The position numbers were made by a program, and so were the translations under genes. A stretch of DNA of 64,000 nt. Source: Vibrio crassostreae (GTDB lineage: Bacteria; Pseudomonadota; Gammaproteobacteria; Enterobacterales; Vibrionaceae). Under the pieces are notes generated by a model. The model had not been told where the DNA came from. It saw only the letters and a program-made list of their open reading frames with translations, and did no database searches. Shown here one piece after another: positions 1 through 64,000 of this stretch (positions are counted from its first letter, which is position 1; every line of letters begins with the position of its first letter). The DNA is taken from assembly GCF_024347415.1 (NCBI RefSeq), contig NZ_AP025476.1, positions 3,100,001-3,164,000 of the forward strand, read 5' to 3'.

Positions 1-251
1 TTTTGAACCTTGGTATCGATATACAGGCTGTCATCTTTAAACTGAACGTTATTAAGCGTAAAGCTTGGGAAAAGTGCCCCTTTGGTACTTTCCACTTTAA
101 GTTGTGGCAACGCTTTCTCTGCGCCCCACAGCACAGTGTTCAACCCTGGATTGGTAAACAAAACAAAACCTAGCAGGGCTATCAACAACAGCAAAATAGA
201 CGTCAATGAAATCGACGTCCACTTGATGCACTTGCCCACTACTTTGATCAT
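1..251 (-). CDS. tamB: Translocation and assembly module subunit TamB, N-terminal part (runs off the window)
   Basis: Only about the first 83 codons are present, and the gene continues beyond the left edge. The N-terminus has basic residues followed by one hydrophobic segment (about residues 12-32), the signal anchor expected of TamB. TamB is a long periplasm-spanning AsmA-like protein that works with TamA in outer-membrane protein and lipid transport. The ATG overlaps the tamA stop by 4 bases (ATGA), so the two are translationally coupled. Identification rests on this context and on the N-terminal anchor; the diagnostic C-terminal DUF490 domain lies outside the window. Confidence 0.88.
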   Translation of the reverse strand, partial: MIKVVGKCIKWTSISLTSILLLLIALLGFVLFTNPGLNTVLWGAEKALPQLKVESTKGALFPSFTLNNVQFKDDSLYIDTKVQ

Positions 252-1960
252 AATTCTGGTCCTAAACTAAAGTGCAGTTGGAACTCATCGCCTTTCTTAG
301 CATCTAGACCCCAAGCAAAGTCTAAACTCACTGGGCCAACAGGAGAGGCCCACCGTACCCCGACTCCGGTACCGTGCTTCCAATCTGGCTTGTCATTGAA
401 TGCATCACCAATGTCGTAGAATGCCGCCCCCCACCAGTTTCCAACCAAACGGTATTGGTATTCAAACGAACTGGTTGCCATGAATTTTGCACCCGTTAGT
501 GCGCCACTTTCATCGCGAGGAGAGATAGACTCATAACCATAACCACGGATACTGTTGTCACCACCGGCAAAGAACCTTAGCGAGGGAGACAGCTTCTCAA
601 ACTCGTCTGCAAAGTTACCGCCGAATTGAAGGCGAGTTAAACCACGATGGTTATTGCCAATACTTCGTATCCATGCCGTTCGCCCTTGAAAACGTACCAC
701 CTTGGTTTCAGATAACAATGTGTCATCAGCCGCCTCAAACATAATGGTTTGTTTATCGCCCCACATCGGCATCGAACCGCCTCGTGTTCGAGTTCGTGAG
801 AACGAGATCCCCGGCAATACAAATTGTGCTAAATCGTCTTGTAAACCTTGCTCATAGTTTTCGACCAAGTACCGAATGAATACCGTGCGCTGCCAGCCAT
901 TATCCAGACGCCAATACCTTTCTAAGGCTAAATTTGATTCCAAACTTTTGGTATCTCGGTTATCTAAGTTCTTCATACCGTACTTAACTTGATAGTAGTC
1001 ATTAAGTACGTCATCCAATGGGATTTTATACGCCGCCGTAATCGTCTGTTCAGGCTTAGAAATCGACAAGCTACTATTGAAGCTATGGCCTTTTTCGTTA
1101 ACCCAAGGTTTTTTCCATTTAAGAGTGCCTTTCACACCAAGGTCTGTTGAGACACCGATACCCGTTTCGATTTGGTTACGAGCTTGTGGAGCAAGGCTAA
1201 CCTTCATCGGAATCTCTCTGCCCTCACCCAACTGGCTTAAATCAGGCTCAACAAATACCGACGAGAACCAATCAGTATTAGATAGATTTTGGTTGTACTC
1301 ACCAACTTTGGTAATGGAGTAAGGTTCGCCATCTTTAAATGGTTTGAGTGACTGCACCTTATCCTCTTCTATTTGGCTACCAGTAACCTGAGTGGTACCA
1401 AAGTGATAGCGAATACCACTGTTATAATGAAGACGAACATAAGCGCGGTTTAATTCAGGGGCGACTTCTAGCTTACTGAGGTCATATGCCCCATCAAAAT
1501 AGCCTTTCGCTAATCCAAGATTACGTATCGACGATTTCAAAGAGTCATAATTACCATGGTTCAAGATTGAACCTTTAGACAGCTTACTCTTAGCGATCAA
1601 CGCTAGAAAGTCTGGGTCATCTTTGGCTTCACCCGTCAGAACGATATCGGAAGCATAAATAATAACAGGCTCTCCCGACTCAACCGTAACGGTCAACTCG
1701 GTATCATCTTCGGAGTGAGTAAATGTGATAACAGGTTGGTAGTAGCCTAACGCATTCAGGGCTTCTTTAATCATAGATTCCAAGCGAGATTGGAACCTTA
1801 GTGAGATCGAATACTCTTCTTCAGGGATCGCACTCAGATAAGCATCAACATTATCCTCAAGCGCTCCATCCAGCCCTTTGATTTCAAGGGAAACGTCAGC
1901 GAAAGCGAGCGTCGATGACAGTAGAGTGCCAATCAGAACTGGTAAAGTTTTTCTTATCAT
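248..1960 (-). CDS. tamA: Outer-membrane translocation and assembly module protein TamA
   Basis: A 570-residue Omp85/BamA-superfamily protein. It has a signal peptide (residues 1-21, cut after AFA), periplasmic POTRA repeats over roughly residues 22-260, then a 16-strand beta-barrel domain. The conserved FFAGGDNSIRGYGYES stretch near residue 470 corresponds to the barrel RGY motif of this superfamily. The C-terminus ends in the amphipathic strand QLHFSLGPEL. TamA sits in the outer membrane and partners TamB, whose gene starts in its stop codon. The gene is divergent from msrA across a 195-base spacer. The family length in E. coli is about 577, so the gene appears complete. Confidence 0.95.
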   Translation of the reverse strand: MIRKTLPVLIGTLLSSTLAFADVSLEIKGLDGALEDNVDAYLSAIPEEEYSISLRFQSRLESMIKEALNALGYYQPVITFTHSEDDTELTVTVESGEPVIIYASDIVLTGEAKDDPDFLALIAKSKLSKGSILNHGNYDSLKSSIRNLGLAKGYFDGAYDLSKLEVAPELNRAYVRLHYNSGIRYHFGTTQVTGSQIEEDKVQSLKPFKDGEPYSITKVGEYNQNLSNTDWFSSVFVEPDLSQLGEGREIPMKVSLAPQARNQIETGIGVSTDLGVKGTLKWKKPWVNEKGHSFNSSLSISKPEQTITAAYKIPLDDVLNDYYQVKYGMKNLDNRDTKSLESNLALERYWRLDNGWQRTVFIRYLVENYEQGLQDDLAQFVLPGISFSRTRTRGGSMPMWGDKQTIMFEAADDTLLSETKVVRFQGRTAWIRSIGNNHRGLTRLQFGGNFADEFEKLSPSLRFFAGGDNSIRGYGYESISPRDESGALTGAKFMATSSFEYQYRLVGNWWGAAFYDIGDAFNDKPDWKHGTGVGVRWASPVGPVSLDFAWGLDAKKGDEFQLHFSLGPEL

Positions 1961-2155
1961 GTTTAATTGGTGAAGAAGTTATCAATACGTTAATAAGTGA
2001 AAAGAAATAATACCGCTAAATAGGCATTGAGTCTGTAATAAATCCTGGAATAACACGGTCTAATTTAAAGACTTATTCAATATTGACCAACAGTTAATAT
2101 GAACCCATGTTAAATAAAAGCCAGCGCGGTAAACGTATGCGAAAAGGAATATAAC

Positions 2156-2785
2156 ATGCTAAACAAACAACAACTGGTTTCTGCAGCAACCGCATTACCG
2201 GGAAATGCTGACCCAATTCGAATTACTGAGCGCCATTTCGTCAATCAAACTGACCTGCTCGATGCGCCTACGAGTTCTCAACAAGAAGTCCTACTTGGTA
2301 TGGGATGCTTCTGGGGAGCTGAGCGCTTGTTTTGGCAATTGGATGGCGTTATTTCAACATCCGTTGGTTACGCTGGCGGATACACTGTTAACCCCACTTA
2401 TGAACAAGTATGTACTGGACAAACTGGCCATACCGAAGTCGTTCGTGTCATTTTCGATAGCGAACAAACCTCTCTAGCTCGAATACTTGAAACCTTTTGG
2501 GAGCGTCATGACCCAACTCAAGGGATGCGCCAAGGCAACGATTTAGGGACTCAATACCGTTCCGCGATTTACACCTTCAGTGAAGAACAACAATCTATCG
2601 CTGAGCACTCTAAACGTGAATATCAACGAGCAATGACTGAATCATTAGGCAACGAGATCACGACGGAAGTTCTGCCTGCTGGAAAATATTTTTTCGCAGA
2701 AACCTACCACCAGCAATACCTAGCTAAAAACCCGAATGGTTATTGCGGGTTGGGTGGAACCGGTGTCTGCTTCCCTCCACAATAA
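2156..2785 (+). CDS. msrA: Peptide-methionine (S)-S-oxide reductase MsrA
   Basis: Reduces the S-epimer of methionine sulfoxide in free or protein-bound methionine, using thioredoxin. The catalytic GCFWGAE motif is present with the nucleophilic Cys at residue 51. Two C-terminal cysteines (197 and 205, in [13 protein letters not shown]) are the resolving and recycling residues of the long MsrA type. The length of 209 aa is close to E. coli MsrA (212). AAGGAATATAAC precedes the ATG as ribosome-binding site. Divergent from tamA, convergent with ytfK, and the same tam-msrA-ytfK grouping occurs in E. coli. A shared terminator follows. Confidence 0.96.
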
Positions 2786-2822
2786 AGCGCCGTTCGACAT
2801 ACCAGCGAGAACGACACGCATT

Positions 2823-2850
2823 AAAAAGGGCTTCCATTAGGAAGCCCTCT
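2823..2850. terminator. Bidirectional terminator between msrA and ytfK
   Basis: Perfect 8-bp stem GGGCTTCC/GGAAGCCC with loop ATTA (2828-2847). It has an A-run on its left, which reads as a T-run for minus-strand transcripts, and a CTCTTC tail on the right. It best serves ytfK on the minus strand and probably also msrA. Confidence 0.8.
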
Positions 2851-2893
2851 TCATTGTTAATCTATTCGGTGCAAACAAATCGATAAAGCGCAG

Positions 2894-3094
2894 TTACACC
2901 GGCAACGCAGCAATCGTGCCGTTAACTTCTTTAAAAATAGTGAGCTTTTGTTTGTCTGAAACTTCAGGAAGAAGCACCTTGCCTTGGTCGAAGCGAAACT
3001 CTCCGACACCTTCGATAGCAAATTGGCCCTTGAACAGGACTTTAACGAAACGCGCCACCTGATGTGGACGGTAAGTAGAAAATTTTCTTAACAT
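2894..3094 (-). CDS. ytfK: YtfK / DUF1107 family protein
   Basis: A 66-residue cytoplasmic protein aligning along its whole length with E. coli YtfK (68 aa). Shared features are the N-terminal xxFxxYxPxQVAxxVKxLFxG block and the central VGxFxFDxGKxLxPxVxDK block. In E. coli YtfK stimulates (p)ppGpp accumulation through SpoT under phosphate or fatty-acid limitation; whether that holds here is inference. GAGG lies upstream of the ATG. It is adjacent to msrA as in E. coli, except that the ytfL gene found between them there is missing. Confidence 0.85.
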   Translation of the reverse strand: MLRKFSTYRPHQVARFVKVLFKGQFAIEGVGEFRFDQGKVLLPEVSDKQKLTIFKEVNGTIAALPV

Positions 3095-3346
3095 AATACA
3101 ACCTCAATTCCATTTGAGTACTACAGTCACACACCTGAACACCACCGTATTCGAAGCACATTTAATCGCTAATTCCTTTAGCAAACAGCAAGATAATCTA
3201 TTGTTCATCTTGATATTGATGCATTATACCTTTTGGTAACAAGCCTGCAACTTATTTCTACATCGTACGATAAAAAAGTTAAAGAGGCATTTTTCAAATT
3301 TCATATTATACTTCCAGTGCAAACCAATAAGCGGAACAAAAATATA

Positions 3347-3898
3347 ATGAAAAACAAAACTCTACTGGCTTTTTTAGCCGCAGCCTCTCCACTCTTCGCC
3401 AATGCTCACAATCTATCTGTAGGTTCAACTCTGCCTGCTGTTGATGTTAGCAACTATGGTGAAATCGTTCTAAACGACGGTAATACCGGATATCAAACTT
3501 GGGCAACCAGCAACCTCCTAGGTAAAGTTCGCGTCGTTCAAGCTATCGCTGGCCGTAGCAGCTCTAAAGAGCTAAACGCACCATTGATGGCAGCCATTAC
3601 CGCCTCGAAGTTCTCAGAAGACAGCTACCAAACCACCACCATCATCAACCAAGATGATGCTATCTGGGGTACGGGTTCTTTTGTTAAATCGTCAGCAGAA
3701 AGCAGCAAAGAAGAGTTTCCATGGTCTTCTATGGTGTTAGACGAAGATGGCACCGTCGCTTCATCTTGGGCTCTGAAAGAAGAGAGCTCGGCGATTATCG
3801 TTCAAGATAAACAAGGGAAAATCTTGTTTGTGAAAGAAGGCGCACTTAACGAATCAGAGGTCACGCAAGTTATTGAATTGATTAAAGCGAGTCTTTAA
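3347..3898 (+). CDS. ytfJ: YtfJ family periplasmic thioredoxin-fold protein
   Basis: A 183-residue protein with a signal peptide (KNKTLLAFLAAASPLFANA, cut before HNLS) and a YtfJ domain (residues about 22-180). The longer in-frame reading from 3233 is rejected because the signal peptide begins at the internal ATG at 3347. The fold is thioredoxin-like but no CxxC pair is present, so a redox role is doubtful. E. coli YtfJ has the same size and sits in the same neighbourhood, next to ytfK. Function unknown. The Zur-regulated zinc operon begins immediately downstream. Confidence 0.85.
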   Translation: MKNKTLLAFLAAASPLFANAHNLSVGSTLPAVDVSNYGEIVLNDGNTGYQTWATSNLLGKVRVVQAIAGRSSSKELNAPLMAAITASKFSEDSYQTTTIINQDDAIWGTGSFVKSSAESSKEEFPWSSMVLDEDGTVASSWALKEESSAIIVQDKQGKILFVKEGALNESEVTQVIELIKASL

Positions 3899-3934
3899 TC
3901 AGATATTCACCTCTTTTTCGAGATCTTATCAAAG

Positions 3935-3959
3935 GATATTGTTATATTATAACAGTATC
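3935..3959. promoter_or_regulatory. Zur box (zinc uptake regulator operator)
   Basis: A 25-bp near-perfect palindrome centred on 3947. The core GTTATATTATAAC matches the gamma-proteobacterial Zur consensus GTTATANTATAAC, and the flanks GATATT/AGTATC are almost complementary. It lies 30 bases upstream of the first gene of the zinc operon. It contains TATATT/TATAAC strings that could be the -10 element, so Zur bound with zinc would block transcription directly. The promoter position is inferred. Confidence 0.88.
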
Positions 3960-3988
3960 CTTTTTTTATTCTGTGGTTAATCATCCTG

Positions 3989-4279
3989 ATGTGGCAAGAC
4001 ATACCCAACAATGTGAAACGCAAAACAGGCTTCTTGCTTGGGCTGATGCTCATGCTAAGCGTGTTAGCAGCAACACACATGGTGGACATTGACCCAGAGC
4101 ACCACACTTCGCATCACTGTGAGTTGTTTTCAATAAATCAGTTCATTACGGCACACTCGCTGCCACAAGTTCCAGAGTTTCATTCAGAGTTTACTGCCGT
4201 TATCACAGAATCAGTAACCTCACTACAGCGGCTATATTTCGCTTACTTGGCACGCTCACCTCCTGTAAATATCGCTTAA
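3989..4279 (+). CDS. DUF2607-type small membrane protein, first gene of the Zur-regulated operon
   Basis: A 96-residue protein with one hydrophobic segment (about residues 13-29, LGLMLMLSVLAA) followed by a His/Cys-containing stretch (HMVDIDPEHHTSHHCELF) that could bind zinc outside the membrane. It is the first gene after the Zur box and 42 bases before the His-rich protein, so it is probably part of the zinc uptake system. I recall this as a Vibrio-restricted DUF2607 family of unknown biochemical role. The ribosome-binding site before the ATG is poor, so the exact start is less certain. Confidence 0.7.
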   Translation: MWQDIPNNVKRKTGFLLGLMLMLSVLAATHMVDIDPEHHTSHHCELFSINQFITAHSLPQVPEFHSEFTAVITESVTSLQRLYFAYLARSPPVNIA

Positions 4280-4321
4280 TTACCACTACTTTTTAATTAA
4301 CCTTTATTCAGGAAACAAAAC

Positions 4322-5122
4322 ATGAAACCTTCTATTTTAGCCGTTGTTATCGGCATGACTGTCTCTACAAATGTTCTAGCTAACGAAGAATTCCGCTCTC
4401 ATGATGCACACGTACATGGTCAAGTTGAAGTAAACATAGCGCAAGATGGGCAAGAACTGCTTGTTGAAGTAACAGCGCCAGGTGCCGATGTGGTTGGCTT
4501 TGAACATGCTCCAGAAACCGCTGAGCAAAAGAAAGTGTTTGAACAAGCTATCGCACAACTGAACAAGCCAGACGAACTGTTTAGCTTTAACAATGCGAGC
4601 TGTACTCTGAAATTTAAATCAGTGACTAACACGCTAGAAGGCGATCATGATGAACATGAAGGCCATGATCACGCTGAACACGGTCATGATGACCACGAAG
4701 GCCATGACCACGCTGAGCACGATCATGACGACCACAAAGACCATCACCATGCTGAACACGATCATGATGACCACGAAGGCCATGACCACGCTGAACATGA
4801 TCATGATGACCACAAAGACCATGACCATGCTGAACATGATCATGACGACCACAAAGACCATGACCACGCTGAACACGATCATGACGACCATGAAGGTCAC
4901 GATCACCACGACCATGAAGGCCATGATCACTCACAAGGTGGCCACGGTGAGTTCACTGTTGAGTACCACTATGAATGTTCAGATGTTGCTAAGCTAGACA
5001 CAGTTAGCACTCAGTGGTTCTCTAAGTTCAGCAACACTGAAAAAATGACGGTGAACCTACTAACAGACACAGCTCAAGTACAAGAAGTACTTAACGCAGA
5101 GCGTATTAGTTTCCGATTCTAA
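4322..5122 (+). CDS. zrgA: His-rich periplasmic zinc-binding protein, DUF2796 / ZrgA type
   Basis: A 266-residue secreted protein with signal peptide MKPSILAVVIGMTVSTNVLA. Residues about 22-105 and 215-266 form the conserved DUF2796 parts, including HDAHVHGQVEVNIA near the N-terminus. Between them lies a tandem array of 13-residue units (consensus HAEHDHDDHEGHD) extremely rich in His and Asp, suited to capturing zinc. It corresponds to V. cholerae ZrgA, part of a second zinc importer beside ZnuABC. CAGGAAAC is the ribosome-binding site. Placement in the same Zur-controlled operon as an ABC transporter supports a substrate-binding or zinc-chaperone role. Confidence 0.85.
   Translation: MKPSILAVVIGMTVSTNVLANEEFRSHDAHVHGQVEVNIAQDGQELLVEVTAPGADVVGFEHAPETAEQKKVFEQAIAQLNKPDELFSFNNASCTLKFKSVTNTLEGDHDEHEGHDHAEHGHDDHEGHDHAEHDHDDHKDHHHAEHDHDDHEGHDHAEHDHDDHKDHDHAEHDHDDHKDHDHAEHDHDDHEGHDHHDHEGHDHSQGGHGEFTVEYHYECSDVAKLDTVSTQWFSKFSNTEKMTVNLLTDTAQVQEVLNAERISFRF
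4647..4935 (+). repeat. In-frame 39-bp tandem repeats coding the His-rich region of ZrgA
   Basis: About seven imperfect 39-bp copies encode the 13-aa unit HAEHDHDDH(E/K)(G/D)HD. The copies differ mostly at GAA GGC versus AAA GAC and at synonymous third positions, so the array is in frame and likely to vary in length between strains. Confidence 0.85.
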
Positions 5123-5153
5123 TCACTCCCAGATCGGATTAAACGTAAATAAG

Positions 5154-5183
5154 CAGCCAAGTAAGTACCTACTTACTTGGCTG
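5154..5183 (+). other. Strong stem-loop between zrgA and the ABC transporter genes
   Basis: A perfect 13-bp inverted repeat, CAGCCAAGTAAGT/ACTTACTTGGCTG, with a 4-base loop. No T-run follows, so it is not a standard terminator. Its position inside the operon suggests stabilisation of the upstream zrgA mRNA or attenuation before the transporter genes. Confidence 0.7.
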
Positions 5184-5262
5184 TTCAAATCGGTGTGCTC
5201 TAGGGAATTTATACTTCTAATTGCTGTCCAGTAGATACACCGCTTTAATTATTGGAGCTCGC

Positions 5263-5979
5263 ATGCCCTCTGACAGTTCATCACTTGTGGTCAAACTCGA
5301 AAATATTAGCTTTCGTTGGAAGCCTGAATTACCGCCAACGCTAGAGATCCCTTCTCTGCACATCCAAGCTCAAGAGCACCTTTTCATAAAAGGGCCAAGT
5401 GGTTGTGGGAAATCAACATTGTTAGGCCTGCTGACTGGAATCAACCAAGCCGAACAAGGTGAAGTCTCTATCTTAGGCCAAGACCTGACTCAGCTTACAC
5501 CTCGTCAAAGAGACAAATTCAGAGCCGACCATATAGGTTATATCTTCCAACAATTTAACCTGCTCCCTTACTTATCAGTAATCGACAACGTGACGCTTCC
5601 TTGCCAGTTCTCAGCTATTCGCAAGCAACAAGTAACGGAAAGTAAGAACAGCCTGCAAGCAACCGCTCAAGATTTATTATTACGACTAAAGCTACCTCAA
5701 GCCTTAATGGATAAACCTGTTACTGAGCTGAGTATTGGCCAACAACAACGTGTTGCTGCCGCTCGTGCTTTGATCGGCCAACCCAAAATCATTATTGCCG
5801 ACGAACCAACCTCGGCTTTAGATCATGACAACCGAGAAGCTTTTATCGAACTGTTGCTAGAACAGGCCAATCAAGCGGGCTCGACGCTTATCTTTGTGAG
5901 TCACGATCCAACACTCGAAAAGTTGTTCACTCGAACCATAGATTTAAAAACCGTTAACCAAGCTAAGGTTGTCGTATGA
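5263..5979 (+). CDS. ABC transporter ATP-binding protein, LolD/MacB type, of the zinc uptake operon
   Basis: A 238-residue ATPase. Walker A is GPSGCGKS (residues 44-51), the Q-loop region is YIFQQFNLLPYLSVIDNV, the ABC signature is the variant LSIGQQQR, Walker B is IIIADEPTSALD, and the switch His is in VSHDP. The start is set at ATG 5263, behind GGAG, rather than the upstream TTG. It belongs to the MacB/LolD (FtsE-like) subfamily and not to the ZnuC type. It overlaps the permease gene by ATGA, so the two form one transporter, presumably ZrgB/C-like; I am not sure which letter applies. Confidence 0.88.
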   Translation: MPSDSSSLVVKLENISFRWKPELPPTLEIPSLHIQAQEHLFIKGPSGCGKSTLLGLLTGINQAEQGEVSILGQDLTQLTPRQRDKFRADHIGYIFQQFNLLPYLSVIDNVTLPCQFSAIRKQQVTESKNSLQATAQDLLLRLKLPQALMDKPVTELSIGQQQRVAAARALIGQPKIIIADEPTSALDHDNREAFIELLLEQANQAGSTLIFVSHDPTLEKLFTRTIDLKTVNQAKVVV

Positions 5980-7235
5980 AAGTAATTACTCACTTAGCCT
6001 TAAAAAGCGTACTCAATCGTAAAGCCACGGCTATTCTGACTATTCTTACCGTGGCGGTGTCTGTCATTCTCTTGCTCGGTGTAGAGCGCGTAAGAACCGA
6101 AGCCAAGAGCAGCTTTGCGAATACCATTTCAGGTACAGACCTTATCGTCGGTGGCCGTTCTGGTCAGGTAAACCTACTGCTTTACTCAGTATTCAGAATC
6201 GGTAATGCGACCAACAACATCGACTGGAAAAGCTACCAAGAATTTAGCCAGCACAACGCAGTAAAGTGGGCGATCCCAATCTCATTGGGCGATTCACACA
6301 AAGGCTTCCGCGTGATGGGTACAAATCATAGTTACTTTGAAAACTATCGCTATGGAAGTAAGCAGTTACTTACTTTCCAACAAGGTAAAGAATTTGAACA
6401 GCTATTCGATGTAGTGATTGGTGCCGATGTCGCTAAGAAACTGGATTACAAAATCGGTGACCAGATCATTCTTGCACACGGTATCAGCGATGTGGCGTTC
6501 AGCCGTCACGATAATCTGCCCTTCAAGATTGTCGGAATACTTGCACCAACAGGAACGCCGGTAGACAAGACCGTTCATGTTTCGTTAGAGGCTATTGAAG
6601 CGATTCATGTTGGCTGGGAGTCAGGTGCCAACCTAGGACACACACCGGATGCCGAAACCTTAAAGACTTTTGATTTCCAACCGAAGCAGATTACCGCAAT
6701 GATGCTCGGGCTGAATTCGAAGATCCAAACCTTCGCACTGCAAAGAGAGATCAATAACTACCGTCAAGAACCTTTGAGCGCCATTATGCCGGGCATTGCC
6801 CTTCACGAATTGTGGGGAATGATGGCTGTAGCAGAACAAGCATTGTTAATTGTTTCAGGATTTGTTGTTGTCGCCGGTTTATTGGGCATGCTCAGTAGCC
6901 TACTCACTAGTTTGCAAGAAAGGCGTCGCGAGATGGCGATCCTGCGTGCGATGGGCGCAAGACCTCGCCATGTGTTTGGTTTACTGATCAGTGAAGCCAG
7001 TGCGCTGACCTTCCTTGGCATTACATTAGGTGTTGCGGTGTTATTTGCGCTGATCGCAGTGGTTGCTCCTATTGTGCAACAAAGTTATGGTATCAACATA
7101 TCGATATCCGCAATCACACCTCATGAGTGGAAACTGCTTATGCTGGTCCAAGTTGCCGGAATCATTATCGGCTTTATTCCCGCTTTCAGGGCTTACCGCC
7201 AGTCATTGTCTGATGGCATGACGATTCGAATCTAA
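5976..7235 (+). CDS. FtsX-like (MacB/LolC type) ABC permease of the zinc uptake operon
   Basis: A 419-residue inner-membrane protein. One transmembrane segment lies near residues 18-38, followed by a large periplasmic MacB-PCD-like domain (about 40-275). Three C-terminal segments of the FtsX fold follow, with the typical motif SSLLTSLQERRREMAILRAMGA between the second and third. Such four-helix permeases usually drive extracytoplasmic work (mechanotransmission) rather than classic import, which makes its pairing with a zinc-binding protein unusual. Translationally coupled to the ATPase gene by a 4-base overlap. Confidence 0.87.
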   Translation: MKVITHLALKSVLNRKATAILTILTVAVSVILLLGVERVRTEAKSSFANTISGTDLIVGGRSGQVNLLLYSVFRIGNATNNIDWKSYQEFSQHNAVKWAIPISLGDSHKGFRVMGTNHSYFENYRYGSKQLLTFQQGKEFEQLFDVVIGADVAKKLDYKIGDQIILAHGISDVAFSRHDNLPFKIVGILAPTGTPVDKTVHVSLEAIEAIHVGWESGANLGHTPDAETLKTFDFQPKQITAMMLGLNSKIQTFALQREINNYRQEPLSAIMPGIALHELWGMMAVAEQALLIVSGFVVVAGLLGMLSSLLTSLQERRREMAILRAMGARPRHVFGLLISEASALTFLGITLGVAVLFALIAVVAPIVQQSYGINISISAITPHEWKLLMLVQVAGIIIGFIPAFRAYRQSLSDGMTIRI

Positions 7236-7249
7236 AATAGGAACCTACG

Positions 7250-7765
7250 ATGCAACGCAAATTCCTACTGATACTTGGGCTACTTCTGTTCCCATTTATC
7301 AGTACAGCTCACGCTGAAACCACTCAGAATGACGAATCGGTATTAACACTTGAATGGATTGATTTGATTCCAGAATCAGAGCGCGCTCAACTAGATTCAT
7401 TTGGTATGCCAATGGTTGACCACAATAGTATGGACAAACCTCAACAATCGACACTTGGTGCTGTTCGCCCAGAGCTAAATGGCAGCACAGTGAAGATTCC
7501 AGGCTTTGTGATTCCATTGGAAGGTGATGAGAATATGATCACTGAGTTTCTGCTGGTACCGTACTTTGGCGCATGTATCCACGTGCCACCGCCGCCACCG
7601 AACCAAATCATCTACGTGAAGTTCCCGAAAGGTGCGCCAATACAGCAGTTATGGGATGTAATTTATTTAGTCGGTACGCTAAAAACTGAGTCGATCAGCC
7701 ATGACTTAGCGCAAACAGGTTATCTTATTGAAGGTACTGCGATTGAAGAATATGACGACATGTAG
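7250..7765 (+). CDS. DUF3299 domain secreted protein, last gene of the zinc operon
   Basis: A 171-residue protein with a signal peptide (MQRKFLLILGLLLFPFISTAHA) and a DUF3299 domain. The domain includes the block KIPGFVIPLEGDENMITEFLLVPYFGACIHVPPPPPNQIIYV. The Cys-x-His pair with flanking acidic residues could bind metal. DUF3299 proteins often accompany MacB-like transporters and DUF2796 proteins. It starts 14 bases after the permease and so belongs to the operon; a Zrg accessory role is inferred. Confidence 0.82.
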   Translation: MQRKFLLILGLLLFPFISTAHAETTQNDESVLTLEWIDLIPESERAQLDSFGMPMVDHNSMDKPQQSTLGAVRPELNGSTVKIPGFVIPLEGDENMITEFLLVPYFGACIHVPPPPPNQIIYVKFPKGAPIQQLWDVIYLVGTLKTESISHDLAQTGYLIEGTAIEEYDDM

Positions 7766-7855
7766 TCATTAGAAGGGTGGCTCAAGGATGAGCTGCCGTC
7801 ACTGAACGAGTGAGATCATTCAATAACAGTTTAATAACGATAATTTTCTTCTGAA

Positions 7856-7960
7856 TTACGCGATGTAATTAGATAAGTAAGCTAGAACAGCAACATAAGT
7901 CGCGAGCAATAACCCTATACTGAGCTGTTTCTTCAGCTTGTTATCATTGACTTGATTCAT
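7856..7960 (-). CDS. Hypothetical 34-aa small membrane protein
   Basis: A short ORF starting MNQVNDNKLKKQLSIGLLLA and ending YVAVLAYLSNYIA. It has a polar, lysine-bearing N-terminus and one hydrophobic helix (residues about 14-34). The ATG is preceded by an almost ideal Shine-Dalgarno, AAGGAGGAG, four bases upstream of the start, which is the main reason for the call. It lies in the 351-base space between the DUF3299 gene and the TIGR03899 gene, on the opposite strand to both. I recognise no family. It could be a regulatory small membrane protein or a conserved orphan. Confidence 0.6.
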   Translation of the reverse strand: MNQVNDNKLKKQLSIGLLLATYVAVLAYLSNYIA

Positions 7961-8116
7961 AACTCCTCCTTGAGAATTACAACAAATTTAACATTTTATT
8001 ATCATTAGCAAAAGTAAAATTTTGTTGAAACCTTCAACTCTGCACGCAAAATCTAGCCACCAATCAGATAAAGAGTTACATTTTAGACAGTTAAGTCGTT
8101 TCCTTAGGATACTCTT

Positions 8117-9025
8117 ATGTCAGAAACCAAACAGCCAGTGATCATCGAGCATGCTAGCGATACACAGCACAAGCATGAGAAAAAGCCTCATATTGCCGAC
8201 AGTGCCAGCAGAATGCTGCACATCGCACAAAGCTTCGGCCTCGATTCCTTAATTAGTCACAATGCAAAGCCAAACGATAAAGGTGAGAGTACCCTTATCG
8301 AACGGGCACTATTGCGAGAGAAAAAACGTAGAGAGCTTCGCCAAAAGAACCTAGAACAGATTCTAAAGTTGGCGCACTCTTCATGTAAGGATGAAGCGGC
8401 GGGCGACCCGGATCAGGACTGGCTGTACCGCTTTTTCGATATGGCACAAGAGATCCACAATACATCGATGCAAAGGCTATGGGCTCAAGTACTGAAACGA
8501 GAAGTCACTAACCCAGGCTCAACGTCGATGAAGGCGCTTCAGATCTTAAAAGACATGACGCCAAAGGAAGCACTGACCCTACAAAGAGCGGCATCACTGG
8601 GTTGTAGCTTTGGTAGCGATAACAGCAGAAAGCTCTTACTCGGCTTCAAATCTCATGCAGGGCTGTTCAGCTTTGGTAAAAGAGACACCACCAACACCAT
8701 CAACCTTGGTGGGCATAACCTTCCCTACTCTAGCCTGCTCCATTTGATTGAACTCGGGATTATTCTCGGCACTGAGTTAGAGTCTGGAGAAATTGATTTC
8801 GATCCAGCTCTGCACCTAACCTATCAAGGTAAAAGTATGTCACTGGCACCGTTATCAAAAGGGGTGAAGCTGGTTTACTACCGATTCAGCCCAACAGGTA
8901 ATGAGCTTTGTACCTTGCTTGGCAACAAGCCAAACACACAGTATTACGACCAGCTGATTGCACTATTGAGCCAGAAATTCACGGTTCAGACAGAAGTGAA
9001 AAGCAGCGTGAATTACACCGTCTAG
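8117..9025 (+). CDS. TIGR03899 family protein of unknown function
   Basis: A 302-residue soluble protein without a signal peptide. An N-terminal low-complexity region (His/Lys) is followed by a basic helix, ERALLREKKRRELRQKNLEQIL. Then comes a conserved block containing GDPDQDWLYRFFDMAQEIHN and MQRLWAQVLKREV. The DQDWL-FFDMA-WAQVL arrangement is what I associate with the TIGR03899 family found in vibrios and relatives. No catalytic motif is evident. The gene stands alone, with an upstream region rich in A+T and AGG before the start, and is convergent with the sulfate-activation operon. Confidence 0.7.
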   Translation: MSETKQPVIIEHASDTQHKHEKKPHIADSASRMLHIAQSFGLDSLISHNAKPNDKGESTLIERALLREKKRRELRQKNLEQILKLAHSSCKDEAAGDPDQDWLYRFFDMAQEIHNTSMQRLWAQVLKREVTNPGSTSMKALQILKDMTPKEALTLQRAASLGCSFGSDNSRKLLLGFKSHAGLFSFGKRDTTNTINLGGHNLPYSSLLHLIELGIILGTELESGEIDFDPALHLTYQGKSMSLAPLSKGVKLVYYRFSPTGNELCTLLGNKPNTQYYDQLIALLSQKFTVQTEVKSSVNYTV

Positions 9026-9119
9026 ATAATAGAGTTTAAGAAATAGACGGTGTAAAAAGTGAAGTGGATTGAGAAGAATAAAGAGAATATAGAGGATAGG
9101 TTTCTTGTCTCGGTAAACC

Positions 9120-9173
9120 AAGGCTGTATTACTTATCAGTTATGAACAAACCGATAAGCAAGTGGACAGCCTT
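9120..9173. repeat. Nested inverted repeat at the convergent ends of the TIGR03899 gene and cysC
   Basis: Two arm pairs are nested: AAGGCTGT (9120-9127) with ACAGCCTT (9166-9173), and CTTATC (9132-9137) with GATAAG (9153-9158). The resulting cruciform-like hairpin lies just after the cysC stop on the minus strand. It may end transcription in one or both directions, although no strong T-run follows. Confidence 0.6.
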
Positions 9174-9189
9174 AATCATACCAACGATC

Positions 9190-9810
9190 TCAATTGGCTA
9201 AAATATTTCGCTTCTCCAACGCATCAATACACAGTTCAACCAATTCATCGAGCGTCTTCTCACCTGCGGGTAGATCAACCTCAGGGTTCTGAGGCGCTTC
9301 GTACACTGAACTAATACCTGTAAAGTTCGAGATCTCTCCGGCACGTGCTTTCTTATACAGACCTTTAGGATCACGCTGTTCGCAAACCTCTAATGGCGTA
9401 TTGACGAACACCTCCAGAAACTCACCTTCCGGCAGTAAGTCACGTACCAACTGTCTTTCTGCTTGGTGCGGAGAAATAAAGGCTGACAACACGATCAAGC
9501 CTGCATCCGCCATCAATTTAGCGAGTTCACCAATACGACGGATGTTCTCTCTACGATCCTGCTCAGAGAAGCCAAGGTCACTACATAATCCATGACGCAC
9601 ATTGTCGCCATCCAATAAGTAAGTATGGTAACCAAGCTGTGCCAAGCGATTTTCTAATGCGCCAGCGACTGTCGATTTACCAGAACCAGACAACCCCGTG
9701 AACCAGAGCACAGCTGGCTTTTGTGATTTCAGATCCGCGCGAAATGTTTTATCAATCGAGTGTTGATGCCACACAACATTCTCATCTTTTGGTTTGAGTA
9801 CTGCGGTCAT
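9190..9810 (-). CDS. cysC: Adenylylsulfate kinase CysC
   Basis: Phosphorylates adenosine 5'-phosphosulfate to PAPS with ATP, the second step of sulfate activation. The P-loop GLSGSGKST is at residues 39-47. The APS-binding blocks [17 protein letters not shown] and [13 protein letters not shown] follow, with [22 protein letters not shown] further on. At 206 aa it is close to E. coli CysC (201). It is the last gene of cysD-cysN-SLC13-cysC, 24 bases after the permease, with AAAGGAC as ribosome-binding site. Confidence 0.97.
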
Positions 9811-9834
9811 AATTAGTCCTTTAAATAAACAGCA

Positions 9835-11559
9835 TTAAAATGGGAAAAAATAAGGAATTAGGGTCAATACCAAACCCGAATAAACAATCGAGATTGGAAT
9901 ACCAATACGTAGGTAATCCGTAAGATGGTAATTACCTACGCTATAAACTAGTAAGTTGGTTTGGTAGCCGTATGGAGAAATGAAACTAGCACTGGCACCA
10001 AATAGTACCGCCATGATAAACGGCATGGGATCGACGCCATAGCCTACCGCCATGCTGTAACCAATAGGAAATGAAAGTGCTGCAGCCGCATTATTGGTAA
10101 CAAGCTCAGTCAGAACCAAAGTCATAAAGTAAGTCGCAACTAACGCGCCGAACACGCCCCAACCATTAAAGGCCTCCATGAACATCAACCCCATGCGCTC
10201 AGATAGTCCTGATGAAATCATCAGTTGAGCAATAGACAGCGCAGAGCCCACGATCACCACAATATCAACCGGAAAACGGCGACGAAGTTCACCAAGTTGT
10301 ACCACGCCAAATGCCACCAGCAATAGTAAGAAACCAGCTAAGCCTTTGATAATAGGTACTACATCAACAAGAGCAAGGCCAATTACGCTAGCAAAGCCGA
10401 GCAACACAAACGTCGATTTATCGGCATCAAGCTTGGCACTCGAATCTAAGTCATTCATCAACACAAACTCTTTGTTGTGTTGTTGGCGCTGTTCTTCAAA
10501 GCGTTTACCGGGAACCAAAATCAAGGTATCACCAGCGGTCAATGTGATATTCCCTAACCCACCTTCAAGGCGTTCATGACCACGACGAATAGCAACCACA
10601 ACTGCATCGAAACGGTCTCTAAACTGGCTGGTTTTCAGTGTTTTGTTACAAAAGCTTGCCGATGAACTCACCACAACTTCAACGAAGCTCTGACCATTCA
10701 AATGGTGCTGACCAAACAGAGTCAGTCCTTGGATTTCTTGCAGTGTCGCCACGCTCTCGACATCACCACAAAACAGCAATCGGTCACGAGCTTGAAGAAT
10801 AAAATCAGGGTCAATCGAAGCCGTGGTTTTACCGTCGCGAATCACTTCCGCTAAGAACAGTTTTCTCAATGCTCGGAGGTTATTTTCACTGACACTACGA
10901 CCAACTAACGGTGAACCTGGCTCAACTCTGGCTTCTAAGAAGTAAGGCAGATCATCTTGGGAACCATCATCGTAGCTTGGTAAGAAGTAACTCAGAGGGA
11001 TAAGGATCAACACGCCACCGACCAAGACCGCTAAACCGATCAAGGTTGGTGTGAAAAAGTTTAAACTCGGCAGTCCGGCATCTTCAACAAAGCTATTGAT
11101 GATCAAATTAGTTGAAGTGCCGATCAATGTCAGCGTTCCACCTAAGATGGCAGCGTATGACAGAGGGATAAGCAGTTTAGATGGCGCATGTTGTTGATTA
11201 CGTTTGATCGCCCCGATCAAAGAAACAACCACCGCTGTGTTATTAGTAAAAGAAGAAAGTAACGCTGTGGAAATACCTAACTTCGCAACCACAGTACCTA
11301 GCCTACCTTCAGAGATATTGCGGCTAACCCAGCTGATTAAGCGAGTTTTCTCCAACGCACTTGATGCGAGGATCAGAAGAATTAAAGTCAGTAATGAGGA
11401 GTTAGTGAAATTATTGGCTAAGCTCGACAAGTCGATCATACCAGCCATAAAAGCAATAAACGCCGCACCAGCAAAAATAAAGCTTGGCTTAATACGGGTA
11501 ACGAGCAGGCAAGTAATAATGCCGAGCAAAATCGCTAATACAAATCCTTGTTGCCACAT
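9835..11559 (-). CDS. SLC13-family permease with two TrkA-C (RCK_C) domains, probable sulfate transporter
   Basis: A 574-residue inner-membrane protein. N-terminal helices occupy residues 1-200, two soluble TrkA-C domains lie at about 205-370, and further helices follow to the C-terminus. The paired sequences SSFTNNTAVVVSLIGA and ELVTNNAAAALSFPIGY carry the TNN motifs at the substrate and sodium sites of the DASS/SLC13 fold. The gene lies between cysN and cysC in the sulfate-activation operon, so sodium-coupled sulfate uptake is the most likely role. This is inferred from context; related proteins carry dicarboxylates or tellurite. Confidence 0.85.
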   Translation of the reverse strand: MWQQGFVLAILLGIITCLLVTRIKPSFIFAGAAFIAFMAGMIDLSSLANNFTNSSLLTLILLILASSALEKTRLISWVSRNISEGRLGTVVAKLGISTALLSSFTNNTAVVVSLIGAIKRNQQHAPSKLLIPLSYAAILGGTLTLIGTSTNLIINSFVEDAGLPSLNFFTPTLIGLAVLVGGVLILIPLSYFLPSYDDGSQDDLPYFLEARVEPGSPLVGRSVSENNLRALRKLFLAEVIRDGKTTASIDPDFILQARDRLLFCGDVESVATLQEIQGLTLFGQHHLNGQSFVEVVVSSSASFCNKTLKTSQFRDRFDAVVVAIRRGHERLEGGLGNITLTAGDTLILVPGKRFEEQRQQHNKEFVLMNDLDSSAKLDADKSTFVLLGFASVIGLALVDVVPIIKGLAGFLLLLVAFGVVQLGELRRRFPVDIVVIVGSALSIAQLMISSGLSERMGLMFMEAFNGWGVFGALVATYFMTLVLTELVTNNAAAALSFPIGYSMAVGYGVDPMPFIMAVLFGASASFISPYGYQTNLLVYSVGNYHLTDYLRIGIPISIVYSGLVLTLIPYFFPF

Positions 11560-11624
11560 ATACCCGTCCTTTATGGCGGAAACGATCGGTTTCCGCCTGA
11601 TTCAATAAGCTGTTACTTAGTCGT

Positions 11625-13055
11625 TTATGACTTCAGTAGTTGGCTTAAATCTTTGGCATCCCAATGAGGGAAATGCTTGCGAACCAATGCGTTGAACTCA
11701 AGTTCAAATGCAGAGAAGTTACCCACTTGCTGTTCAACAGAGTCCAAACGGTCTCGAATCAAACCTGCGCCAACCGTCACGTTAGTTAGACGGTCGATAA
11801 CGATGAAGCCACCGGTATCGGCACTTTCACGGTATTTATCCAGCGCAACTGTCTCGTTCAATGACCATTCACACAAGCCAATGCCATTAAGTGGCAACTC
11901 ATCAACGGCGTGAGTCGACAGGTTGTTGATGTCGTATTGGTGACGAACGGTTTCAACCTGACCGACGGTTTTCTTGCCTGCGATCTTGATGTCATAAGCT
12001 TTGCCCGGTTGTAGTGGTTGCTCTGTCATCCACACGATGTCAGCCAATACGTGGTTAGTAGATTCAATCTGAGCGTTTTCCAACACAATCAAATCACCAC
12101 GGCTGATGTCGATCTCATCTTCAAGGGTCAGCGTTACCGCCAAGCCCGCTTGTGCAGATTCCAAATCACCATCAAAGGTCACGATACGTGCAACCTTAGA
12201 CGTTTTGCCTGACGGCAGTGCTTTGATTTCGTCACCAACACTTACACGGCCAGAGGCCACTGTGCCTGCAAAGCCACGGAAATCTAAGTTCGGACGATTC
12301 ACATACTGCACAGGGAAACGGAATTCTCCCGCAGAACGCTTTTGATCAATATCGACGTTCTCTAACACTTCCAGTAGAGATGGACCTTCGAACCATGCTA
12401 GCTCTTTACTTGGTGCAGCAACGTTGATGCCTTCAAGCGCCGAAACTGGCAGGATCTGAATGTTAGTTTCGCCTTCTAGGTTTTCAGCAAACTCTAGGTA
12501 TTCATCGCGAATCTCTTCAAAACGATCTTGTGAATATTCCACGAGATCCATCTTGTTGACTGCAACGATGAAATGCTTCAAACCAAGCAAGTTAGAAATA
12601 AACGAGTGACGACGCGTTTGATCCAGTACGCCCTTACGAGCATCAATCAAGATCACCGCCAGATCACACGTTGAAGCGCCTGTAGCCATGTTGCGCGTGT
12701 ACTGCTCATGCCCAGGGGTATCAGCAATAATGAATTTACGTTTTTGCGTCGAGAAGTAGCGGTAAGCGACATCGATCGTGATGCCTTGCTCACGTTCAGC
12801 CTGCAAGCCATCAACAAGCAGTGCCAAGTCAGGCTTCTCACCTGTAGTACCCACTCGTTGGCTATCCGAGTGAACTGCGGCTAGCTGATCTTCATAAATC
12901 TGTTTTGTATCATGGAGCAAGCGACCAATTAGCGTACTTTTACCGTCATCTACTGAGCCACAAGTTAAAAATCTAAGCATAGATTTATGCTGATGCTGAC
13001 TTAGATAACCTTCAATCCCTAGTTCAGCCAATTCGGCTTCTACTGCACTATTCAT
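11625..13055 (-). CDS. cysN: Sulfate adenylyltransferase subunit 1, GTPase CysN
   Basis: The regulatory GTPase half of ATP sulfurylase, coupling GTP hydrolysis to APS formation by CysD. Translation-factor GTPase motifs are clear: GSVDDGKST (33-41), DTPGHEQY and NKMD. They are followed by EF-Tu-like beta-barrel domains 2 and 3. At 476 aa it matches E. coli CysN (475) and lacks the fused CysC kinase seen in NodQ-like forms, consistent with the separate cysC downstream. It starts 18 bases after cysD behind AAGGAAAG. Confidence 0.97.
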
Positions 13056-13073
13056 TTTTCTTTCCTTAGATTC

Positions 13074-13982
13074 TTAGAAATAACCTTGGCGCTTTTTCAG
13101 CTCCATAGAGCCTGACTGATCATGGTCAATCGCTCGACCTTGACGCTCACTAGACGTAGCCACCAGCATCTCTTCAATAATGCCTGTTAGCGTATTCGCC
13201 TCAGATTCAACCGCTCCGGTTAGTGGGTAACAGCCTAAAGTACGAAAACGAACGCTTTTCTCTTCAATCACTTCACCTTCTTGCAGCTCCATGCGGTCAT
13301 CATCAACCATGATAAGCATGCCATCACGCTCAACAACCGGGCGCTTGTCTGAAAGGTAAAGTGGAACAATATCGATGCTCTCTAGATAGATGTATTGCCA
13401 AATATCCAGTTCAGTCCAGTTTGATAATGGGAATACACGAATGCTTTCGCCCTTATTCACCTGACCGTTGTAGGTGTGCCAAAGCTCAGGACGCTGGTTT
13501 TTTGGATCCCATGTATGGTTCTTGTCGCGGAAAGAATAAACACGCTCTTTCGCTCGAGATTTTTCTTCATCACGACGCGCACCACCAAAAGCGGCATCGA
13601 ACCCGTACTTGTTTAACGCCTGCTTAAGGCCTTGAGTTTTCATGATGTCAGTGTGCTTAGAAGAACCATGTACGAACGGGCTACACCCCATCTCAATACC
13701 TTCTGGGTTCTTATGTACTAAAAGGTCGAAGCCGTACTTTTTCGCCGTACGATCACGAAACTCAATCATCTCGCGGAATTTCCAATCCGTATCAACGTGC
13801 AATAGTGGGAATGGAATCTTGCCTGGATAAAACGCTTTGCGAGCTAAATGAAGCATCACAGAAGAATCTTTACCGATGGAGTACATCATCACTGGGTTAT
13901 CAAACTCAGCAGCAACTTCACGGATAATATGAATACTTTCCGCTTCAAGCTGTTTTAGGTGGGTTAAACGTTCTTGGTCCAT
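13074..13982 (-). CDS. cysD: Sulfate adenylyltransferase subunit 2 CysD
   Basis: The catalytic subunit of ATP sulfurylase, forming APS from sulfate and ATP. It is a PP-loop ATP pyrophosphatase protein with the modified P-loop [17 protein letters not shown] near residue 36 and the family blocks [16 protein letters not shown] and [14 protein letters not shown]. Its 302 aa equal E. coli CysD. First gene of the operon. CTTAAAGGAAG precedes the ATG, and a small hairpin (14001-14015) sits just upstream of that site. CysB control is expected from the pathway, but I cannot assign a CysB site. Confidence 0.97.
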
Positions 13983-14432
13983 TTCAGTGCTTCCTTTAAG
14001 GCTCGCAGTACGAGCAATTCATTACTTGGTCTTGCCAAGCAAGGGATTTAACTCATCCACTTGAGTGAATGGGAGTATTGGCACTAGAAGAAAACAGAAG
14101 CTTCATTTTGAGCTATCCTTGCTATTCATCTGCCTGATACGTCCTTGATATAGGCATTATGACGAGCCTCTCATATTACTGGAAATTCTAAAATTTCATT
14201 TTTTATTCGAAAAGCTGATAAGGGATGAGATTCATCGATAAATAGGTGAAATGAATGGACTAATACTATCGATGTGATTTGTACATTGATTGAGCAGGTT
14301 TGGGAGGCGTCTTGCAGAACACCATAAAGTAATCGATCTAAGTCACGAATTAACATTCGTTGTAATCATTGTTTCATTCGGTTTTGTTACATTACGCAAC
14401 GAATTTTCTACTATCCACTTTGGAGCTACAAA
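13983..14432. other. 450-base divergent regulatory region between cysD and cpdB
   Basis: No credible gene is present; the one 61-codon reading frame (14171-14356) has no ribosome-binding site. Small hairpins lie at 14001-14015 (GCTCG/CGAGC) and 14025-14039 (CTTGG/CCAAG) in the cysD leader. The region must hold the cysD and cpdB promoters, but I see no confident -35/-10 pair or regulator box. Confidence 0.5.
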
Positions 14433-16409
14433 ATGAAAGTTGCAATGAAACCTTTGTCATTGGCTGTACTTGCGGGTCTTGGTTTGACTCTAGCAGGCTG
14501 CACAACAACACCAGATACCGATGAAGTGATTAAATTACGTGTCGTAGAAACGACGGATATCCATACCAACCTAATGGATTACGACTACTACAAAGACAAG
14601 CCATCGAAGAAAATTGGCTTAGCACGTACTGCAACTCTAGTAAAAGAAGCTCAAAACGAAGTAACTAACAGCGTATTAGTTGATAACGGTGACTTGCTGC
14701 AAGGTAGCCCAATGGGTGACTACATGGCAGACAAAGGCATCGAAGCGGGCGAAGTTCACCCTGCATACAAAGCAATGAATCAACTAAGCTACGACGCAGC
14801 AAACCTAGGTAACCACGAATTCAACTACGGTCTTGAGTTCCTAGAAGAGTCTATCAACGACGCTGATTTCCCATACATCAGTGCTAACGTTTACGACGCA
14901 GAAACCAAAGAACACTACTTCACACCTTACATCATCAAGACGCACACGTTTGAAGATACAGCAGGCGTAGAGCATGAAGTAAAAGTGGGTTACATCGGTT
15001 TTGTTCCACCACAAATCATGACGTGGGATAAGAAGAACCTTGAAGGCAAAGTGATCGCTCGTGACATCATTGAGACGGCTAACGAGTTAGTGCCTCAAAT
15101 GAAAGCGGAAGGCGCTGAAGTTATCGTAGCTATCCCTCACTCAGGCGTATCAACCGACCCGTACAAAAATGGCGAAGAAAACTCAACGTTCTACCTCTCT
15201 GAAGTAGACGGCATCGATGCGATCGCATTCGGCCACTCTCACGCAGTGTTCCCAGGCAAAGGTTTTGATGACATCCAAGGCATCGACAACGAAACTGGCA
15301 CAATGAACGGCGTTGCGGCAGTAATGCCAGGTCGTTGGGGTAGCCACGTTGGTGTTATGGATCTAACACTTGCACAAAAAGACGGTAAGTGGGAAGTCGT
15401 TAAAGGCCAATCAGAAGCGCGCCCTATCTACGACAAGATCGAGAAGAAATCGCTTGCTGCAGCTGATGAAGGCATCGTAACAGCACTAGAAAAAGACCAC
15501 GCAGGTACTCGTGAGTTTGTTAACCAACCGATTGGTAAAGCAGACGACGTGATGTACAGCTTCCTATCTCTAGTGCAAGACGATCCAACAGTACAAATCG
15601 TTAACCTTGCACAGAAAGATTACGTTGAACAGTTCATCCAAGGCGATCCAGACCTAGATGGTACGCCAGTACTTTCAGCGGCTGCACCATTCAAAGCCGG
15701 TGGCCGTAAGAATGACCCAGCGAACTTCACTGAAGTTGAATCTGGTCAACTGACATTCCGTAACGCAGCTGACTTGTACCTTTACCCGAACACGCTAGTT
15801 GCGATGAAGGTAACAGGTCACGAAGTAAAAGAGTGGCTTGAGTGTTCTGCTGGTCAGTTCAACCAAGTTGATGTTAACTCAACAGCACCACAACAGTTGA
15901 TCGAGTGGGATAACTTCCGCACTTACAACTTCGATGTTATCGACGGTGTTGATTACCAAATCGACGTAACTCAACCTGCGAAATACGATGCAAACTGTAA
16001 AGTCGTTAACCCTGACTCACAGCGTATTGTTGGCCTAACTTACCAAGGTAAGCCAATAGACATGAAGCAAGACTTCCTGATCGCAACCAACAACTACCGT
16101 GCATACAGTGCTAAGTTCCCAGGTACAGGTGAAGACTTCATCGCATTTGATGCTCCAGATGAGAACCGTACTGTTCTTGCGAACTACATCTCTCACGTAA
16201 GCAAAGAGCAAGGTCAAGTTAGCCCAACAGCTGATAATAACTGGTCATTTGCGCCAATCAAAACGGATAACAAACTAGATATCCGCTTTGAAACATCTCC
16301 AAGCGACAAAGCGGCAGAGTTCATCAAAGAAAAGGGTCAATACCCGATGAAACGTGTTGCGACTGACGATGTTGGTTTTGCTGTTTACCAGATTGACCTA
16401 ACTAAATAG
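14433..16409 (+). CDS. cpdB: 2',3'-cyclic-nucleotide 2'-phosphodiesterase/3'-nucleotidase CpdB, lipoprotein form
   Basis: Hydrolyses 2',3'-cyclic nucleotides and 3'-nucleotides outside the cytoplasm, scavenging phosphate and nucleosides. The metallophosphatase motifs [31 protein letters not shown] and FGHSHAVF are present (residues about 38-265). The C-terminal 5'-nucleotidase domain covers about residues 370-600. The N-terminus ends in lipobox LAGC (Cys at residue 23), so this form should be membrane-anchored, unlike soluble E. coli CpdB. Length is 658 versus 647. GGAG lies eight bases before the ATG. Confidence 0.94.
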
Positions 16410-16442
16410 ATTACCCAGTAATCCATAGTTAGCATTCTGATA

Positions 16443-16476
16443 GGCTGAGTTTAACGACTCAGCCATTTTCTTTTGT
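16443..16476 (+). terminator. Terminator after cpdB
   Basis: Stem GGCTGAGT/ACTCAGCC with loop TTAACG (16443-16464), followed by ATTTTCTTTTG. Confidence 0.82.
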
Positions 16477-16644
16477 TATTCAGAAATCAACTCCACCGCC
16501 CTACTTTTCTCACCGTAAACTCCCGCTAATTCAACACCCAAACAGCACGACTCACACCGTCAATCGATTTAAACCCCCACAAAAAAACACTAATCCGCTG
16601 TAAGTTTTTCTCTGCTCCTCCTGTCTATTTAATTTACTACACTC

Positions 16645-16670
16645 AATGAATGGCCAATAAGCCATTCATT
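16645..16670. repeat. 10-bp perfect inverted repeat in the dedA leader
   Basis: AATGAATGGC/GCCATTCATT with a 6-base spacer, ending 23 bases before the dedA start. It could be an operator for a dimeric regulator or an RNA hairpin in the 5' leader of the operon. Confidence 0.6.
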
Positions 16671-16693
16671 TATAGGATAGATAAGGACATTTG

Positions 16694-17281
16694 ATGGGCA
16701 CCGTCGAGAGCATTCAAGCATGGTTAAATACAGGAGAGGAATCGCTGCTATGGCTGATGCTTGGCATTATTGCGCTTTCTTACCTGCTTGAAGATCTGGC
16801 GATTGTTACAGCGGCAGGTTTAGCAACTCAAGGAATCATGCTTCCTCAATATGCATTGCTTGCCATTTTCATCGGCATTGCCACAGGTGATCTCGGTCTC
16901 TATTACCTAGGTAAATCAGGACGTTATTTCCGAGGCGTTCGTTACAAAGCCCTCACTAATAAGTACTTTCGTGCGCTTCGCACTAAATTACGTCAAAACG
17001 CTTTCAGCAGTCTTTTTGTCATCCGCTTTATTCCCGGGCTTCGTACCGTCGGTTTTACCTTAAGTGGCTTTTTCGCCATCCCACTGCCTACTTTCTTGTT
17101 TGCCGTTATTAGTGCCACCGCGATCTGGACTGGCATTGTCTTCTCTGCCATCTACTATTTAGGGACATCAGCGTGGCTGCAAGCCTCTGAATATCAATGG
17201 ATCATCATCCCGTGTGCCATCGCTTTGCTGTTTATCGGCAATCGATTAATGAATAGAACCTACTCTAGAGGATTATCATGA
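16694..17281 (+). CDS. DedA family (VTT domain) membrane protein
   Basis: A 195-residue inner-membrane protein of the DedA/SNARE-associated superfamily. It has the conserved acidic segment YLLEDLAIVTAAGL, an amphipathic GDLGLYYLGKSGR block, and the FVIRFIPGLRTVGFTLSGFF motif. The Arg-x-x-Pro-Gly-x-Arg residues of that motif are characteristic. Members act in lipid carrier recycling and proton-coupled envelope homeostasis. ATG 16694 is chosen over TTG 16691 because AAGGA then has suitable spacing. First gene of the 16.7-22.4 kb operon; its last four bases overlap the next start. Confidence 0.88.
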   Translation: MGTVESIQAWLNTGEESLLWLMLGIIALSYLLEDLAIVTAAGLATQGIMLPQYALLAIFIGIATGDLGLYYLGKSGRYFRGVRYKALTNKYFRALRTKLRQNAFSSLFVIRFIPGLRTVGFTLSGFFAIPLPTFLFAVISATAIWTGIVFSAIYYLGTSAWLQASEYQWIIIPCAIALLFIGNRLMNRTYSRGLS

Positions 17282-18411
17282 GTTCACCGCAAGATATTCG
17301 CATTATTCCAGCACATCAAATCAATGCAGGCATGCCCTTGCTTGAAAAAGATACCGTGCGCAGTGTCTCTCCTTATGAGTTTCTTCCAACTTGGTTCTTC
17401 TACACGCCAGTGGTGATTCAAAGCCTGATGCAAGGGTTACGGCACTTTGACTGGACGCTGCCGCTCATCGCCAACCCGAGCATCAAGTTAAGCGGTATGG
17501 TAGGCGAATCAAAACACGAAATACTGAGCCTTGCCGGATCATCGAGCCAGCGTTGGATCTCTCCGTTTATCACCCTAACCAAAACGGATCTTAGCAGCAA
17601 GAAACAAGCTGAAGATGCGCGCAGTGCACTCATACAATCGGATCTCGATTTCCCGATTGTGGCTAAACCGGATCTTGGTTGTCGAGGTGTTGGCGTTAAG
17701 CTGATCAACACACAAGATCAACTTGAGCAGTATGTTGAATCTTTCCCAAATAATGCTCGCTTTCTATTGCAAGAAAAGGCGCCTTATCAAGCCGAAGCGG
17801 GTGTTTTCTACGTTCGTTACCCAAACAAAAAGCAAGGCGAGATCATCTCGATCACACTCAAATATGCGCCAATGGTGGTGGGTGATGGCAGCTCGACACT
17901 CAAGCAGTTAATTGAAAATAGCCCGCGTGCTGGGCAGCTTAGTCACCTGTATCTACCGAGACATGAAGATAAATTGGATCAAGTGCTCGCAGAGGGCGAA
18001 GAGTTCCAACTCGCTTTCGCAGGTAGCCATAGCCGTGGCTGTATCTTCCGAGACGGCAATCAATACATCACTCAGGCTCTCACAGAACGCTTAGACGAGA
18101 TATTCGACGACTTCGATGGCTTTCATTTTGGTCGACTCGACGTCAAATTCAAGGACATGCACAGCCTAATGAACGGCGAGGACTTCACGATCCTTGAGGT
18201 CAATGGCGCAAGCAGTGAGGCCGGGCACATCTGGGATCGCAACACACCGCTGCGAGAGATATTTTCGACGTTACTCCTGCAATACCGCATTCTTTTTGAT
18301 ATTGGCGCTCAACAAAAACAAAGAGGCCACCAGCCTCCTTCTTTCAAGAGCTTATTTAACGCGTGGCAAGAAGAGCGACGCCTTGTTCAACAATATCCGA
18401 CCACCGATTAA
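17278..18411 (+). CDS. ATP-grasp domain ligase of unknown substrate
   Basis: A 377-residue cytoplasmic protein with an ATP-grasp fold. The phosphate-loop lysine and glycines are in FPIVAKPDLGCRGVGVKLI (residues about 122-140) and a central strand reads RFLLQEKAP. The metal-binding end reads FHFGRLDVKFKD and FTILEVNGASSEAGHIWD. The final LEVNG Glu and Asn are those that usually bind magnesium. D-alanine-D-alanine ligase is the nearest familiar relative, but the substrate cannot be read from the sequence. It overlaps dedA by ATGA. Carboxylate-amine ligation in envelope metabolism is a guess from context. Confidence 0.78.
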   Translation: MSSPQDIRIIPAHQINAGMPLLEKDTVRSVSPYEFLPTWFFYTPVVIQSLMQGLRHFDWTLPLIANPSIKLSGMVGESKHEILSLAGSSSQRWISPFITLTKTDLSSKKQAEDARSALIQSDLDFPIVAKPDLGCRGVGVKLINTQDQLEQYVESFPNNARFLLQEKAPYQAEAGVFYVRYPNKKQGEIISITLKYAPMVVGDGSSTLKQLIENSPRAGQLSHLYLPRHEDKLDQVLAEGEEFQLAFAGSHSRGCIFRDGNQYITQALTERLDEIFDDFDGFHFGRLDVKFKDMHSLMNGEDFTILEVNGASSEAGHIWDRNTPLREIFSTLLLQYRILFDIGAQQKQRGHQPPSFKSLFNAWQEERRLVQQYPTTD

Positions 18412-18430
18412 CTTTGTACGAGGATCATGA

Positions 18431-18973
18431 ATGAACCCCATAGCCCAACCGAGCGCCCTCACTTCTTTCTCTCCTAGTATCAAGGGAGCGGTAGAGATAT
18501 TGAATCAGGGTTTAGAGTTTTTGTTAGCGATATCTGACAGCGACTATCTGACACGAGCAAAGCCGCACGTCACAAGCTCTATTGGTGAGCATACTCGTCA
18601 CACGCTCGATCTTTTTCACGCTCTGATTTTAAAAGAGAATGCGACTGTTGATTACAACACTCGTCGTCGTGGCCACCCCGTCGAATTCGACAGGTCGATT
18701 GCGTTGAAAGAGATCCATTACGTGATCAACTGGCTTGAACGATTAGACCGCAGAGATCTTGAAGCGCCTATCATGATCCAAACCGAAGTTTCGATGGATA
18801 CACAAGTGTTCGCCAGCCTGCCTTCTACGCTAGAAAGAGAGGTTACCTTTGCTGCGCTGCACGCCAATCATCATTACGCGATGATCAAGGTGATCACCAC
18901 CTTCCTAGACATTGAAACCTGCAACACCTTTGGTTATGCCCCAACCACCAGTAGCTATCTGAGGGAGCAATAA
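18431..18973 (+). CDS. DinB-like (DUF664-type) four-helix protein
   Basis: A 180-residue protein predicted as a helical DinB/YfiT bundle. The three-histidine metal site typical of the superfamily can be proposed from SIGEHTRHTLDLFHAL near residue 55 and AALHANHHYAMIKV near 145. Such proteins are metal-dependent, often thiol-linked transferases or hydrolases; no substrate is evident. The start at 18431 follows a GAGG element, 19 bases after the ATP-grasp gene, and the NRDE gene begins two bases after its stop. Confidence 0.75.
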   Translation: MNPIAQPSALTSFSPSIKGAVEILNQGLEFLLAISDSDYLTRAKPHVTSSIGEHTRHTLDLFHALILKENATVDYNTRRRGHPVEFDRSIALKEIHYVINWLERLDRRDLEAPIMIQTEVSMDTQVFASLPSTLEREVTFAALHANHHYAMIKVITTFLDIETCNTFGYAPTTSSYLREQ

Positions 18974-18975
18974 CT

Positions 18976-19725
18976 ATGTGTTCAGTATCTTGGTTGCTTG
19001 AAGAAAATGGCTATCAGGTCTTTTTTAATCGTGATGAGCAAAAGACCCGAGCATTAGCAATGCCACCTAAGCAGTACCGAGTTAAGGGTGTCGATATCAT
19101 CATGCCACTCGACCCAACGGGCGGTGGTAGCTGGATAAGCATTAATGAGTTCGGGCTTTCGCTATGCCTACTCAATAACTATCAAGGCATTGTTCCAGTT
19201 GGTCCTTTGGTCAGCCGTGGTTTGTTACTTAAGAACCTATCCTCAAGTCGTAATATCAGTCAGCTCTCTGAAGCGTTTCATAAGCTCGACCTCCACTCTT
19301 TTGCCCCGTTTACCTTGCTGGCTTTCGCACCGAACCTAACTCAACACAATGGTTTGGTGATTGCCTACATGTGGGATGGCATTCAACAAAAGATAGTCGA
19401 AACCGATTCTCCGCTCTTCTCATCCGGTGTTGATTTAGAGCGAGTACAAGCCTATCGACAAGCAAAATACGATCAGCTTATGGAAACAGGTAAGAATCAA
19501 CAGAACTTACTTAAGTTTCATTCTCACCATCACAGCGAACAACCTCATTTAGCGACCTGTATGCATCGTGAAGACGCGCACACCGTGAGCTTTACACACT
19601 TACGCAATCTACACGGCCAAGCCTCTATGTTTTACGCACCCGGCTCGCCTTGTGAACCCATTAAACCATGCCAGATAAATCAACAGCGTTTTACCTTCGA
19701 TTTATCACCAGCAATCAATCTATAG
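18976..19725 (+). CDS. NRDE family (TANGO2-like) Ntn-hydrolase protein
   Basis: A 249-residue protein starting MCSVSW. The cysteine at position 2 would become the N-terminal nucleophile after Met removal, as in this family. The defining motif FFNRDEQKTR is at residues about 16-25, and GGGSWISINEFGLSLCLLNN is the next conserved block. TANGO2/NRDE proteins are linked to haem or lipid handling in eukaryotes; bacterial roles are unclear. GGGAG precedes the start, and the gene sits tightly within the operon. Confidence 0.82.
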   Translation: MCSVSWLLEENGYQVFFNRDEQKTRALAMPPKQYRVKGVDIIMPLDPTGGGSWISINEFGLSLCLLNNYQGIVPVGPLVSRGLLLKNLSSSRNISQLSEAFHKLDLHSFAPFTLLAFAPNLTQHNGLVIAYMWDGIQQKIVETDSPLFSSGVDLERVQAYRQAKYDQLMETGKNQQNLLKFHSHHHSEQPHLATCMHREDAHTVSFTHLRNLHGQASMFYAPGSPCEPIKPCQINQQRFTFDLSPAINL

Positions 19726-19737
19726 ATGGAGCCCATC

Positions 19738-20175
19738 ATGAGAAAACTATTAACCATGGTCATGCTACTTGTTAGCCCATATGTATTTGCCGCCGATGAA
19801 ATCTACACCGGGTTCTTTAGCAGTAAGGCGCTCGATGGCTACGACACTGTGGCTTATTTCACTTCAGGTAAGCCTATTGAAGGCAGTAAAAAATTCAGCA
19901 CCGAGTACAAAGGCGCGGACTGGTATTTCTCTTCTGAAAAGAATCTGACTTTATTTGTTAATAATCCTGAAAAATATGCCCCTCAATATGGTGGTTATTG
20001 CGCTTGGGCTGTTTCAGCAAAAAGTGATTTTGCACCCGGAGACCCGAATCAATGGACGATTGTTGATAACAAGCTTTACCTCAACTACGACCAAGAGATT
20101 AAACAGCGTTGGGAACAAGACCGAGCACAACATATTCAAAAAGCCGACACCATTTGGCCGCAACTGATCAAATAA
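19738..20175 (+). CDS. Secreted YHS-domain protein
   Basis: A 145-residue protein with a signal peptide (MRKLLTMVMLLVSPYVFA) and a YHS domain. The domain has the usual order DGYDTVAYF, ADWYFSSEKNLTLFVNNPEKYAPQYGGYCAWA. YHS domains bind metals in other proteins, but few Cys or His ligands are present here. ATG 19738 is preferred over 19726 because GGAG (19728-19731) is then correctly spaced. It is 10 bases upstream of the DoxX-like gene. Confidence 0.82.
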   Translation: MRKLLTMVMLLVSPYVFAADEIYTGFFSSKALDGYDTVAYFTSGKPIEGSKKFSTEYKGADWYFSSEKNLTLFVNNPEKYAPQYGGYCAWAVSAKSDFAPGDPNQWTIVDNKLYLNYDQEIKQRWEQDRAQHIQKADTIWPQLIK

Positions 20176-20185
20176 GGGAATAACC

Positions 20186-20629
20186 ATGACATTCACTCCA
20201 GCTAAACATATCCCTGCAGCATTTATTGCGTTTGTGTTCATTCAGTCGTTGTTCTTTAAGTTCACCGGCTCGTACGAGACAGAGCATATCTTTGGAACGC
20301 TAGCAACATGGTCAGGCTTAAGCTGGTTCGGTTCGTTTGGCGGCTACTTGATTGGATTCGCTGAATTAATAGCGGCCATTCTATTGTTCACTCGTTGGCA
20401 TGGCCTTGGCGCCATTATGAGTGTGGGGATCATGAGTGGCGCAATATTCTTCCACCTGTTTACGCCATTAGGTATTCAAATGCCTGAGTTCAATGCAGCG
20501 GGTGAAATTGTCGGTTACGACGGCGGGTTATTGTTTGGCATGGCATGCCTAGTTTGGTTATGCGGTGCGTTTTTAAGTGTGAAAGATTTCAAGAATCAAG
20601 ACGGTTTCCTAAACAACTTTAGTCAATAA
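20186..20629 (+). CDS. DoxX-like four-helix membrane protein
   Basis: A 147-residue protein with four hydrophobic segments (about 10-28, 50-72, 77-98 and 116-136) and the FxQSLFFKFTGS start typical of DoxX-like membrane proteins. No catalytic residues are evident. The preceding gene encodes a secreted YHS protein, and YHS plus DoxX-like pairs suggest a redox or metal-linked membrane unit, which is an inference. AAGGGAATAACC is the ribosome-binding site. Confidence 0.72.
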   Translation: MTFTPAKHIPAAFIAFVFIQSLFFKFTGSYETEHIFGTLATWSGLSWFGSFGGYLIGFAELIAAILLFTRWHGLGAIMSVGIMSGAIFFHLFTPLGIQMPEFNAAGEIVGYDGGLLFGMACLVWLCGAFLSVKDFKNQDGFLNNFSQ

Positions 20630-20641
20630 GGTAGCTTCATT

Positions 20642-22396
20642 ATGATTGATAGTCCTTTTCGTTTACCACGTTACACACCTTTTGGTTTAGGTGAGTCTGT
20701 TGTCGAGTGGGCAACTGGGCTATCTAAGCTAGACCGACTCTACCAAGATCGAAAAAACGAGTTATCTAGCTTTGAATTCATGAATTACACCCTATCGGCG
20801 CTCAATATCGACTACTCAGTTGCATCAGGAAGCACGGAAAACATCTCGGAAGAAGGACCGGTCGTGATTGTGGCGAACCACCCACTTGGCGCCATTGAAG
20901 GTGTGATCCTTGCTGATCTCGTAGGATCGGTAAGAAAGGATGTGAAGGTATTAGCAAATGAGTTACTCAAGCGACTGCCTGAACTGGATGATCTTTTCAT
21001 CGGAGTCGATGTCTTTAATAGTAAAGAGTCGAAACGTACCAATGCCAAAGCCATTCGTGATGCCAATCGCCACCTAGCCGATGGCGGGCTGTTGATCGTG
21101 TTCCCTGCGGGCGAAGTATCGAGTTATCGTAAAGGGGCAAAAACACTGACGGATATCGAATGGAGCAAATCGGTCGCGAAATTCGTTAAACGTCATCAAG
21201 CCACTACGGTTCCTATCTTTATCAATGGTAAAAACAGTGAGCTTTTCTATCAAGCGGGTCGTGTGCATCCACTGTTGAGAACCGCTCTACTCGGGCGTGA
21301 ACTTCTTAATAAACAAGCGACAACTATCTCTATCTCGATTGGCTCATCGATTCCGTATTCAGAGATAAAATCGTTTGAAAAAGAGATGGATATCGTCAAC
21401 TACCTACGACTTAATACCTACCTAATGAGTCAACAAGATAGTACGAATACACCAATCCACGCGCCTTCTTTCGATACTCAAGTGATAGCGCCAATATCAC
21501 CCGAAGTATTGGCAATTGAGGTAGGCTCACTCCCTGAAGAGATGAAGCTGCTCGAACAAGGCGACTTCGAGGTCTACTGCACGCCAAGCCAATCTATTCC
21601 AAACTTAATGCGTGAGATTGGTCGAGTCAGAGAAGAGAGCTTCCGTGAAGTTGGAGAAGGCAGTGGGCTTGCTTGTGATTTAGATGAGTACGACCTTTAC
21701 TACCACCAACTGTTTGTGTGGAACAAAACTAAGGCAGAATTGGTCGGCGCTTATCGACTGGGTATGGTCGACAAGTTAATCGCAGAGCACGGGTTGGACC
21801 AACTCTATTCCCGCAGTCTATTTAACTATAACCAAGAGTTTATCGATACGTTAGACAACAGCATTGAGCTTGGTCGCTCTGTAGTGAGCAAGCCTTACCA
21901 AAAGAGCCTTAACTCACTGTTATTGCTATGGAAAGGTATCGCAACCTTTGTGTCTCGTCATCCTCAATACACCCACCTATTTGGCCCGGTCAGTATCAGT
22001 AATGATTACAGCCACAATGCACGCCTGTTGATCGCGACCACTTTATCAATTCACCACTACGATGAAGAAAAAGCGAATCTGGTTTCCCCTTCTTCACCAC
22101 TCAATACCAGTAGTCATGTGTTCTGGCAGAATCATCTATTGTCGTCACTGGCGAGTGTGCCCCTACTTTCAAAAGTATTAGCGCGGATGGAACAAGGAAA
22201 AGGCCTACCTGTGTTATTGCGCCAATACCTAGGGATGAACGGGAAGTTGGTTTGCTTTAACGTTGACCCATCATTTAATGATGCGTTAGATGGTTTGATT
22301 GTCGTGAACCTTAAGAAGGTACCTTTGAAGACCTTAGGTAAATACATGGGTCGAGAACTTGCTCAAGACTACCTAGAGCAACACGCTCGACGCTGA
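20642..22396 (+). CDS. OlsF-like bifunctional acyltransferase (PlsC-type plus GNAT/hemolysin-type domains)
   Basis: A 584-residue protein with two fused domains. The N-terminal lysophospholipid acyltransferase domain (about 50-270) has ANHPLGAIEG with His80, and later FPAGEVSSYRKG. The C-terminal OlsB/hemolysin-like N-acyltransferase domain (about 295-560) contains REIGRVREESFREVGEGSG, LGAYRLG-like strands and IELGRSVV. This order matches OlsF of Serratia and Vibrio, which makes ornithine lipids in two acyl transfers. The specific activity is inferred from architecture. Last gene of the operon; a stem-loop follows. Confidence 0.8.
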   Translation: MIDSPFRLPRYTPFGLGESVVEWATGLSKLDRLYQDRKNELSSFEFMNYTLSALNIDYSVASGSTENISEEGPVVIVANHPLGAIEGVILADLVGSVRKDVKVLANELLKRLPELDDLFIGVDVFNSKESKRTNAKAIRDANRHLADGGLLIVFPAGEVSSYRKGAKTLTDIEWSKSVAKFVKRHQATTVPIFINGKNSELFYQAGRVHPLLRTALLGRELLNKQATTISISIGSSIPYSEIKSFEKEMDIVNYLRLNTYLMSQQDSTNTPIHAPSFDTQVIAPISPEVLAIEVGSLPEEMKLLEQGDFEVYCTPSQSIPNLMREIGRVREESFREVGEGSGLACDLDEYDLYYHQLFVWNKTKAELVGAYRLGMVDKLIAEHGLDQLYSRSLFNYNQEFIDTLDNSIELGRSVVSKPYQKSLNSLLLLWKGIATFVSRHPQYTHLFGPVSISNDYSHNARLLIATTLSIHHYDEEKANLVSPSSPLNTSSHVFWQNHLLSSLASVPLLSKVLARMEQGKGLPVLLRQYLGMNGKLVCFNVDPSFNDALDGLIVVNLKKVPLKTLGKYMGRELAQDYLEQHARR

Positions 22397-22420
22397 TTTA
22401 GCCAGAACTGTACCTACACT

Positions 22421-22452
22421 CAAATAAGTGCGATGATTTCGGCACTTATTTG
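22421..22452. repeat. 11-bp inverted repeat after the OlsF-like gene
   Basis: CAAATAAGTGC/GCACTTATTTG with a 10-base loop. It may end the upstream operon, but no clean T-run follows. Since it ends 15 bases before a Crp-like regulator gene, it could also be that regulator's own operator. Confidence 0.6.
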
Positions 22453-22467
22453 GGTTAGGTTATTTTC

Positions 22468-23034
22468 ATGCACACCTCTTTTATCGAACAACTGCAAAGC
22501 TTCGACTTCTCAGAAAGTCAGATTGAATCTCTAGTCGCCGTCGCCAAGCCACTTGAGCTACCGACCAGACATATTCTTATTAACCAAGGTGAGATGGCTG
22601 GCTCAATCTACTTCGTACTTGAAGGCTTGTGCCATGCTTGCTACCTCACTGATGATGGTAAGCAATACAGCAAAGAGTTCTACTGGGAACAAGATTGGAT
22701 CATCGGCTTTGAGAGTCTGATAAAAAACCAAGCTTCCCCTTACCTATTAGAAACACTCACCCCTATCACAATGTTAGAACTGCCAATGAATGCAGTAATC
22801 GAGTGGCGTGCATCGAATAACCCTTTGTATTTAAAGCTGTTAGAAACACAACTGATGCATAAGGAAAACAAAGAACGCTTCATGCTGCTTTATACCCCTG
22901 AGCAACGTTACCAGCTTTTCTGCGAACACTACCCAGACCTTGAACAACGCCTCAACGACAATCAAATTGCCGCCTACTTAGGAATAACCGCGATAAGTTT
23001 GAGCAGAATTAAAGGTCGAATTAACAATAGTTAA
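22468..23034 (+). CDS. Crp/Fnr-type transcriptional regulator, short form
   Basis: A 188-residue protein with a cyclic-nucleotide-binding-like beta-roll (residues about 15-115; HILINQGEMAGSIYFVLEGLCH). The long helix is followed by a compact C-terminal helix-turn-helix, NDNQIAAYLGITAISLSRIKGRI. The cAMP-binding Arg-Ser-Ala cassette of true Crp is not apparent, so it likely senses something else or nothing. It resembles short Crp-like regulators frequent in Bacteroidetes and some vibrios. The target is unknown; the adjacent operon and the inverted repeat upstream are candidates. Confidence 0.8.
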   Translation: MHTSFIEQLQSFDFSESQIESLVAVAKPLELPTRHILINQGEMAGSIYFVLEGLCHACYLTDDGKQYSKEFYWEQDWIIGFESLIKNQASPYLLETLTPITMLELPMNAVIEWRASNNPLYLKLLETQLMHKENKERFMLLYTPEQRYQLFCEHYPDLEQRLNDNQIAAYLGITAISLSRIKGRINNS

Positions 23035-23091
23035 TGCCAACAATCATCACGCATAGTACATTCAGAGCATCGATAACCTCTGGATGTAAAC

Positions 23092-23544
23092 ATGATCACT
23101 TGGCACTCAATTCCTTTCTCTGAACTTTCAACACATCAGCTTTATCAACTACTTAAATTACGAGTAGATGTATTTGTGGTTGAGCAAACCTGCCCTTATC
23201 CAGAGCTTGACGGTAAAGACACACTCGCTGGTGTTCATCACCTTCTTGGTTACGTAGATGAGGAGCTAGTGGCATGTGCTCGCTTATTGCCTCCGGGCAC
23301 GAGTTATGACAACACCAGCATCGGCCGAGTGGCGACCAAGCAATCGGCAAGAGGCGATGGCTTAGGCCACCAATTATTGAAAGAAGCATTAACACACTGT
23401 GAGTCTCTTTGGCCGAGTACGACTATTGATATTGGGGCGCAGCAGCACCTAGAGAAGTTCTATGCGAGCCACGGCTTCAAGACCATCTCGCATATGTACC
23501 TCGAAGATGACATTCCTCATGTAGATATGAGATTAGAAAAATAA
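23092..23544 (+). CDS. GNAT family N-acetyltransferase, ElaA-like
   Basis: A 150-residue acetyltransferase whose start (WHSIPFSELSTHQLYQLLKLRVDVFVVEQTCPYPELDGKD) is diagnostic of the ElaA group. The acetyl-CoA loop is in IGRVATKQSARGDGLGHQLL. Substrate unknown. Its stop shares one base with the start of the EamA transporter (TAATG), so both are probably co-translated. Confidence 0.88.
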   Translation: MITWHSIPFSELSTHQLYQLLKLRVDVFVVEQTCPYPELDGKDTLAGVHHLLGYVDEELVACARLLPPGTSYDNTSIGRVATKQSARGDGLGHQLLKEALTHCESLWPSTTIDIGAQQHLEKFYASHGFKTISHMYLEDDIPHVDMRLEK

Positions 23545-24392
23545 TGACGAATATCACTGCCGGTATTCTATTGTTGGTTGCAGGTAATTTGTTTGCCTCG
23601 CTTTCCGATGTAGCAGTAAAGCTATTGAATGGCGAGGTACCGCCTCTTCAGTATATTTTTTTCCGACAGTTGATATCTCTGCTGATCATCACCCCACTGT
23701 GGTTACAGCAGAAAAAAGAACAACGATGCTTACAGCAAGCCAAAGTAACCTTCATTCGAGGTCAATTAATTCTAATCGGTAGTGGGTGTATGCTGGTCGC
23801 GATCACTCACTTGTCTTTGGCAACCGCCAACGCTGTATTTTATGTCGCGCCTTTATTGATGTTGCCGCTCTCTATGTTGTTATTGAAAGAGCAACCTGCA
23901 CTCGGCAAGGTCATCGCCACTACCATAGGTTTTATTGGTACATTAATTGTATTGAGGCCATCACAATTTCATTGGGCAGCACTGTTTGCTTTAGGTACAG
24001 CACTCACCCTCGCACTATTTAATGTACTCGTAAGAAAGCTGCCTAGCGAACAAACTGTTGTCACAACGCTGTGGTGGACAACCCTCTTCTCCATACCTGT
24101 ATCGTTACTACTGTGCTTGTTGTATTGGCAACCGGTATCTATCGAGCACTTAGGATACATAGCACTCAGCGCAACACTCATCTTGAGCTATAACGGACTT
24201 GCGGTTGCCGCCTATCAGAAAGCACACTCAAGCCAAATCGCCTTGGCTGAATATTCAGGCTTGGTGTTTGTCGCGCTAATAGGCGCCATTTGGTTCGATG
24301 AGATTCCAGATACATTAACCTTTATCGGTATCATGCTGATCATCTTGCCACTCGCCCCTTTCAAGCGACCAAAAAAAAGAGCTAATGCTTAG
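23544..24392 (+). CDS. DMT-family EamA transporter
   Basis: A 282-residue inner-membrane protein with ten predicted helices in two EamA repeats. The first ends near LLLKEQPALGKVIATTIGFIGTLIVLRP, a typical EamA hinge, and the second ends near IWFDEIPDTLTFIGIMLIILPL. Drug/metabolite exporters of this group have varied substrates and none can be assigned. The last codons lie inside a terminator hairpin. Confidence 0.85.
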   Translation: MTNITAGILLLVAGNLFASLSDVAVKLLNGEVPPLQYIFFRQLISLLIITPLWLQQKKEQRCLQQAKVTFIRGQLILIGSGCMLVAITHLSLATANAVFYVAPLLMLPLSMLLLKEQPALGKVIATTIGFIGTLIVLRPSQFHWAALFALGTALTLALFNVLVRKLPSEQTVVTTLWWTTLFSIPVSLLLCLLYWQPVSIEHLGYIALSATLILSYNGLAVAAYQKAHSSQIALAEYSGLVFVALIGAIWFDEIPDTLTFIGIMLIILPLAPFKRPKKRANA

Positions 24393-24400
24393 CTCTTTTC
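24371..24400. terminator. Terminator overlapping the end of the EamA gene
   Basis: AAAGAGCTAA/TTAGCTCTTT hairpin with flanking A-run and T-run, suited to both directions. The EamA stop codon (TAG at 24390-24392) lies within its right arm, and the minus-strand ytfB gene ends 37 bases further on. Confidence 0.75.
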
Positions 24401-24436
24401 TATCATACTGTTGAGTTCGTAACTCAAACAAGGCAC

Positions 24437-25021
24437 TTATTTACTACGGCCAAAGCCGCCATCAGACAAGCGGAAGAACATCACCGATGTGTTGCCTTTC
24501 TCTAACTGCAGGATATCAAGCTGCCCGGTCTCGGCCAGTTTGAATCGAACTAACTGGCCTTTACGAATCTGACTTAGTGGTTTGTCTGAGCCTTCAATAC
24601 GCACTAGCGCATTCAAGTCCGACAACGGTAAATCGTTGTTTCGAAAAACCTGTGCTAACGTATCCCCTTGCTTTACGAGGTACTCCTGCCAGTTGTTGTT
24701 GCTCGGTTCTGATGAACTGTTCTTGGCATTTTGCTGTTCGCTTAAGCCAACGGTGTTTATCTCTAGCTCAACGCGCGATGTTGTTGGCGCAACGTCTACT
24801 TTAGGTTCTGGTAGCGGCACAAAAAGTAATATCAGTACGATCGGAGAAATCACCATCAACAGTCTTTGGTGTAACTTCGGCAATGAGCCCCAAGTTTGCG
24901 CTGTCGAGGTTTTCATTTTCTTCACATCGATCGAACTCAATTTCTCTTTGACCTGATTCAGTCGATCCTTGAATTCTGCTAAGTGGTCAACTTTCTGTTT
25001 TTTCTTTTGACGACGATTCAT
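24437..25021 (-). CDS. ytfB: OapA/LysM-like cell-envelope protein YtfB
   Basis: A 194-residue protein with a strongly basic cytoplasmic N-terminus (RRQKKKQK), one transmembrane segment (about 54-70) and a linker. A C-terminal OapA/LysM-like peptidoglycan-binding domain follows (about 112-190; EYLVKQGDTLAQVFRNNDLP). E. coli YtfB has the same architecture, lies beside fklB, and takes part in cell division by binding glycan. Here it is likewise divergent from fklB. Confidence 0.85.
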   Translation of the reverse strand: MNRRQKKKQKVDHLAEFKDRLNQVKEKLSSIDVKKMKTSTAQTWGSLPKLHQRLLMVISPIVLILLFVPLPEPKVDVAPTTSRVELEINTVGLSEQQNAKNSSSEPSNNNWQEYLVKQGDTLAQVFRNNDLPLSDLNALVRIEGSDKPLSQIRKGQLVRFKLAETGQLDILQLEKGNTSVMFFRLSDGGFGRSK

Positions 25022-25234
25022 ACCACTGCGTCCTATACATTGAATAACTACAGTATAAAAACCAAAGTACCAACAGTATAGATCTTTCCGTCACAACAAG
25101 GCTCAAAGCGAGAAAATTGACATGGCTGTGATTTGGGCACGGTAAAGCGCAAGTGATCAGAGGCTAGCCGTTTCTTCACGCTGCTAATACTGGTATTCTT
25201 ACCCTTTTCGTACTGACAAAAAGAGTGACTTTTC

Positions 25235-25855
25235 ATGTCTGAAGTAAAATTTGAAACTGTAGAGCAAAAAGCTAGCTACGGTATCGGTCTACAAATGGGC
25301 CAACAACTTGCTGGTTCTGGTCTTGAAGGCCTAAACGTTGACGCAATCGCTGCTGGTATCGCAACAGCTCTAGTTGGCGACATGCCAGCTATCGAAGTTG
25401 ACGAAATCAACAACGCACTACAAGAGCTACACACTCGTGGTGAAGCTGCACGTCAAGAACTAGCTAAAGCTGCTGCTGCTGACGGCGAAGCTTTCCTAGC
25501 TGACAACGCTCTTCGTTCAGAAGTAACGGTTCTTGAGTCTGGTCTTCAGTACGAAGTACTAACTGAAGGTACTGGCGAAATCCCAACTGCAGACAAGCAA
25601 GTACGTGTTCACTACCACGGCGAACTAACTGACGGTACTGTTTTCGACAGCTCTGTATCTCGCGGTCAACCTGCTGAGTTCCCAGTAACTGGCGTAATTC
25701 AAGGTTGGGTACAAGCTCTACAAATGATGCCTGTTGGTTCTAAGTGGAAGCTATACATCCCTCAAGATCTAGCATACGGTGAGCGTGGCGCAGGTGCTGC
25801 AATCCCACCATTTGCTGCTCTAGTATTTGAAGTAGAACTTCTAGCAATTCTTTAA
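25235..25855 (+). CDS. fklB: FKBP-type 22 kDa peptidyl-prolyl cis-trans isomerase FklB
   Basis: A 206-residue cytoplasmic foldase, the same length as E. coli FklB. An N-terminal helical dimerisation domain (1-95) is followed by an FKBP domain (about 110-206). The active-site strands include [38 protein letters not shown] and [14 protein letters not shown]. Codon use is strongly biased, suggesting high expression. An efficient terminator follows. Confidence 0.95.
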
Positions 25856-25867
25856 TTTTTATAAAAA

Positions 25868-25893
25868 CCTATAGTAAAACAAAATACTATAGG
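25868..25893. repeat. 9-bp inverted repeat downstream of fklB
   Basis: CCTATAGTA/TACTATAGG with an 8-base A-rich loop, just 5' of the G+C-rich fklB terminator. It may be a secondary 3'-end hairpin. Confidence 0.55.
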
Positions 25894-25915
25894 CAAATAA
25901 AATTGAAATAATCCA

Positions 25916-25945
25916 ACGGCGATGTGACTACATCGCCGTTTTTCG
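25916..25945 (+). terminator. Terminator after fklB
   Basis: Perfect 10-bp stem ACGGCGATGT/ACATCGCCGT with loop GACT, followed by TTTTCG. Confidence 0.9.
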
Positions 25946-25989
25946 TTTATAGTGAAAGAGTAAATTACTTTATTACTTAAGGACGAATA

Positions 25990-26484
25990 ATGAAGAAAGT
26001 ACTCATCACAGTTTTAAGCAGCCTTGCTGTTGTCTCTTGCGCTAGCACTAGTGACTCTGAACAAACCAGTTCATCATCAGATACTAACTATTCCCAACTA
26101 TCCCAAACTGCACTAATGGCAGCAGTGAATATGTGGTCTCAACAAAACGAAACAACGCCGCTTGCAGATACCGTTGCCGACCAAGCTTCTGTTACCAGCG
26201 ATCAAGCTATTGGCGGTATCGGTTCAATGTTGGCTCTTGCTCAAAACTCTCTTGGCACTGCTGACAACAAAGAACTTACAACGCTGATTCCTGGCATGTC
26301 GACTCTTGAGTCTACGGGGCTATCATCACTACTAAACTCACAAGGCGCAGTTGAAAGTGCCTTTTCTAGTTTAGGTATGGATCCATCGATGGTATCAACG
26401 TTTGCACCAATCATTCTGCAAACACTGCAATCTCAAGGCGCAACAAGCGGCTTGATGGATTCACTTGCAGCTATATGGCAATAA
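25990..26484 (+). CDS. DUF2780 (VcgC/VcgE-type) lipoprotein
   Basis: A 164-residue protein with a lipoprotein signal: hydrophobic stretch, then AVVSC with Cys at residue 17 in VVSCAS. A Ser-rich linker (to about residue 38) and a DUF2780 domain follow, with repeated small-residue helices such as AIGGIGSMLALAQNSLG and GAVESAFSSLGMDPSMV. The family occurs in vibrios and has no known function. It stands alone, preceded by AAGGACGAATA and followed by its own terminator. Confidence 0.8.
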   Translation: MKKVLITVLSSLAVVSCASTSDSEQTSSSSDTNYSQLSQTALMAAVNMWSQQNETTPLADTVADQASVTSDQAIGGIGSMLALAQNSLGTADNKELTTLIPGMSTLESTGLSSLLNSQGAVESAFSSLGMDPSMVSTFAPIILQTLQSQGATSGLMDSLAAIWQ

Positions 26485-26520
26485 CCGTTAGTTATTAATA
26501 GCTAGCTTAAGAATTTGATA

Positions 26521-26544
26521 AGGGCACTTCGGTGCTCTTTTTTA
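26521..26544 (+). terminator. Terminator after the DUF2780 gene
   Basis: GGGCAC-TTCG-GTGCTC hairpin (one G-T pair, stable TTCG loop) followed by six T. Confidence 0.88.
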
Positions 26545-26565
26545 TGCGTGGAAGAAAAGATATTT

Positions 26566-26740
<175 letters not shown>

Positions 26741-26828
26741 TTTTGAAAAATGGAGCAGATAAGACAAGCAAAAATGCCAAACATCGTGGTGCAATTACTT
26801 AGTATAGATTTCCTTATTCTACAGATAC

Positions 26829-26860
26829 AAAAAAGCCGAGCTAATGCTCGGCTTTTGTAT
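26829..26860. terminator. Terminator of the alpha operon, after rplQ
   Basis: AAAAGCCGAG/CTCGGCTTTT hairpin with loop CTAATG. On the minus strand it is followed by TTTTTTGT, ending rplQ transcription. Confidence 0.88.
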
Positions 26861-26877
26861 TAAGAATCTAGTATAGA

Positions 26878-27258
26878 TTACTCAGCAGCTTCTTCAGCAG
26901 CTGGGCGGTCTACAAGCTCAATGTAAGCCATTGGAGCTTTATCACCAGTACGGAAACCACATTTAAGAATGCGAGTGTAACCACCTTGGCGAGCCGCGAA
27001 ACGCGGGCCTAGTTCATTAAATAGTTTTGCTACAACTTCGTTATCACGAGTGCGAGCAAATGCAAGACGACGGTTAGCAACACTGTCTGTCTTAGCTAGG
27101 GTAATCAATGGCTCAATTACGCGACGTAGTTCTTTTGCTTTAGGCACGGTAGTTTTAATAACTTCGTGACGAACAAGAGAGCTAGCCATGTTGCTGAACA
27201 TCGCTTTGCGATGACTGCTGTTGCGGTTGAGTTGACGACCACTTTTACGATGGCGCAT
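26878..27258 (-). CDS. rplQ: 50S ribosomal protein L17
   Basis: A 126-residue L17, beginning [20 protein letters not shown] as in all bacteria. It binds 23S rRNA near the peptide exit tunnel. Last gene of the alpha operon, 24 bases after rpoA. The C-terminal tail is acidic (AAEEAAE). Confidence 0.98.
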
Positions 27259-27282
27259 GACCTAATCCTTCTAACTTTTCGA

Positions 27283-28275
27283 TTAATCTTCAGCGATTGA
27301 CGCTGGTGGCCAGTTTTCTAGACGCATGCCTAGAGAAAGACCACGTGAAGCAAGCACATCTTTAATCTCTGTAAGAGATTTCTTACCAAGGTTTGGCGTT
27401 TTAAGTAGCTCAACCTCAGTGCGCTGTACAAGATCACCGATGTAGTGAATCGCTTCTGCTTTCAAACAGTTAGCAGAGCGAACTGTTAGTTCAAGATCGT
27501 CTACAGGACGTAGTAGGATAGGATCGAATTCTGGCTTCTCTTCCTTCTCCTCAGGTACACGTACATCACGAAGATCTACGAACGCATCCAGTTGTTCAGC
27601 TAAAATAGTAGCTGCACGACGGATTGCTTCCTCAGGTTCTAGAGTACCGTTCGTTTCCATATCGATAACAAGCTTGTCTAAATCAGTACGTTGCTCTACA
27701 CGTGCCGCTTCTACAGCGTAAGCGATTTTATCAACCGGGCTGTAAGTAGCGTCAACTAGTAGACGACCGATAGGACGCTCATCTTCTTCAGTATGGATGC
27801 GAGCTGAAGCTGGAACGTAACCACGACCACGTTCTACTTTGATACGCATAGCGATCTCAGCATTGTCATCCGTTAGGTGACAAATTACGTGCTCAGGGTT
27901 AGCGATCTCTACATCACCATCGTGGGTGATGTCACCTGCAACAACAGGGCCTGAGCCTGATTTGTTCAGTGTAATAAACACTTCATCTTTGCCTTCAGCA
28001 ACGCGTACAGCCAAACCTTTAAGGTTTAGAAGGATTTCCAGGATATCTTCCTGAACGCCTTCTTTAGTGCTGTATTCGTGTAGCACACCTTCAATTTCAA
28101 CTTCTGTTACGGCACAACCCGGCATAGAAGATAGAAGAATGCGGCGAAGAGCATTACCTAGAGTGTGGCCGAAACCGCGCTCTAATGGCTCAAGAGTTAC
28201 TTTCGCGTGTGTCGTATTGATCTGTTCAATGTCAACAAGACGCGGCTTAAGAAATTCTGTTACAGAACCCTGCAT
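27283..28275 (-). CDS. rpoA: DNA-directed RNA polymerase alpha subunit
   Basis: A 330-residue alpha subunit. The N-terminal dimerisation domain ([18 protein letters not shown]) is joined by an acidic linker (about 233-250; [11 protein letters not shown]) to the C-terminal domain (about 250-320). The latter contacts UP elements and activators such as CRP ([33 protein letters not shown]). Lies between rpsD and rplQ as in E. coli; length 329 there. Confidence 0.98.
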
Positions 28276-28297
28276 TGTGTCCTCTCTTTTTTTAACC

Positions 28298-28918
28298 TTA
28301 CTTAGAGTAAAGTTCGACGATCAAGTGTTCATTGATGTCAGCTGATAGGTCAGAACGCTCAGGCATACGCTTGAATGTACCTTCCATTTTGCCAGCATCT
28401 ACTTCAATCCAAGTTGGCTTTTCACGTTGTTCAGCAACTTCTAGAGCCGCTTTAATACGAGATTGCTGTTTAGCTTTCTCGCGGATAGAAACAACGTCGT
28501 TTGCCGCTACTTTGAAAGAAGGAACGTTTACAACTTTACCGTTAACTAGGATAGACTTGTGGCTAACTAGTTGACGAGATTCAGCACGAGTAGCGCCAAA
28601 GCCCATACGGTAAACTACGTTATCAAGACGACCTTCAAGAAGCTGAAGCAGGTTTGCACCTGTGTTGCCTTTAAGACGTGCAGCTTCTTTGTAGTAGTTG
28701 CGGAATTGTTTTTCTAGAACGCCGTAGATACGACGAACTTTTTGCTTCTCACGAAGCTGAACGCCATACTCAGATAGACGACCGCGACGAGCGCCGTGTA
28801 CACCTGGTGCGTTATCAATTTTACACTTGGTATCGATCGCACGGACACCAGACTTAAGGAATAAGTCAGTACCTTCGCGACGGCTAAGCTTCAGCTTAGG
28901 ACCCAAATATCTTGCCAT
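28298..28918 (-). CDS. rpsD: 30S ribosomal protein S4
   Basis: A 206-residue S4 with the S4 RNA-binding domain (about 96-160; [25 protein letters not shown]). It nucleates 30S assembly and in E. coli represses the alpha operon by binding the rpsM leader; a matching leader is present here (29716-29816). It lacks the N-terminal zinc cysteines of the C+ S4 type. Confidence 0.98.
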
Positions 28919-28949
28919 GATCTTTCTCCAATATTCCTAGAAACGAAAC

Positions 28950-29345
<396 letters not shown>

Positions 29346-29358
29346 CTACCTTATCCGA

Positions 29359-29715
29359 CTATTTCTTGATCGGCTTGCGCGGACCCTTACGGGTGCGAGC
29401 GTTGGTTTTAGTACGCTGTCCACGTAGTGGTAGACTGCGACGATGACGAAGACCGCGGTAACAGCCAAGGTCCATAAGACGCTTGATGTTCATCGATACT
29501 TCACGACGTAGATCACCTTCTACAGTGTACTTAGCTACACCATCACGCAGTTGATCGATCTGCTCTTCAGTTAGTTCACTGATCTTAGCATCTTCAGCAA
29601 TACCCACTTCAGCTAGAATAGCTTGAGAGCGAGTTTTACCGATACCGTAGATTGCAGTAAGTGCAATTACAGAATGCTTATGATCAGGAATGTTAATGCC
29701 GGCTATACGGGCCAT
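29359..29715 (-). CDS. rpsM: 30S ribosomal protein S13
   Basis: A 118-residue S13 of the 30S head, contacting P-site tRNA and bridging to the 50S. It starts [19 protein letters not shown] and ends in the basic [18 protein letters not shown] tail. First gene of the alpha operon. Its start (AGGAGTGAATAATG) is embedded in the S4-binding leader. Confidence 0.98.
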
Positions 29716-29816
29716 TATTCACTCCTAAGGGGTTCATAAAAGAATTATCCGCAGCAAAGCCCGTTATGGATACGCTGCGGCATACTACTTCTTTTGCACG
29801 CAAAAGGTAGGCCGAG
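29716..29816 (-). promoter_or_regulatory. Alpha-operon leader, probable S4-binding pseudoknot (Alpha_RBS type)
   Basis: The transcript ahead of rpsM holds hairpin CTTTTGC/GCAAAAG (29791-29806) and a long-range pairing CCGCAGC/GCTGCGG (29749-29780 region), then AGGAG at the start codon. Position and helix order agree with the E. coli alpha leader that S4 uses to repress translation. The pseudoknot was not modelled. Confidence 0.7.
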
Positions 29817-29817
29817 G

Positions 29818-29846
29818 AATATACTCGACTCTACCTTGTATTTCAA
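29818..29846 (-). promoter_or_regulatory. Sigma-70 promoter of the alpha operon
   Basis: On the minus strand TTGAAA (29841-29846), 17 bases, TATATT (29818-29823). Transcription should start near 29811, giving a leader of roughly 95 bases before rpsM. Confidence 0.75.
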
Positions 29847-29863
29847 GTAAAAATTTCTGCTAA

Positions 29864-29977
29864 TTAGCCTTGGCGTTGCTTATGCTTTGGCTCACTGCAA
29901 ATCACGCGAACGACACCGTTACGCTTGATAACTTTACAGTTACGGCAGATTTTTTTAACGGAAGCACGAACTTTCAT
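29864..29977 (-). CDS. rpmJ: 50S ribosomal protein L36, zinc-ribbon (C+) form
   Basis: A 37-residue L36: [18 protein letters not shown], then a short loop, and [10 protein letters not shown] at the end. Cys11, Cys14, Cys27 and His32 form the zinc ribbon, so this is the zinc-containing paralogue. It lies between secY and rpsM, closing the spc operon. A zinc-free paralogue elsewhere in the genome would be the Zur-responsive substitute; that is established for some bacteria and not testable here. Confidence 0.96.
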
Positions 29978-30018
29978 TGCTAAACTCCGTAAATGGAATC
30001 GAAATAATTACCACCGAA

Positions 30019-31353
30019 TTAACGGCCGTAACCTTTCAGATTCGCTTTCTTTAACACAGAATCATACTGTTGTGACATCAGATGAGTCTGTACCTGTGCC
30101 ATGAAATCCATGATAACTACCACTACGATTAGTAGTGATGTGCCGCCGAAGTAGAAACGAACGTTCCACGCGACCATCATGAACTCAGGAATCAGACATA
30201 TAAAAGTAATGTATAGAGCGCCCGCAAGGGTTAGTCTAGTCATCACTTTATCGATATATTTCGCTGTCTGCTCACCTGGGCGGATACCGGGTACGAATGC
30301 ACCAGACTTCTTCAAGTTATCAGCTGTTTCACGTGGGTTAAACACCAACGCTGTATAGAAGAAACAGAAGAAGATTATAGCTGCTGCATAAAGCATTACA
30401 TACAAAGGTTGACCTGGGCTAAGAGCTAATGACACGTCAGTTAACCAACCGAACGCGCTGCTTTCACCATTTTGACCAAACCACTGTGCTAATGTTCCTG
30501 GGAACAAAATAATACTCGATGCAAAAATCGCTGGAATAACACCTGCCATATTAATCTTAAGAGGCAAGTGAGAGCTTTGTGCTGCAAAAACTTTACGACC
30601 TTGTTGACGTTTCGCATAGTTAACGACGATACGACGTTGACCACGCTCCATGAAAACTACGAAGTAAATAACAGCAAAAGACAATACAGCAATCAACAGC
30701 AGAAGAAGCACATGCAATTCACCTTGACGCGCTTGCTCGATTGTTTGACCGATTGCAGAAGGCAATCCAGCAACAATACCTGCAAAAATCAGAATGGAAA
30801 TACCATTACCGATTCCTCGCTCAGTGATTTGTTCACCTAACCACATTAAGAACATGGTACCAGTTACTAAACTCACGGTAGCAATAAGCGTAAACATGGT
30901 TTGGTTGATAACAACCAGATTGTCGACCATGTTTGGTAAGCCTGTTGCGATACCAATAGCTTGGAATGTTGCAAGTACAAGCGTGCCGTAGCGTGTATAT
31001 TGGCTTATCTTACGACGGCCTGCTTCACCCTCTTTCTTGAGTTCCGCTAACGCTGGATGAACTACAGTTAGCAATTGGACTACGATCGATGCCGAAATGT
31101 ACGGCATGATACCCAATGCTAATATAGATGCACGCTCAAGAGCACCACCGGAGAACATGTTAAACATTTCAACGATGGTACCTTTTTGCTGATCGAACAA
31201 ATCGGCAAGTACAGCTGCGTCAATACCAGGGATCGGCACAAAAGAGCCGGCTCGGAATACTAAAAGTGCACCAATTACGAATAATAAGCGCGACTTTAGT
31301 TCACTTAAGCCGCTCTGAGCACTACGAAAATCTTGTCCTGGTTTCTTAGCCAT
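30019..31353 (-). CDS. secY: Preprotein translocase subunit SecY
   Basis: A 444-residue protein with ten transmembrane helices forming the SecYEG channel of the inner membrane. Conserved segments include [28 protein letters not shown] (plug and TM2 region), [18 protein letters not shown] and the cytosolic loop [22 protein letters not shown]. coli SecY is 443 aa. Encoded in the spc operon between rplO and rpmJ. Confidence 0.98.
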
Positions 31354-31373
31354 CTGTACCTCGTTCCTCGAGA

Positions 31374-31808
31374 TTATTCCTCGATTTTACCGCCTGCAGC
31401 TTCGATTGCAGCTTTAGCGCCTTTAGTCACGCGTAGACCTTTAACAGTCACAGCTTTGCTTAGGTCACCAGAAAGAACGATCTTAACAAATTCGATGTTC
31501 TTAGTGATAACGTTAGCAGCTTTAAGGCTGTTAAGATCAACTACGTCACCTGTTACTTTCGCTAGCTCAGCTAGACGAACTTCAGCAGACACTAGGCTCT
31601 TACGAGAAGTGAAACCGAATTTAGGTAGACGTTGTTTTAGAGGCATTTGACCGCCTTCAAAACCTGGACGAACAGAGCCGCCAGAACGTGACTTTTGACC
31701 TTTGTGACCGCGGCCACCTGTTTTACCAAGGCCAGAACCGATACCACGACCTACACGCTTCTTAGAAGGTTTAGAGCCAGCAGCCGGTGATAGAGTATTC
31801 AAACGCAT
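31374..31808 (-). CDS. rplO: 50S ribosomal protein L15
   Basis: A 144-residue L15, with the Gly/Arg-rich N-terminal extension ([29 protein letters not shown]) that threads into 23S rRNA, and a globular C-terminus. Length equals E. coli L15. Six bases separate rpmD and this start. Confidence 0.98.
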
Positions 31809-31813
31809 TCTGA

Positions 31814-31990
31814 TTACTCCTCAATCTTAACCATGTAGTAAACCTTGTTGATCATACCGCGTACGCACGGAGTATCTTCAAGTTCTACTGTATGGTTGAT
31901 GCGACGAAGACCTAGACCTTTAAGACACGCTTTGTGCTTAGGTAGGCGACCAATTGAGCTTTTAGTTTGAGTTACTTTAATAGTTGCCAT
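31814..31990 (-). CDS. rpmD: 50S ribosomal protein L30
   Basis: A 58-residue L30 starting [22 protein letters not shown] longer reading from 32017 is rejected because L30 proteins begin at this ATG and the extension would overlap rpsE. Part of the spc operon. Confidence 0.97.
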
Positions 31991-31997
31991 CGTGTGC

Positions 31998-32498
31998 TTA
32001 CTCCGAAATAGATTCAACAGTTAGACCACGTTTAGCAGCAACCATTTCTGGTGACTTAACGTCTACTAGAGCACCAATCGTTGCACGAACGATGTTGATC
32101 GGGTTCGTTGAACCGTATGCTTTAGAAAGTACGTTATGTACGCCCGCAACTTCAAGTACAGCACGCATTGCACCACCGGCAATAACACCTGTACCTTCTG
32201 CAGCTGGCTGCATGTAAACTTTAGAGCCCGAATGACGACCTTTCACCGGGTGGTGAAGAGTGCCTTCGTTAAGCGATACTGTAACCATGTTACGGCGCGC
32301 TTTTTCCATTGCTTTTTGAATCGCAGCAGGTACTTCACGAGCTTTGCCGTAACCGAAACCTACGCGACCGTTACCGTCACCAACTACTGTTAGTGCAGTA
32401 AAGCTCATGATTCGACCACCTTTAACCGTCTTAGATACACGGTTAACTGCGATCAGCTTTTCTTGCAAATCATTAGCTTGTTGTTGTTCTTTAGCCAT
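31998..32498 (-). CDS. rpsE: 30S ribosomal protein S5
   Basis: A 166-residue S5 with the N-terminal double-stranded RNA-binding fold ([23 protein letters not shown], the region of spectinomycin-resistance changes) and the C-terminal GHSMI-like fold. Affects decoding accuracy. E. coli S5 is 167 aa. Confidence 0.98.
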
Positions 32499-32512
32499 CT
32501 TCCAACCCTACC

Positions 32513-32866
32513 TTAGAATTTCAGACCAGCTTCGCGAGCAGATTCTGCTAGCGCCGCTACTCGACCGTGGTATTGGAAACCAGAACGATCAAATGCAACT
32601 GAAGCTACGCCTTTTTCAAGAGCGCGCTCAGCAACAGCTTTACCAACTGCTTTAGCTGCATCAACGTTACCAGTGTTCTTAACTTGCTCACGGATCGCTT
32701 TTTCTACAGTAGAAGCAGCTGCGATAACCTCAGAGCCGTTTGCCGCGATAACTTGTGCGTAAACATGGCGAGGAGTACGGTGTACTACCAGGCGAGTTGC
32801 ACCAAGTTCTGCAATCTTACGACGTGCACGTGTAGCACGACGGATGCGAGATGCTTTCTTATCCAT
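32513..32866 (-). CDS. rplR: 50S ribosomal protein L18
   Basis: A 117-residue L18, which binds 5S rRNA in the central protuberance with L5. It starts [17 protein letters not shown] and ends [26 protein letters not shown], both characteristic. Length equals E. coli L18. Confidence 0.98.
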
Positions 32867-32875
32867 AGTGATACC

Positions 32876-33409
32876 TTACTTCTTCTTAGCTTCTTTAGTA
32901 CGCACATTTTCATCTGCGTAACGAACACCTTTGCCTTTGTAAGGCTCAGGAGCACGGTAAGAACGAATGTCAGCCGCAACTTGACCTACTACTTGCTTAT
33001 CGCAACCAGTAATGATGATCTCAGTTTGGCTAGGGCACTCAGCTTTAATACCTTCAGGTAGAGCGTGCTCTACTGGGTGAGAAAAACCAAGAGTTAGAGC
33101 TACAGAGTTGCCTTTCATAGCAGCACGGTAACCAACACCCTTAAGAGTTAGCTTCTTAGTGAAGCCCTCAGTAACACCCACAACCATGTTATTAACTAGA
33201 GCGCGAGCTGTACCAGCTTGTGCCCATGCGTTAGTAACACCTTCTTTCGGACCGAAAGTTAGGTTGGTTTCTTCCTGTGCAATAACTACGGCGCTGTTAA
33301 GAACGCGAGTAAGCTCACCTTTGCTACCTTTTACAGTAACTTCTTGGCCGTTTAGTTTCACCTCTACGCCAGCTGGAATAGCGACAGGTGCTTTAGCAAC
33401 ACGAGACAT
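32876..33409 (-). CDS. rplF: 50S ribosomal protein L6
   Basis: A 177-residue L6 near the factor-binding centre, with two L6 repeats and the C-terminal signature [14 protein letters not shown]. Starts [17 protein letters not shown]. Length equals E. coli L6. Confidence 0.98.
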
Positions 33410-33419
33410 AATCTACTCC

Positions 33420-33812
33420 TTAAGCTACGTAACAGATGATTTCACCGCCAAGACCTGCTTTACGAGCAGCACGGTCAGACATCAGACCCTTGGAAGTAGA
33501 AACAACTGCAATACCAAGACCACCCATCACTGTAGGTAAAGAGTCTTTATTTTTATAAACTCTTAGACCAGGACGTGATACACGCTTGATTTGCTCGATT
33601 ACAGGTTTAGCTTGGAAGTACTTAAGAGTAACTTCTAGCTCAGGTTTTGCTTCGCTGTTAACAGCGAAGTCTACGATGTAACCTTCAGCTTTAAGTAATG
33701 CAGCAATTGCAACTTTAAGCTTTGAAGAAGGCATTTTTACAGCAACTTTGTTTGCTGCCTGACCGTTACGAACTCGGGTCAGCATATCCGAAATCGGATC
33801 TTGCATGCTCAT
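33420..33812 (-). CDS. rpsH: 30S ribosomal protein S8
   Basis: A 130-residue S8 that binds helix 21 of 16S rRNA; in E. coli it also represses the spc operon. The C-terminal signature [27 protein letters not shown] is intact. Length equals E. coli S8. Confidence 0.98.
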
Positions 33813-33841
33813 AAGATTTACTCCAAATGATTAAGTGGCAA

Positions 33842-34147
33842 TTACCAGCTAGCCTTACGAAGACCCGGAATCTCGCCTTTCATGCAAGCTTCACGAACCT
33901 TAATGCGGCTTAGACCGAATTTACGTAGGTAACCGTGTGGACGACCAGTTTGGTTGCAACGGTTGCGCTGACGTGATGCACTTGAATCACGTGGAAGAGA
34001 TTGCAGTTTAAGAACCGCATTCCAACGATCTTCTTCAGATGCGTTTACATCGCTAATGATAACTTTTAGCGCAGAACGCTTTTCAGCGAACTTAGCTACT
34101 AGTTTTGCACGTTTAGCTTCACGTGCTTTCATTGATTGTTTAGCCAT
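33842..34147 (-). CDS. rpsN: 30S ribosomal protein S14, zinc-free (C-) long form
   Basis: A 101-residue S14 starting [20 protein letters not shown] and ending [11 protein letters not shown]. The much longer frame to 34375 is an artefact overlapping rplE. It is the long gamma-proteobacterial form without the two CxxC pairs, so it needs no zinc, in contrast to L36 here. Confidence 0.97.
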
Positions 34148-34163
34148 AACAGTAACCCTACCC

Positions 34164-34703
34164 TTACTTACGGAATGGGAAGTTAAAGGCAGCCAGCAGA
34201 GCTCGGCCTTCCTCATCGGAACCCGCAGAAGTCGTGATAGTAATATCAAGACCGCGGACACGATCGACTTTATCGTAGTCGATTTCCGGAAAGATGATTT
34301 GCTCGCGAACGCCCATGCTGTAGTTACCGCGACCGTCAAAAGACTTAGCGCTAACACCACGGAAATCACGTACACGTGGAAGTGCGATAGAGATTAAACG
34401 CTCTAAAAATTCCCACATGCGCTCACCACGCAAGGTTACTTTACAACCAATTGGGTAGCCTTCACGAATTTTGAAACCAGCTACAGATTTACGCGCTTTA
34501 GTGATAAGTGGCTTTTGACCAGAGATCGTTGCCATATCAGCTGCTGCGTTTTCTAGCAGTTTCTTATCGTTGATTGCTTCACCAACGCCCATGTTTAGGG
34601 TGATTTTCTCAATCCTAGGGACTTGCATGACGCTTGTGTAGCTGAACTCTTTGGTAAGCTCAGCGACTACAGACGACTTGTAGTAATCATGCAGTTTCGC
34701 CAT
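34164..34703 (-). CDS. rplE: 50S ribosomal protein L5
   Basis: A 179-residue L5, partner of 5S rRNA and P-site tRNA in the central protuberance. Typical blocks are [36 protein letters not shown] and [20 protein letters not shown]. Length equals E. coli L5. In E. coli the S8 repressor site lies at the start of this gene. Confidence 0.98.
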
Positions 34704-34727
34704 AGTAGAACTCCAAATTACTTCTAA

Positions 34728-35045
34728 TTAGTTAGAAACAGTTTCGCCGTTAGATTTGAAGAAACGAACTTTCTTGCCATCTTCGATACGGAAACCGATA
34801 CGGTCTGCTTTACCAGTAGCCGCGTTAAAAACAGCAACGTTAGAAGCATCAATAGCTGCTTCTTGTTCAACGATGCCACCTTGTTGACCTAGAGCCGGAA
34901 CCGGCTTTTGGTGTTTCTTAACAAGGTTGATGCCTTCAACGATAACTTTACCAGTTGTCAGAACCTTAGTTACTTTACCTTTCTTGCCTTTATCTTTACC
35001 AGCAAGAATGATTACTTCGTCATTACGACGGATTTTAGCTGCCAT
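34728..35045 (-). CDS. rplX: 50S ribosomal protein L24
   Basis: A 105-residue L24, an assembly initiator, with a KOW motif near the N-terminus ([24 protein letters not shown]). One residue longer than in E. coli. Lies 11 bases after rplN. Confidence 0.98.
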
Positions 35046-35056
35046 ATTGCCGCTCC

Positions 35057-35428
35057 TTACAGAACTTCAGGTGCTAGTGATACAATCTTCATGAATTTCG
35101 CGTTACGAAGTTCACGAGTCACAGGACCAAAGATACGTGTGCCGACTGGTTGCTCAGTAGTGTCATTTAACAATACACAAGCATTACTGTCGAAGCGAAT
35201 GACAGAACCGTCTGGGCGACGAACGCCTTTACGGGTGCGCACTACTACCGCCTTCAGAACATCACCTTTTTTTACTTTACCGCGAGGAATCGCTTCCTTC
35301 ACTGTAACCTTGATGACGTCACCGATATGTGCATAACGGCGGTGAGAGCCACCCAGAACCTTAATACACATTACCTTGCGCGCGCCAGAGTTATCTGCTG
35401 CGTCAAGTGTACTTTGCATCTGGATCAT
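35057..35428 (-). CDS. rplN: 50S ribosomal protein L14
   Basis: A 123-residue L14 at the subunit interface, starting [28 protein letters not shown]. First gene of the spc operon, directly behind its own promoter. Length equals E. coli L14. Confidence 0.98.
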
Positions 35429-35497
35429 TGTTAGTGCTCCGCTAAATATTAAAACTAGACCCTCTCGGGTCGGGCTGCCTCTTTAAAAGGGACGCGA

Positions 35498-35503
35498 ATT
35501 GTA
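35498..35503 (-). promoter_or_regulatory. Probable -10 element of the spc operon promoter
   Basis: TACAAT on the minus strand, followed by the G+C-rich discriminator TCGCGTCCC, with start near 35491. No good -35 hexamer is seen at the usual distance (TACCCA at best). The location between the S10 terminator and rplN fits the spc promoter. Confidence 0.6.
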
Positions 35504-35534
35504 CCACCCTTTTTTTAAATTGGGTAGACAAAAA

Positions 35535-35570
35535 ACAAGCGGCTCCAAAAAATTATTTGGAGCCGCTTAT
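35535..35570 (-). terminator. Terminator of the S10 operon, after rpsQ
   Basis: Perfect 13-bp stem AAGCGGCTCCAAA/TTTGGAGCCGCTT with a 6-base loop (35537-35568), followed on the minus strand by GTTTTTTGTC. It separates S10 from spc transcription, although read-through may occur. Confidence 0.9.
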
Positions 35571-35590
35571 AAGTTATAGAATTACAAAGA

Positions 35591-35845
35591 TTAAATCTTC
35601 GCTTTTTCTAGAACTTTAACCAATGTCCAAGACTTAGTCTTAGACAGAGGACGACACTCAGCGATTTCAACTTTGTCGCCTAGGCCACAAGTGTTGTCTT
35701 CGTCGTGTGCGTGTACTTTAGTCGTGCGTTTGATGAACTTACCGTAAATTGGGTGTTTTACAGTGCGTTCAATAGCAACAACGATAGACTTGTCCATCTT
35801 GTCGCTTACTACACGGCCTTGCTGGATGCGGTTAGTTTCGCTCAT
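35591..35845 (-). CDS. rpsQ: 30S ribosomal protein S17
   Basis: An 84-residue S17, an OB-fold 16S rRNA binder, with [31 protein letters not shown]. Last gene of the S10 operon. Its ATG shares one base with the rpmC stop (TAATG). Length equals E. coli S17. Confidence 0.98.
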
Positions 35846-36036
35846 TATGCGCCTGCCTTTTCAGTCAAAACAGTTTTCACACGTGCGATGTCACGGCGTA
35901 CAGCTTTTAGAGTATGAGTTTGCTGTAGTTGACCAGTTGCAGCTTGCATGCGCAAGTTGAACTGTTCACGTAGCAAATTCAATAGCTCAGCGTTAAGCTC
36001 TTCAACGTTCTTTTCGCGTAGATCTTGTGCTTTCAT
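35845..36036 (-). CDS. rpmC: 50S ribosomal protein L29
   Basis: A 63-residue L29 near the tunnel exit, starting [34 protein letters not shown] 36036 is chosen over the in-frame GTG at 36039 because it matches the family start and overlaps the rplP stop by one base (TGATG). Confidence 0.97.
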
Positions 36037-36446
36037 CACATCACCTGCTTAGTTACAAAAGTAGTTTTAACAGGCAGTTTACGTGCCGCTAGGCGGAACG
36101 CTTCACGTGCCAACTCTTCAGGTACGCCATTCATCTCGTACATAACTTTGCCTGGTTGGATTTGAGCAACCCAGTACGCAACTGAACCTTTACCTTTACC
36201 TTGACGAACTTCAAGAGGCTTTTCAGTAATCGGCTTGTCTGGGAATACACGGATCCAGATTTGACCTTGACGCTTAATGTGACGTGTCATAGCACGACGT
36301 GCCGCTTCGATTTGACGTGCAGTCAGACGACCACGGCCAACAGCTTTAAGACCGAATTCGCCGAAGCTTACTTCAGTACCTTTAGCTAGACCACGGTTAC
36401 GACCAGTCATAACCTTGCGGAACTTAGTACGTTTTGGTTGTAGCAT
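36036..36446 (-). CDS. rplP: 50S ribosomal protein L16
   Basis: A 136-residue L16, starting [21 protein letters not shown]. It organises the A-site side of 23S rRNA. Length equals E. coli L16. The Arg in [17 protein letters not shown] residues targeted by ribosomal oxygenases lies near residue 81-82, but modification cannot be read here. Confidence 0.98.
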
Positions 36447-36457
36447 CGTTCGACTCC

Positions 36458-37156
36458 TTACTTACGGCCTTTACGCTGCTTCTTAGGCTTATCGCCTTTT
36501 GGCTCTACTGCGTTAGCAGCTGGCATACCGCCTAGAATCTCACCTTTGAAGATCCAAACTTTAATGCCGATCACACCGTATTGAGTGTGAGCCGAAGAAG
36601 TTGCGTAATCAATGTCTGCACGTAGAGTGTGTAGAGGCACACGGCCTTCACGGTACCACTCAGAACGTGCGATTTCAGCACCGCCAAGACGGCCGCCTAC
36701 TTGTACTTTGATGCCTTTAGCGCCTAGACGCATAGCATTTTGTACCGCACGCTTCATTGCACGACGGAACATAACACGACGCTCTAGTTGAGACGCGATG
36801 CTATCAGCTACAAGCTGACCATCTAGCTCAGGCTTACGTACTTCAGCGATGTTAATTTGCGCTGGTACACCTGCGATTTTAGCTACAGCTGCGCGTAGCT
36901 TCTCTACGTCTTCACCTTTCTTACCGATAACAACGCCAGGACGAGCAGTGTGAATAGTCACACGGATGCTCTTAGCTGGACGCTCGATAACGATACGAGA
37001 TAATGATGCTTTTTGTAGTTCCTTTGTAAGGAACTGACGTACCTTGAAGTCGCCGTCTAGGTTGTCAGCGAATTCGTTGGTATTAGCAAACCATGTAGCA
37101 TTCCAAGGCTTAACGATGCCAAGACGAATACCATTAGGATGTACTTTCTGACCCAT
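36458..37156 (-). CDS. rpsC: 30S ribosomal protein S3
   Basis: A 232-residue S3 of the mRNA entry channel, with a KH domain ([20 protein letters not shown], including the GxxG loop) and the C-terminal S3 domain ([28 protein letters not shown]). AGGAGAG precedes the ATG. One residue shorter than E. coli S3. Confidence 0.98.
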
Positions 37157-37174
37157 TGCTTACTCTCCTAGTCT

Positions 37175-37507
37175 TTAGCGATCTGCTACAACAATAGTGA
37201 TGTGGCTTGAACGCTTCAAGATACGATCCGCACGACCTTTAGCACGAGGCATAATACGCTTCATGATAGGGCCCTCATCTACGAAGATTTTAGCGACATT
37301 TAGATCGTCGATATCTGCACCTTCGTTATGTTCCGCGTTAGCGATAGCTGACTCAAGAACCTTCTTAACTAATACAGCAGCTTTTTTGTTGCTGAAAGTT
37401 AGAATTTCTAGAGCTTGGTCTACCGACTTACCGCGAATTTGGTCTGCAACTAAGCGAGCTTTCTGTGGAGAAATACGAGCAAAGTTATGTTTAGCTAAAG
37501 CTTCCAT
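37175..37507 (-). CDS. rplV: 50S ribosomal protein L22
   Basis: A 110-residue L22 lining the exit tunnel, with the beta-hairpin near [22 protein letters not shown]. Two consecutive ATGs occur. The second (37507) is six bases from AGGAG and gives the usual length of 110, so it is preferred over 37510. Confidence 0.96.
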
Positions 37508-37517
37508 CATCTACTCC

Positions 37518-37808
<291 letters not shown>

Positions 37809-37815
37809 TTATAAA

Positions 37816-38640
37816 TTATTTAGTGCGACGACGTACGATGTACTTGTCAGTGCGCTTGTTCTTACGAGTCTTGAAGCCCTTAGTAGGAACGCCCCAAGGA
37901 GAAACTGGGTGACGACCACCAGATGTGCGGCCTTCACCACCACCATGTGGGTGATCCACCGGGTTCATTACTACACCACGTACGGTTGGACGTACGCCGC
38001 GCCAGCGTGAAGCACCAGCTTTACCAAGTTCACGTAGCATATGCTCAGAGTTACCAACTTCACCGATCGTTGCACGACCTTCAGAAAGTACTTTGCGCAT
38101 CTCACCAGAACGTAGACGGATAGTTACGTATGCACCATCGCGAGCGATGATTTGAGCATAAGCACCAGCCGAACGAGCTAGTTGAGCACCTTTACCAGGC
38201 TTAAGTTCAACACAGTGTACAGTAGAACCTACTGGGATGTTGCGCATCGGCAGAGTGTTACCTGCTTTGATTGCAGCATCTACGCCAGATTGAATCTGGT
38301 CGCCTGCGTTAACACCTTTAGGTGCAATGATGTAACGACGCTCACCGTCTGCGTACAGAACTAGAGCGATGTTAGCACTACGGTTTGGATCGTATTCTAG
38401 ACGCTCAACTTTCGCTGGGATGCCATCTTTAGTACGTTTGAAGTCAATTACACGGTAATGGTGCTTATGACCACCACCGATGTGACGTACTGTAATACGA
38501 CCGTTGTTGTTACGACCACCGTTCTTAGAGTTTTTCTCTAGAAGTGGTGCGTATGGCTTACCCTTGTGTAGGTCAGCGTTAACAACTTTAACGACGTGAC
38601 GACGACCAGGGGAAGTCGGCTTACATTTAACAATAGCCAT
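37816..38640 (-). CDS. rplB: 50S ribosomal protein L2
   Basis: A 274-residue L2 close to the peptidyl-transferase centre. It carries the conserved His in [30 protein letters not shown]. coli L2 is 273 aa. Part of the S10 operon between rplW and rpsS. Confidence 0.98.
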
Positions 38641-38654
38641 TTTTACTACTCCTG

Positions 38655-38957
38655 TTATTCCGCGCCGCCAACGAAGTCAAGATCTTGACCTTCTTTCAAA
38701 GTAACGTAGGCTTTTTTCACGTCTGAACGACGGCCTTCACGCATACCTTGACGTTTGGTCTTACCCTTTAATACAAGAGTATTTACAGACTTAACTTCAA
38801 CTTCAAATAGCTTTTCTACAGCTGCTTTGATCTCTTTCTTAGTTGCATCTTTAGCTACTTTGAAAACGATAGTGTTCGCTTTCTCAGCTGCCATAGTTGC
38901 TTTTTCAGAGATGTGCGGAGCACGTAGAACTTTTAAGATACGCTCTTCAGTGATCAT
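38655..38957 (-). CDS. rplW: 50S ribosomal protein L23
   Basis: A 100-residue L23, the docking site for trigger factor and SRP at the tunnel exit. It starts [21 protein letters not shown]. Its start overlaps the rplD stop by ATGA. Confidence 0.98.
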
Positions 38958-39556
38958 GCTAGCATCTCCTCAACTTGCTTAACTGCGTCAGCAGTCATTA
39001 GAACCTTGTCGAAAGCGATTAGTGATACTGGATCAACACCAGCAACATCACGTGCATCTACTTTGTATAGGTTACGAGCAGCTAAGAATAGATTTTCATC
39101 TACTTCGCCAGTCACAATCAGAACGTCGCTTAGCTCAAGCTCTTTAAGCTTAGCTACAAGTTCTTTTGTTTTTGGTGCTTCTACAGAGAAGTTATCAACA
39201 ACGATTAAACGCTCTTGACGAACTAGCTCAGAAAGAATGCTCTTCATAGCACCGCGGTACATTTTTTTGTTTACTTTTTGGCTGTGATCTTGTGGTTTCG
39301 CAGCAAAAGTAACACCACCTGTACGCCAGATTGGGCTACGAATTGTACCAGCACGTGCGCGGCCAGTACCTTTTTGACGCCATGGCTTAGCGCCACCGCC
39401 AGATACTTCAGAACGAGTCTTTTGAGCACGAGTACCTTGACGAGCACCTGCTGCATATGCAACAACTACTTGGTGTACAAGAGCTTCGTTGAAGTCACGT
39501 CCGAAAGTAGTCTCGGAAACAGTTAGTGCATCAGCACCTTTAACCATCAATTCCAT
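38954..39556 (-). CDS. rplD: 50S ribosomal protein L4
   Basis: A 200-residue L4. Its extended loop ([34 protein letters not shown]) reaches the tunnel constriction. In gamma-proteobacteria it also represses the S10 operon by binding the rpsJ leader. E. coli L4 is 201 aa. Confidence 0.98.
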
Positions 39557-39572
39557 TACTTACTCCTAGACG

Positions 39573-40202
39573 TTATGCTTTAACAGCAGGTTTTACGATC
39601 ACGTTTCCGCCTGTTGAGCCCGGTACTGCACCTTTAATAAGGAGTAGATTGCGCTCAGCGTCAACACGTACGATCTCTAGGTTTTGAGTCGTTACACGCT
39701 CAGCACCCATGTGACCTGCCATTTTCTTGCCTTTAAACACGCGGCCTGGAGTTTGACATTGGCCAATTGAACCCGGTGCGCGGTGAGACAAAGAGTTACC
39801 GTGAGTCATATCTTGAGTAGAGAAGTTCCAACGCTTGATAGCGCCTTGGAAGCCTTTACCTTTAGATGTACCAGTAACGTCTACTTTTTTAATTTCGTTG
39901 AAAAGTTCTACGTTTAGCTCAGCGCCAACTTCAAACTCTTCGCCGTTTTCTAAACGGAATTCCCAAAGACCGCGACCTGCTTCTACACCCGCTTTCGCGA
40001 AGTGACCAGCTTCAGGTTTAGTTACACGGTTAGCTTTCTTAGCACCAGTAGTTACTTGGATTGCTGCGTAGCCGTCTGTCTCAAGAGTTTTAACTTGAGA
40101 AATACGGTTCGCTTCAACCTCAACAACAGTTACTGGGATAGAAACGCCTTCTTCAGTAAATACGCGGGTCATACCCACTTTACGTCCGACTAGACCAATC
40201 AT
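39573..40202 (-). CDS. rplC: 50S ribosomal protein L3
   Basis: A 209-residue L3 that initiates 23S assembly, starting [19 protein letters not shown]. The loop [32 protein letters not shown] contains the glutamine methylated by PrmB in other bacteria. Length equals E. coli L3. Confidence 0.98.
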
Positions 40203-40216
40203 TATTCTTATCTCCC

Positions 40217-40773
<557 letters not shown>

Positions 40774-40779
40774 CGATGC

Positions 40780-40807
40780 ATTATACAGATCACACTTTAG
40801 TATGCAA
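40780..40807 (-). promoter_or_regulatory. Sigma-70 promoter of the S10 operon
   Basis: On the minus strand TTGCAT (40802-40807), 16 bases, then a consensus TATAAT (40780-40785) followed by GCATCGCAC. The predicted start is near 40773. Confidence 0.78.
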
Positions 40808-40899
40808 GTAGTGTTGGAAAAATAATCGGAATTTATTGGAAGTTGGTTTTGTATCGAGAGAGAAGAAGATAGATGGAAGGTGATATTTCTTTTGAGAAA

Positions 40900-40928
40900 A
40901 CAAAAGGGAAGCCGAAGCTCCCCTTTTT
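40900..40928 (-). terminator. Terminator of tuf with a UUCG tetraloop
   Basis: Read on the minus strand: AAAAGGGGAGC-TTCG-GCTTCCCTTTTG. A stable stem capped by the TTCG tetraloop and followed by T residues, 48 bases after the tuf stop. Confidence 0.88.
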
Positions 40929-40975
40929 CAGATGCGTGCTCTTCTAATGAAGAGTGTGCAAAAATCTAAATGCTA

Positions 40976-42160
40976 TTAAGCGAAGATTTTAGCTACAACA
41001 CCAGCACCAACTGTACGGCCACCTTCGCGGATTGCGAAACGTAGACCTTCGTCCATTGCGATTGGAGCGATTAGCTCAACAGTCATTTGAACGTTGTCAC
41101 CTGGCATTACCATTTCTACGCCTTCTGGTAGAGTGATGTCGCCTGTTACGTCAGTTGTACGGAAGTAGAACTGTGGACGGTAACCTTTGAAGAAAGGAGT
41201 GTGACGGCCGCCTTCGTCTTTAGAAAGTACGTATACTTCAGACTCAAACTTAGTGTGTGGGTTGATAGAACCTTTCGCAGAAAGTACTTGACCACGTTCA
41301 ACGTCATCACGCTTAGTACCACGTAGAAGTGCACCAACGTTCTCACCTGCACGACCTTCGTCAAGCAGTTTACGGAACATTTCAACACCAGTACAAGTAG
41401 TAAGAGTAGTCTCTTTGATACCAACGATTTCTACTTCGTCACCTACTCGTAGGATACCGCGCTCGATACGACCAGTTACAACAGTACCACGACCTTGGAT
41501 TGAGAATACATCTTCAATTGGTAGTAGGAACGGTTGGTCAACTGCACGCTCTGGCTCAGGAATGTAAGAATCTAGTGCTTCTGCAAGCTCAACGATCTTG
41601 TCTTCCCACTGCTTCTCGCCGTTTAGTGCGCCAAGTGCAGAACCTTGGATAACTGGTAGGTCATCACCTGGGAAGTCGTATTCAGAAAGAAGTTCACGAA
41701 CTTCCATCTCAACTAGCTCAAGTAGCTCTTCGTCATCAACCATGTCACATTTGTTCATGAATACGATGATGTAAGGGATACCAACTTGACGACCAAGTAG
41801 GATGTGCTCACGAGTTTGAGGCATAGGGCCGTCAGTCGCAGCAACAACTAGGATACCGCCGTCCATTTGTGCAGCACCAGTGATCATGTTTTTAACATAA
41901 TCCGCGTGTCCTGGACAGTCTACGTGTGCGTAGTGACGTGCTGGAGTGTCGTACTCAACGTGAGAAGTTGCGATTGTGATACCGCGCTCACGCTCTTCTG
42001 GAGCGTTATCGATAGATGCGAAATCTTTAGCAACACCGCCGTATACTTTTGCAAGAGTAGTACAGATAGCAGCAGTTAGAGTTGTTTTACCGTGGTCAAC
42101 GTGGCCGATAGTACCAACGTTTACGTGCGGTTTCGTACGTTCAAATTTTTCTTTAGACAC
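40976..42160 (-). CDS. tuf: Elongation factor Tu
   Basis: A 394-residue EF-Tu carrying aminoacyl-tRNA to the ribosome. G-domain motifs are GHVDHGKT (19-26), DCPGHADY and NKCD, followed by two beta-barrel domains. The start is GTG, as in E. coli tufA (GTG TCT AAA). It follows fusA and has its own likely promoter and terminator. A second tuf copy is expected elsewhere. Confidence 0.98.
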
Positions 42161-42226
42161 AATCGTGTTCCTTCCTAGTTATGATTCGCCACGTTCATTA
42201 TTGAGCGAGACGCGCCAGAAATTGCT

Positions 42227-42255
42227 ATTTTATGCGCCAACTCTCGTTAGCGCAA
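42227..42255 (-). promoter_or_regulatory. Candidate internal promoter for tuf
   Basis: On the minus strand TTGCGC (42250-42255), 17 bases, TAAAAT (42227-42232), within the 147-base fusA-tuf gap. Spacing is ideal and the hexamers moderate. It would allow extra EF-Tu synthesis beyond read-through from the str promoter. Confidence 0.5.
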
Positions 42256-42307
42256 TATTTGGACGCATTGTTCTTTCAAAAAATGAAAAAAAATGCCTTC
42301 CTTTTGT

Positions 42308-44404
42308 TTAACCACGCTCTGCAATGATTGCTTTTGCAACATTGTTAGGCACTTCAGCGTACTCACTAAACTCCATAGAGTAAGAAGCACGACCTTGTGT
42401 CGCAGAACGTAAATCAGTTGCGTAACCGAACATGACAGACAACGGAACTTGTGCACGAATTATCTTCAGGCCAGCTGTCCCCTCGTCCATACCTTCGATG
42501 ATGCCGCGACGACGGTTAATATCGCCAACAACGTCACCCATCCAGTCTTCTGGAGTAGTTACTTCAACTTTCATCATAGGCTCAAGCAAAACTGGTTGCG
42601 CTTCAAGTGCACCCGTTCTGAAAGCCATAGAGGCAGCGATTGTAAACGCCATCTCACTTGAATCTGTTTCATGGTAAGAACCATCATATAGTGTAGCTTT
42701 GATATCCAAAACTGGATAGCCAGCAAGCACACCATTGTTCATCTGCTCTTCAACGCCTTTAGCGACTGAAGCAATAAACTCTTTCGGTACGATACCATTG
42801 GCAATTTCATCCACAAAGACAAAGCCTTCGCCAGCTTCTGATGGTTCCAGTTTTAGCCATACGTGACCGTACTGACCTTTACCACCATGTTCACGGATAA
42901 ATTTACCTTCCGCTTTCGCTGTACCACGAATAGTCTCACGGTAAGCCACTTGCGGGTTACCAACGTTGCAGTTCACGCTAAATTCACGCTTCATACGGTC
43001 AACGATGATATCTAAGTGTAGTTCACCCATACCAGAAATTAGAGTCTGGCCAGTTTCCGCATCCATATCAACGCGGAACGATGGGTCTTCCGCTGCTAGT
43101 TTACCTAGAGCGATAGTCATTTTATCTTGATCAGCTTGAGAGCTTGGCTCTACAACGATCTGAATAACTGGATCTGGGAACTCCATGCGCTCAAGAACAA
43201 TCTTATGGTTCTGGTCACAAAGGGTTTCACCAGTAGTCACATCTTTCAGGCCAATGATAGCTGCGATGTCACCTGCTCGTACTTCTTTTACTTCTTCACG
43301 CTTGTTTGAGTGCATTTGAACAATGCGACCTAAGCGTTCACGTTGCTTCTTCACAGAGTTGTAAGCTGTTTTACCGCTTTCAACAACACCAGAGTAAACA
43401 CGGATGAAAGTTAAAGTACCAACGAATGGGTCTGTTGCAATCTTAAATGCTAGCGCTGAGAACGGTTCTTTGTCGTCTGCGTGACGCTCTGCTTCATTCT
43501 CGTCTTCATCGATACCTTTAATTGCAGGGACATCAACTGGAGAAGGAAGGAAATCAACAACTGCATCTAGAACAGCTTGTACACCTTTGTTTTTGAATGC
43601 ACTACCACAAGTAGCAAGTACGATTTCATTATTAAGGGTACGAGTACGAAGACCTTGTTTGATTTCAGCTTCTGTTAGTTCACCTTCTTCAAGGTACTTA
43701 TCCATCAGCTCTTCATTTGCTTCTGCAGCAGCTTCAACAAGTTCTGTACGATATTCTTCAGCCATTTCTTGCATGTCTGCAGGGATATCTTCGTACGTAA
43801 AAGTCATGCCTTGGTCAGCTTCGTTCCAGTTAATTGCCTTCATCTTGATAAGATCGACAACGCCTTGGAAGTTTTCTTCAGCACCAATGTTCAGTTGAAT
43901 TGGAACAGGAGTTGCGCCTAGGCGGTCCTTGATCTGTTCAACTACGCGCAAGAAGTCTGCGCCGGTACGGTCCATTTTATTAACGAAAACCATACGTGGA
44001 ACTTGGTACTTATCAGCTTGACGCCATACTGTCTCTGACTGAGGTTCAACACCAGATGAGCCACAGAACACAACAACTGCACCATCAAGTACACGCAAAG
44101 AACGTTCTACTTCGATTGTGAAGTCAACGTGTCCAGGAGTGTCGATGATGTTGATACGGTGGTCCGAGAACTGAGCTTCCATACCACGCCAAAACGTAGT
44201 GGTTGCTGCTGAAGTGATCGTAATACCGCGCTCTTGCTCTTGCTCCATCCAGTCCATGGTTGCTGCACCATCGTGAACTTCGCCGATTTTATGAGAAAGA
44301 CCGGTATAGAACAGAATACGTTCACTTGTGGTTGTTTTACCTGCATCTACGTGAGCAACGATACCGATATTACGGTATTGCTCTATAGGAGTTTTACGAG
44401 CCAC
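42308..44404 (-). CDS. fusA: Elongation factor G
   Basis: A 698-residue translocase GTPase with P-loop AHVDAGKTT (residues 17-25), DTPGHVDF and NKMD. Domains II-V follow; domain IV includes [18 protein letters not shown]. The start codon is GTG (GTG GCT CGT AAA). It is six residues shorter than E. coli EF-G. The 165-base gap before it carries strong secondary structure. Confidence 0.98.
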
Positions 44405-44534
44405 GGTTGAATCCTCTTATTAGAGACTTAGGGACTATTGCTATACCTAGATTATGCGTTAAAAGCATGCTTCGCTAAAAATCGCTTGCCCTAGAAATAG
44501 CAATAGTTCCTAGCATAAGCATAGGAACTAAAGA

Positions 44535-44560
44535 AGTGCTGCAAGGAACCTTGCAGCACT
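44535..44560 (-). other. Stem-loop between rpsG and fusA
   Basis: Perfect 12-bp stem AGTGCTGCAAGG/CCTTGCAGCACT with a 2-base loop (a larger loop in practice), beginning 10 bases after the rpsG stop. On the minus strand only TTCTTTAGTT follows, so it may attenuate or mark a processing site rather than terminate fully. Confidence 0.7.
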
Positions 44561-44569
44561 AAAAAGGTA

Positions 44570-45040
44570 TTACCAACGGTAATGTGCGAACGCTTTGTTT
44601 GCGTCAGCCATGCGGTGAACGTCTTCACGTTTCTTAACCGCAGTACCTTTGTTCTCAGACGCGTCTAGCATTTCAGCAGCTAGGCGTTGAGCCATAGATT
44701 TTTCACCACGCTTACGCGCAGCTTCAACTACCCAACGCATAGCAAGAGCGTTACGGCGAACCGGACGAACTTCTACAGGTACTTGGTAAGTTGAACCACC
44801 TACACGGCGAGATTTAACTTCTACCGCTGGGCGAACATTTTCAAGAGCTTCTTCAAATACAGCTAAGTGGTCTTTACCAGACTTCTCAGCCATTGAATCT
44901 AGTGCAGTGTAAACGATTTTCTCTGCAGTAGATTTCTTTCCGTCAACCATAAGGATGTTAACGAATTTTGCCAGCAATTCAGATTTGAACTTAGGATCTG
45001 GAAGGATCTTACGCTGACCTATTACGCGACGACGTGGCAT
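44570..45040 (-). CDS. rpsG: 30S ribosomal protein S7
   Basis: A 156-residue S7 of the 30S head, starting [20 protein letters not shown]. In E. coli it is the translational repressor of the str operon, acting at the rpsL-rpsG junction. The corresponding 106-base junction is present here (45041-45146), but I do not resolve its fold. Confidence 0.98.
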
Positions 45041-45146
45041 GGATATTCTCCGTTGTCTTCTTCAGGTTTTTTCCAAAACTTTTCAGAATAATAAATAAAA
45101 TAGTGTTTGGCCTTACTTAACGCTTTCTTTTAAAAAAGAAAATGCA

Positions 45147-45524
<378 letters not shown>

Positions 45525-45569
45525 CTAGCTCCTGAAATTTACTTGAAAGTAAGCTTTGTGAAAAATCTA

Positions 45570-45596
45570 TCCCTAATCACAAGTCGTAATTAGGGA
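45570..45596 (-). other. 5'-terminal hairpin of the rpsL transcript
   Basis: TCCCTAAT/ATTAGGGA arms with an 11-base loop. The right edge coincides with the transcription start expected from the promoter at 45603-45631, so the mRNA should begin with this hairpin, which commonly protects 5' ends. Confidence 0.65.
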
Positions 45597-45602
45597 CGCA
45601 AA

Positions 45603-45631
45603 ATTCTATTCAGCAGTGGGAGGTGTGTCAA
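45603..45631 (-). promoter_or_regulatory. Sigma-70 promoter of the str operon
   Basis: On the minus strand a consensus TTGACA (45626-45631), 17 bases, TAGAAT (45603-45608), then TTTGCGTCCC. The strongest promoter I can read in the window. Confidence 0.88.
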
Positions 45632-45703
45632 GAAATATACAGATCTTTTTTAGCCGTCTAGAGCTCAGGATGGTCTAATTTTAACCAAACTGATAAAACA
45701 CGC

Positions 45704-45979
45704 TTACCAAGTCACTGATTTGTCTTTCAAAACCGTCAGTTTAACGAAGCCATCGAAGTCAACTTGATCAATGGTACTTGAGACAAGTAGTTGTAAACCT
45801 CGGCTATCGAGATCTGGTTTTAACACCGACACCTGCTCTACTGCGCAGATTTGAGTGAATAACTCATGATTTGGAAGGCAAACATACACCGCATCTTCCA
45901 CCAAAAGGAACTGATCCTGTGGCTGAGAGTAGGTCAATGCGAGTTTAAGTTTGTCGACTGATTTTACGATATGAAGCAT
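45704..45979 (-). CDS. tusB: Sulfurtransferase complex subunit TusB
   Basis: A 91-residue TusB, part of the TusBCD hexamer that relays sulfur from TusA to TusE for 2-thiouridine in tRNA. The start MLHIVKSV at 45979 fits the family; the 11-codon extension upstream lies in tusC. Order yheO-tusD-tusC-tusB-rpsL equals E. coli. Confidence 0.92.
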   Translation of the reverse strand: MLHIVKSVDKLKLALTYSQPQDQFLLVEDAVYVCLPNHELFTQICAVEQVSVLKPDLDSRGLQLLVSSTIDQVDFDGFVKLTVLKDKSVTW

Positions 45980-45987
45980 AGCGTCCC

Positions 45988-46344
45988 TTAGAAAGTCAGT
46001 ATCTGTTGGCACTGAGATAACTTCTGCGTTAACTCGTCGGCTTCAACGGTGGTCACATCGATCAACAGGTTGTCTGCTGAAAGGCCAAACTGACTCAGAC
46101 TACGCTGACACACATACACCTGTTCGATGTCGTAAAGGTCCATAAGTTTGAATGCAGAGATGTAGTCACGCGATAGTGTTTCGTCGGGCTGCTGCGCTTT
46201 AAGAAGCTGAGTCACCCCATCACCAACAAAGAACACGGCAATGTCTTCACTGTATGCGGACGCAGCAAGCAGGGCGTCTAACCCTTCTCTACCCGCAGCG
46301 GTCGTATGAGGGTAACTGTTAAATATAAAGGCTAACTTTCTCAA
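45988..46344 (-). CDS. tusC: Sulfurtransferase complex subunit TusC
   Basis: A 118-residue DsrF-like protein starting (M)[26 protein letters not shown]. The start codon is TTG, overlapping the TGA stop of tusD as TTGA, which implies translational coupling. Forms the heterohexamer with TusB and TusD. Confidence 0.92.
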
Positions 46345-46730
46345 AACTGCACCACCCTATCTTGCGTTAGTAGTGCTTCCGATAAGCTCCCTAATCCGGC
46401 CTGAGTAAATCCAGTTGCTAGGTTAGAGGCACTTAGTTGATGTTGCTCTGCTTCTTCAGAGCTAATCACTCCGCGTCTTAGCGCAGCAGCCACACAGGTT
46501 TCAAGGCTAACATCGTGCTCATCAGCCAGCTTTTGCCAAGCTGAAGCTAAGTCAAATTCATCGTTAGCCGGTACGGTAAGGTCTGAGCCGTTACTGACGC
46601 CATCTTGATAGAAGAACACACTGTGAAGTTTGTGGCCCTGTTTAATCAGAGCCACGGCAAACTGGTAGGCACTTCTTGCTGACTGTGAGCCATACACCGG
46701 CCCATTAACTAGGAGTGTATAGCTTAGCAA
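46341..46730 (-). CDS. tusD: Sulfurtransferase complex subunit TusD
   Basis: A 129-residue DsrE-like protein. The catalytic persulfide Cys is residue 79 in [13 protein letters not shown], as in E. coli TusD (Cys78). It aligns from its first residues ([17 protein letters not shown]), so the start must be the TTG at 46730, which overlaps the end of yheO. Weak initiation coupled to yheO translation is likely. Confidence 0.92.
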
Positions 46731-47449
46731 CCCTCTTCATCCTCTGTTTTACGTTGGCGGATGTATAGGTACACGGTGTGCTTAGAGATGTTCAGTCGCT
46801 CAGCAACGCGGTTAATCGCGTCTTTGATGTCGAAAATACCTTTATCGTACAACTCCATCACGATCTGACGGTTCTTAGTATTATTCGATACCGATTTGTC
46901 AGCGTTAATTTCTTCTATGGTGCGTTCAACCGTTTGGTCGACAAGTTCTTCAACGTCACTAGCGAAGTTAACCGATGATGCGGCTTCGTCTGCGTCTTGT
47001 GTTGGCATGAACGATTGCAGTACTTGTGAGAATGGCGCGTCTAGGTTCACGTTAATACACAGTAGGCCAATCACTCGGTCTTCACCGTTGCGGATAGCAA
47101 CCGTGATCGACTTCATCAACACTCCGCCTTTAGCGCGAGTAAAGTATGAACGTGAGAAATTACGCTTAGAACCTTCAATATCTTTTAGCATCTTCAATGC
47201 AAGATCGGTGATCGGCGAGCCAACCTGACGACCTGTATTTTCGCCGTTGGCAATTTTAATCGCAGAAGTATTGAGGTCTTCTAAAGAGTGCAAAACGATT
47301 TCACAAAACGGACCAATAAGGCTCGCAATACCGTCAACAACGGCCTCATAAGATCTTAGAATGATTTTATCGTGTTCACTGAATGGCATAACGTGGACTG
47401 ATTCCATTTCAAGTAACACATCTGCATTGACTGTTTCTGTAGTAGTCAC
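46724..47449 (-). CDS. yheO: YheO family helix-turn-helix regulator
   Basis: A 241-residue protein. An N-terminal YheO-type PAS-like domain (about 25-135; [39 protein letters not shown]) is joined to a C-terminal HTH (about 195-235; [21 protein letters not shown]). Starts with GTG behind AAGGA. Upstream of tusDCB as in E. coli; DNA targets unknown. Confidence 0.9.
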
Positions 47450-47587
47450 TTATTCCTTACCTTCGTGTGAAAAATCAACAAATTTATGTAAGTTTATCAG
47501 AAAATTTTAATTGCACACCTAGCTAACATTGCAACTAGTGATTTAGAACAAGTTTAAAAATCAAATACTCATCTTCAAATCATAAAA

Positions 47588-47622
47588 AAAGCCTAACTCA
47601 AAGTTAGGCTTTTTATTCAATC
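47588..47622. terminator. Terminator of fkpA
   Basis: AAAGCCTAACT/AGTTAGGCTTT stem with flanking A-run and T-run (47591-47616 core). It ends fkpA on the minus strand and could work in both directions, ahead of yheO. Confidence 0.85.
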
Positions 47623-47654
47623 AACGTATTTTAGTACGAGGCTTTTGACCGATA

Positions 47655-48431
47655 TTACTGTGCAGGAGCTGCTTCAGCGTTATCAATTTTTAGTAGTTCA
47701 ACTTCGAATACTAGCGTTGAGTTAGCTGGGATAGTCGGTGTGTCTTGCTCACCGTATGCTAGCTCTGGCGGGATTACGAATTTGTACTTAGAACCAACTT
47801 TCATTAGTTGTACGCCTTCAGTCCAGCCTGGGATTACGCGGTTAAGTGGGAATGTTGCTGGTTCGCCACGGTCGTAAGAGCTGTCGAACTGAGTACCGTC
47901 TGTTAGCGTACCTTTGTAGTGTACTTGAACAGTATCAGTGTCTTTTGGAGAAGCGCCTTCGCCAGCTGTCATTACTTGGTAAAGTAGGCCAGATTCAGTT
48001 TGCTCTACGCCTTCAGTCTTTGCGAACTCAGCGCGGAAATCATCACCTGCTTTCTTAGTTTCAGCTGATTTCTCTGCAGCTTGTGCTTGCATCGTTTCAG
48101 CAACACGCTTGTCTAGAGCTTCAAGAGCTGCGCGAGTTTCTTCTTCATTCAGTGCAGTTTTCTCTGCGAATACGTCTTCGATACCTTGAAGAACCATATC
48201 TTTGTCTAGGTTAATGCCTAGCTCGCTTGGCTTATCAATGCTTGTGCTTAGGTAGTTAGCGAAAGATACGCCGATTGCGTATGCCGCTTTGTCGTCTTCT
48301 GTTTTAAAGTTTACTGCTTCAACTTTAACTTCTTCAACCTGTGGAGCTTCTGCCTTTGGTTCTTCTTTCTGACAACCAACTGCTAGCATAACCGTTGCGG
48401 CAAGCAGTGATACTTTTAAAACTGATTTCAT
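47655..48431 (-). CDS. fkpA: FKBP-type peptidyl-prolyl isomerase FkpA, lipoprotein form
   Basis: A 258-residue periplasmic foldase. The start at 48431 (MKSVLK) follows GGAGAATTCA; the four-codon extension is rejected. The signal ends in AVGC with Cys at residue 20 and QKEE after it, predicting an outer-membrane lipoprotein, whereas E. coli FkpA is soluble. An N-terminal helical domain with coiled-coil (about 30-140) precedes the FKBP domain (about 145-250; [24 protein letters not shown]). Confidence 0.93.
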
Positions 48432-48562
48432 TGAATTCTCCAATTAATGGCCAAGCCATTGGTTATTGTGCACAAATCTAATGATTAGATTGGTGTGAAT
48501 ACGTTAGTTATAACAATATACTAGTCATATGTCTTTCGACACAAACCGGATTATTAGATGTG

Positions 48563-49540
48563 ATGCGAATATTTTTCCACTCATTGCTATATACAATTGT
48601 CATCACCTTGTTAAATGGTTGCTTTTTCTTCCAGGATGATGATCAGCGTTGGGAAATAGAACCCAATGGCGCCACCAGCTTTGCACTCAGCAGAGATGGA
48701 CGTTTTGCCCTGCTCTACTCTCAAGAAAAACAACTGCTCCTTTGGGATTTAGATCAAAACAAAGAACTCGCTCAACTTGGCCCCCAAGACCAATCCGAAA
48801 ACCAAGTATCGCGAATCCGCATCTCAGACAATGGCCGCTTTGCCATTACCGCCAGCCAGATGAACTTCGCCGTTTGGGACTTATCTTGGACTCAGGCTGA
48901 GGGGCTCTGGTCTATTTCCGATGGCTTGATTCGTGATGTCGATATTTCTAGCAATGGTGAAAAAGTCTTGCTTGGCCTATCTAATGGCAAAGCTATCTAT
49001 GTGGACTTAGTCACCGGACGCCGTCTGGAGTTCCTCGCTCACAGAGAAAAAGTAAATTCAGTCTCCCTTTCTTCGAATGGGCGCTACGCATTATCAGGCG
49101 GTAACGACTACAAAGCTTACCTTTGGGACACCGAATCAGGCTTAGTGTTACGTACCTTCAAGCATGAACAAAGAGTAGTACGAGTTGCACTACAACGGGA
49201 TGGAGAATTAGCTTTTACTTCCGATGGCGGCAACCAAGCGATGATATGGGATTTGGAAACAGGTGAACCTCAAGCGCAATTGCAAAGCTGGTCTCGACAG
49301 CTGATATTCTCTAGCGCTCGCTTTTCTGATAACGGCAGTATGCTGGTGACAGGTACGCCATCAAGCCAAGTGAGTGTGTGGAATACTCAAGATGGAAAAC
49401 GAATTTCTCGTCACGATGCTGAGCCACTAAAAGATGCTCGCCCTCCCCGTGCGGTAGTGTATGATGCAGCCTTTGATGAAAAGAACCGTGTGATATCGGG
49501 CACCTCTGCGGGCATCGCCCAAGCTTGGAATGTGGATTAG
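48563..49540 (+). CDS. WD40-repeat lipoprotein
   Basis: A 325-residue protein with a lipoprotein-like signal (VITLLNGCFFF; Cys near residue 20, with an unusual Asn before Gly). Five to seven WD40-type blades follow, recognisable by repeated SxNGRYALSGG....YLWDTESG and AMIWDLETG. It probably forms a beta-propeller in the periplasm, perhaps scaffold-like as BamB, but no partner is evident. ATG 48563 is preferred to GTG 48560. It overlaps no gene but is spaced 4 bases from slyX, so they likely form one transcript. Confidence 0.8.
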   Translation: MRIFFHSLLYTIVITLLNGCFFFQDDDQRWEIEPNGATSFALSRDGRFALLYSQEKQLLLWDLDQNKELAQLGPQDQSENQVSRIRISDNGRFAITASQMNFAVWDLSWTQAEGLWSISDGLIRDVDISSNGEKVLLGLSNGKAIYVDLVTGRRLEFLAHREKVNSVSLSSNGRYALSGGNDYKAYLWDTESGLVLRTFKHEQRVVRVALQRDGELAFTSDGGNQAMIWDLETGEPQAQLQSWSRQLIFSSARFSDNGSMLVTGTPSSQVSVWNTQDGKRISRHDAEPLKDARPPRAVVYDAAFDEKNRVISGTSAGIAQAWNVD

Positions 49541-49544
49541 AACG

Positions 49545-49772
49545 ATGACAGAAAAGCGAATTGAACAACTAGAAAGCCGTGTGAATGACCTAGAATGTCA
49601 GTTGGCTTTCCAAGAACAAACCATTGAAGAACTCAATGAAGCGCTTAGCCAACAACAGATGTTGATCACGAGAATGCAAGATCAAATGAAGTTCGTGGTG
49701 GGTAAAGTAAAAAATATGGACGGCTCCAACTTAGCTGACGCATCAGAAGAGACGCCACCTCCGCACTATTAA
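49545..49772 (+). CDS. slyX: SlyX family protein
   Basis: A 75-residue coiled-coil protein: MTEKRIEQLESRVNDLECQL begins a heptad pattern running to about residue 60. The C-terminal PPPHY is the SlyX signature. The five extra codons upstream lie in the WD40 gene. Function unknown; next to slyD and fkpA in E. coli. Confidence 0.9.
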   Translation: MTEKRIEQLESRVNDLECQLAFQEQTIEELNEALSQQQMLITRMQDQMKFVVGKVKNMDGSNLADASEETPPPHY

Positions 49773-49868
49773 GCGCAGTTCAAAATGACGAATAGATTCT
49801 AGTGACGCATATCGCTAGTCTCTCGCCCTCGATGTGTAAACTCATTTCAGGACGGGACATAGAAAACT

Positions 49869-49903
49869 AAAAGGGCGACAGATGCTTATCTGTCGCCCTT
49901 TTG
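49869..49903. terminator. Bidirectional terminator between slyX and iaaA
   Basis: Perfect 13-bp stem AAGGGCGACAGAT/ATCTGTCGCCCTT with loop GCTT, flanked by A and T runs. Confidence 0.9.
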
Positions 49904-49953
49904 TTCGTTTAATCTTCGCTAATTCAACTAAAGCTAGTTAAGCTAATAAAAGC

Positions 49954-50919
49954 TTAGTCATCTGCATAAATTTTCACTTCCACACAACCGTTAGTATCAA
50001 CACTCGCGCGATACATCCCTGAACTGTTCATGCCAAAGTGAATATCACCTTGGCCATCAATAGCGATCAAGCCACCTTCTCCACCCATGGTTTTCAATTC
50101 ACCTTGAATGATCGTTTCACAAGCGGTGTGCACATCTTCTTTCAGATAACGCATTCGTGCTGCGACATCACTGGCGACCATTTTACGTAAGAAGAACTCA
50201 CCCATCCCGGTTGTTGAGACGGCAACGTTGCCATTTTCAGCAATAGTGCCTGCGCCTATAATCGGAGAATCCCCGACCCGACCGTATTTCTTATTGGTCA
50301 CGCCACCGGTACTGGTGGCTGCCGCTAAGTTGCCCGCTTGGTCTAATGCGACTGCACCGACCGTGCCGTACTTTTTGTCGTCAGGGTATTTCTCAGCTTG
50401 CTGTTCATCATATTTCGCTTCAGACAAAGCAAAAATGCCTTTCTCTTTCATCGACTGAAGCTGGTCATAACGGCGTTCAGTAAAGAAGTAGTCTTGCTCA
50501 GTAAACGTATATTCATGCTCAAACGCAAACTTCTCAGCGCCTTCACCAATCAACAACACATGATCGCTTTTCAGCATTACATCACGTGCAAGTTCAATAG
50601 GATTCTTGATATGACGAACACCCGCAACCGCACCGGCATCCATTTCACTACCATGCATAACAGAAGCATCCATCTCAACAAACTCATCATGAGTCAGCAC
50701 CGAGCCTTTACCAGCATTAAAGTGTGGGCTGTCTTCCATCACTTTTACCGAAGCAACTACAGCATCCAGAGCATCACCGCCCGATTGCAGCACCTGGTAA
50801 CCAGCTAACACCGATTTTTTTAAAGCTTCTGTGATGCCTGTTTTTAATTCATCACTCATTTGCTCTCGCAAGATGGTTCCTGCTCCACCATGAATGGCAA
50901 TTGAAAAAGGCTGTGACAT
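49954..50919 (-). CDS. iaaA: Isoaspartyl peptidase / L-asparaginase IaaA
   Basis: A 321-residue plant-type asparaginase. It is an Ntn hydrolase that splits itself before Thr186 in the sequence KKYGTVGAVALDQAG. It removes isoaspartyl dipeptides and has asparaginase activity. IHGGAGT at the N-terminus is conserved. Length equals E. coli IaaA. Single gene behind GGAGAATTCAC. Confidence 0.93.
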   Translation of the reverse strand: MSQPFSIAIHGGAGTILREQMSDELKTGITEALKKSVLAGYQVLQSGGDALDAVVASVKVMEDSPHFNAGKGSVLTHDEFVEMDASVMHGSEMDAGAVAGVRHIKNPIELARDVMLKSDHVLLIGEGAEKFAFEHEYTFTEQDYFFTERRYDQLQSMKEKGIFALSEAKYDEQQAEKYPDDKKYGTVGAVALDQAGNLAAATSTGGVTNKKYGRVGDSPIIGAGTIAENGNVAVSTTGMGEFFLRKMVASDVAARMRYLKEDVHTACETIIQGELKTMGGEGGLIAIDGQGDIHFGMNSSGMYRASVDTNGCVEVKIYADD

Positions 50920-51065
50920 GTGAATTCTCCACTGACGTATTTTTATAATGTTGTTCTATCAATACCACATCCATGATCCGATGTCTGATAGTAGAAACTA
51001 AACTTTTTCGGATGGTTACCTTATTAGATAAACAGTTAATCCAAACAAGCCTCGGCTCCAATACG

Positions 51066-51092
51066 AAAAAACCTCCACAAGGGAGGTTTTCA
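51066..51092 (-). terminator. Terminator of slyD
   Basis: AAAACCTCC/GGAGGTTTT hairpin with a 5-base loop; on the minus strand it is followed by TTCGT. Confidence 0.82.
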
Positions 51093-51122
51093 GCGTTCTT
51101 AATCTAAACCGTTCATTCGGTA

Positions 51123-51707
51123 TTAGTGAGAACCACAGCTACCGCCGCCGCAGCAGCCTTCTTTTTTCTCTTCACCGTGGTCATGGCCTTCGCCACCACA
51201 ACAACCACCTTCGTGATCATGGTCGTGATCACCACAGCCGCCTTCTTGGTGTACGTGACCGTGTTGAACTTCTTCTTCAGTCGCTTCACGAACCGCTACA
51301 ACTTCAACGTCAAACGTTAGAGTTTGGCCTGCTAGCATGTGGTTACCATCAACAACAACTTCGTCGCCATCTACTTCAGTAACTTCTACTGGGATTGGAC
51401 CTTGGTCAGTATCCGCTAGGAAACGCATGCCAACTTCGATTTGCTCAACACCTTGGAATACGTCAGCAGGAACACGTTGAACTAGTGCGTCGTTGTGCTC
51501 GCCGTATGCGTCTTCTGGAGTAACCGTTGCAGAGAACTTGTCGCCAGCTACTTTGCCTTCAAGCTCTTTTTCAAGACCTGTAATTAGGTTGTTGTGACCG
51601 TGAAGGTAATCTAGTGGAGCTTCTGCAGTTGATTGGTCAACTACTACGCCATCTTCAAGTTTCACTTGATATGCAACACTAACTACTACGTTCTTTTCAA
51701 TTTTCAT
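51123..51707 (-). CDS. slyD: FKBP-type peptidyl-prolyl isomerase SlyD with metal-binding tail
   Basis: A 194-residue foldase and metallochaperone. The FKBP domain (1-70 and 125-150) is split by the insert-in-flap chaperone domain (about 76-122). The C-terminal 45 residues are rich in His, Cys and Gly (GGCGDHDHDHEGGCCGGEGHDHG...GCCGGGSCGSH), able to bind nickel or zinc. E. coli SlyD supplies nickel to hydrogenase; here general metal buffering is more likely. Confidence 0.95.
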   Translation of the reverse strand: MKIEKNVVVSVAYQVKLEDGVVVDQSTAEAPLDYLHGHNNLITGLEKELEGKVAGDKFSATVTPEDAYGEHNDALVQRVPADVFQGVEQIEVGMRFLADTDQGPIPVEVTEVDGDEVVVDGNHMLAGQTLTFDVEVVAVREATEEEVQHGHVHQEGGCGDHDHDHEGGCCGGEGHDHGEEKKEGCCGGGSCGSH

Positions 51708-51801
51708 GAGAGCTCCAAGGAGGTTTGGACTAAGCTCGAACAGTTGAGCTTAGGAAAAATTCTGTACCCGGATATTATGGGGATCAATTAACGAAACTCA
51801 A

Positions 51802-52002
51802 TCATTCAGGCTTAAAAATACCGATCATTTCTTGATTCGCGTGTTCAGATTTCTCTACAGTTTTCGGTTTACGCTGTTCTGTGAAGTCACAATCGACACA
51901 TTCCACCAGCTCGATATTATTTTCAATCCACCAACGGAGTGTGTCTTGAGTATTACAACTTGGGCAGCTTGCTCCTGCGATAAAGCGTTTTTTCTGTTTC
52001 AC
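51802..52002 (-). CDS. yheV: YheV family zinc-ribbon protein
   Basis: A 66-residue protein with two CxxC knuckles (CPSC near residue 13 and CVDC near residue 36) predicting a zinc ribbon. Function unknown. GTG start, with AAAGGAT seven bases ahead, and KQKKRFIAGA follows. Between slyD and kefB as in E. coli. Confidence 0.88.
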   Translation of the reverse strand: MKQKKRFIAGASCPSCNTQDTLRWWIENNIELVECVDCDFTEQRKPKTVEKSEHANQEMIGIFKPE

Positions 52003-52159
52003 GTTCTTATCCTTTACTACTCTGGATTCGTAGTTCTTCCACTCTAGATCTATTTAAGAAAAAGCAGAGACCACGTTTATTATTAGATTAGTTATCTAGA
52101 CTGTTATTTCTTAGCTCAAGCTATATCTCTAAACTCAAGCTATTAGTTATCAATTCAGG

Positions 52160-53956
52160 CTACTGCCAATAGTTTCGAGACTGGTGATCGTTTTCCATCT
52201 CGTGTCCAAAAATCTCTTCAAGCTCTTTACGAGCCTCTTTCGCTCTTTGGGCCAACTCGGCATCTTCGTTATGCTGAGGCAGTAACTCTTTGAGCATACC
52301 ATTATCCAACTTTCTAAAGTGTGCTTCTGCTCGCTTCGCTTTATATGGATGCATACCAAGTTCAGTCAATGTTTGACGACCTAAATCCAGTGCACCAAGG
52401 AAGGTTTCACGAGAGTAGTTACTCACACCGTGGTTAAGTAATTGATATGCTTCAACACGGCTTCGTGCACGCGCTAAAATCTTTAAGCGCGGGAAGTGCT
52501 GCTTACATAAATCGACGGTTTTCATGATTTCATCGGGAGAGTCAGTACACAGCACTATCGCCTCGGCTTTATCAGCACCGGCTGCGCGTAATAGCTCAAG
52601 ATGAGTCGAGTCTCCGTAAAATACTTTGTAGCCAAACTTTCTAAGGATATGAATTTGGCTGGCATCACTCTCAAGAACGGTAATACGAATCTTATTGGCA
52701 TACATCAAACGACCAATGATCTGACCAAAACGACCAAAGCCTGCAATGATCACTCGAGGACTGCGATCGACAACATCCGAAGACATTGCGTTTTCGCTGA
52801 TTTGGTTAAGTTGACGAGCAAAGAATCGGTCTTGCAGCTTGAGCATCAATGGCGTGGTCACCATCGACAAACTCACAACCACCAGTAAGAACGACACTTG
52901 TTCGCCGCTTAAGATACCTTGAGCACTCGCCGCGGTAAAAATAACGAAAGCGAACTCACCACCTTGGCTGAGAATCATCGCCATGCGACTACGGGCTTTG
53001 GCTTGAGTACCGAAAATACGAGCTAGCCCATACAGCACTAAGCCTTTCAAAACCACGAGAGCTAATACAGCAATCAGTATCGCGAATGGGCTTTCAGCAA
53101 GTAAACCTAAATTCACCGCCATACCCACAGAGATGAAGAACAGACCAAGCAACAACCCTTTGAATGGGTCAATCGCAATTTCAAGCTCATGTCGATATTC
53201 ACTTTCAGCTAGAAGCACGCCCGCTAGGAAAGTACCCAATGCCATCGACAAGCCAATCTGTTGCATGATGACGGCAATACCAATCACAAGTAACAGCGCT
53301 GCAACAGTAAATAGCTCACGCACACCACTCATAACGACGTAGCGGAACAAAGGCCTCAATAAGAAGTGGCCACCGACCAGCAGACCAATCACACCACCCA
53401 GCATCCAAAGCATGTCCGCCCAGCTGCCGCCTGTATTACCTGCTAGCAAAGGTAGCATTGCTAGCATAGGGATTACTGCAATATCTTGGAAAAGTAACAC
53501 TGCAAAGCCAGACTGCCCCGCTTCTTTACCACCGAGTTCACGCTCTTCAATAACCCGCAACGCGATTGCGGTCGAAGACAAAGCTAAGCCCATACCTATC
53601 ACTAGGCTAGTTTGCCACGTTAAACCGAACATACAGGCGATGGCGGTAATAATCAGGGTGGTGATCAGCACTTGCGCGCCACCCAGCCCGAGAATGGGGG
53701 CTCGCATCTGCCACAATTTTTTCGGGTTAAGCTCTAAGCCAATCAGGAAGAGCAGCAGTACTACCCCGAATTCGGAGAAGTGCAGAATCGCCTCTACGTC
53801 ACTGATTAAGCCAAGTCCCCAAGGGCCAATCGCGACACCAGCTAACAAGTAACCGAGTACTGAACCCAAGCCAGCTCGCTGCGCGATAGGAACCGCAACC
53901 ACAGCAGCCGCTAAAAATATAACGCTACTTTGTAGAAAATCATTAGTCAGAGCCAT
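52160..53956 (-). CDS. kefB: Glutathione-regulated potassium/proton antiporter KefB
   Basis: A 598-residue CPA2 antiporter giving electrophile-triggered potassium efflux. Twelve helices occupy residues about 1-380, with the LGYLLAGVAIGPWGLGLISDVEAILHFSEFGVVLLLFLIGLEL start. A cytosolic RCK domain follows (about 400-520; VIIAGFGRFGQIIGRLM nucleotide-binding fold). Of two adjacent ATGs the second (53956) is better placed behind AGGAG. It overlaps the kefG end. Confidence 0.94.
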   Translation of the reverse strand: MALTNDFLQSSVIFLAAAVVAVPIAQRAGLGSVLGYLLAGVAIGPWGLGLISDVEAILHFSEFGVVLLLFLIGLELNPKKLWQMRAPILGLGGAQVLITTLIITAIACMFGLTWQTSLVIGMGLALSSTAIALRVIEERELGGKEAGQSGFAVLLFQDIAVIPMLAMLPLLAGNTGGSWADMLWMLGGVIGLLVGGHFLLRPLFRYVVMSGVRELFTVAALLLVIGIAVIMQQIGLSMALGTFLAGVLLAESEYRHELEIAIDPFKGLLLGLFFISVGMAVNLGLLAESPFAILIAVLALVVLKGLVLYGLARIFGTQAKARSRMAMILSQGGEFAFVIFTAASAQGILSGEQVSFLLVVVSLSMVTTPLMLKLQDRFFARQLNQISENAMSSDVVDRSPRVIIAGFGRFGQIIGRLMYANKIRITVLESDASQIHILRKFGYKVFYGDSTHLELLRAAGADKAEAIVLCTDSPDEIMKTVDLCKQHFPRLKILARARSRVEAYQLLNHGVSNYSRETFLGALDLGRQTLTELGMHPYKAKRAEAHFRKLDNGMLKELLPQHNEDAELAQRAKEARKELEEIFGHEMENDHQSRNYWQ

Positions 53957-54527
53957 CATCTGCTCCTATATCTTGTAGCGGGTCTCGCAACCAATTTCGA
54001 TACGCTTCTGCGTGTTGGTAACGCGTCATATCGGTAACATTTCGTGCCCAGTGTAAAACCAAAGGGGATATCCAATTCATCTGACACAAAGCAGCGGTAA
54101 GCTCGAATGGTTGCAAAATCTCTTGTAATGGATATTTATTATAGCCTGCGGCACCAAACGCCTCTTCTTTACCACCGGTTGTGATAACGCTACGCCAGTG
54201 TTTGCCCTTAAGTGCGCTTTGCTCACCAAAGGCAAAACCCTTACCTAACACGCGATCAAACCACTCTTTCAACAACGAAGGACATGAGTACATAAACAAA
54301 GGGTGTTGGAACACAATCACATCATATTCAAGCAGCAACTCATGCTCGGAAGGCACATCAATAAAGAAGTCCGGATAGATGGCGTAGAGATCGTGGATTT
54401 TGACATTCCCAAGTGACTCTATCTTTTTAACCATGATCTGGTTAGCGATAGAGGTTTGCGGCTCAGGGTGCGCATAGATGACCAGCACCTTTGGCACGGG
54501 TTTGTCTGTCGAGGGAGTATTACTCAT
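53943..54527 (-). CDS. kefG: Ancillary flavoprotein KefG
   Basis: A 194-residue flavodoxin-like NAD(P)H:quinone oxidoreductase-type protein needed for full KefB activity. The N-terminal VLVIYAHPEPQTS loop and FQHPLFMYSCPSLLKEWFDRVLGKGFAFG are typical of the KefF/KefG family. Starts MSNTPSTDK; its end overlaps the kefB start. Confidence 0.93.
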   Translation of the reverse strand: MSNTPSTDKPVPKVLVIYAHPEPQTSIANQIMVKKIESLGNVKIHDLYAIYPDFFIDVPSEHELLLEYDVIVFQHPLFMYSCPSLLKEWFDRVLGKGFAFGEQSALKGKHWRSVITTGGKEEAFGAAGYNKYPLQEILQPFELTAALCQMNWISPLVLHWARNVTDMTRYQHAEAYRNWLRDPLQDIGADDGSD

Positions 54528-54701
54528 TCCTTTGAAACATTCCTTTGAAGGCTAAACGGTGGCAAGGCCACAAGAATTTAAGCAAAAGTTATTAATATGT
54601 TATTGGCATCATAACGCAAATTGCATTGTGATCGACTTTTATCTGGTTTCAGCCTACTATGCAGGCGTCTGTTCACCTCTAATTTCTATGCTATTTCAAT
54701 T

Positions 54702-56624
54702 ATGATTACTTTCTCTGATATTCAATTGCTACGCGGCGGTAAGCCACTCCTCGACCAAGCATCTGCGACTTTTCACCCTGGCGACAAGATCGGTTTGGTT
54801 GGTAAAAACGGCTGTGGTAAATCTACGCTATTCGCCTTAATTAAGGACGAACTGTCTATTGATGCAGGCTCATTCAGCAAACCTGCCCATTGGGAAATGG
54901 CTTGGGTTGCTCAAGAAACACCAGCATTAGAAAGAACAGCAATTGAATACGTGATTGATGGTGACCGTGAATACCGCGGCCTTGAAGATCAACTAGAGAA
55001 AGCTGAACAGGCCGACAACGGCACCTTGGTCGCAGAGATCCACGGCAAGATTGAAACCATTGGTGGCTACAGCATCAAGGCTCGCGCTGCCGAGCTGTTA
55101 GACGGCCTAGGCTTTAGCCAAGAACAAATGGCGTGGAACCTGACTCAATTCTCAGGTGGTTGGCGTATGCGTTTAAACCTAGCGCAAGCCCTACTGTGTC
55201 GCAGTGACCTACTGCTACTCGATGAACCTACCAACCACTTGGATTTAGACGCAGTAATGTGGCTAGAGCGTTGGTTACAAAGCTACCCTGGTACGCTAGT
55301 GCTTATCTCGCACGATAGAGACTTCTTAGACCCTATCGTCAACCGCATCGTGCATGTTGAAAATCAACAGCTCAATGAGTACACGGGTAACTACTCATCG
55401 TTCGAAACCCAACGAGCGCAAAAACTGATTCTGCAACAAGCGATGTACCAAAAGCAGCAGAAACAGATGTCTCACATGCAGAGCTACATTGACCGTTTCC
55501 GTTACAAAGCGTCAAAGGCTCGCCAAGCGCAAAGCCGTATTAAAGCGCTAGAGAAAATGGAACAAGTACTACCTGCTCAGTTTGATAACCCATTCAGCTT
55601 TGAGTTTAGAGAGCCAGACGCACTACCAAACCCAATCATGATGATGGATGAGGTATCTGCGGGCTACGACGACAACCTAATTCTAGAAAAGATTCGCTTG
55701 AACCTAGTACCGGGCAGTCGTATTGGTTTGCTTGGTCGAAATGGTGCTGGTAAATCCACGCTGATTAAGTTGCTTTCAGGCGAACTGAAACAACAAGGCG
55801 GCGAACTGAGCTATTCGCAAGGCGTTAAGATTGGTTACTTTGCACAGCACCAATTGGAAACGCTGCACCCTGAAGAAACCCCGCTGCAACACATGATGCA
55901 GATTGCGCCTAAACACACCGAACAACAACTGCGTGATTACCTAGGTAGCTTCGGTTTCCAAGGTGAAAAAGCGCTCGATAAAGTAGCACCTTTCTCCGGT
56001 GGTGAAAAAGCACGTTTAGTATTAGCGCTACTGGTATGGCAAAAACCAAACCTGTTGCTACTCGATGAACCAACCAACCACTTGGATCTCGACATGCGTC
56101 AAGCGCTGACTTTTGCCCTGCAGACGTTTGAAGGCGCAATGGTTATCGTATCGCACGACCGTTACCTATTGCGTGCAACTACCGATGATTTATACCTTGT
56201 ACACGACCGCCAAGTAGCACCGTTTGATGGTGACTTAAGCGATTACTACAAGTGGCTAACCGAACAGCAGAAAGTTGAGCGCAAAGAAGCACAAGCATTG
56301 GCACCAGCAAAAGACGGTGCCAACAGTGCAGCAGCGAAAAAAGAGCAAAAACGTAAAGAAGCCGAGTTCCGTAAACTGACGGCACCGCTGCGTAAAAAGC
56401 TTACTCAATTTGAAAAACAGATGGATAAATTAACTCAGGCTCTTGAAGAAGCCGAGCAAGAATTATCCGACACTTCACTGTATGAAGCTGAAAATAAGGC
56501 TAAACTGAATAAAGTACTCGCTCTCCAAGCGAGCAGTAAGTCACAGCTAGAAGAAGTTGAAATGGATTGGATGTCCACTCAAGAAGAGCTTGAGCAGATG
56601 GAACAGGATATGGATAGCTTATGA
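54702..56624 (+). CDS. yheS: ABC-F family ATPase YheS
   Basis: A 640-residue soluble ATPase with two ABC domains: Walker A GKNGCGKS and GRNGAGKS, signatures FSGGWRMRL and FSGGEKARL, and Walker B LLLLDEPTNHLDLD twice. They are joined by the ABC-F linker (about 235-300), and a C-terminal coiled coil follows (about 530-640). ABC-F proteins act on ribosomes. The start MITFSDIQLLRGGKPLLDQ at 54702 fits E. coli YheS (637 aa); the upstream TTG extension is rejected. Confidence 0.94.
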   Translation: MITFSDIQLLRGGKPLLDQASATFHPGDKIGLVGKNGCGKSTLFALIKDELSIDAGSFSKPAHWEMAWVAQETPALERTAIEYVIDGDREYRGLEDQLEKAEQADNGTLVAEIHGKIETIGGYSIKARAAELLDGLGFSQEQMAWNLTQFSGGWRMRLNLAQALLCRSDLLLLDEPTNHLDLDAVMWLERWLQSYPGTLVLISHDRDFLDPIVNRIVHVENQQLNEYTGNYSSFETQRAQKLILQQAMYQKQQKQMSHMQSYIDRFRYKASKARQAQSRIKALEKMEQVLPAQFDNPFSFEFREPDALPNPIMMMDEVSAGYDDNLILEKIRLNLVPGSRIGLLGRNGAGKSTLIKLLSGELKQQGGELSYSQGVKIGYFAQHQLETLHPEETPLQHMMQIAPKHTEQQLRDYLGSFGFQGEKALDKVAPFSGGEKARLVLALLVWQKPNLLLLDEPTNHLDLDMRQALTFALQTFEGAMVIVSHDRYLLRATTDDLYLVHDRQVAPFDGDLSDYYKWLTEQQKVERKEAQALAPAKDGANSAAAKKEQKRKEAEFRKLTAPLRKKLTQFEKQMDKLTQALEEAEQELSDTSLYEAENKAKLNKVLALQASSKSQLEEVEMDWMSTQEELEQMEQDMDSL

Positions 56625-57091
56625 GCCCAGAGCACGCCCCAATATCACTAACACTGGAACGACTATGGCAATTTAGCCTTCAGTACTACAGTGTGCGCGG
56701 TGTAAAGGATGCGTGCCTAGCTTTGCAAAACCAGTTCCACGGCAACGTCAATTTACTGTTGCTTCTCAAATGGCTTGATGAGCAGCAATTGTCTTTTGCT
56801 GAAGAAGAGTGGCACAAAGTACAACAATGCTTGAGCCGCTCTGAAACCCTGCTTCATAGTTATCGAGAGCTACGTAAACACCTCAAAGCACACGTTGTCG
56901 ACTCACTATACCGTGAAGCCTTACAGTTTGAGTTACAGCTTGAAAAGCAACAACAGTCCGATCTCGTCGACTGTATAAACTCCCTACAGCTTTACGCTAA
57001 CCAGCAATCACCGCTCGCGTTTCAGTACTGTCGTTTATTAGGAGCAGAAAACCTCTACGACGCTTTTTCTGAACCAGCACCTCAGCCCTAG
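56621..57091 (+). CDS. TIGR02444 family protein
   Basis: A 156-residue helical protein with the family start SLERLWQFSLQYYSVRGVKDACLALQNQFHGNVNLLLLLKWL-like pattern. Function unknown. Overlaps the yheS stop by ATGA, an arrangement common in vibrios and relatives, suggesting a role with the ABC-F ATPase. Confidence 0.83.
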   Translation: MSPEHAPISLTLERLWQFSLQYYSVRGVKDACLALQNQFHGNVNLLLLLKWLDEQQLSFAEEEWHKVQQCLSRSETLLHSYRELRKHLKAHVVDSLYREALQFELQLEKQQQSDLVDCINSLQLYANQQSPLAFQYCRLLGAENLYDAFSEPAPQP

Positions 57092-57366
57092 CTCATTCTC
57101 TTTCCTTTTTACTCAATCAAGATCCAAGCTTAACTGCGCCCTGTCTCTCTTCATGTGCATGCACTGACTAATATGCACAATGAAGTGTTTAAGGCACCTA
57201 ACATTGATATTATGCAACTGGTTACCCATAGCCTGTTTTTGTATCTCGTACAAGTGAAAGCCTTGCGCTTATGCCGAGAATCAACCAAGCTCAAATAAAA
57301 ACGTGGGCGTTTCACTGCAAGCTCAACACGTTATCAAAGCCCATCAAAGAAGCATGGATCGTTTTT

Positions 57367-58359
57367 ATGACAATATTTACCGCAGCCGCTGGTCTCTCTA
57401 ATCCGCACTTACAAACCTTAGTGCCACGGTTTATTAGAAAACAGGCGCTGTTTCATCCTCACTGGCAAACCTTAGAAACTCCCGATGGTGACTTTCTTGA
57501 TCTTGCTTGGAGCGAATCCCCCGACGGTGACAACCCAAGCAATGATGATCGAAGTAACAAGCCGATATTCGTTCTATTCCATGGTTTAGAAGGTAGCTTT
57601 GAGAGCCCTTACGCCAACGGACTGATGAATGCATTTGCTAAAGATGGTTGGTTATCGGTAATGATGCACTTCAGAGGCTGCAGCGGAAAACCCAATCGCC
57701 TGGCTCGCGCTTACCATTCAGGTGAGGTCGAAGATGCGCGCTTTTTCCTAAGACACCTACACGCGCAGTTTCCGAATAACCCTAAGGTTGCGGTTGGCAT
57801 ATCTTTAGGTGGAAACATGCTGGCGAACTATTTAGCTGAGTACGCAGACGACCCATTGCTGTCGGCGGCGACAATCGTATCTGCTCCATTTGACTTAGCG
57901 TGTTGCTCTAGTCGCATTGAGCGCGGTTTCTCCAAGCTTTATAAGAAGTACCTGCTCAACTCTCTAAAATCGAATGCGCTAAAAAAAGTTAACCTGCTAC
58001 AGGAAAAACTTGGCATCACAGCTGAAGCCATCAAGAACATCACCAAACTGTATGAGTTTGATGAACGAATCACTGCACCGCTGCACGGCTTCAAAAATGC
58101 CCAAGATTATTATGCGCAATGTTCTGCGCTGCCTAAGCTCAACAAGATTAAACTGCCGACGCAGATCATTCATGCCAAAGACGACCCTTTCATGACCGAT
58201 GATGTGATCCCAAAGTTCGTTCTACCCGATAACATCGATTATCGACTGTTCCAAAAAGGCGGACATGTTGGGTTTATTACTGGCAGCACACTCAAGCCAA
58301 GATTTTGGTTAGAAGAAGCCTTGCCTGCCTACTATGAAAGTATCCAAGATTCGGCATAA
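57367..58359 (+). CDS. yheT: YheT family alpha/beta hydrolase
   Basis: A 330-residue hydrolase. The nucleophile elbow is GISLGGNML (catalytic Ser), with the HGLEGS oxyanion region, MHFRGCSG, and a C-terminal Asp/His pair (HAKDDPFM, GGHVGFI). Nearly all blocks match E. coli YheT (340 aa). The start is uncertain; ATG 57367 (MTIFTAAAGLSNPHLQTL) gives family length, while a longer frame from 57271 has no ribosome-binding site. Confidence 0.9.
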   Translation: MTIFTAAAGLSNPHLQTLVPRFIRKQALFHPHWQTLETPDGDFLDLAWSESPDGDNPSNDDRSNKPIFVLFHGLEGSFESPYANGLMNAFAKDGWLSVMMHFRGCSGKPNRLARAYHSGEVEDARFFLRHLHAQFPNNPKVAVGISLGGNMLANYLAEYADDPLLSAATIVSAPFDLACCSSRIERGFSKLYKKYLLNSLKSNALKKVNLLQEKLGITAEAIKNITKLYEFDERITAPLHGFKNAQDYYAQCSALPKLNKIKLPTQIIHAKDDPFMTDDVIPKFVLPDNIDYRLFQKGGHVGFITGSTLKPRFWLEEALPAYYESIQDSA

Positions 58360-58400
58360 TGACCGAGCCTTAGTAAATAGAAGCAAAACATTACTAAGCA

Positions 58401-58450
58401 CACATATTTCTACATCAATAAACATATCTATGAACATATCCATGAACATA
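58401..58450 (+). repeat. Short 12-bp repeats upstream of yheU
   Basis: AACATATCTATG and AACATATCCATG in tandem, then AACATAAAAG. Imperfect, only two to three units; likely a minor slippage product in the yheT-yheU gap. Confidence 0.6.
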
Positions 58451-58466
58451 AAAGAGAGAAGTATTT

Positions 58467-58679
58467 ATGATCATCCCATGGCAAGACATTGCACCAGAGA
58501 CACTGGAAAACCTCATCAAAGAGTTCGTGCTGCGTGAAGGCACAGACTACGGCGACGTAGAGGTTTCACTGCAAAACAAGATTGACCAAGTGAAACATCA
58601 ATTAGCTTCAGGAGAAGTCAGCATCGTGTTTTCTGAACTCCATGAAACCGTTGATATTCAAGTCACAAAACGCTTCTAA
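58467..58679 (+). CDS. yheU: YheU family protein
   Basis: A 70-residue protein starting [20 protein letters not shown], the YheU signature, followed by [10 protein letters not shown]. Function unknown; between yheT and prkB as in E. coli. Length is close to the E. coli protein (72). Confidence 0.92.
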
Positions 58680-58756
58680 GCTGCGCTCATAAAGGAGCCG
58701 TGTTATAGTGGTAAACGATTGCTAACAAGTAAGTTACTCAAAAGACAAGGGTTGTC

Positions 58757-59626
58757 ATGTCCGCTAAACATCCAATTATTGCGGTGACGGGTTCATCTGG
58801 AGCCGGCACCACCACTACCTCAGAAGCCTTCCGCAAAATGTTCAATATGATGGACGTGAAGGCAGCTTGGGTTGAAGGGGATAGTTTCCATCGCTTCACA
58901 CGTCCAGAGATGGATGTCGAGATCCGTAAAGCGCGCGAGCAAGGTAAGCACATCAGCTACTTTGGTCCTCAAGCCAACGACTTTGGTGCGCTAGAAGAGT
59001 TCTTCCGTAAATACGGTAACGAAGGTACAGGTAAAGTAAGAAGCTACCTGCACACCTTTGATGAAGCCGTGCCTTACAATCAAATGCCGGGCACCTTCAC
59101 GCCATGGCAAGAGATCCCGGAAAATTCCGATGTGATGTTTTACGAAGGCTTGCACGGCGGTGTGGTTGATGGCGACATTAACGTTTCTCAACACGTCGAT
59201 TTGCTGATCGGCATGGTGCCCATCGTAAACCTAGAGTGGATTCAAAAATTCGTTCGTGACACTCGCGATCGTGGTCACTCACGCGAAGCGGTAATGGACT
59301 CCATTGTTCGTTCAATGGATGATTACCTCAACTACATTACCCCGCAATTTTCGCGCACTCACATAAACTTTCAGCGTGTTCCAACCGTAGATACATCGAA
59401 CCCACTTAACGCCAAAGGAATTCCAAGTTTAGACGAAAGCTTCGTAGTTATACGTTTGCGTGGCATCAAAAACGTCGATTTCCCCTACCTTCTGGCTATG
59501 ATTGATGGCTCGTTTATGTCTCGTCATAACACACTAGTGGTACCAGGCGGCAAGATGAGTTTTGCTATGGAGCTCATTGTGAGGCCAATCCTGCAACAAC
59601 TTATCGAAACCGGAAAAATAGGTTAA
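58757..59626 (+). CDS. prkB: Phosphoribulokinase-like protein PrkB
   Basis: A 289-residue P-loop kinase with VTGSSGAGTTTTSEAF near residue 10 and the block EGDSFHRFTRPEMDVEIRKAREQGKHISYFGPQANDF. It resembles phosphoribulokinase, but no Calvin cycle gene is near, so its substrate in this lineage is unknown. Same neighbours as E. coli prkB. Confidence 0.92.
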   Translation: MSAKHPIIAVTGSSGAGTTTTSEAFRKMFNMMDVKAAWVEGDSFHRFTRPEMDVEIRKAREQGKHISYFGPQANDFGALEEFFRKYGNEGTGKVRSYLHTFDEAVPYNQMPGTFTPWQEIPENSDVMFYEGLHGGVVDGDINVSQHVDLLIGMVPIVNLEWIQKFVRDTRDRGHSREAVMDSIVRSMDDYLNYITPQFSRTHINFQRVPTVDTSNPLNAKGIPSLDESFVVIRLRGIKNVDFPYLLAMIDGSFMSRHNTLVVPGGKMSFAMELIVRPILQQLIETGKIG

Positions 59627-59659
59627 CAAAACGACATTCTGGTTGATTACTTTTCATAC

Positions 59660-59675
59660 CGTGATCATGTGCACA
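59660..59675. promoter_or_regulatory. Candidate CRP site in the crp upstream region
   Basis: CGTGA-TCATGT-GCACA, matching TGTGA-N6-TCACA at eight of ten key positions, about 190 bases before the crp start. CRP autoregulates in E. coli, so a site is plausible, but one weak match is not proof. Confidence 0.4.
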
Positions 59676-59719
59676 ATTTTGCGTAAAAAATCGTAGCTTG
59701 GTCACGATTAAAATCAAGA

Positions 59720-59745
59720 AATAGTACCTGAAAAAGGATACTATT
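59720..59745. repeat. 7-bp inverted repeat in the crp leader region
   Basis: AATAGTA/TACTATT with 12 intervening bases. May be an operator or leader hairpin; no assignment possible. Confidence 0.5.
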
Positions 59746-59865
59746 CTTAAACGAAACACAAGATAGCTTGCAGCGCTCAACGAGTGCTCTTATCCTACAA
59801 GTCAATCCAGGCTTAGCTAAAATACGGAAAGCGGCAAGCATACCCTGCAGAGGAAGTGAGATATT

Positions 59866-60498
59866 ATGGTTCTAGGTAAACCTCAAACCGATCCAACATT
59901 AGAGTGGTTCCTTTCACACTGTCATATTCATAAGTACCCTTCAAAAAGTACTTTGATTCATGCTGGTGAAAAGGCAGAAACCTTGTACTACATCGTTAAA
60001 GGTTCTGTGGCAGTTCTTATCAAAGACGAAGAAGGTAAGGAAATGATTCTTTCTTACCTAAACCAAGGCGACTTCATCGGTGAGCTTGGCTTGTTCGAAG
60101 AAGACCAAGAGCGTACTGCTTGGGTTCGTGCTAAATCTCCTTGTGAAGTAGCTGAAATTTCTTTCAAGAAATTCCGTCAACTTATCCAAGTGAACCCAGA
60201 TATCCTAATGCGTCTTTCAGCGCAAATGGCAAACCGTCTACAAGTAACTAGCCAAAAGGTTGGTGACTTAGCGTTCCTTGACGTAACAGGTCGTATCGCT
60301 CAAACGCTACTAAACCTAGCGAAACAGCCAGATGCAATGACTCACCCTGACGGCATGCAAATCAAGATCACTCGTCAAGAGATTGGCCAGATCGTTGGTT
60401 GTTCTCGTGAGACAGTTGGTCGTATCTTGAAGATGCTAGAAGAGCAGAACCTAATTTCTGCACACGGTAAAACTATCGTGGTATACGGCACTCGTTAA
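59866..60498 (+). CDS. crp: Cyclic AMP receptor protein CRP
   Basis: The global cAMP-responsive regulator, 210 residues as in E. coli. The cAMP-binding beta-roll has [29 protein letters not shown]. The dimer helix and the C-terminal helix-turn-helix [22 protein letters not shown] (about 170-191) are standard. Codon use is strongly biased. AGAGGAAG precedes the ATG. Confidence 0.98.
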
Positions 60499-60523
60499 TC
60501 TCGATTAACTGAGCCAAAAATTT

Positions 60524-60558
60524 GAAAGCCACCAAATGCAAATTTGGTGGCTTTTTTG
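60524..60558 (+). terminator. Terminator of crp
   Basis: AAAGCCACCAAAT/ATTTGGTGGCTTT stem followed by a T-run. Confidence 0.9.
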
Positions 60559-60579
60559 TTTTCTAAAGATCTATAGAAC

Positions 60580-60676
60580 AGATACGAGAAACGAGAAGAA
60601 CTCACAGAATCCTATTTGTAAACTTCCTAGAAGCGAAGCGTACTCGCATATCTAGGATAAGTCCGTTCTCGTACCT
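60580..60676. repeat. Palindromic extragenic element between crp and the DUF1338 gene
   Basis: Nested arms: ACGAGAA (60584-60590, directly repeated at 60591-60597) with TTCTCGT (60666-60672), and CCTAGA (60626-60631) with TCTAGG (60651-60656), plus inner GCGA/TCGC. The GATACGAGA string resembles the heptamer array at 26.6 kb. It looks like a small extragenic palindromic repeat. Confidence 0.65.
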
Positions 60677-60680
60677 TTTA

Positions 60681-61472
60681 TTAACCGTTGGTGCTCTCAA
60701 AGATCTTATCCGCCGATGCGGCCACAAAACCTGTGTAAAGCTCACCGTTGACCATCGCATAACGCTTAGCGAACTCATAGAAGCCGCCTGGAATCATCTC
60801 ATTGCCTTCAACAAATGAAACTGGGACTTTGTCTGCCATTGTTGATGATTGCTCTAATAAGACCTCTGGAGAGCCTTTAACCTCACCGCCAGATGCGTTG
60901 ATAGTAAAGCCAGACTCGCTCAGGTAGTCATTCACCGCCTGCACTTCATCAAAGTTATTCAGCTGGTTCACACTTACCGTAAAGTGGTTTGCACCATATC
61001 CATGAGCCGCTAGCCAAGATGCGTATTCGCTCTCTTTAGCTAGTACTTGGAAATCAGCGAAACTCAAATCCCATTGGCGACCACCAAACAAGAACTCATG
61101 ACCTTGAAGCTTGCTTGCATCAACCTGCTCAACTAACTTAGCAACGATCTGTTGTAATTCACTAGAACACTCTTCGACCTTCAATTCACTAATGAACACT
61201 TTTGGCTGCTTCGGGTCTGGGTGCTCGTAGTGTTTAGCCACTAGCTTCTTGCTCTCAAACAGGTAGTCGCCACACGCCTTGTAACCCAGTTCCAGGAAAG
61301 GCTTAGCTAGTGTTTCAATACCGAGAGGGGCAACATTAAAAGTACGCAGTGCAATATGGTCGTTGATCAGCGCTTCATCTTCTTTCAGCAAGTGATGCAC
61401 TTTCTCAGCCGATGGACACAGCCTGTGAATGTAATCGTCCCATAGTGATTTAAAGAGTAGATCGGGCGTCAT
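60681..61472 (-). CDS. DUF1338 family protein (2-oxoadipate dioxygenase/decarboxylase superfamily)
   Basis: A 263-residue protein of the DUF1338/HglS fold, shorter than characterised HglS. The probable iron ligands are His39 (INDHIALRTFN) and His163 (GANHFTVSVN), with a C-terminal Glu. HglS converts 2-oxoadipate to 2-hydroxyglutarate in lysine catabolism, but this short form may differ. It follows astD in the same direction across a 213-base gap with its terminator. Confidence 0.78.
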   Translation of the reverse strand: MTPDLLFKSLWDDYIHRLCPSAEKVHHLLKEDEALINDHIALRTFNVAPLGIETLAKPFLELGYKACGDYLFESKKLVAKHYEHPDPKQPKVFISELKVEECSSELQQIVAKLVEQVDASKLQGHEFLFGGRQWDLSFADFQVLAKESEYASWLAAHGYGANHFTVSVNQLNNFDEVQAVNDYLSESGFTINASGGEVKGSPEVLLEQSSTMADKVPVSFVEGNEMIPGGFYEFAKRYAMVNGELYTGFVAASADKIFESTNG

Positions 61473-61614
61473 GGTGACTCCTTGTCAGAGGTTCTAGCAA
61501 GCTAGTAATTTGGATTAGAAAGGGAGAGGCTGAGACACAGAGTCAGCAGCCATCAGCCTGTGACATACTTGTTCTATTATTATCTACCGCCCAATCTAGG
61601 TGTCGGACGGGATG

Positions 61615-61645
61615 GAAAAGGGAAGCGATAACACCACTTCCCTAT
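61615..61645 (-). terminator. Probable terminator of astD
   Basis: On the minus strand GGGAAG-N11-CTTCCC followed by TTTTCC, 45 bases after the astD stop. A short AATGAG/CTCATT hairpin lies just before it. Confidence 0.6.
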
Positions 61646-61685
61646 TTCAAGCTTAACCAATGAGCCTAAGACTCATTAGCCTAAA

Positions 61686-63143
61686 TTAAAGCTCAATACC
61701 TGGGCTAAACGATGCTGGTAGTTGAGTTTCGCCACCTTCCATTGAAGCCATAGGGTAAGCACAGTAGTCAGCTGCGTAGTAAGCACTTGGACGTAGGTTG
61801 CCTGAAGCACCCGGACCACCAAACGGTGCATCACCACTTGCGCCTGTTAGCTGACGGTTACGGTTAACAATACCCGCACGGATATGGTCAACGAAGTATT
61901 CCCATTCAGAATCGTCTGTTGATACAAGGCCTGCAGACAAACCAAAGCGTGTGTCGTTAGCTAACTCGACCGCTTGCTCTAGCGATTGGTAACGAACCAC
62001 TTGCAGCAATGGACCGAAGTACTCTTCATCTGGCAGGTCAGCAATATTGGTTGCATCGATAATGCCCGGAGAAACAAACGCCGCTTGACCCGCTTTTGCT
62101 TCTACTAGGCTGACACCACCTAACGATTGCAGATTAGCTTGCGCGTCTAGAATAAATTTAGCTGCAGCTTCAGAGATCTGAGGGCCCATGAAAGGTGCAG
62201 GTTCAGCGAATGGCTGATCGACACGAATCTTTTGCGTAGCTGCGACCAGTTTATCTAGAAGCAGATCGCCCTTCTCGCCAACAGGCACATACAAGCGACG
62301 AGCACATGTACAACGCTGACCCGCACTGATGAACGCCGATTGGATGATAGTGTATACCGTTGCGTCTGCATCACCGTATTGGTCGCTGATCACCATAGGG
62401 TTGTTGCCGCCCATTTCTAGTGCCAGCATCTTGCCCGGTTGGCCCGCGAATTGACGATGCAGGATATGACCAGTATTCGCACTACCCGTAAATAGCACGC
62501 CATCAAGACCTTTAGCATCAGCCAGTGCGATACCTGTCTCTTTAGCGCCTTGCACTAAGTTGATTACGCCAGCAGGAAGACCCGCTTCTTGCCATAGCTT
62601 CATTGCGAATTCACCCGTCCAAGGTGTCTGCTCTGAAGGCTTGAAGACTACGGTGTTGCCCGATAGCAGAGCTGGAACAATATGACCGTTAGGTAAGTGA
62701 CCTGGGAAGTTGTAAGGGCCAAATACCGCCATCACGCCCAATGGACGGTGACGAAGTACAATTTGGTTGCCAGCCGCTTCACGTGAAGCTTCACCTGTAC
62801 GCTCGTGGTAAGCACGGATAGAGATGGCGATCTTGCCTGCCATCGCGCCCGCTTCAGTGCGAGTTTCCCAAATCGGTTTACCCGTCTCTTTTGCAATAAT
62901 CTGTGCAATCTCTTCGCTGTTCTCTTTTACCTTCTCAGCAAAGTTCAACACGATCGCTTCACGCTCTGCAAAGCTCAATTTTTTCCAAACCAAGAAGGCT
63001 TCACGAGCTGCTGCTACTGCAGATTCAACCTGCGCTGGTGTTGCGCTATCACCCTGCCACACTACTTCATTGTTGTATGGGCTTACTGATGTCATGGCGT
63101 CACCTTGACCTGCCACCCACTGTCCTGCTATCCACTGAGTCAT
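61686..63143 (-). CDS. astD: N-succinylglutamate 5-semialdehyde dehydrogenase AstD
   Basis: A 485-residue NAD-dependent aldehyde dehydrogenase of the arginine succinyltransferase pathway. The Glu catalytic base lies in [12 protein letters not shown] and the Cys nucleophile in [12 protein letters not shown] (about 278). The coenzyme loop [15 protein letters not shown] is intact. Lies 39 bases after astA. Confidence 0.95.
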
Positions 63144-63182
63144 ACTTCTATCCTTAAAATCTTCGACAGATAATCGCCGCTC

Positions 63183-64000
63183 TTACTGAGCCAACATGCG
63201 AACGAATTCGCCTTCTTTTACTTCAAGAGCGCTCGCTACTTCAGATGATAAAATCACTGTGTCGCTTGCTTGGTCATACGCACCTTTCGCGGCTACTGCG
63301 CGGAAGTTCTCAAACGAGGTATTACCAATTAGGAAGTCTTTAGAGCTAGAATGCTCTGCAATTTGAACCTGTGCTCTAATTGAGTGACGCACCGATTCGA
63401 TGTTTCTTAGATCACACTCAACCGTTGGGCCTGCATCAAAGATATCGACATAGCCACGGTTAGTGAAACCTTCACGTTCCAACAACTTAAGTGCAGGGCG
63501 CGTATTGTCATGAACCTCTCCAATCACCGCCTGAGCTTCTTTGCTCAATAGGTTCACGTAGATAGGCAGCTTTGGCATTAGGTCAGCAATAAAACCTTTC
63601 TTACCGATACCGGTTAGGTAATCGGCAAGCGTGAAATCAATCGAGAAGAAATGCTCTTGCAGCCATTGCCAGAAAGGAGAATTACCTTCTGCATCCGATA
63701 CACCACGCATCTCAGCAAAAATCGTTTTCGAGAAACGCTCTGGGTGCTCAGACATGATCAAGAAACGACACTTAGACATCAAACGACCATTCAATCCACC
63801 ACGGAAAGCCGGGCGCAAGAACAGTGTGCAGATTTCACTGCATCCAGTGTAGTTATTACCGAAAGTCAGCAGCTTCACGACGTTATTCACGCCAAGCTTC
63901 TGCGATGAGTGAACCACTTTGCTGATGTGGTACGAATAGAACGGGACATCCCAGCCAATTGAGGCTTCAATGCCAGTCGTACCCGCAACTTCACCGGTTT
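63183..64000 (-). CDS. astA: Arginine N-succinyltransferase AstA, C-terminal part (start beyond the window)
   Basis: Transfers succinyl from succinyl-CoA to arginine, the first step of AST catabolism. The reading frame stays open past the right edge; an internal Met at 63917 is not the start, since the upstream TGEVAGTTGIEASIGWDVPFYSYH belongs to AstA. Conserved blocks include LTFGNNYTGCSEICTLFL and VGEVHDNTRPALKLLEREGF-like GNAT strands. About 272 of some 340 residues are present. Confidence 0.93.
   Translation of the reverse strand, partial: TGEVAGTTGIEASIGWDVPFYSYHISKVVHSSQKLGVNNVVKLLTFGNNYTGCSEICTLFLRPAFRGGLNGRLMSKCRFLIMSEHPERFSKTIFAEMRGVSDAEGNSPFWQWLQEHFFSIDFTLADYLTGIGKKGFIADLMPKLPIYVNLLSKEAQAVIGEVHDNTRPALKLLEREGFTNRGYVDIFDAGPTVECDLRNIESVRHSIRAQVQIAEHSSSKDFLIGNTSFENFRAVAAKGAYDQASDTVILSSEVASALEVKEGEFVRMLAQ

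Follow-up and report, generated by a model that had tools for sequence, protein, structure and literature searches.

A MacB-type permease with three near-invariant periplasmic histidines, and a Zur core within a terminator-like hairpin, in a Vibrio zrg operon

Introduction

Zinc acquisition by machines of the MacB/LolC type is disputed: the Vibrio papers present Zrg as an importer, whereas work on Pseudomonas aeruginosa presents the equivalent system as a pyochelin-cobalt exporter. According to the Vibrio accounts, zrg is induced under zinc limitation in V. parahaemolyticus, where zrgA is repressed by Zur and is required when zinc is limiting. For V. cholerae, the same sources cite a zinc/Zur response of zrg transcription, a requirement for zrgA in a znuA background, and unaffected growth after single deletion of zrgD or zrgE (as cited in PMC9820375). 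Zinc binding has been demonstrated for ZrgA orthologs. In P. aeruginosa, a published study states that loss of PA4065 (znuA zrmB) reduced growth in low zinc and raised a zinc-demand reporter, while total zinc was unchanged and cobalt was raised; its authors read PA4063-PA4066 as a pyochelin-cobalt exporter. A preliminary description of the locus analysed here had called the Zrg system genetically described but mechanistically poorly understood, which agrees with what these papers contain.

We examined a zrg operon within a window of 64,000 nt of DNA from a Vibrio that is a near relative of V. splendidus (Table 1). The zinc/Zur control and the MacB-like permease of Zrg are already published; within a limited literature search on zinc and Zrg, the histidine signature, the cassette types and the nested terminator reported below are new.

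Results

Operon layout and gene assignments

The five ORFs match DUF2607, ZrgA, ABC_tran, MacB_PCD plus FtsX, and DUF3299 in Pfam and NCBIfam, bearing out the preliminary list of a small His-containing protein, a His-rich protein, a LolD-like ATPase, an FtsX-like permease and a DUF3299 protein. ZrgA scored 287.8 bits against NF047873 (cutoff 185; PF10986 was also matched) and all five families occur together, so the proposed identity with the Vibrio Zrg system holds: what we have here is the known zinc-starvation operon ZrgABCDE in a further Vibrio. The five genes had been called tightly spaced, and this is true of zrgD-zrgA (42 nt), zrgC-zrgB (4-nt overlap) and zrgB-zrgE (14 nt), but not of zrgA-zrgC, where the gap of 140 nt contains a hairpin; most Vibrio loci read also have a hairpin at this place. 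Between positions 3200 and 8200, no riboswitch or other known RNA was matched in Rfam at gathering thresholds.

ZrgD consists of a hydrophobic N-terminal segment followed by a region containing His and Cys. ZrgA has relatives in the PDB (8ezw and 7ahw, the latter at 4.7e-15), and its His-rich loop, encoded by tandem repeats, spans ~100 residues; for comparison, the published loop mutant of V. cholerae has a deletion of 61 residues. ZrgE matched 4hsp at 9.6e-29.

Table 1 Features of the zrg locus (positions within the window)
Feature	Position	Strand	Evidence
ytfJ, upstream gene	3347..3898	+	Pfam PF09695, TIGR01626
15-pair hairpin and T-tract, terminator-like element of ytfJ enclosing the Zur operator	3931..3970	+	folding z -5.87, covariation
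Zur core TGTTATATTATAACA	3940..3954	.	exact pattern match
Putative extended -10 element TGTTATATT, inside the Zur core	3940..3948	+	read from sequence
zrgD-zrgA-zrgC-zrgB-zrgE operon	3989-7765	+	ORFs and family matches
zrgD, DUF2607, 96 aa	3989..4279	+	PF10795, E 1e-12
zrgA, His-rich periplasmic zinc-binding protein, 266 aa, 45 His	4322..5122	+	PF10986, NF047873
39-bp and 24-bp tandem repeat arrays, coding for the ZrgA His-rich loop	4630..4930	+	repeat analysis
Inverted repeat between zrgA and zrgC, 13-bp hairpin	5152..5185	+	repeat scan
zrgC, ABC ATPase, LolD/DevA/FtsE-like	5263..5979	+	ORF call, Pfam, NCBIfam
zrgB, type VII (MacB/LolCE-fold) permease	5976..7235	+	PF12704, PF02687; predicted model; fold matches
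ZrgB His168 codon, near-invariant	6477..6479	+	alignments
ZrgB His178 codon, near-invariant	6507..6509	+	alignments
ZrgB His211 codon, near-invariant	6606..6608	+	alignments
zrgE, DUF3299 periplasmic protein, relative of PA4066 (PDB 4hsp)	7250..7765	+	PF11736
ZrgE Cys109-x-His111 motif	7574..7582	+	alignment

A Zur core within a terminator-like hairpin

The Zur site claimed upstream of the operon was recovered as an exact 15-bp core, TGTTATANTATAACA, 41 nt downstream of the ytfJ stop codon; it was the sole match in the window at ≤2 mismatches (0.32 expected in the shuffled window). Exact copies of its 13-bp inner core, GTTATANTATAAC, are found at two sites in the genome, namely at zrg and upstream of a ribA-like gene (assigned by eye). 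Genome-wide, Zur cores at ≤1 mismatch were not enriched on the forward strand (13 places versus 24 for a reversed-pattern control). A consensus promoter scan that requires a -35 hexamer gave no plus-strand promoter at the core.

The preliminary description had taken a 25-bp palindrome as the Zur site. The 15-bp core stands, but the outer arms are probably the terminator of ytfJ rather than part of Zur recognition, and the palindrome as a whole looks like a terminator-like hairpin with the Zur core lying inside it. A stable hairpin followed by a T-tract, as in intrinsic terminators, is present here, and across related Vibrio the sequence of the outer stem varies while its pairing is kept (covariation 0.756 versus 0.292 when shuffled, sd 0.026; reached in 0 of 500 shuffles). 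Palindromy is normal for Zur sites, and the long palindrome might simply be an extended Zur site with a coincidental hairpin and T-tract; a Zur-like site at another locus (L046) does extend by 4 pairs. We consider this unlikely given the maintained pairing of the outer stems, and two other Zur-like sites in the same genome extend by only 2 pairs and 1 pair, compared with 9 at zrg. The association of the hairpin with a short intergenic gap is less telling, as its Fisher p of 3.5e-10 ignores kinship and is not to be read at face value with only 3 gap-class changes on the tree; hairpin plus T-tract were absent from 5 of 41 short-gap Vibrio loci. That the operator doubles as a terminator-like element, by which one short DNA stretch could serve two adjoining genes, had been overlooked.

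Three near-invariant histidines in the ZrgB permease

ZrgB combines a MacB-like periplasmic core with a C-terminal FtsX domain, and the fold of its predicted model matches MacB, LolE and a heme exporter, placing it among type VII permeases; the earlier assignment to the MacB/LolC type rather than to ZnuBC is thereby upheld. Alignments place it in a broader family of permeases that share three near-invariant His on the periplasmic side, a family-specific signature that the preliminary description missed. H168, H178 and H211 occurred together in 75 of 76 family rows, against none of 4 outgroup rows, and the set was absent from E. coli MacB, LolC and LolE and from the nearest outgroup; for LolE, one of two alignments shows a single His among the three positions. 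Among the matches listed for the permease of locus L235, 115 of 120 relatives carried all three, the exceptions being RQH (n = 2, the L235 protein and a close relative), HHR, HRQ and HEH (n = 1 each); for L235 itself, the alignments differ between RQQ and RQH. A single clade of 32 His-family rows was not rejected (AU p = 0.81), although a free quick tree placed the outgroup inside it. Residues 171-180 of the ZrgB model have a mean pLDDT of 62, and the loop 3' of His211 is His-rich in many relatives.

In the alignment, the membrane helices showed no metal-ligand residue that was both conserved and family-specific, which renders plausible the indirect, mechanotransmission-like action suggested earlier. 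The conserved acidic residues of these helices (E287, E315, E319 and E340) are also E in MacB.

Cassette types with built-in His-rich loops

In each of the three cassette types (I, II and III), the permease is accompanied by a ZrgE-like protein that has a near-invariant Cys. Class I permeases have ≤2 His in the loop (57 rows), whereas in groups II and III, 14 of 18 loci encode a loop with ≥6 His, and ZrgA was seen in none of the 18. This does not amount to a general rule, since among the 120 listed relatives of the L235 permease only 33 had ≥6 loop His (50 had 3-5 and 37 had ≤2), and we rejected it as such. In group II, COG0523 was nearby in only 4 of 8 loci, and a check for the ZrgE-like gene did not find one at L235; the COG0523 paper (PMC2770081) mentions neither FtsX, MacB nor a permease.

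In all ten group III loci, genes for an alkaline phosphatase, a ZrgE-like protein, the ATPase and the permease lie in this order on a single strand. Alkaline phosphatase is a zinc enzyme. Its presence in this cassette raises the idea that the machine serves to metallate zinc enzymes that are periplasmic or secreted, with growth effects being secondary. For the system as a whole we find this improbable, in that neither the present operon nor the published zrg operons contain such an enzyme, and zrgA loss harms growth under zinc chelation in the published work. Together, the built-in His loops and the alkaline phosphatase cassettes suggest a larger zinc-handling family.

Distribution and candidate substrates

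Of 398 Pseudomonadota genomes, 99 had a match to a ZrgB-like permease, although in at least 3 of these the matches were all to permeases of the outgroup type; the ZrgB branch is spread widely in this phylum and extends to Bacteroidota with at least one protein (named Pedobacter). This range extends far beyond that of pyochelin makers. It weighs against the idea that ZrgB exports a metallophore in the manner of MacB (pyochelin-cobalt or another compound), as was proposed for PA4063-PA4066, and so does the His signature, which indicates a bare metal. Nor was a MacA-like gene found beside zrg in the loci scanned (86 related loci, of which ~30 are shorter than 5 kb, together with 69 Vibrio loci and positions 1-20000 of the window); phmmer with E. 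coli MacA returned one weak match, at a group II locus (L234, E = 3e-5). The MacB fold itself and the pyochelin and cobalt phenotypes given in the P. aeruginosa account speak for metallophore export, which we nevertheless regard as quite improbable here, and pyochelin export as a general function was rejected as the main reading. The three near-invariant His provide concrete residues by which zinc as ligand can be separated from a metallophore as ligand.

A few genomes carry zrg with no ZnuB- or ZIP-type importer detected. Within one family (f47), DUF3299 and PF00950 were found together in 2 genomes, DUF3299 only in 8, PF00950 only in 5 and neither in 4. Thus 8 of 10 DUF3299-bearing genomes had no PF00950 match, and 5 of these 8 are ≥90% complete; these counts are too small for a claim of mutual exclusion between Zrg and ZnuB. 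Two single-contig genomes with zrgA, zrgC, zrgB and zrgE (G044 and G185) had no ZIP match either, and likewise G143. The source genome has PF00950 matches elsewhere than in zrg. The missing PF00950 and ZIP matches may mean that Zrg itself carries zinc across the membrane. ZrgBC would then be a true importer, with ZrgA as binding protein and zinc reaching the cytoplasm by way of the ZrgB dimer, and the published dependence of growth in low zinc on zrgA points the same way. We nonetheless rate an importer as rather unlikely: the solved fold relatives of ZrgB are exporters, lipoprotein extractors or signal transmitters, the acidic membrane residues are shared with MacB, and the published P. aeruginosa data show the same zinc level after PA4065 deletion.

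Discussion

Proposed mechanism

The evidence favours zinc itself as the ligand of the ZrgB system, with a type VII machine using ATP to handle it in the periplasm. Zinc as ligand is supported by the three-His set, the His-rich permease loops and the ZrgE-like Cys partner found in three cassettes, and periplasmic ATP-driven transfer appears likelier than a classical channel because the membrane helices hold no family-specific conserved ligands.

We consider it fairly probable that a Zur-blocked zrg promoter, a nested ytfJ terminator and ATP-driven zinc transfer from ZrgA to ZrgB in the periplasm together explain the locus. Zinc-loaded Zur bound to its core would cover the putative -10 element and block zrg transcription. 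In the ytfJ transcript, the same DNA would fold into a hairpin with a U-tract and end the RNA; a zrg transcript starting at ~3955-3957 would begin past the 5' arm and thereby escape termination at this site. ZrgA would gather periplasmic zinc through its structured sites and His-rich loop and hand it to ZrgB; in the periplasmic domain of this permease, conservation makes H168, H178 and H211 the likely landing site. ATP hydrolysis by ZrgC may then move this domain by way of the four-helix permease, leading to release or hand-over of zinc, with ZrgE perhaps serving as a conserved adaptor.

More tentatively, ZrgB could represent a zinc-dedicated type VII branch, defined by the three His and the ZrgE-like Cys partner and supplied by a His-rich donor (ZrgA, or the in-permease loop in some relatives). 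Such a machine would be an ATP-driven metallochaperone moving zinc between periplasmic proteins, in one branch possibly onto alkaline phosphatase, rather than a classical transporter.

Comparison with known systems

Like Zrg, ZnuABC is a Zur-controlled zinc ABC system whose binding protein often has a His-rich loop, but its permease belongs to PF00950 and its binding protein to PF01297, whereas zrgB matches PF12704 and PF02687 only. In MacB of MacAB-TolC the ATPase is fused to the permease, whereas zrgC and zrgB are separate genes, and E. coli MacB lacks the three-His set. LolCDE, the heme exporter HrtBA and S. pneumoniae 5xu1 share 12-16% identity with ZrgB in three rows, and the NCBIfam equivalog cutoffs for LolCDE were missed (LolC/E 52.2 of 362.45 bits, LolD 164.3 of 307.75 bits). 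PA4063-PA4066 of P. aeruginosa are equivalents of zrgA-C-B-E, in an operon published without zrgD. ZrgABCDE of V. cholerae and V. parahaemolyticus comprises the five families found here; for the latter, the source gives the same gene order (locus tags, its Table 1) and a Zur site before the Zur-repressed zrgA. To these published Vibrio systems, the present locus and most short-gap Vibrio loci add a terminator-like hairpin around the Zur core.

Operon architecture and published Zrg systems

The five genes of the zrgD-zrgA-zrgC-zrgB-zrgE operon and their family matches are listed in the table. The ATPase ZrgC resembled LolD, DevA and FtsE to about the same degree and reached none of their cutoffs, and the closest named relatives of the permease ZrgB came from Vibrio splendidus, V. 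lentus, V. chagasii, V. crassostreae and unnamed Vibrio (98–99% identity).

Genes of the zrg operon, with coordinates in the window and profile matches
Gene	Coordinates	Strand	Match
zrgD	3989-4279	+	DUF2607
zrgA	4322-5122	+	ZrgA family, above the NCBIfam equivalog cutoff
zrgC	5263-5979	+	ABC_tran
zrgB	5976-7235	+	MacB_PCD and FtsX
zrgE	7250-7765	+	DUF3299

Between zrgA and zrgC lies a gap of 140 nt with a second hairpin. This gap was readable in 59 of 69 loci, of which 47 had a best inverted repeat of ≥10 pairs and 54 one of ≥8, as counted without a shuffle control. Operons whose binding protein is required in larger amounts than the transporter often contain such hairpins, and the one found here would fit production of ZrgA in excess. 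Within zrgA, 39-bp and 24-bp tandem repeats (4630-4930) code for the His-rich loop; the protein spans 214 to 266 aa across 11 close relatives (a twelfth, L144, read short and was dropped), a range probably due to repeat number.

Zur core within a terminator-like hairpin

An exact Zur core, TGTTATATTATAACA, lies at 3940-3954, 41 nt from the stop of the upstream gene ytfJ. It is enclosed by a hairpin of 15 pairs that runs into a T-tract (3931-3970) and folds 5.9 sd better than shuffles; the Zur site is nested within this terminator-like hairpin. The core TGTTATATT may double as a putative extended -10 element, and zrg mRNA begun at about 3955-3957 would not contain the hairpin. A consensus scan, which demands a -35 hexamer, returned no + strand promoter at the core.

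We surveyed this arrangement in 69 named loci, dropping nine with too short an upstream sequence and three more with a poor core (two of these three also lacking a measurable ytfJ gap). In the remaining 57, the hairpin was present in 38/41 loci with a ytfJ-core gap of ≤62 nt versus 1/16 with a longer gap, and was followed by a T-tract in 36/41 versus 0/16. Most long-gap loci showed, by eye, a different hairpin beside the ytfJ stop; a terminator scan placed a hairpin with T-tract near that stop in only 1/16. The association with gap length is suggestive only, because gap class changes just three times on the tree.

Covariation was assessed in 34 rows (32 distinct): that of the window and those of 33 short-gap loci, eight close relatives of the window having been omitted from the 41. 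For the nine outer pairs, pairing held in 89.2% of cells, and both sides had changed in 75 cells. The covariation score was 0.756, compared with 0.292 (sd 0.026) for shuffles, which ignore the relatedness of rows, and ≤0.271 when slid. The number of outer pairs with both sides changed (8/9) showed no excess over shuffles (185/500).

Against these nine extra pairs at zrg, two other Zur-like sites in the same genome had two (at a ribA-like gene) and one (by a PF00950 match and a ZnuC-like gene), and four sites from other genomes had 0, 0, 1 and 4. The genome's other exact Zur core lies upstream of the ribA-like gene (by eye; L042:4818-5551); ribA is also among the entries of the Zur regulon table for V. 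parahaemolyticus (PMC9817125).

Three cassette types and the likely ligand

Zinc is favoured as the probable ligand of the Zrg machine because of the His-rich donor (ZrgA, or the permease loop in part of the family), the near-invariant permease His set (H168, H178, H211) and zinc-linked neighbours in three cassettes. An ATPase, a permease and a ZrgE-like partner are common to all three types, and a quick tree placed each permease group on one side of a branch (support 98, 91 and 99 for I, II and III). Cassette I has the layout zrgA-C-B-E, with ≤2 His in the permease loop in 57 rows. Group II (n = 8 loci, L076–L078 and L234–L238) has 3–23 His in the permease loop following H211 (at least six in 7/8), a divergent DUF3299 protein in 7/8 and COG0523 GTPase genes in the vicinity in 4/8. 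In all ten loci of group III (L219–L228), one strand carries in succession an alkaline phosphatase (PF00245 confirmed in two loci), a CPFC-bearing ZrgE-like protein, an ATPase and a three-His permease, with at least six loop His in 7/10; a literature search found no paper describing this cassette. ZrgA was found in 0/18 group II and III loci. A His-rich loop built into the permease is a tendency rather than a rule, since just 33 of 120 relatives of group II locus L235 reach at least six His (3–5 in 50, ≤2 in 37).

Profile comparison shows the group II partner to be a relative of ZrgE (hhalign 98%, E 2.8e-14), with weaker support for the group III partner (65%, E 5.9e-5). C109 of ZrgE was kept in every aligned row except L072, with His or Cys within three residues after it. 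The triad was absent from the outgroup permeases. Two of these outgroup loci, with FtsX-type permeases (L229 and L231), also encode a ZnuA match (PF01297), and a third (L232) holds a near-identical ZnuA-type gene; the permeases are possibly another metal-linked type VII branch.

Distribution and route of zinc

Within the class, DUF3299 was detected in 33/274 genomes and ZrgA in 36 (32 over cutoff). The 39 DUF3299 places yielded 35 regions, omitting the window, its second DUF3299 place, one adjacent place and one short contig; ZrgB was found in 31/35 and ZrgA in 20/35, some regions ending at contig ends. No MacA-like gene was found next to zrg in the scanned loci, the single weak match being in a group II locus.

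The second DUF3299 protein of the genome is stand-alone on another contig (L041:8909-9577; C2:1044932-1045477), shares the GACIH-PPPP motif with the zrgE product and is flanked by porin-like and amidohydrolase-like genes (by eye); neither zrg ABC genes nor a Zur core (≤3 mismatches) turned up in the 18-kb locus. An exact Zur core precedes a small Cys/His protein that ends in RAPPL and has a ZrgD-like layout by eye (L062:10897-11313), and a TonB-receptor-like gene follows. A stand-alone DUF3299 gene amid ZnuA/ZnuB-like, Zur-like and TonB-receptor-like genes (L046:3003-9678) has, by eye, the look of belonging to a zinc island.

The ATPase and permease would work by ATP-driven mechanical coupling, and we somewhat favour hand-over of zinc to another protein ahead of its crossing the membrane through ZrgB. 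The host genome has PF00950 (ZnuB-type) matches and, by profile search, no ZIP match; among the 33 DUF3299 genomes, PF00950 was matched in 25 and ZIP in 10 (7 over cutoff). Genomes with zrg and no other detectable importer of these two kinds count against hand-over and for passage through ZrgB. Neither match was found in four of the 33 (G044, G087, G143, G185), and zrgA, C, B and E are all present in G044 and G185 (single contig, 99–100% complete) and G143 (99%). In f47, the genome family including G044 and G185, 10/19 genomes carry DUF3299; PF00950 was absent from 8 of these 10, of which five are at least 90% complete. Hand-over nonetheless stays the slightly preferred reading.

Comparison with known systems

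Mechanical coupling would liken the machine to other type VII transporters. For V. parahaemolyticus, PMC9817125 reports that VP_RS01455-01475 are co-transcribed and roughly 76- to 206-fold up when zinc is low, that Zur represses zrgA and that loss of zrgA impairs growth under TPEN. For V. cholerae, PMC9820375 reports a zrgA requirement for low-zinc growth in a znuA background, a solved ZrgA structure and a MacB-like ZrgB with 4 TM. For P. aeruginosa, PMC11481552 presents MacB-type models of PA4064/PA4065 and proposes pyochelin-cobalt as the exported substrate; deleting PA4065 from a znuA zrmB strain reduced low-zinc growth and raised a zinc-demand reporter, with total zinc the same and cobalt up. 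The contribution of the PA4063-PA4066 proteins was already called unclear in 2015 (PMC4542158), and no clear function emerged from the structures of PA4063 and PA4066 (PMC8561739). Operon, Zur control and permease fold are therefore already known from these Vibrio and P. aeruginosa papers and are not new here.
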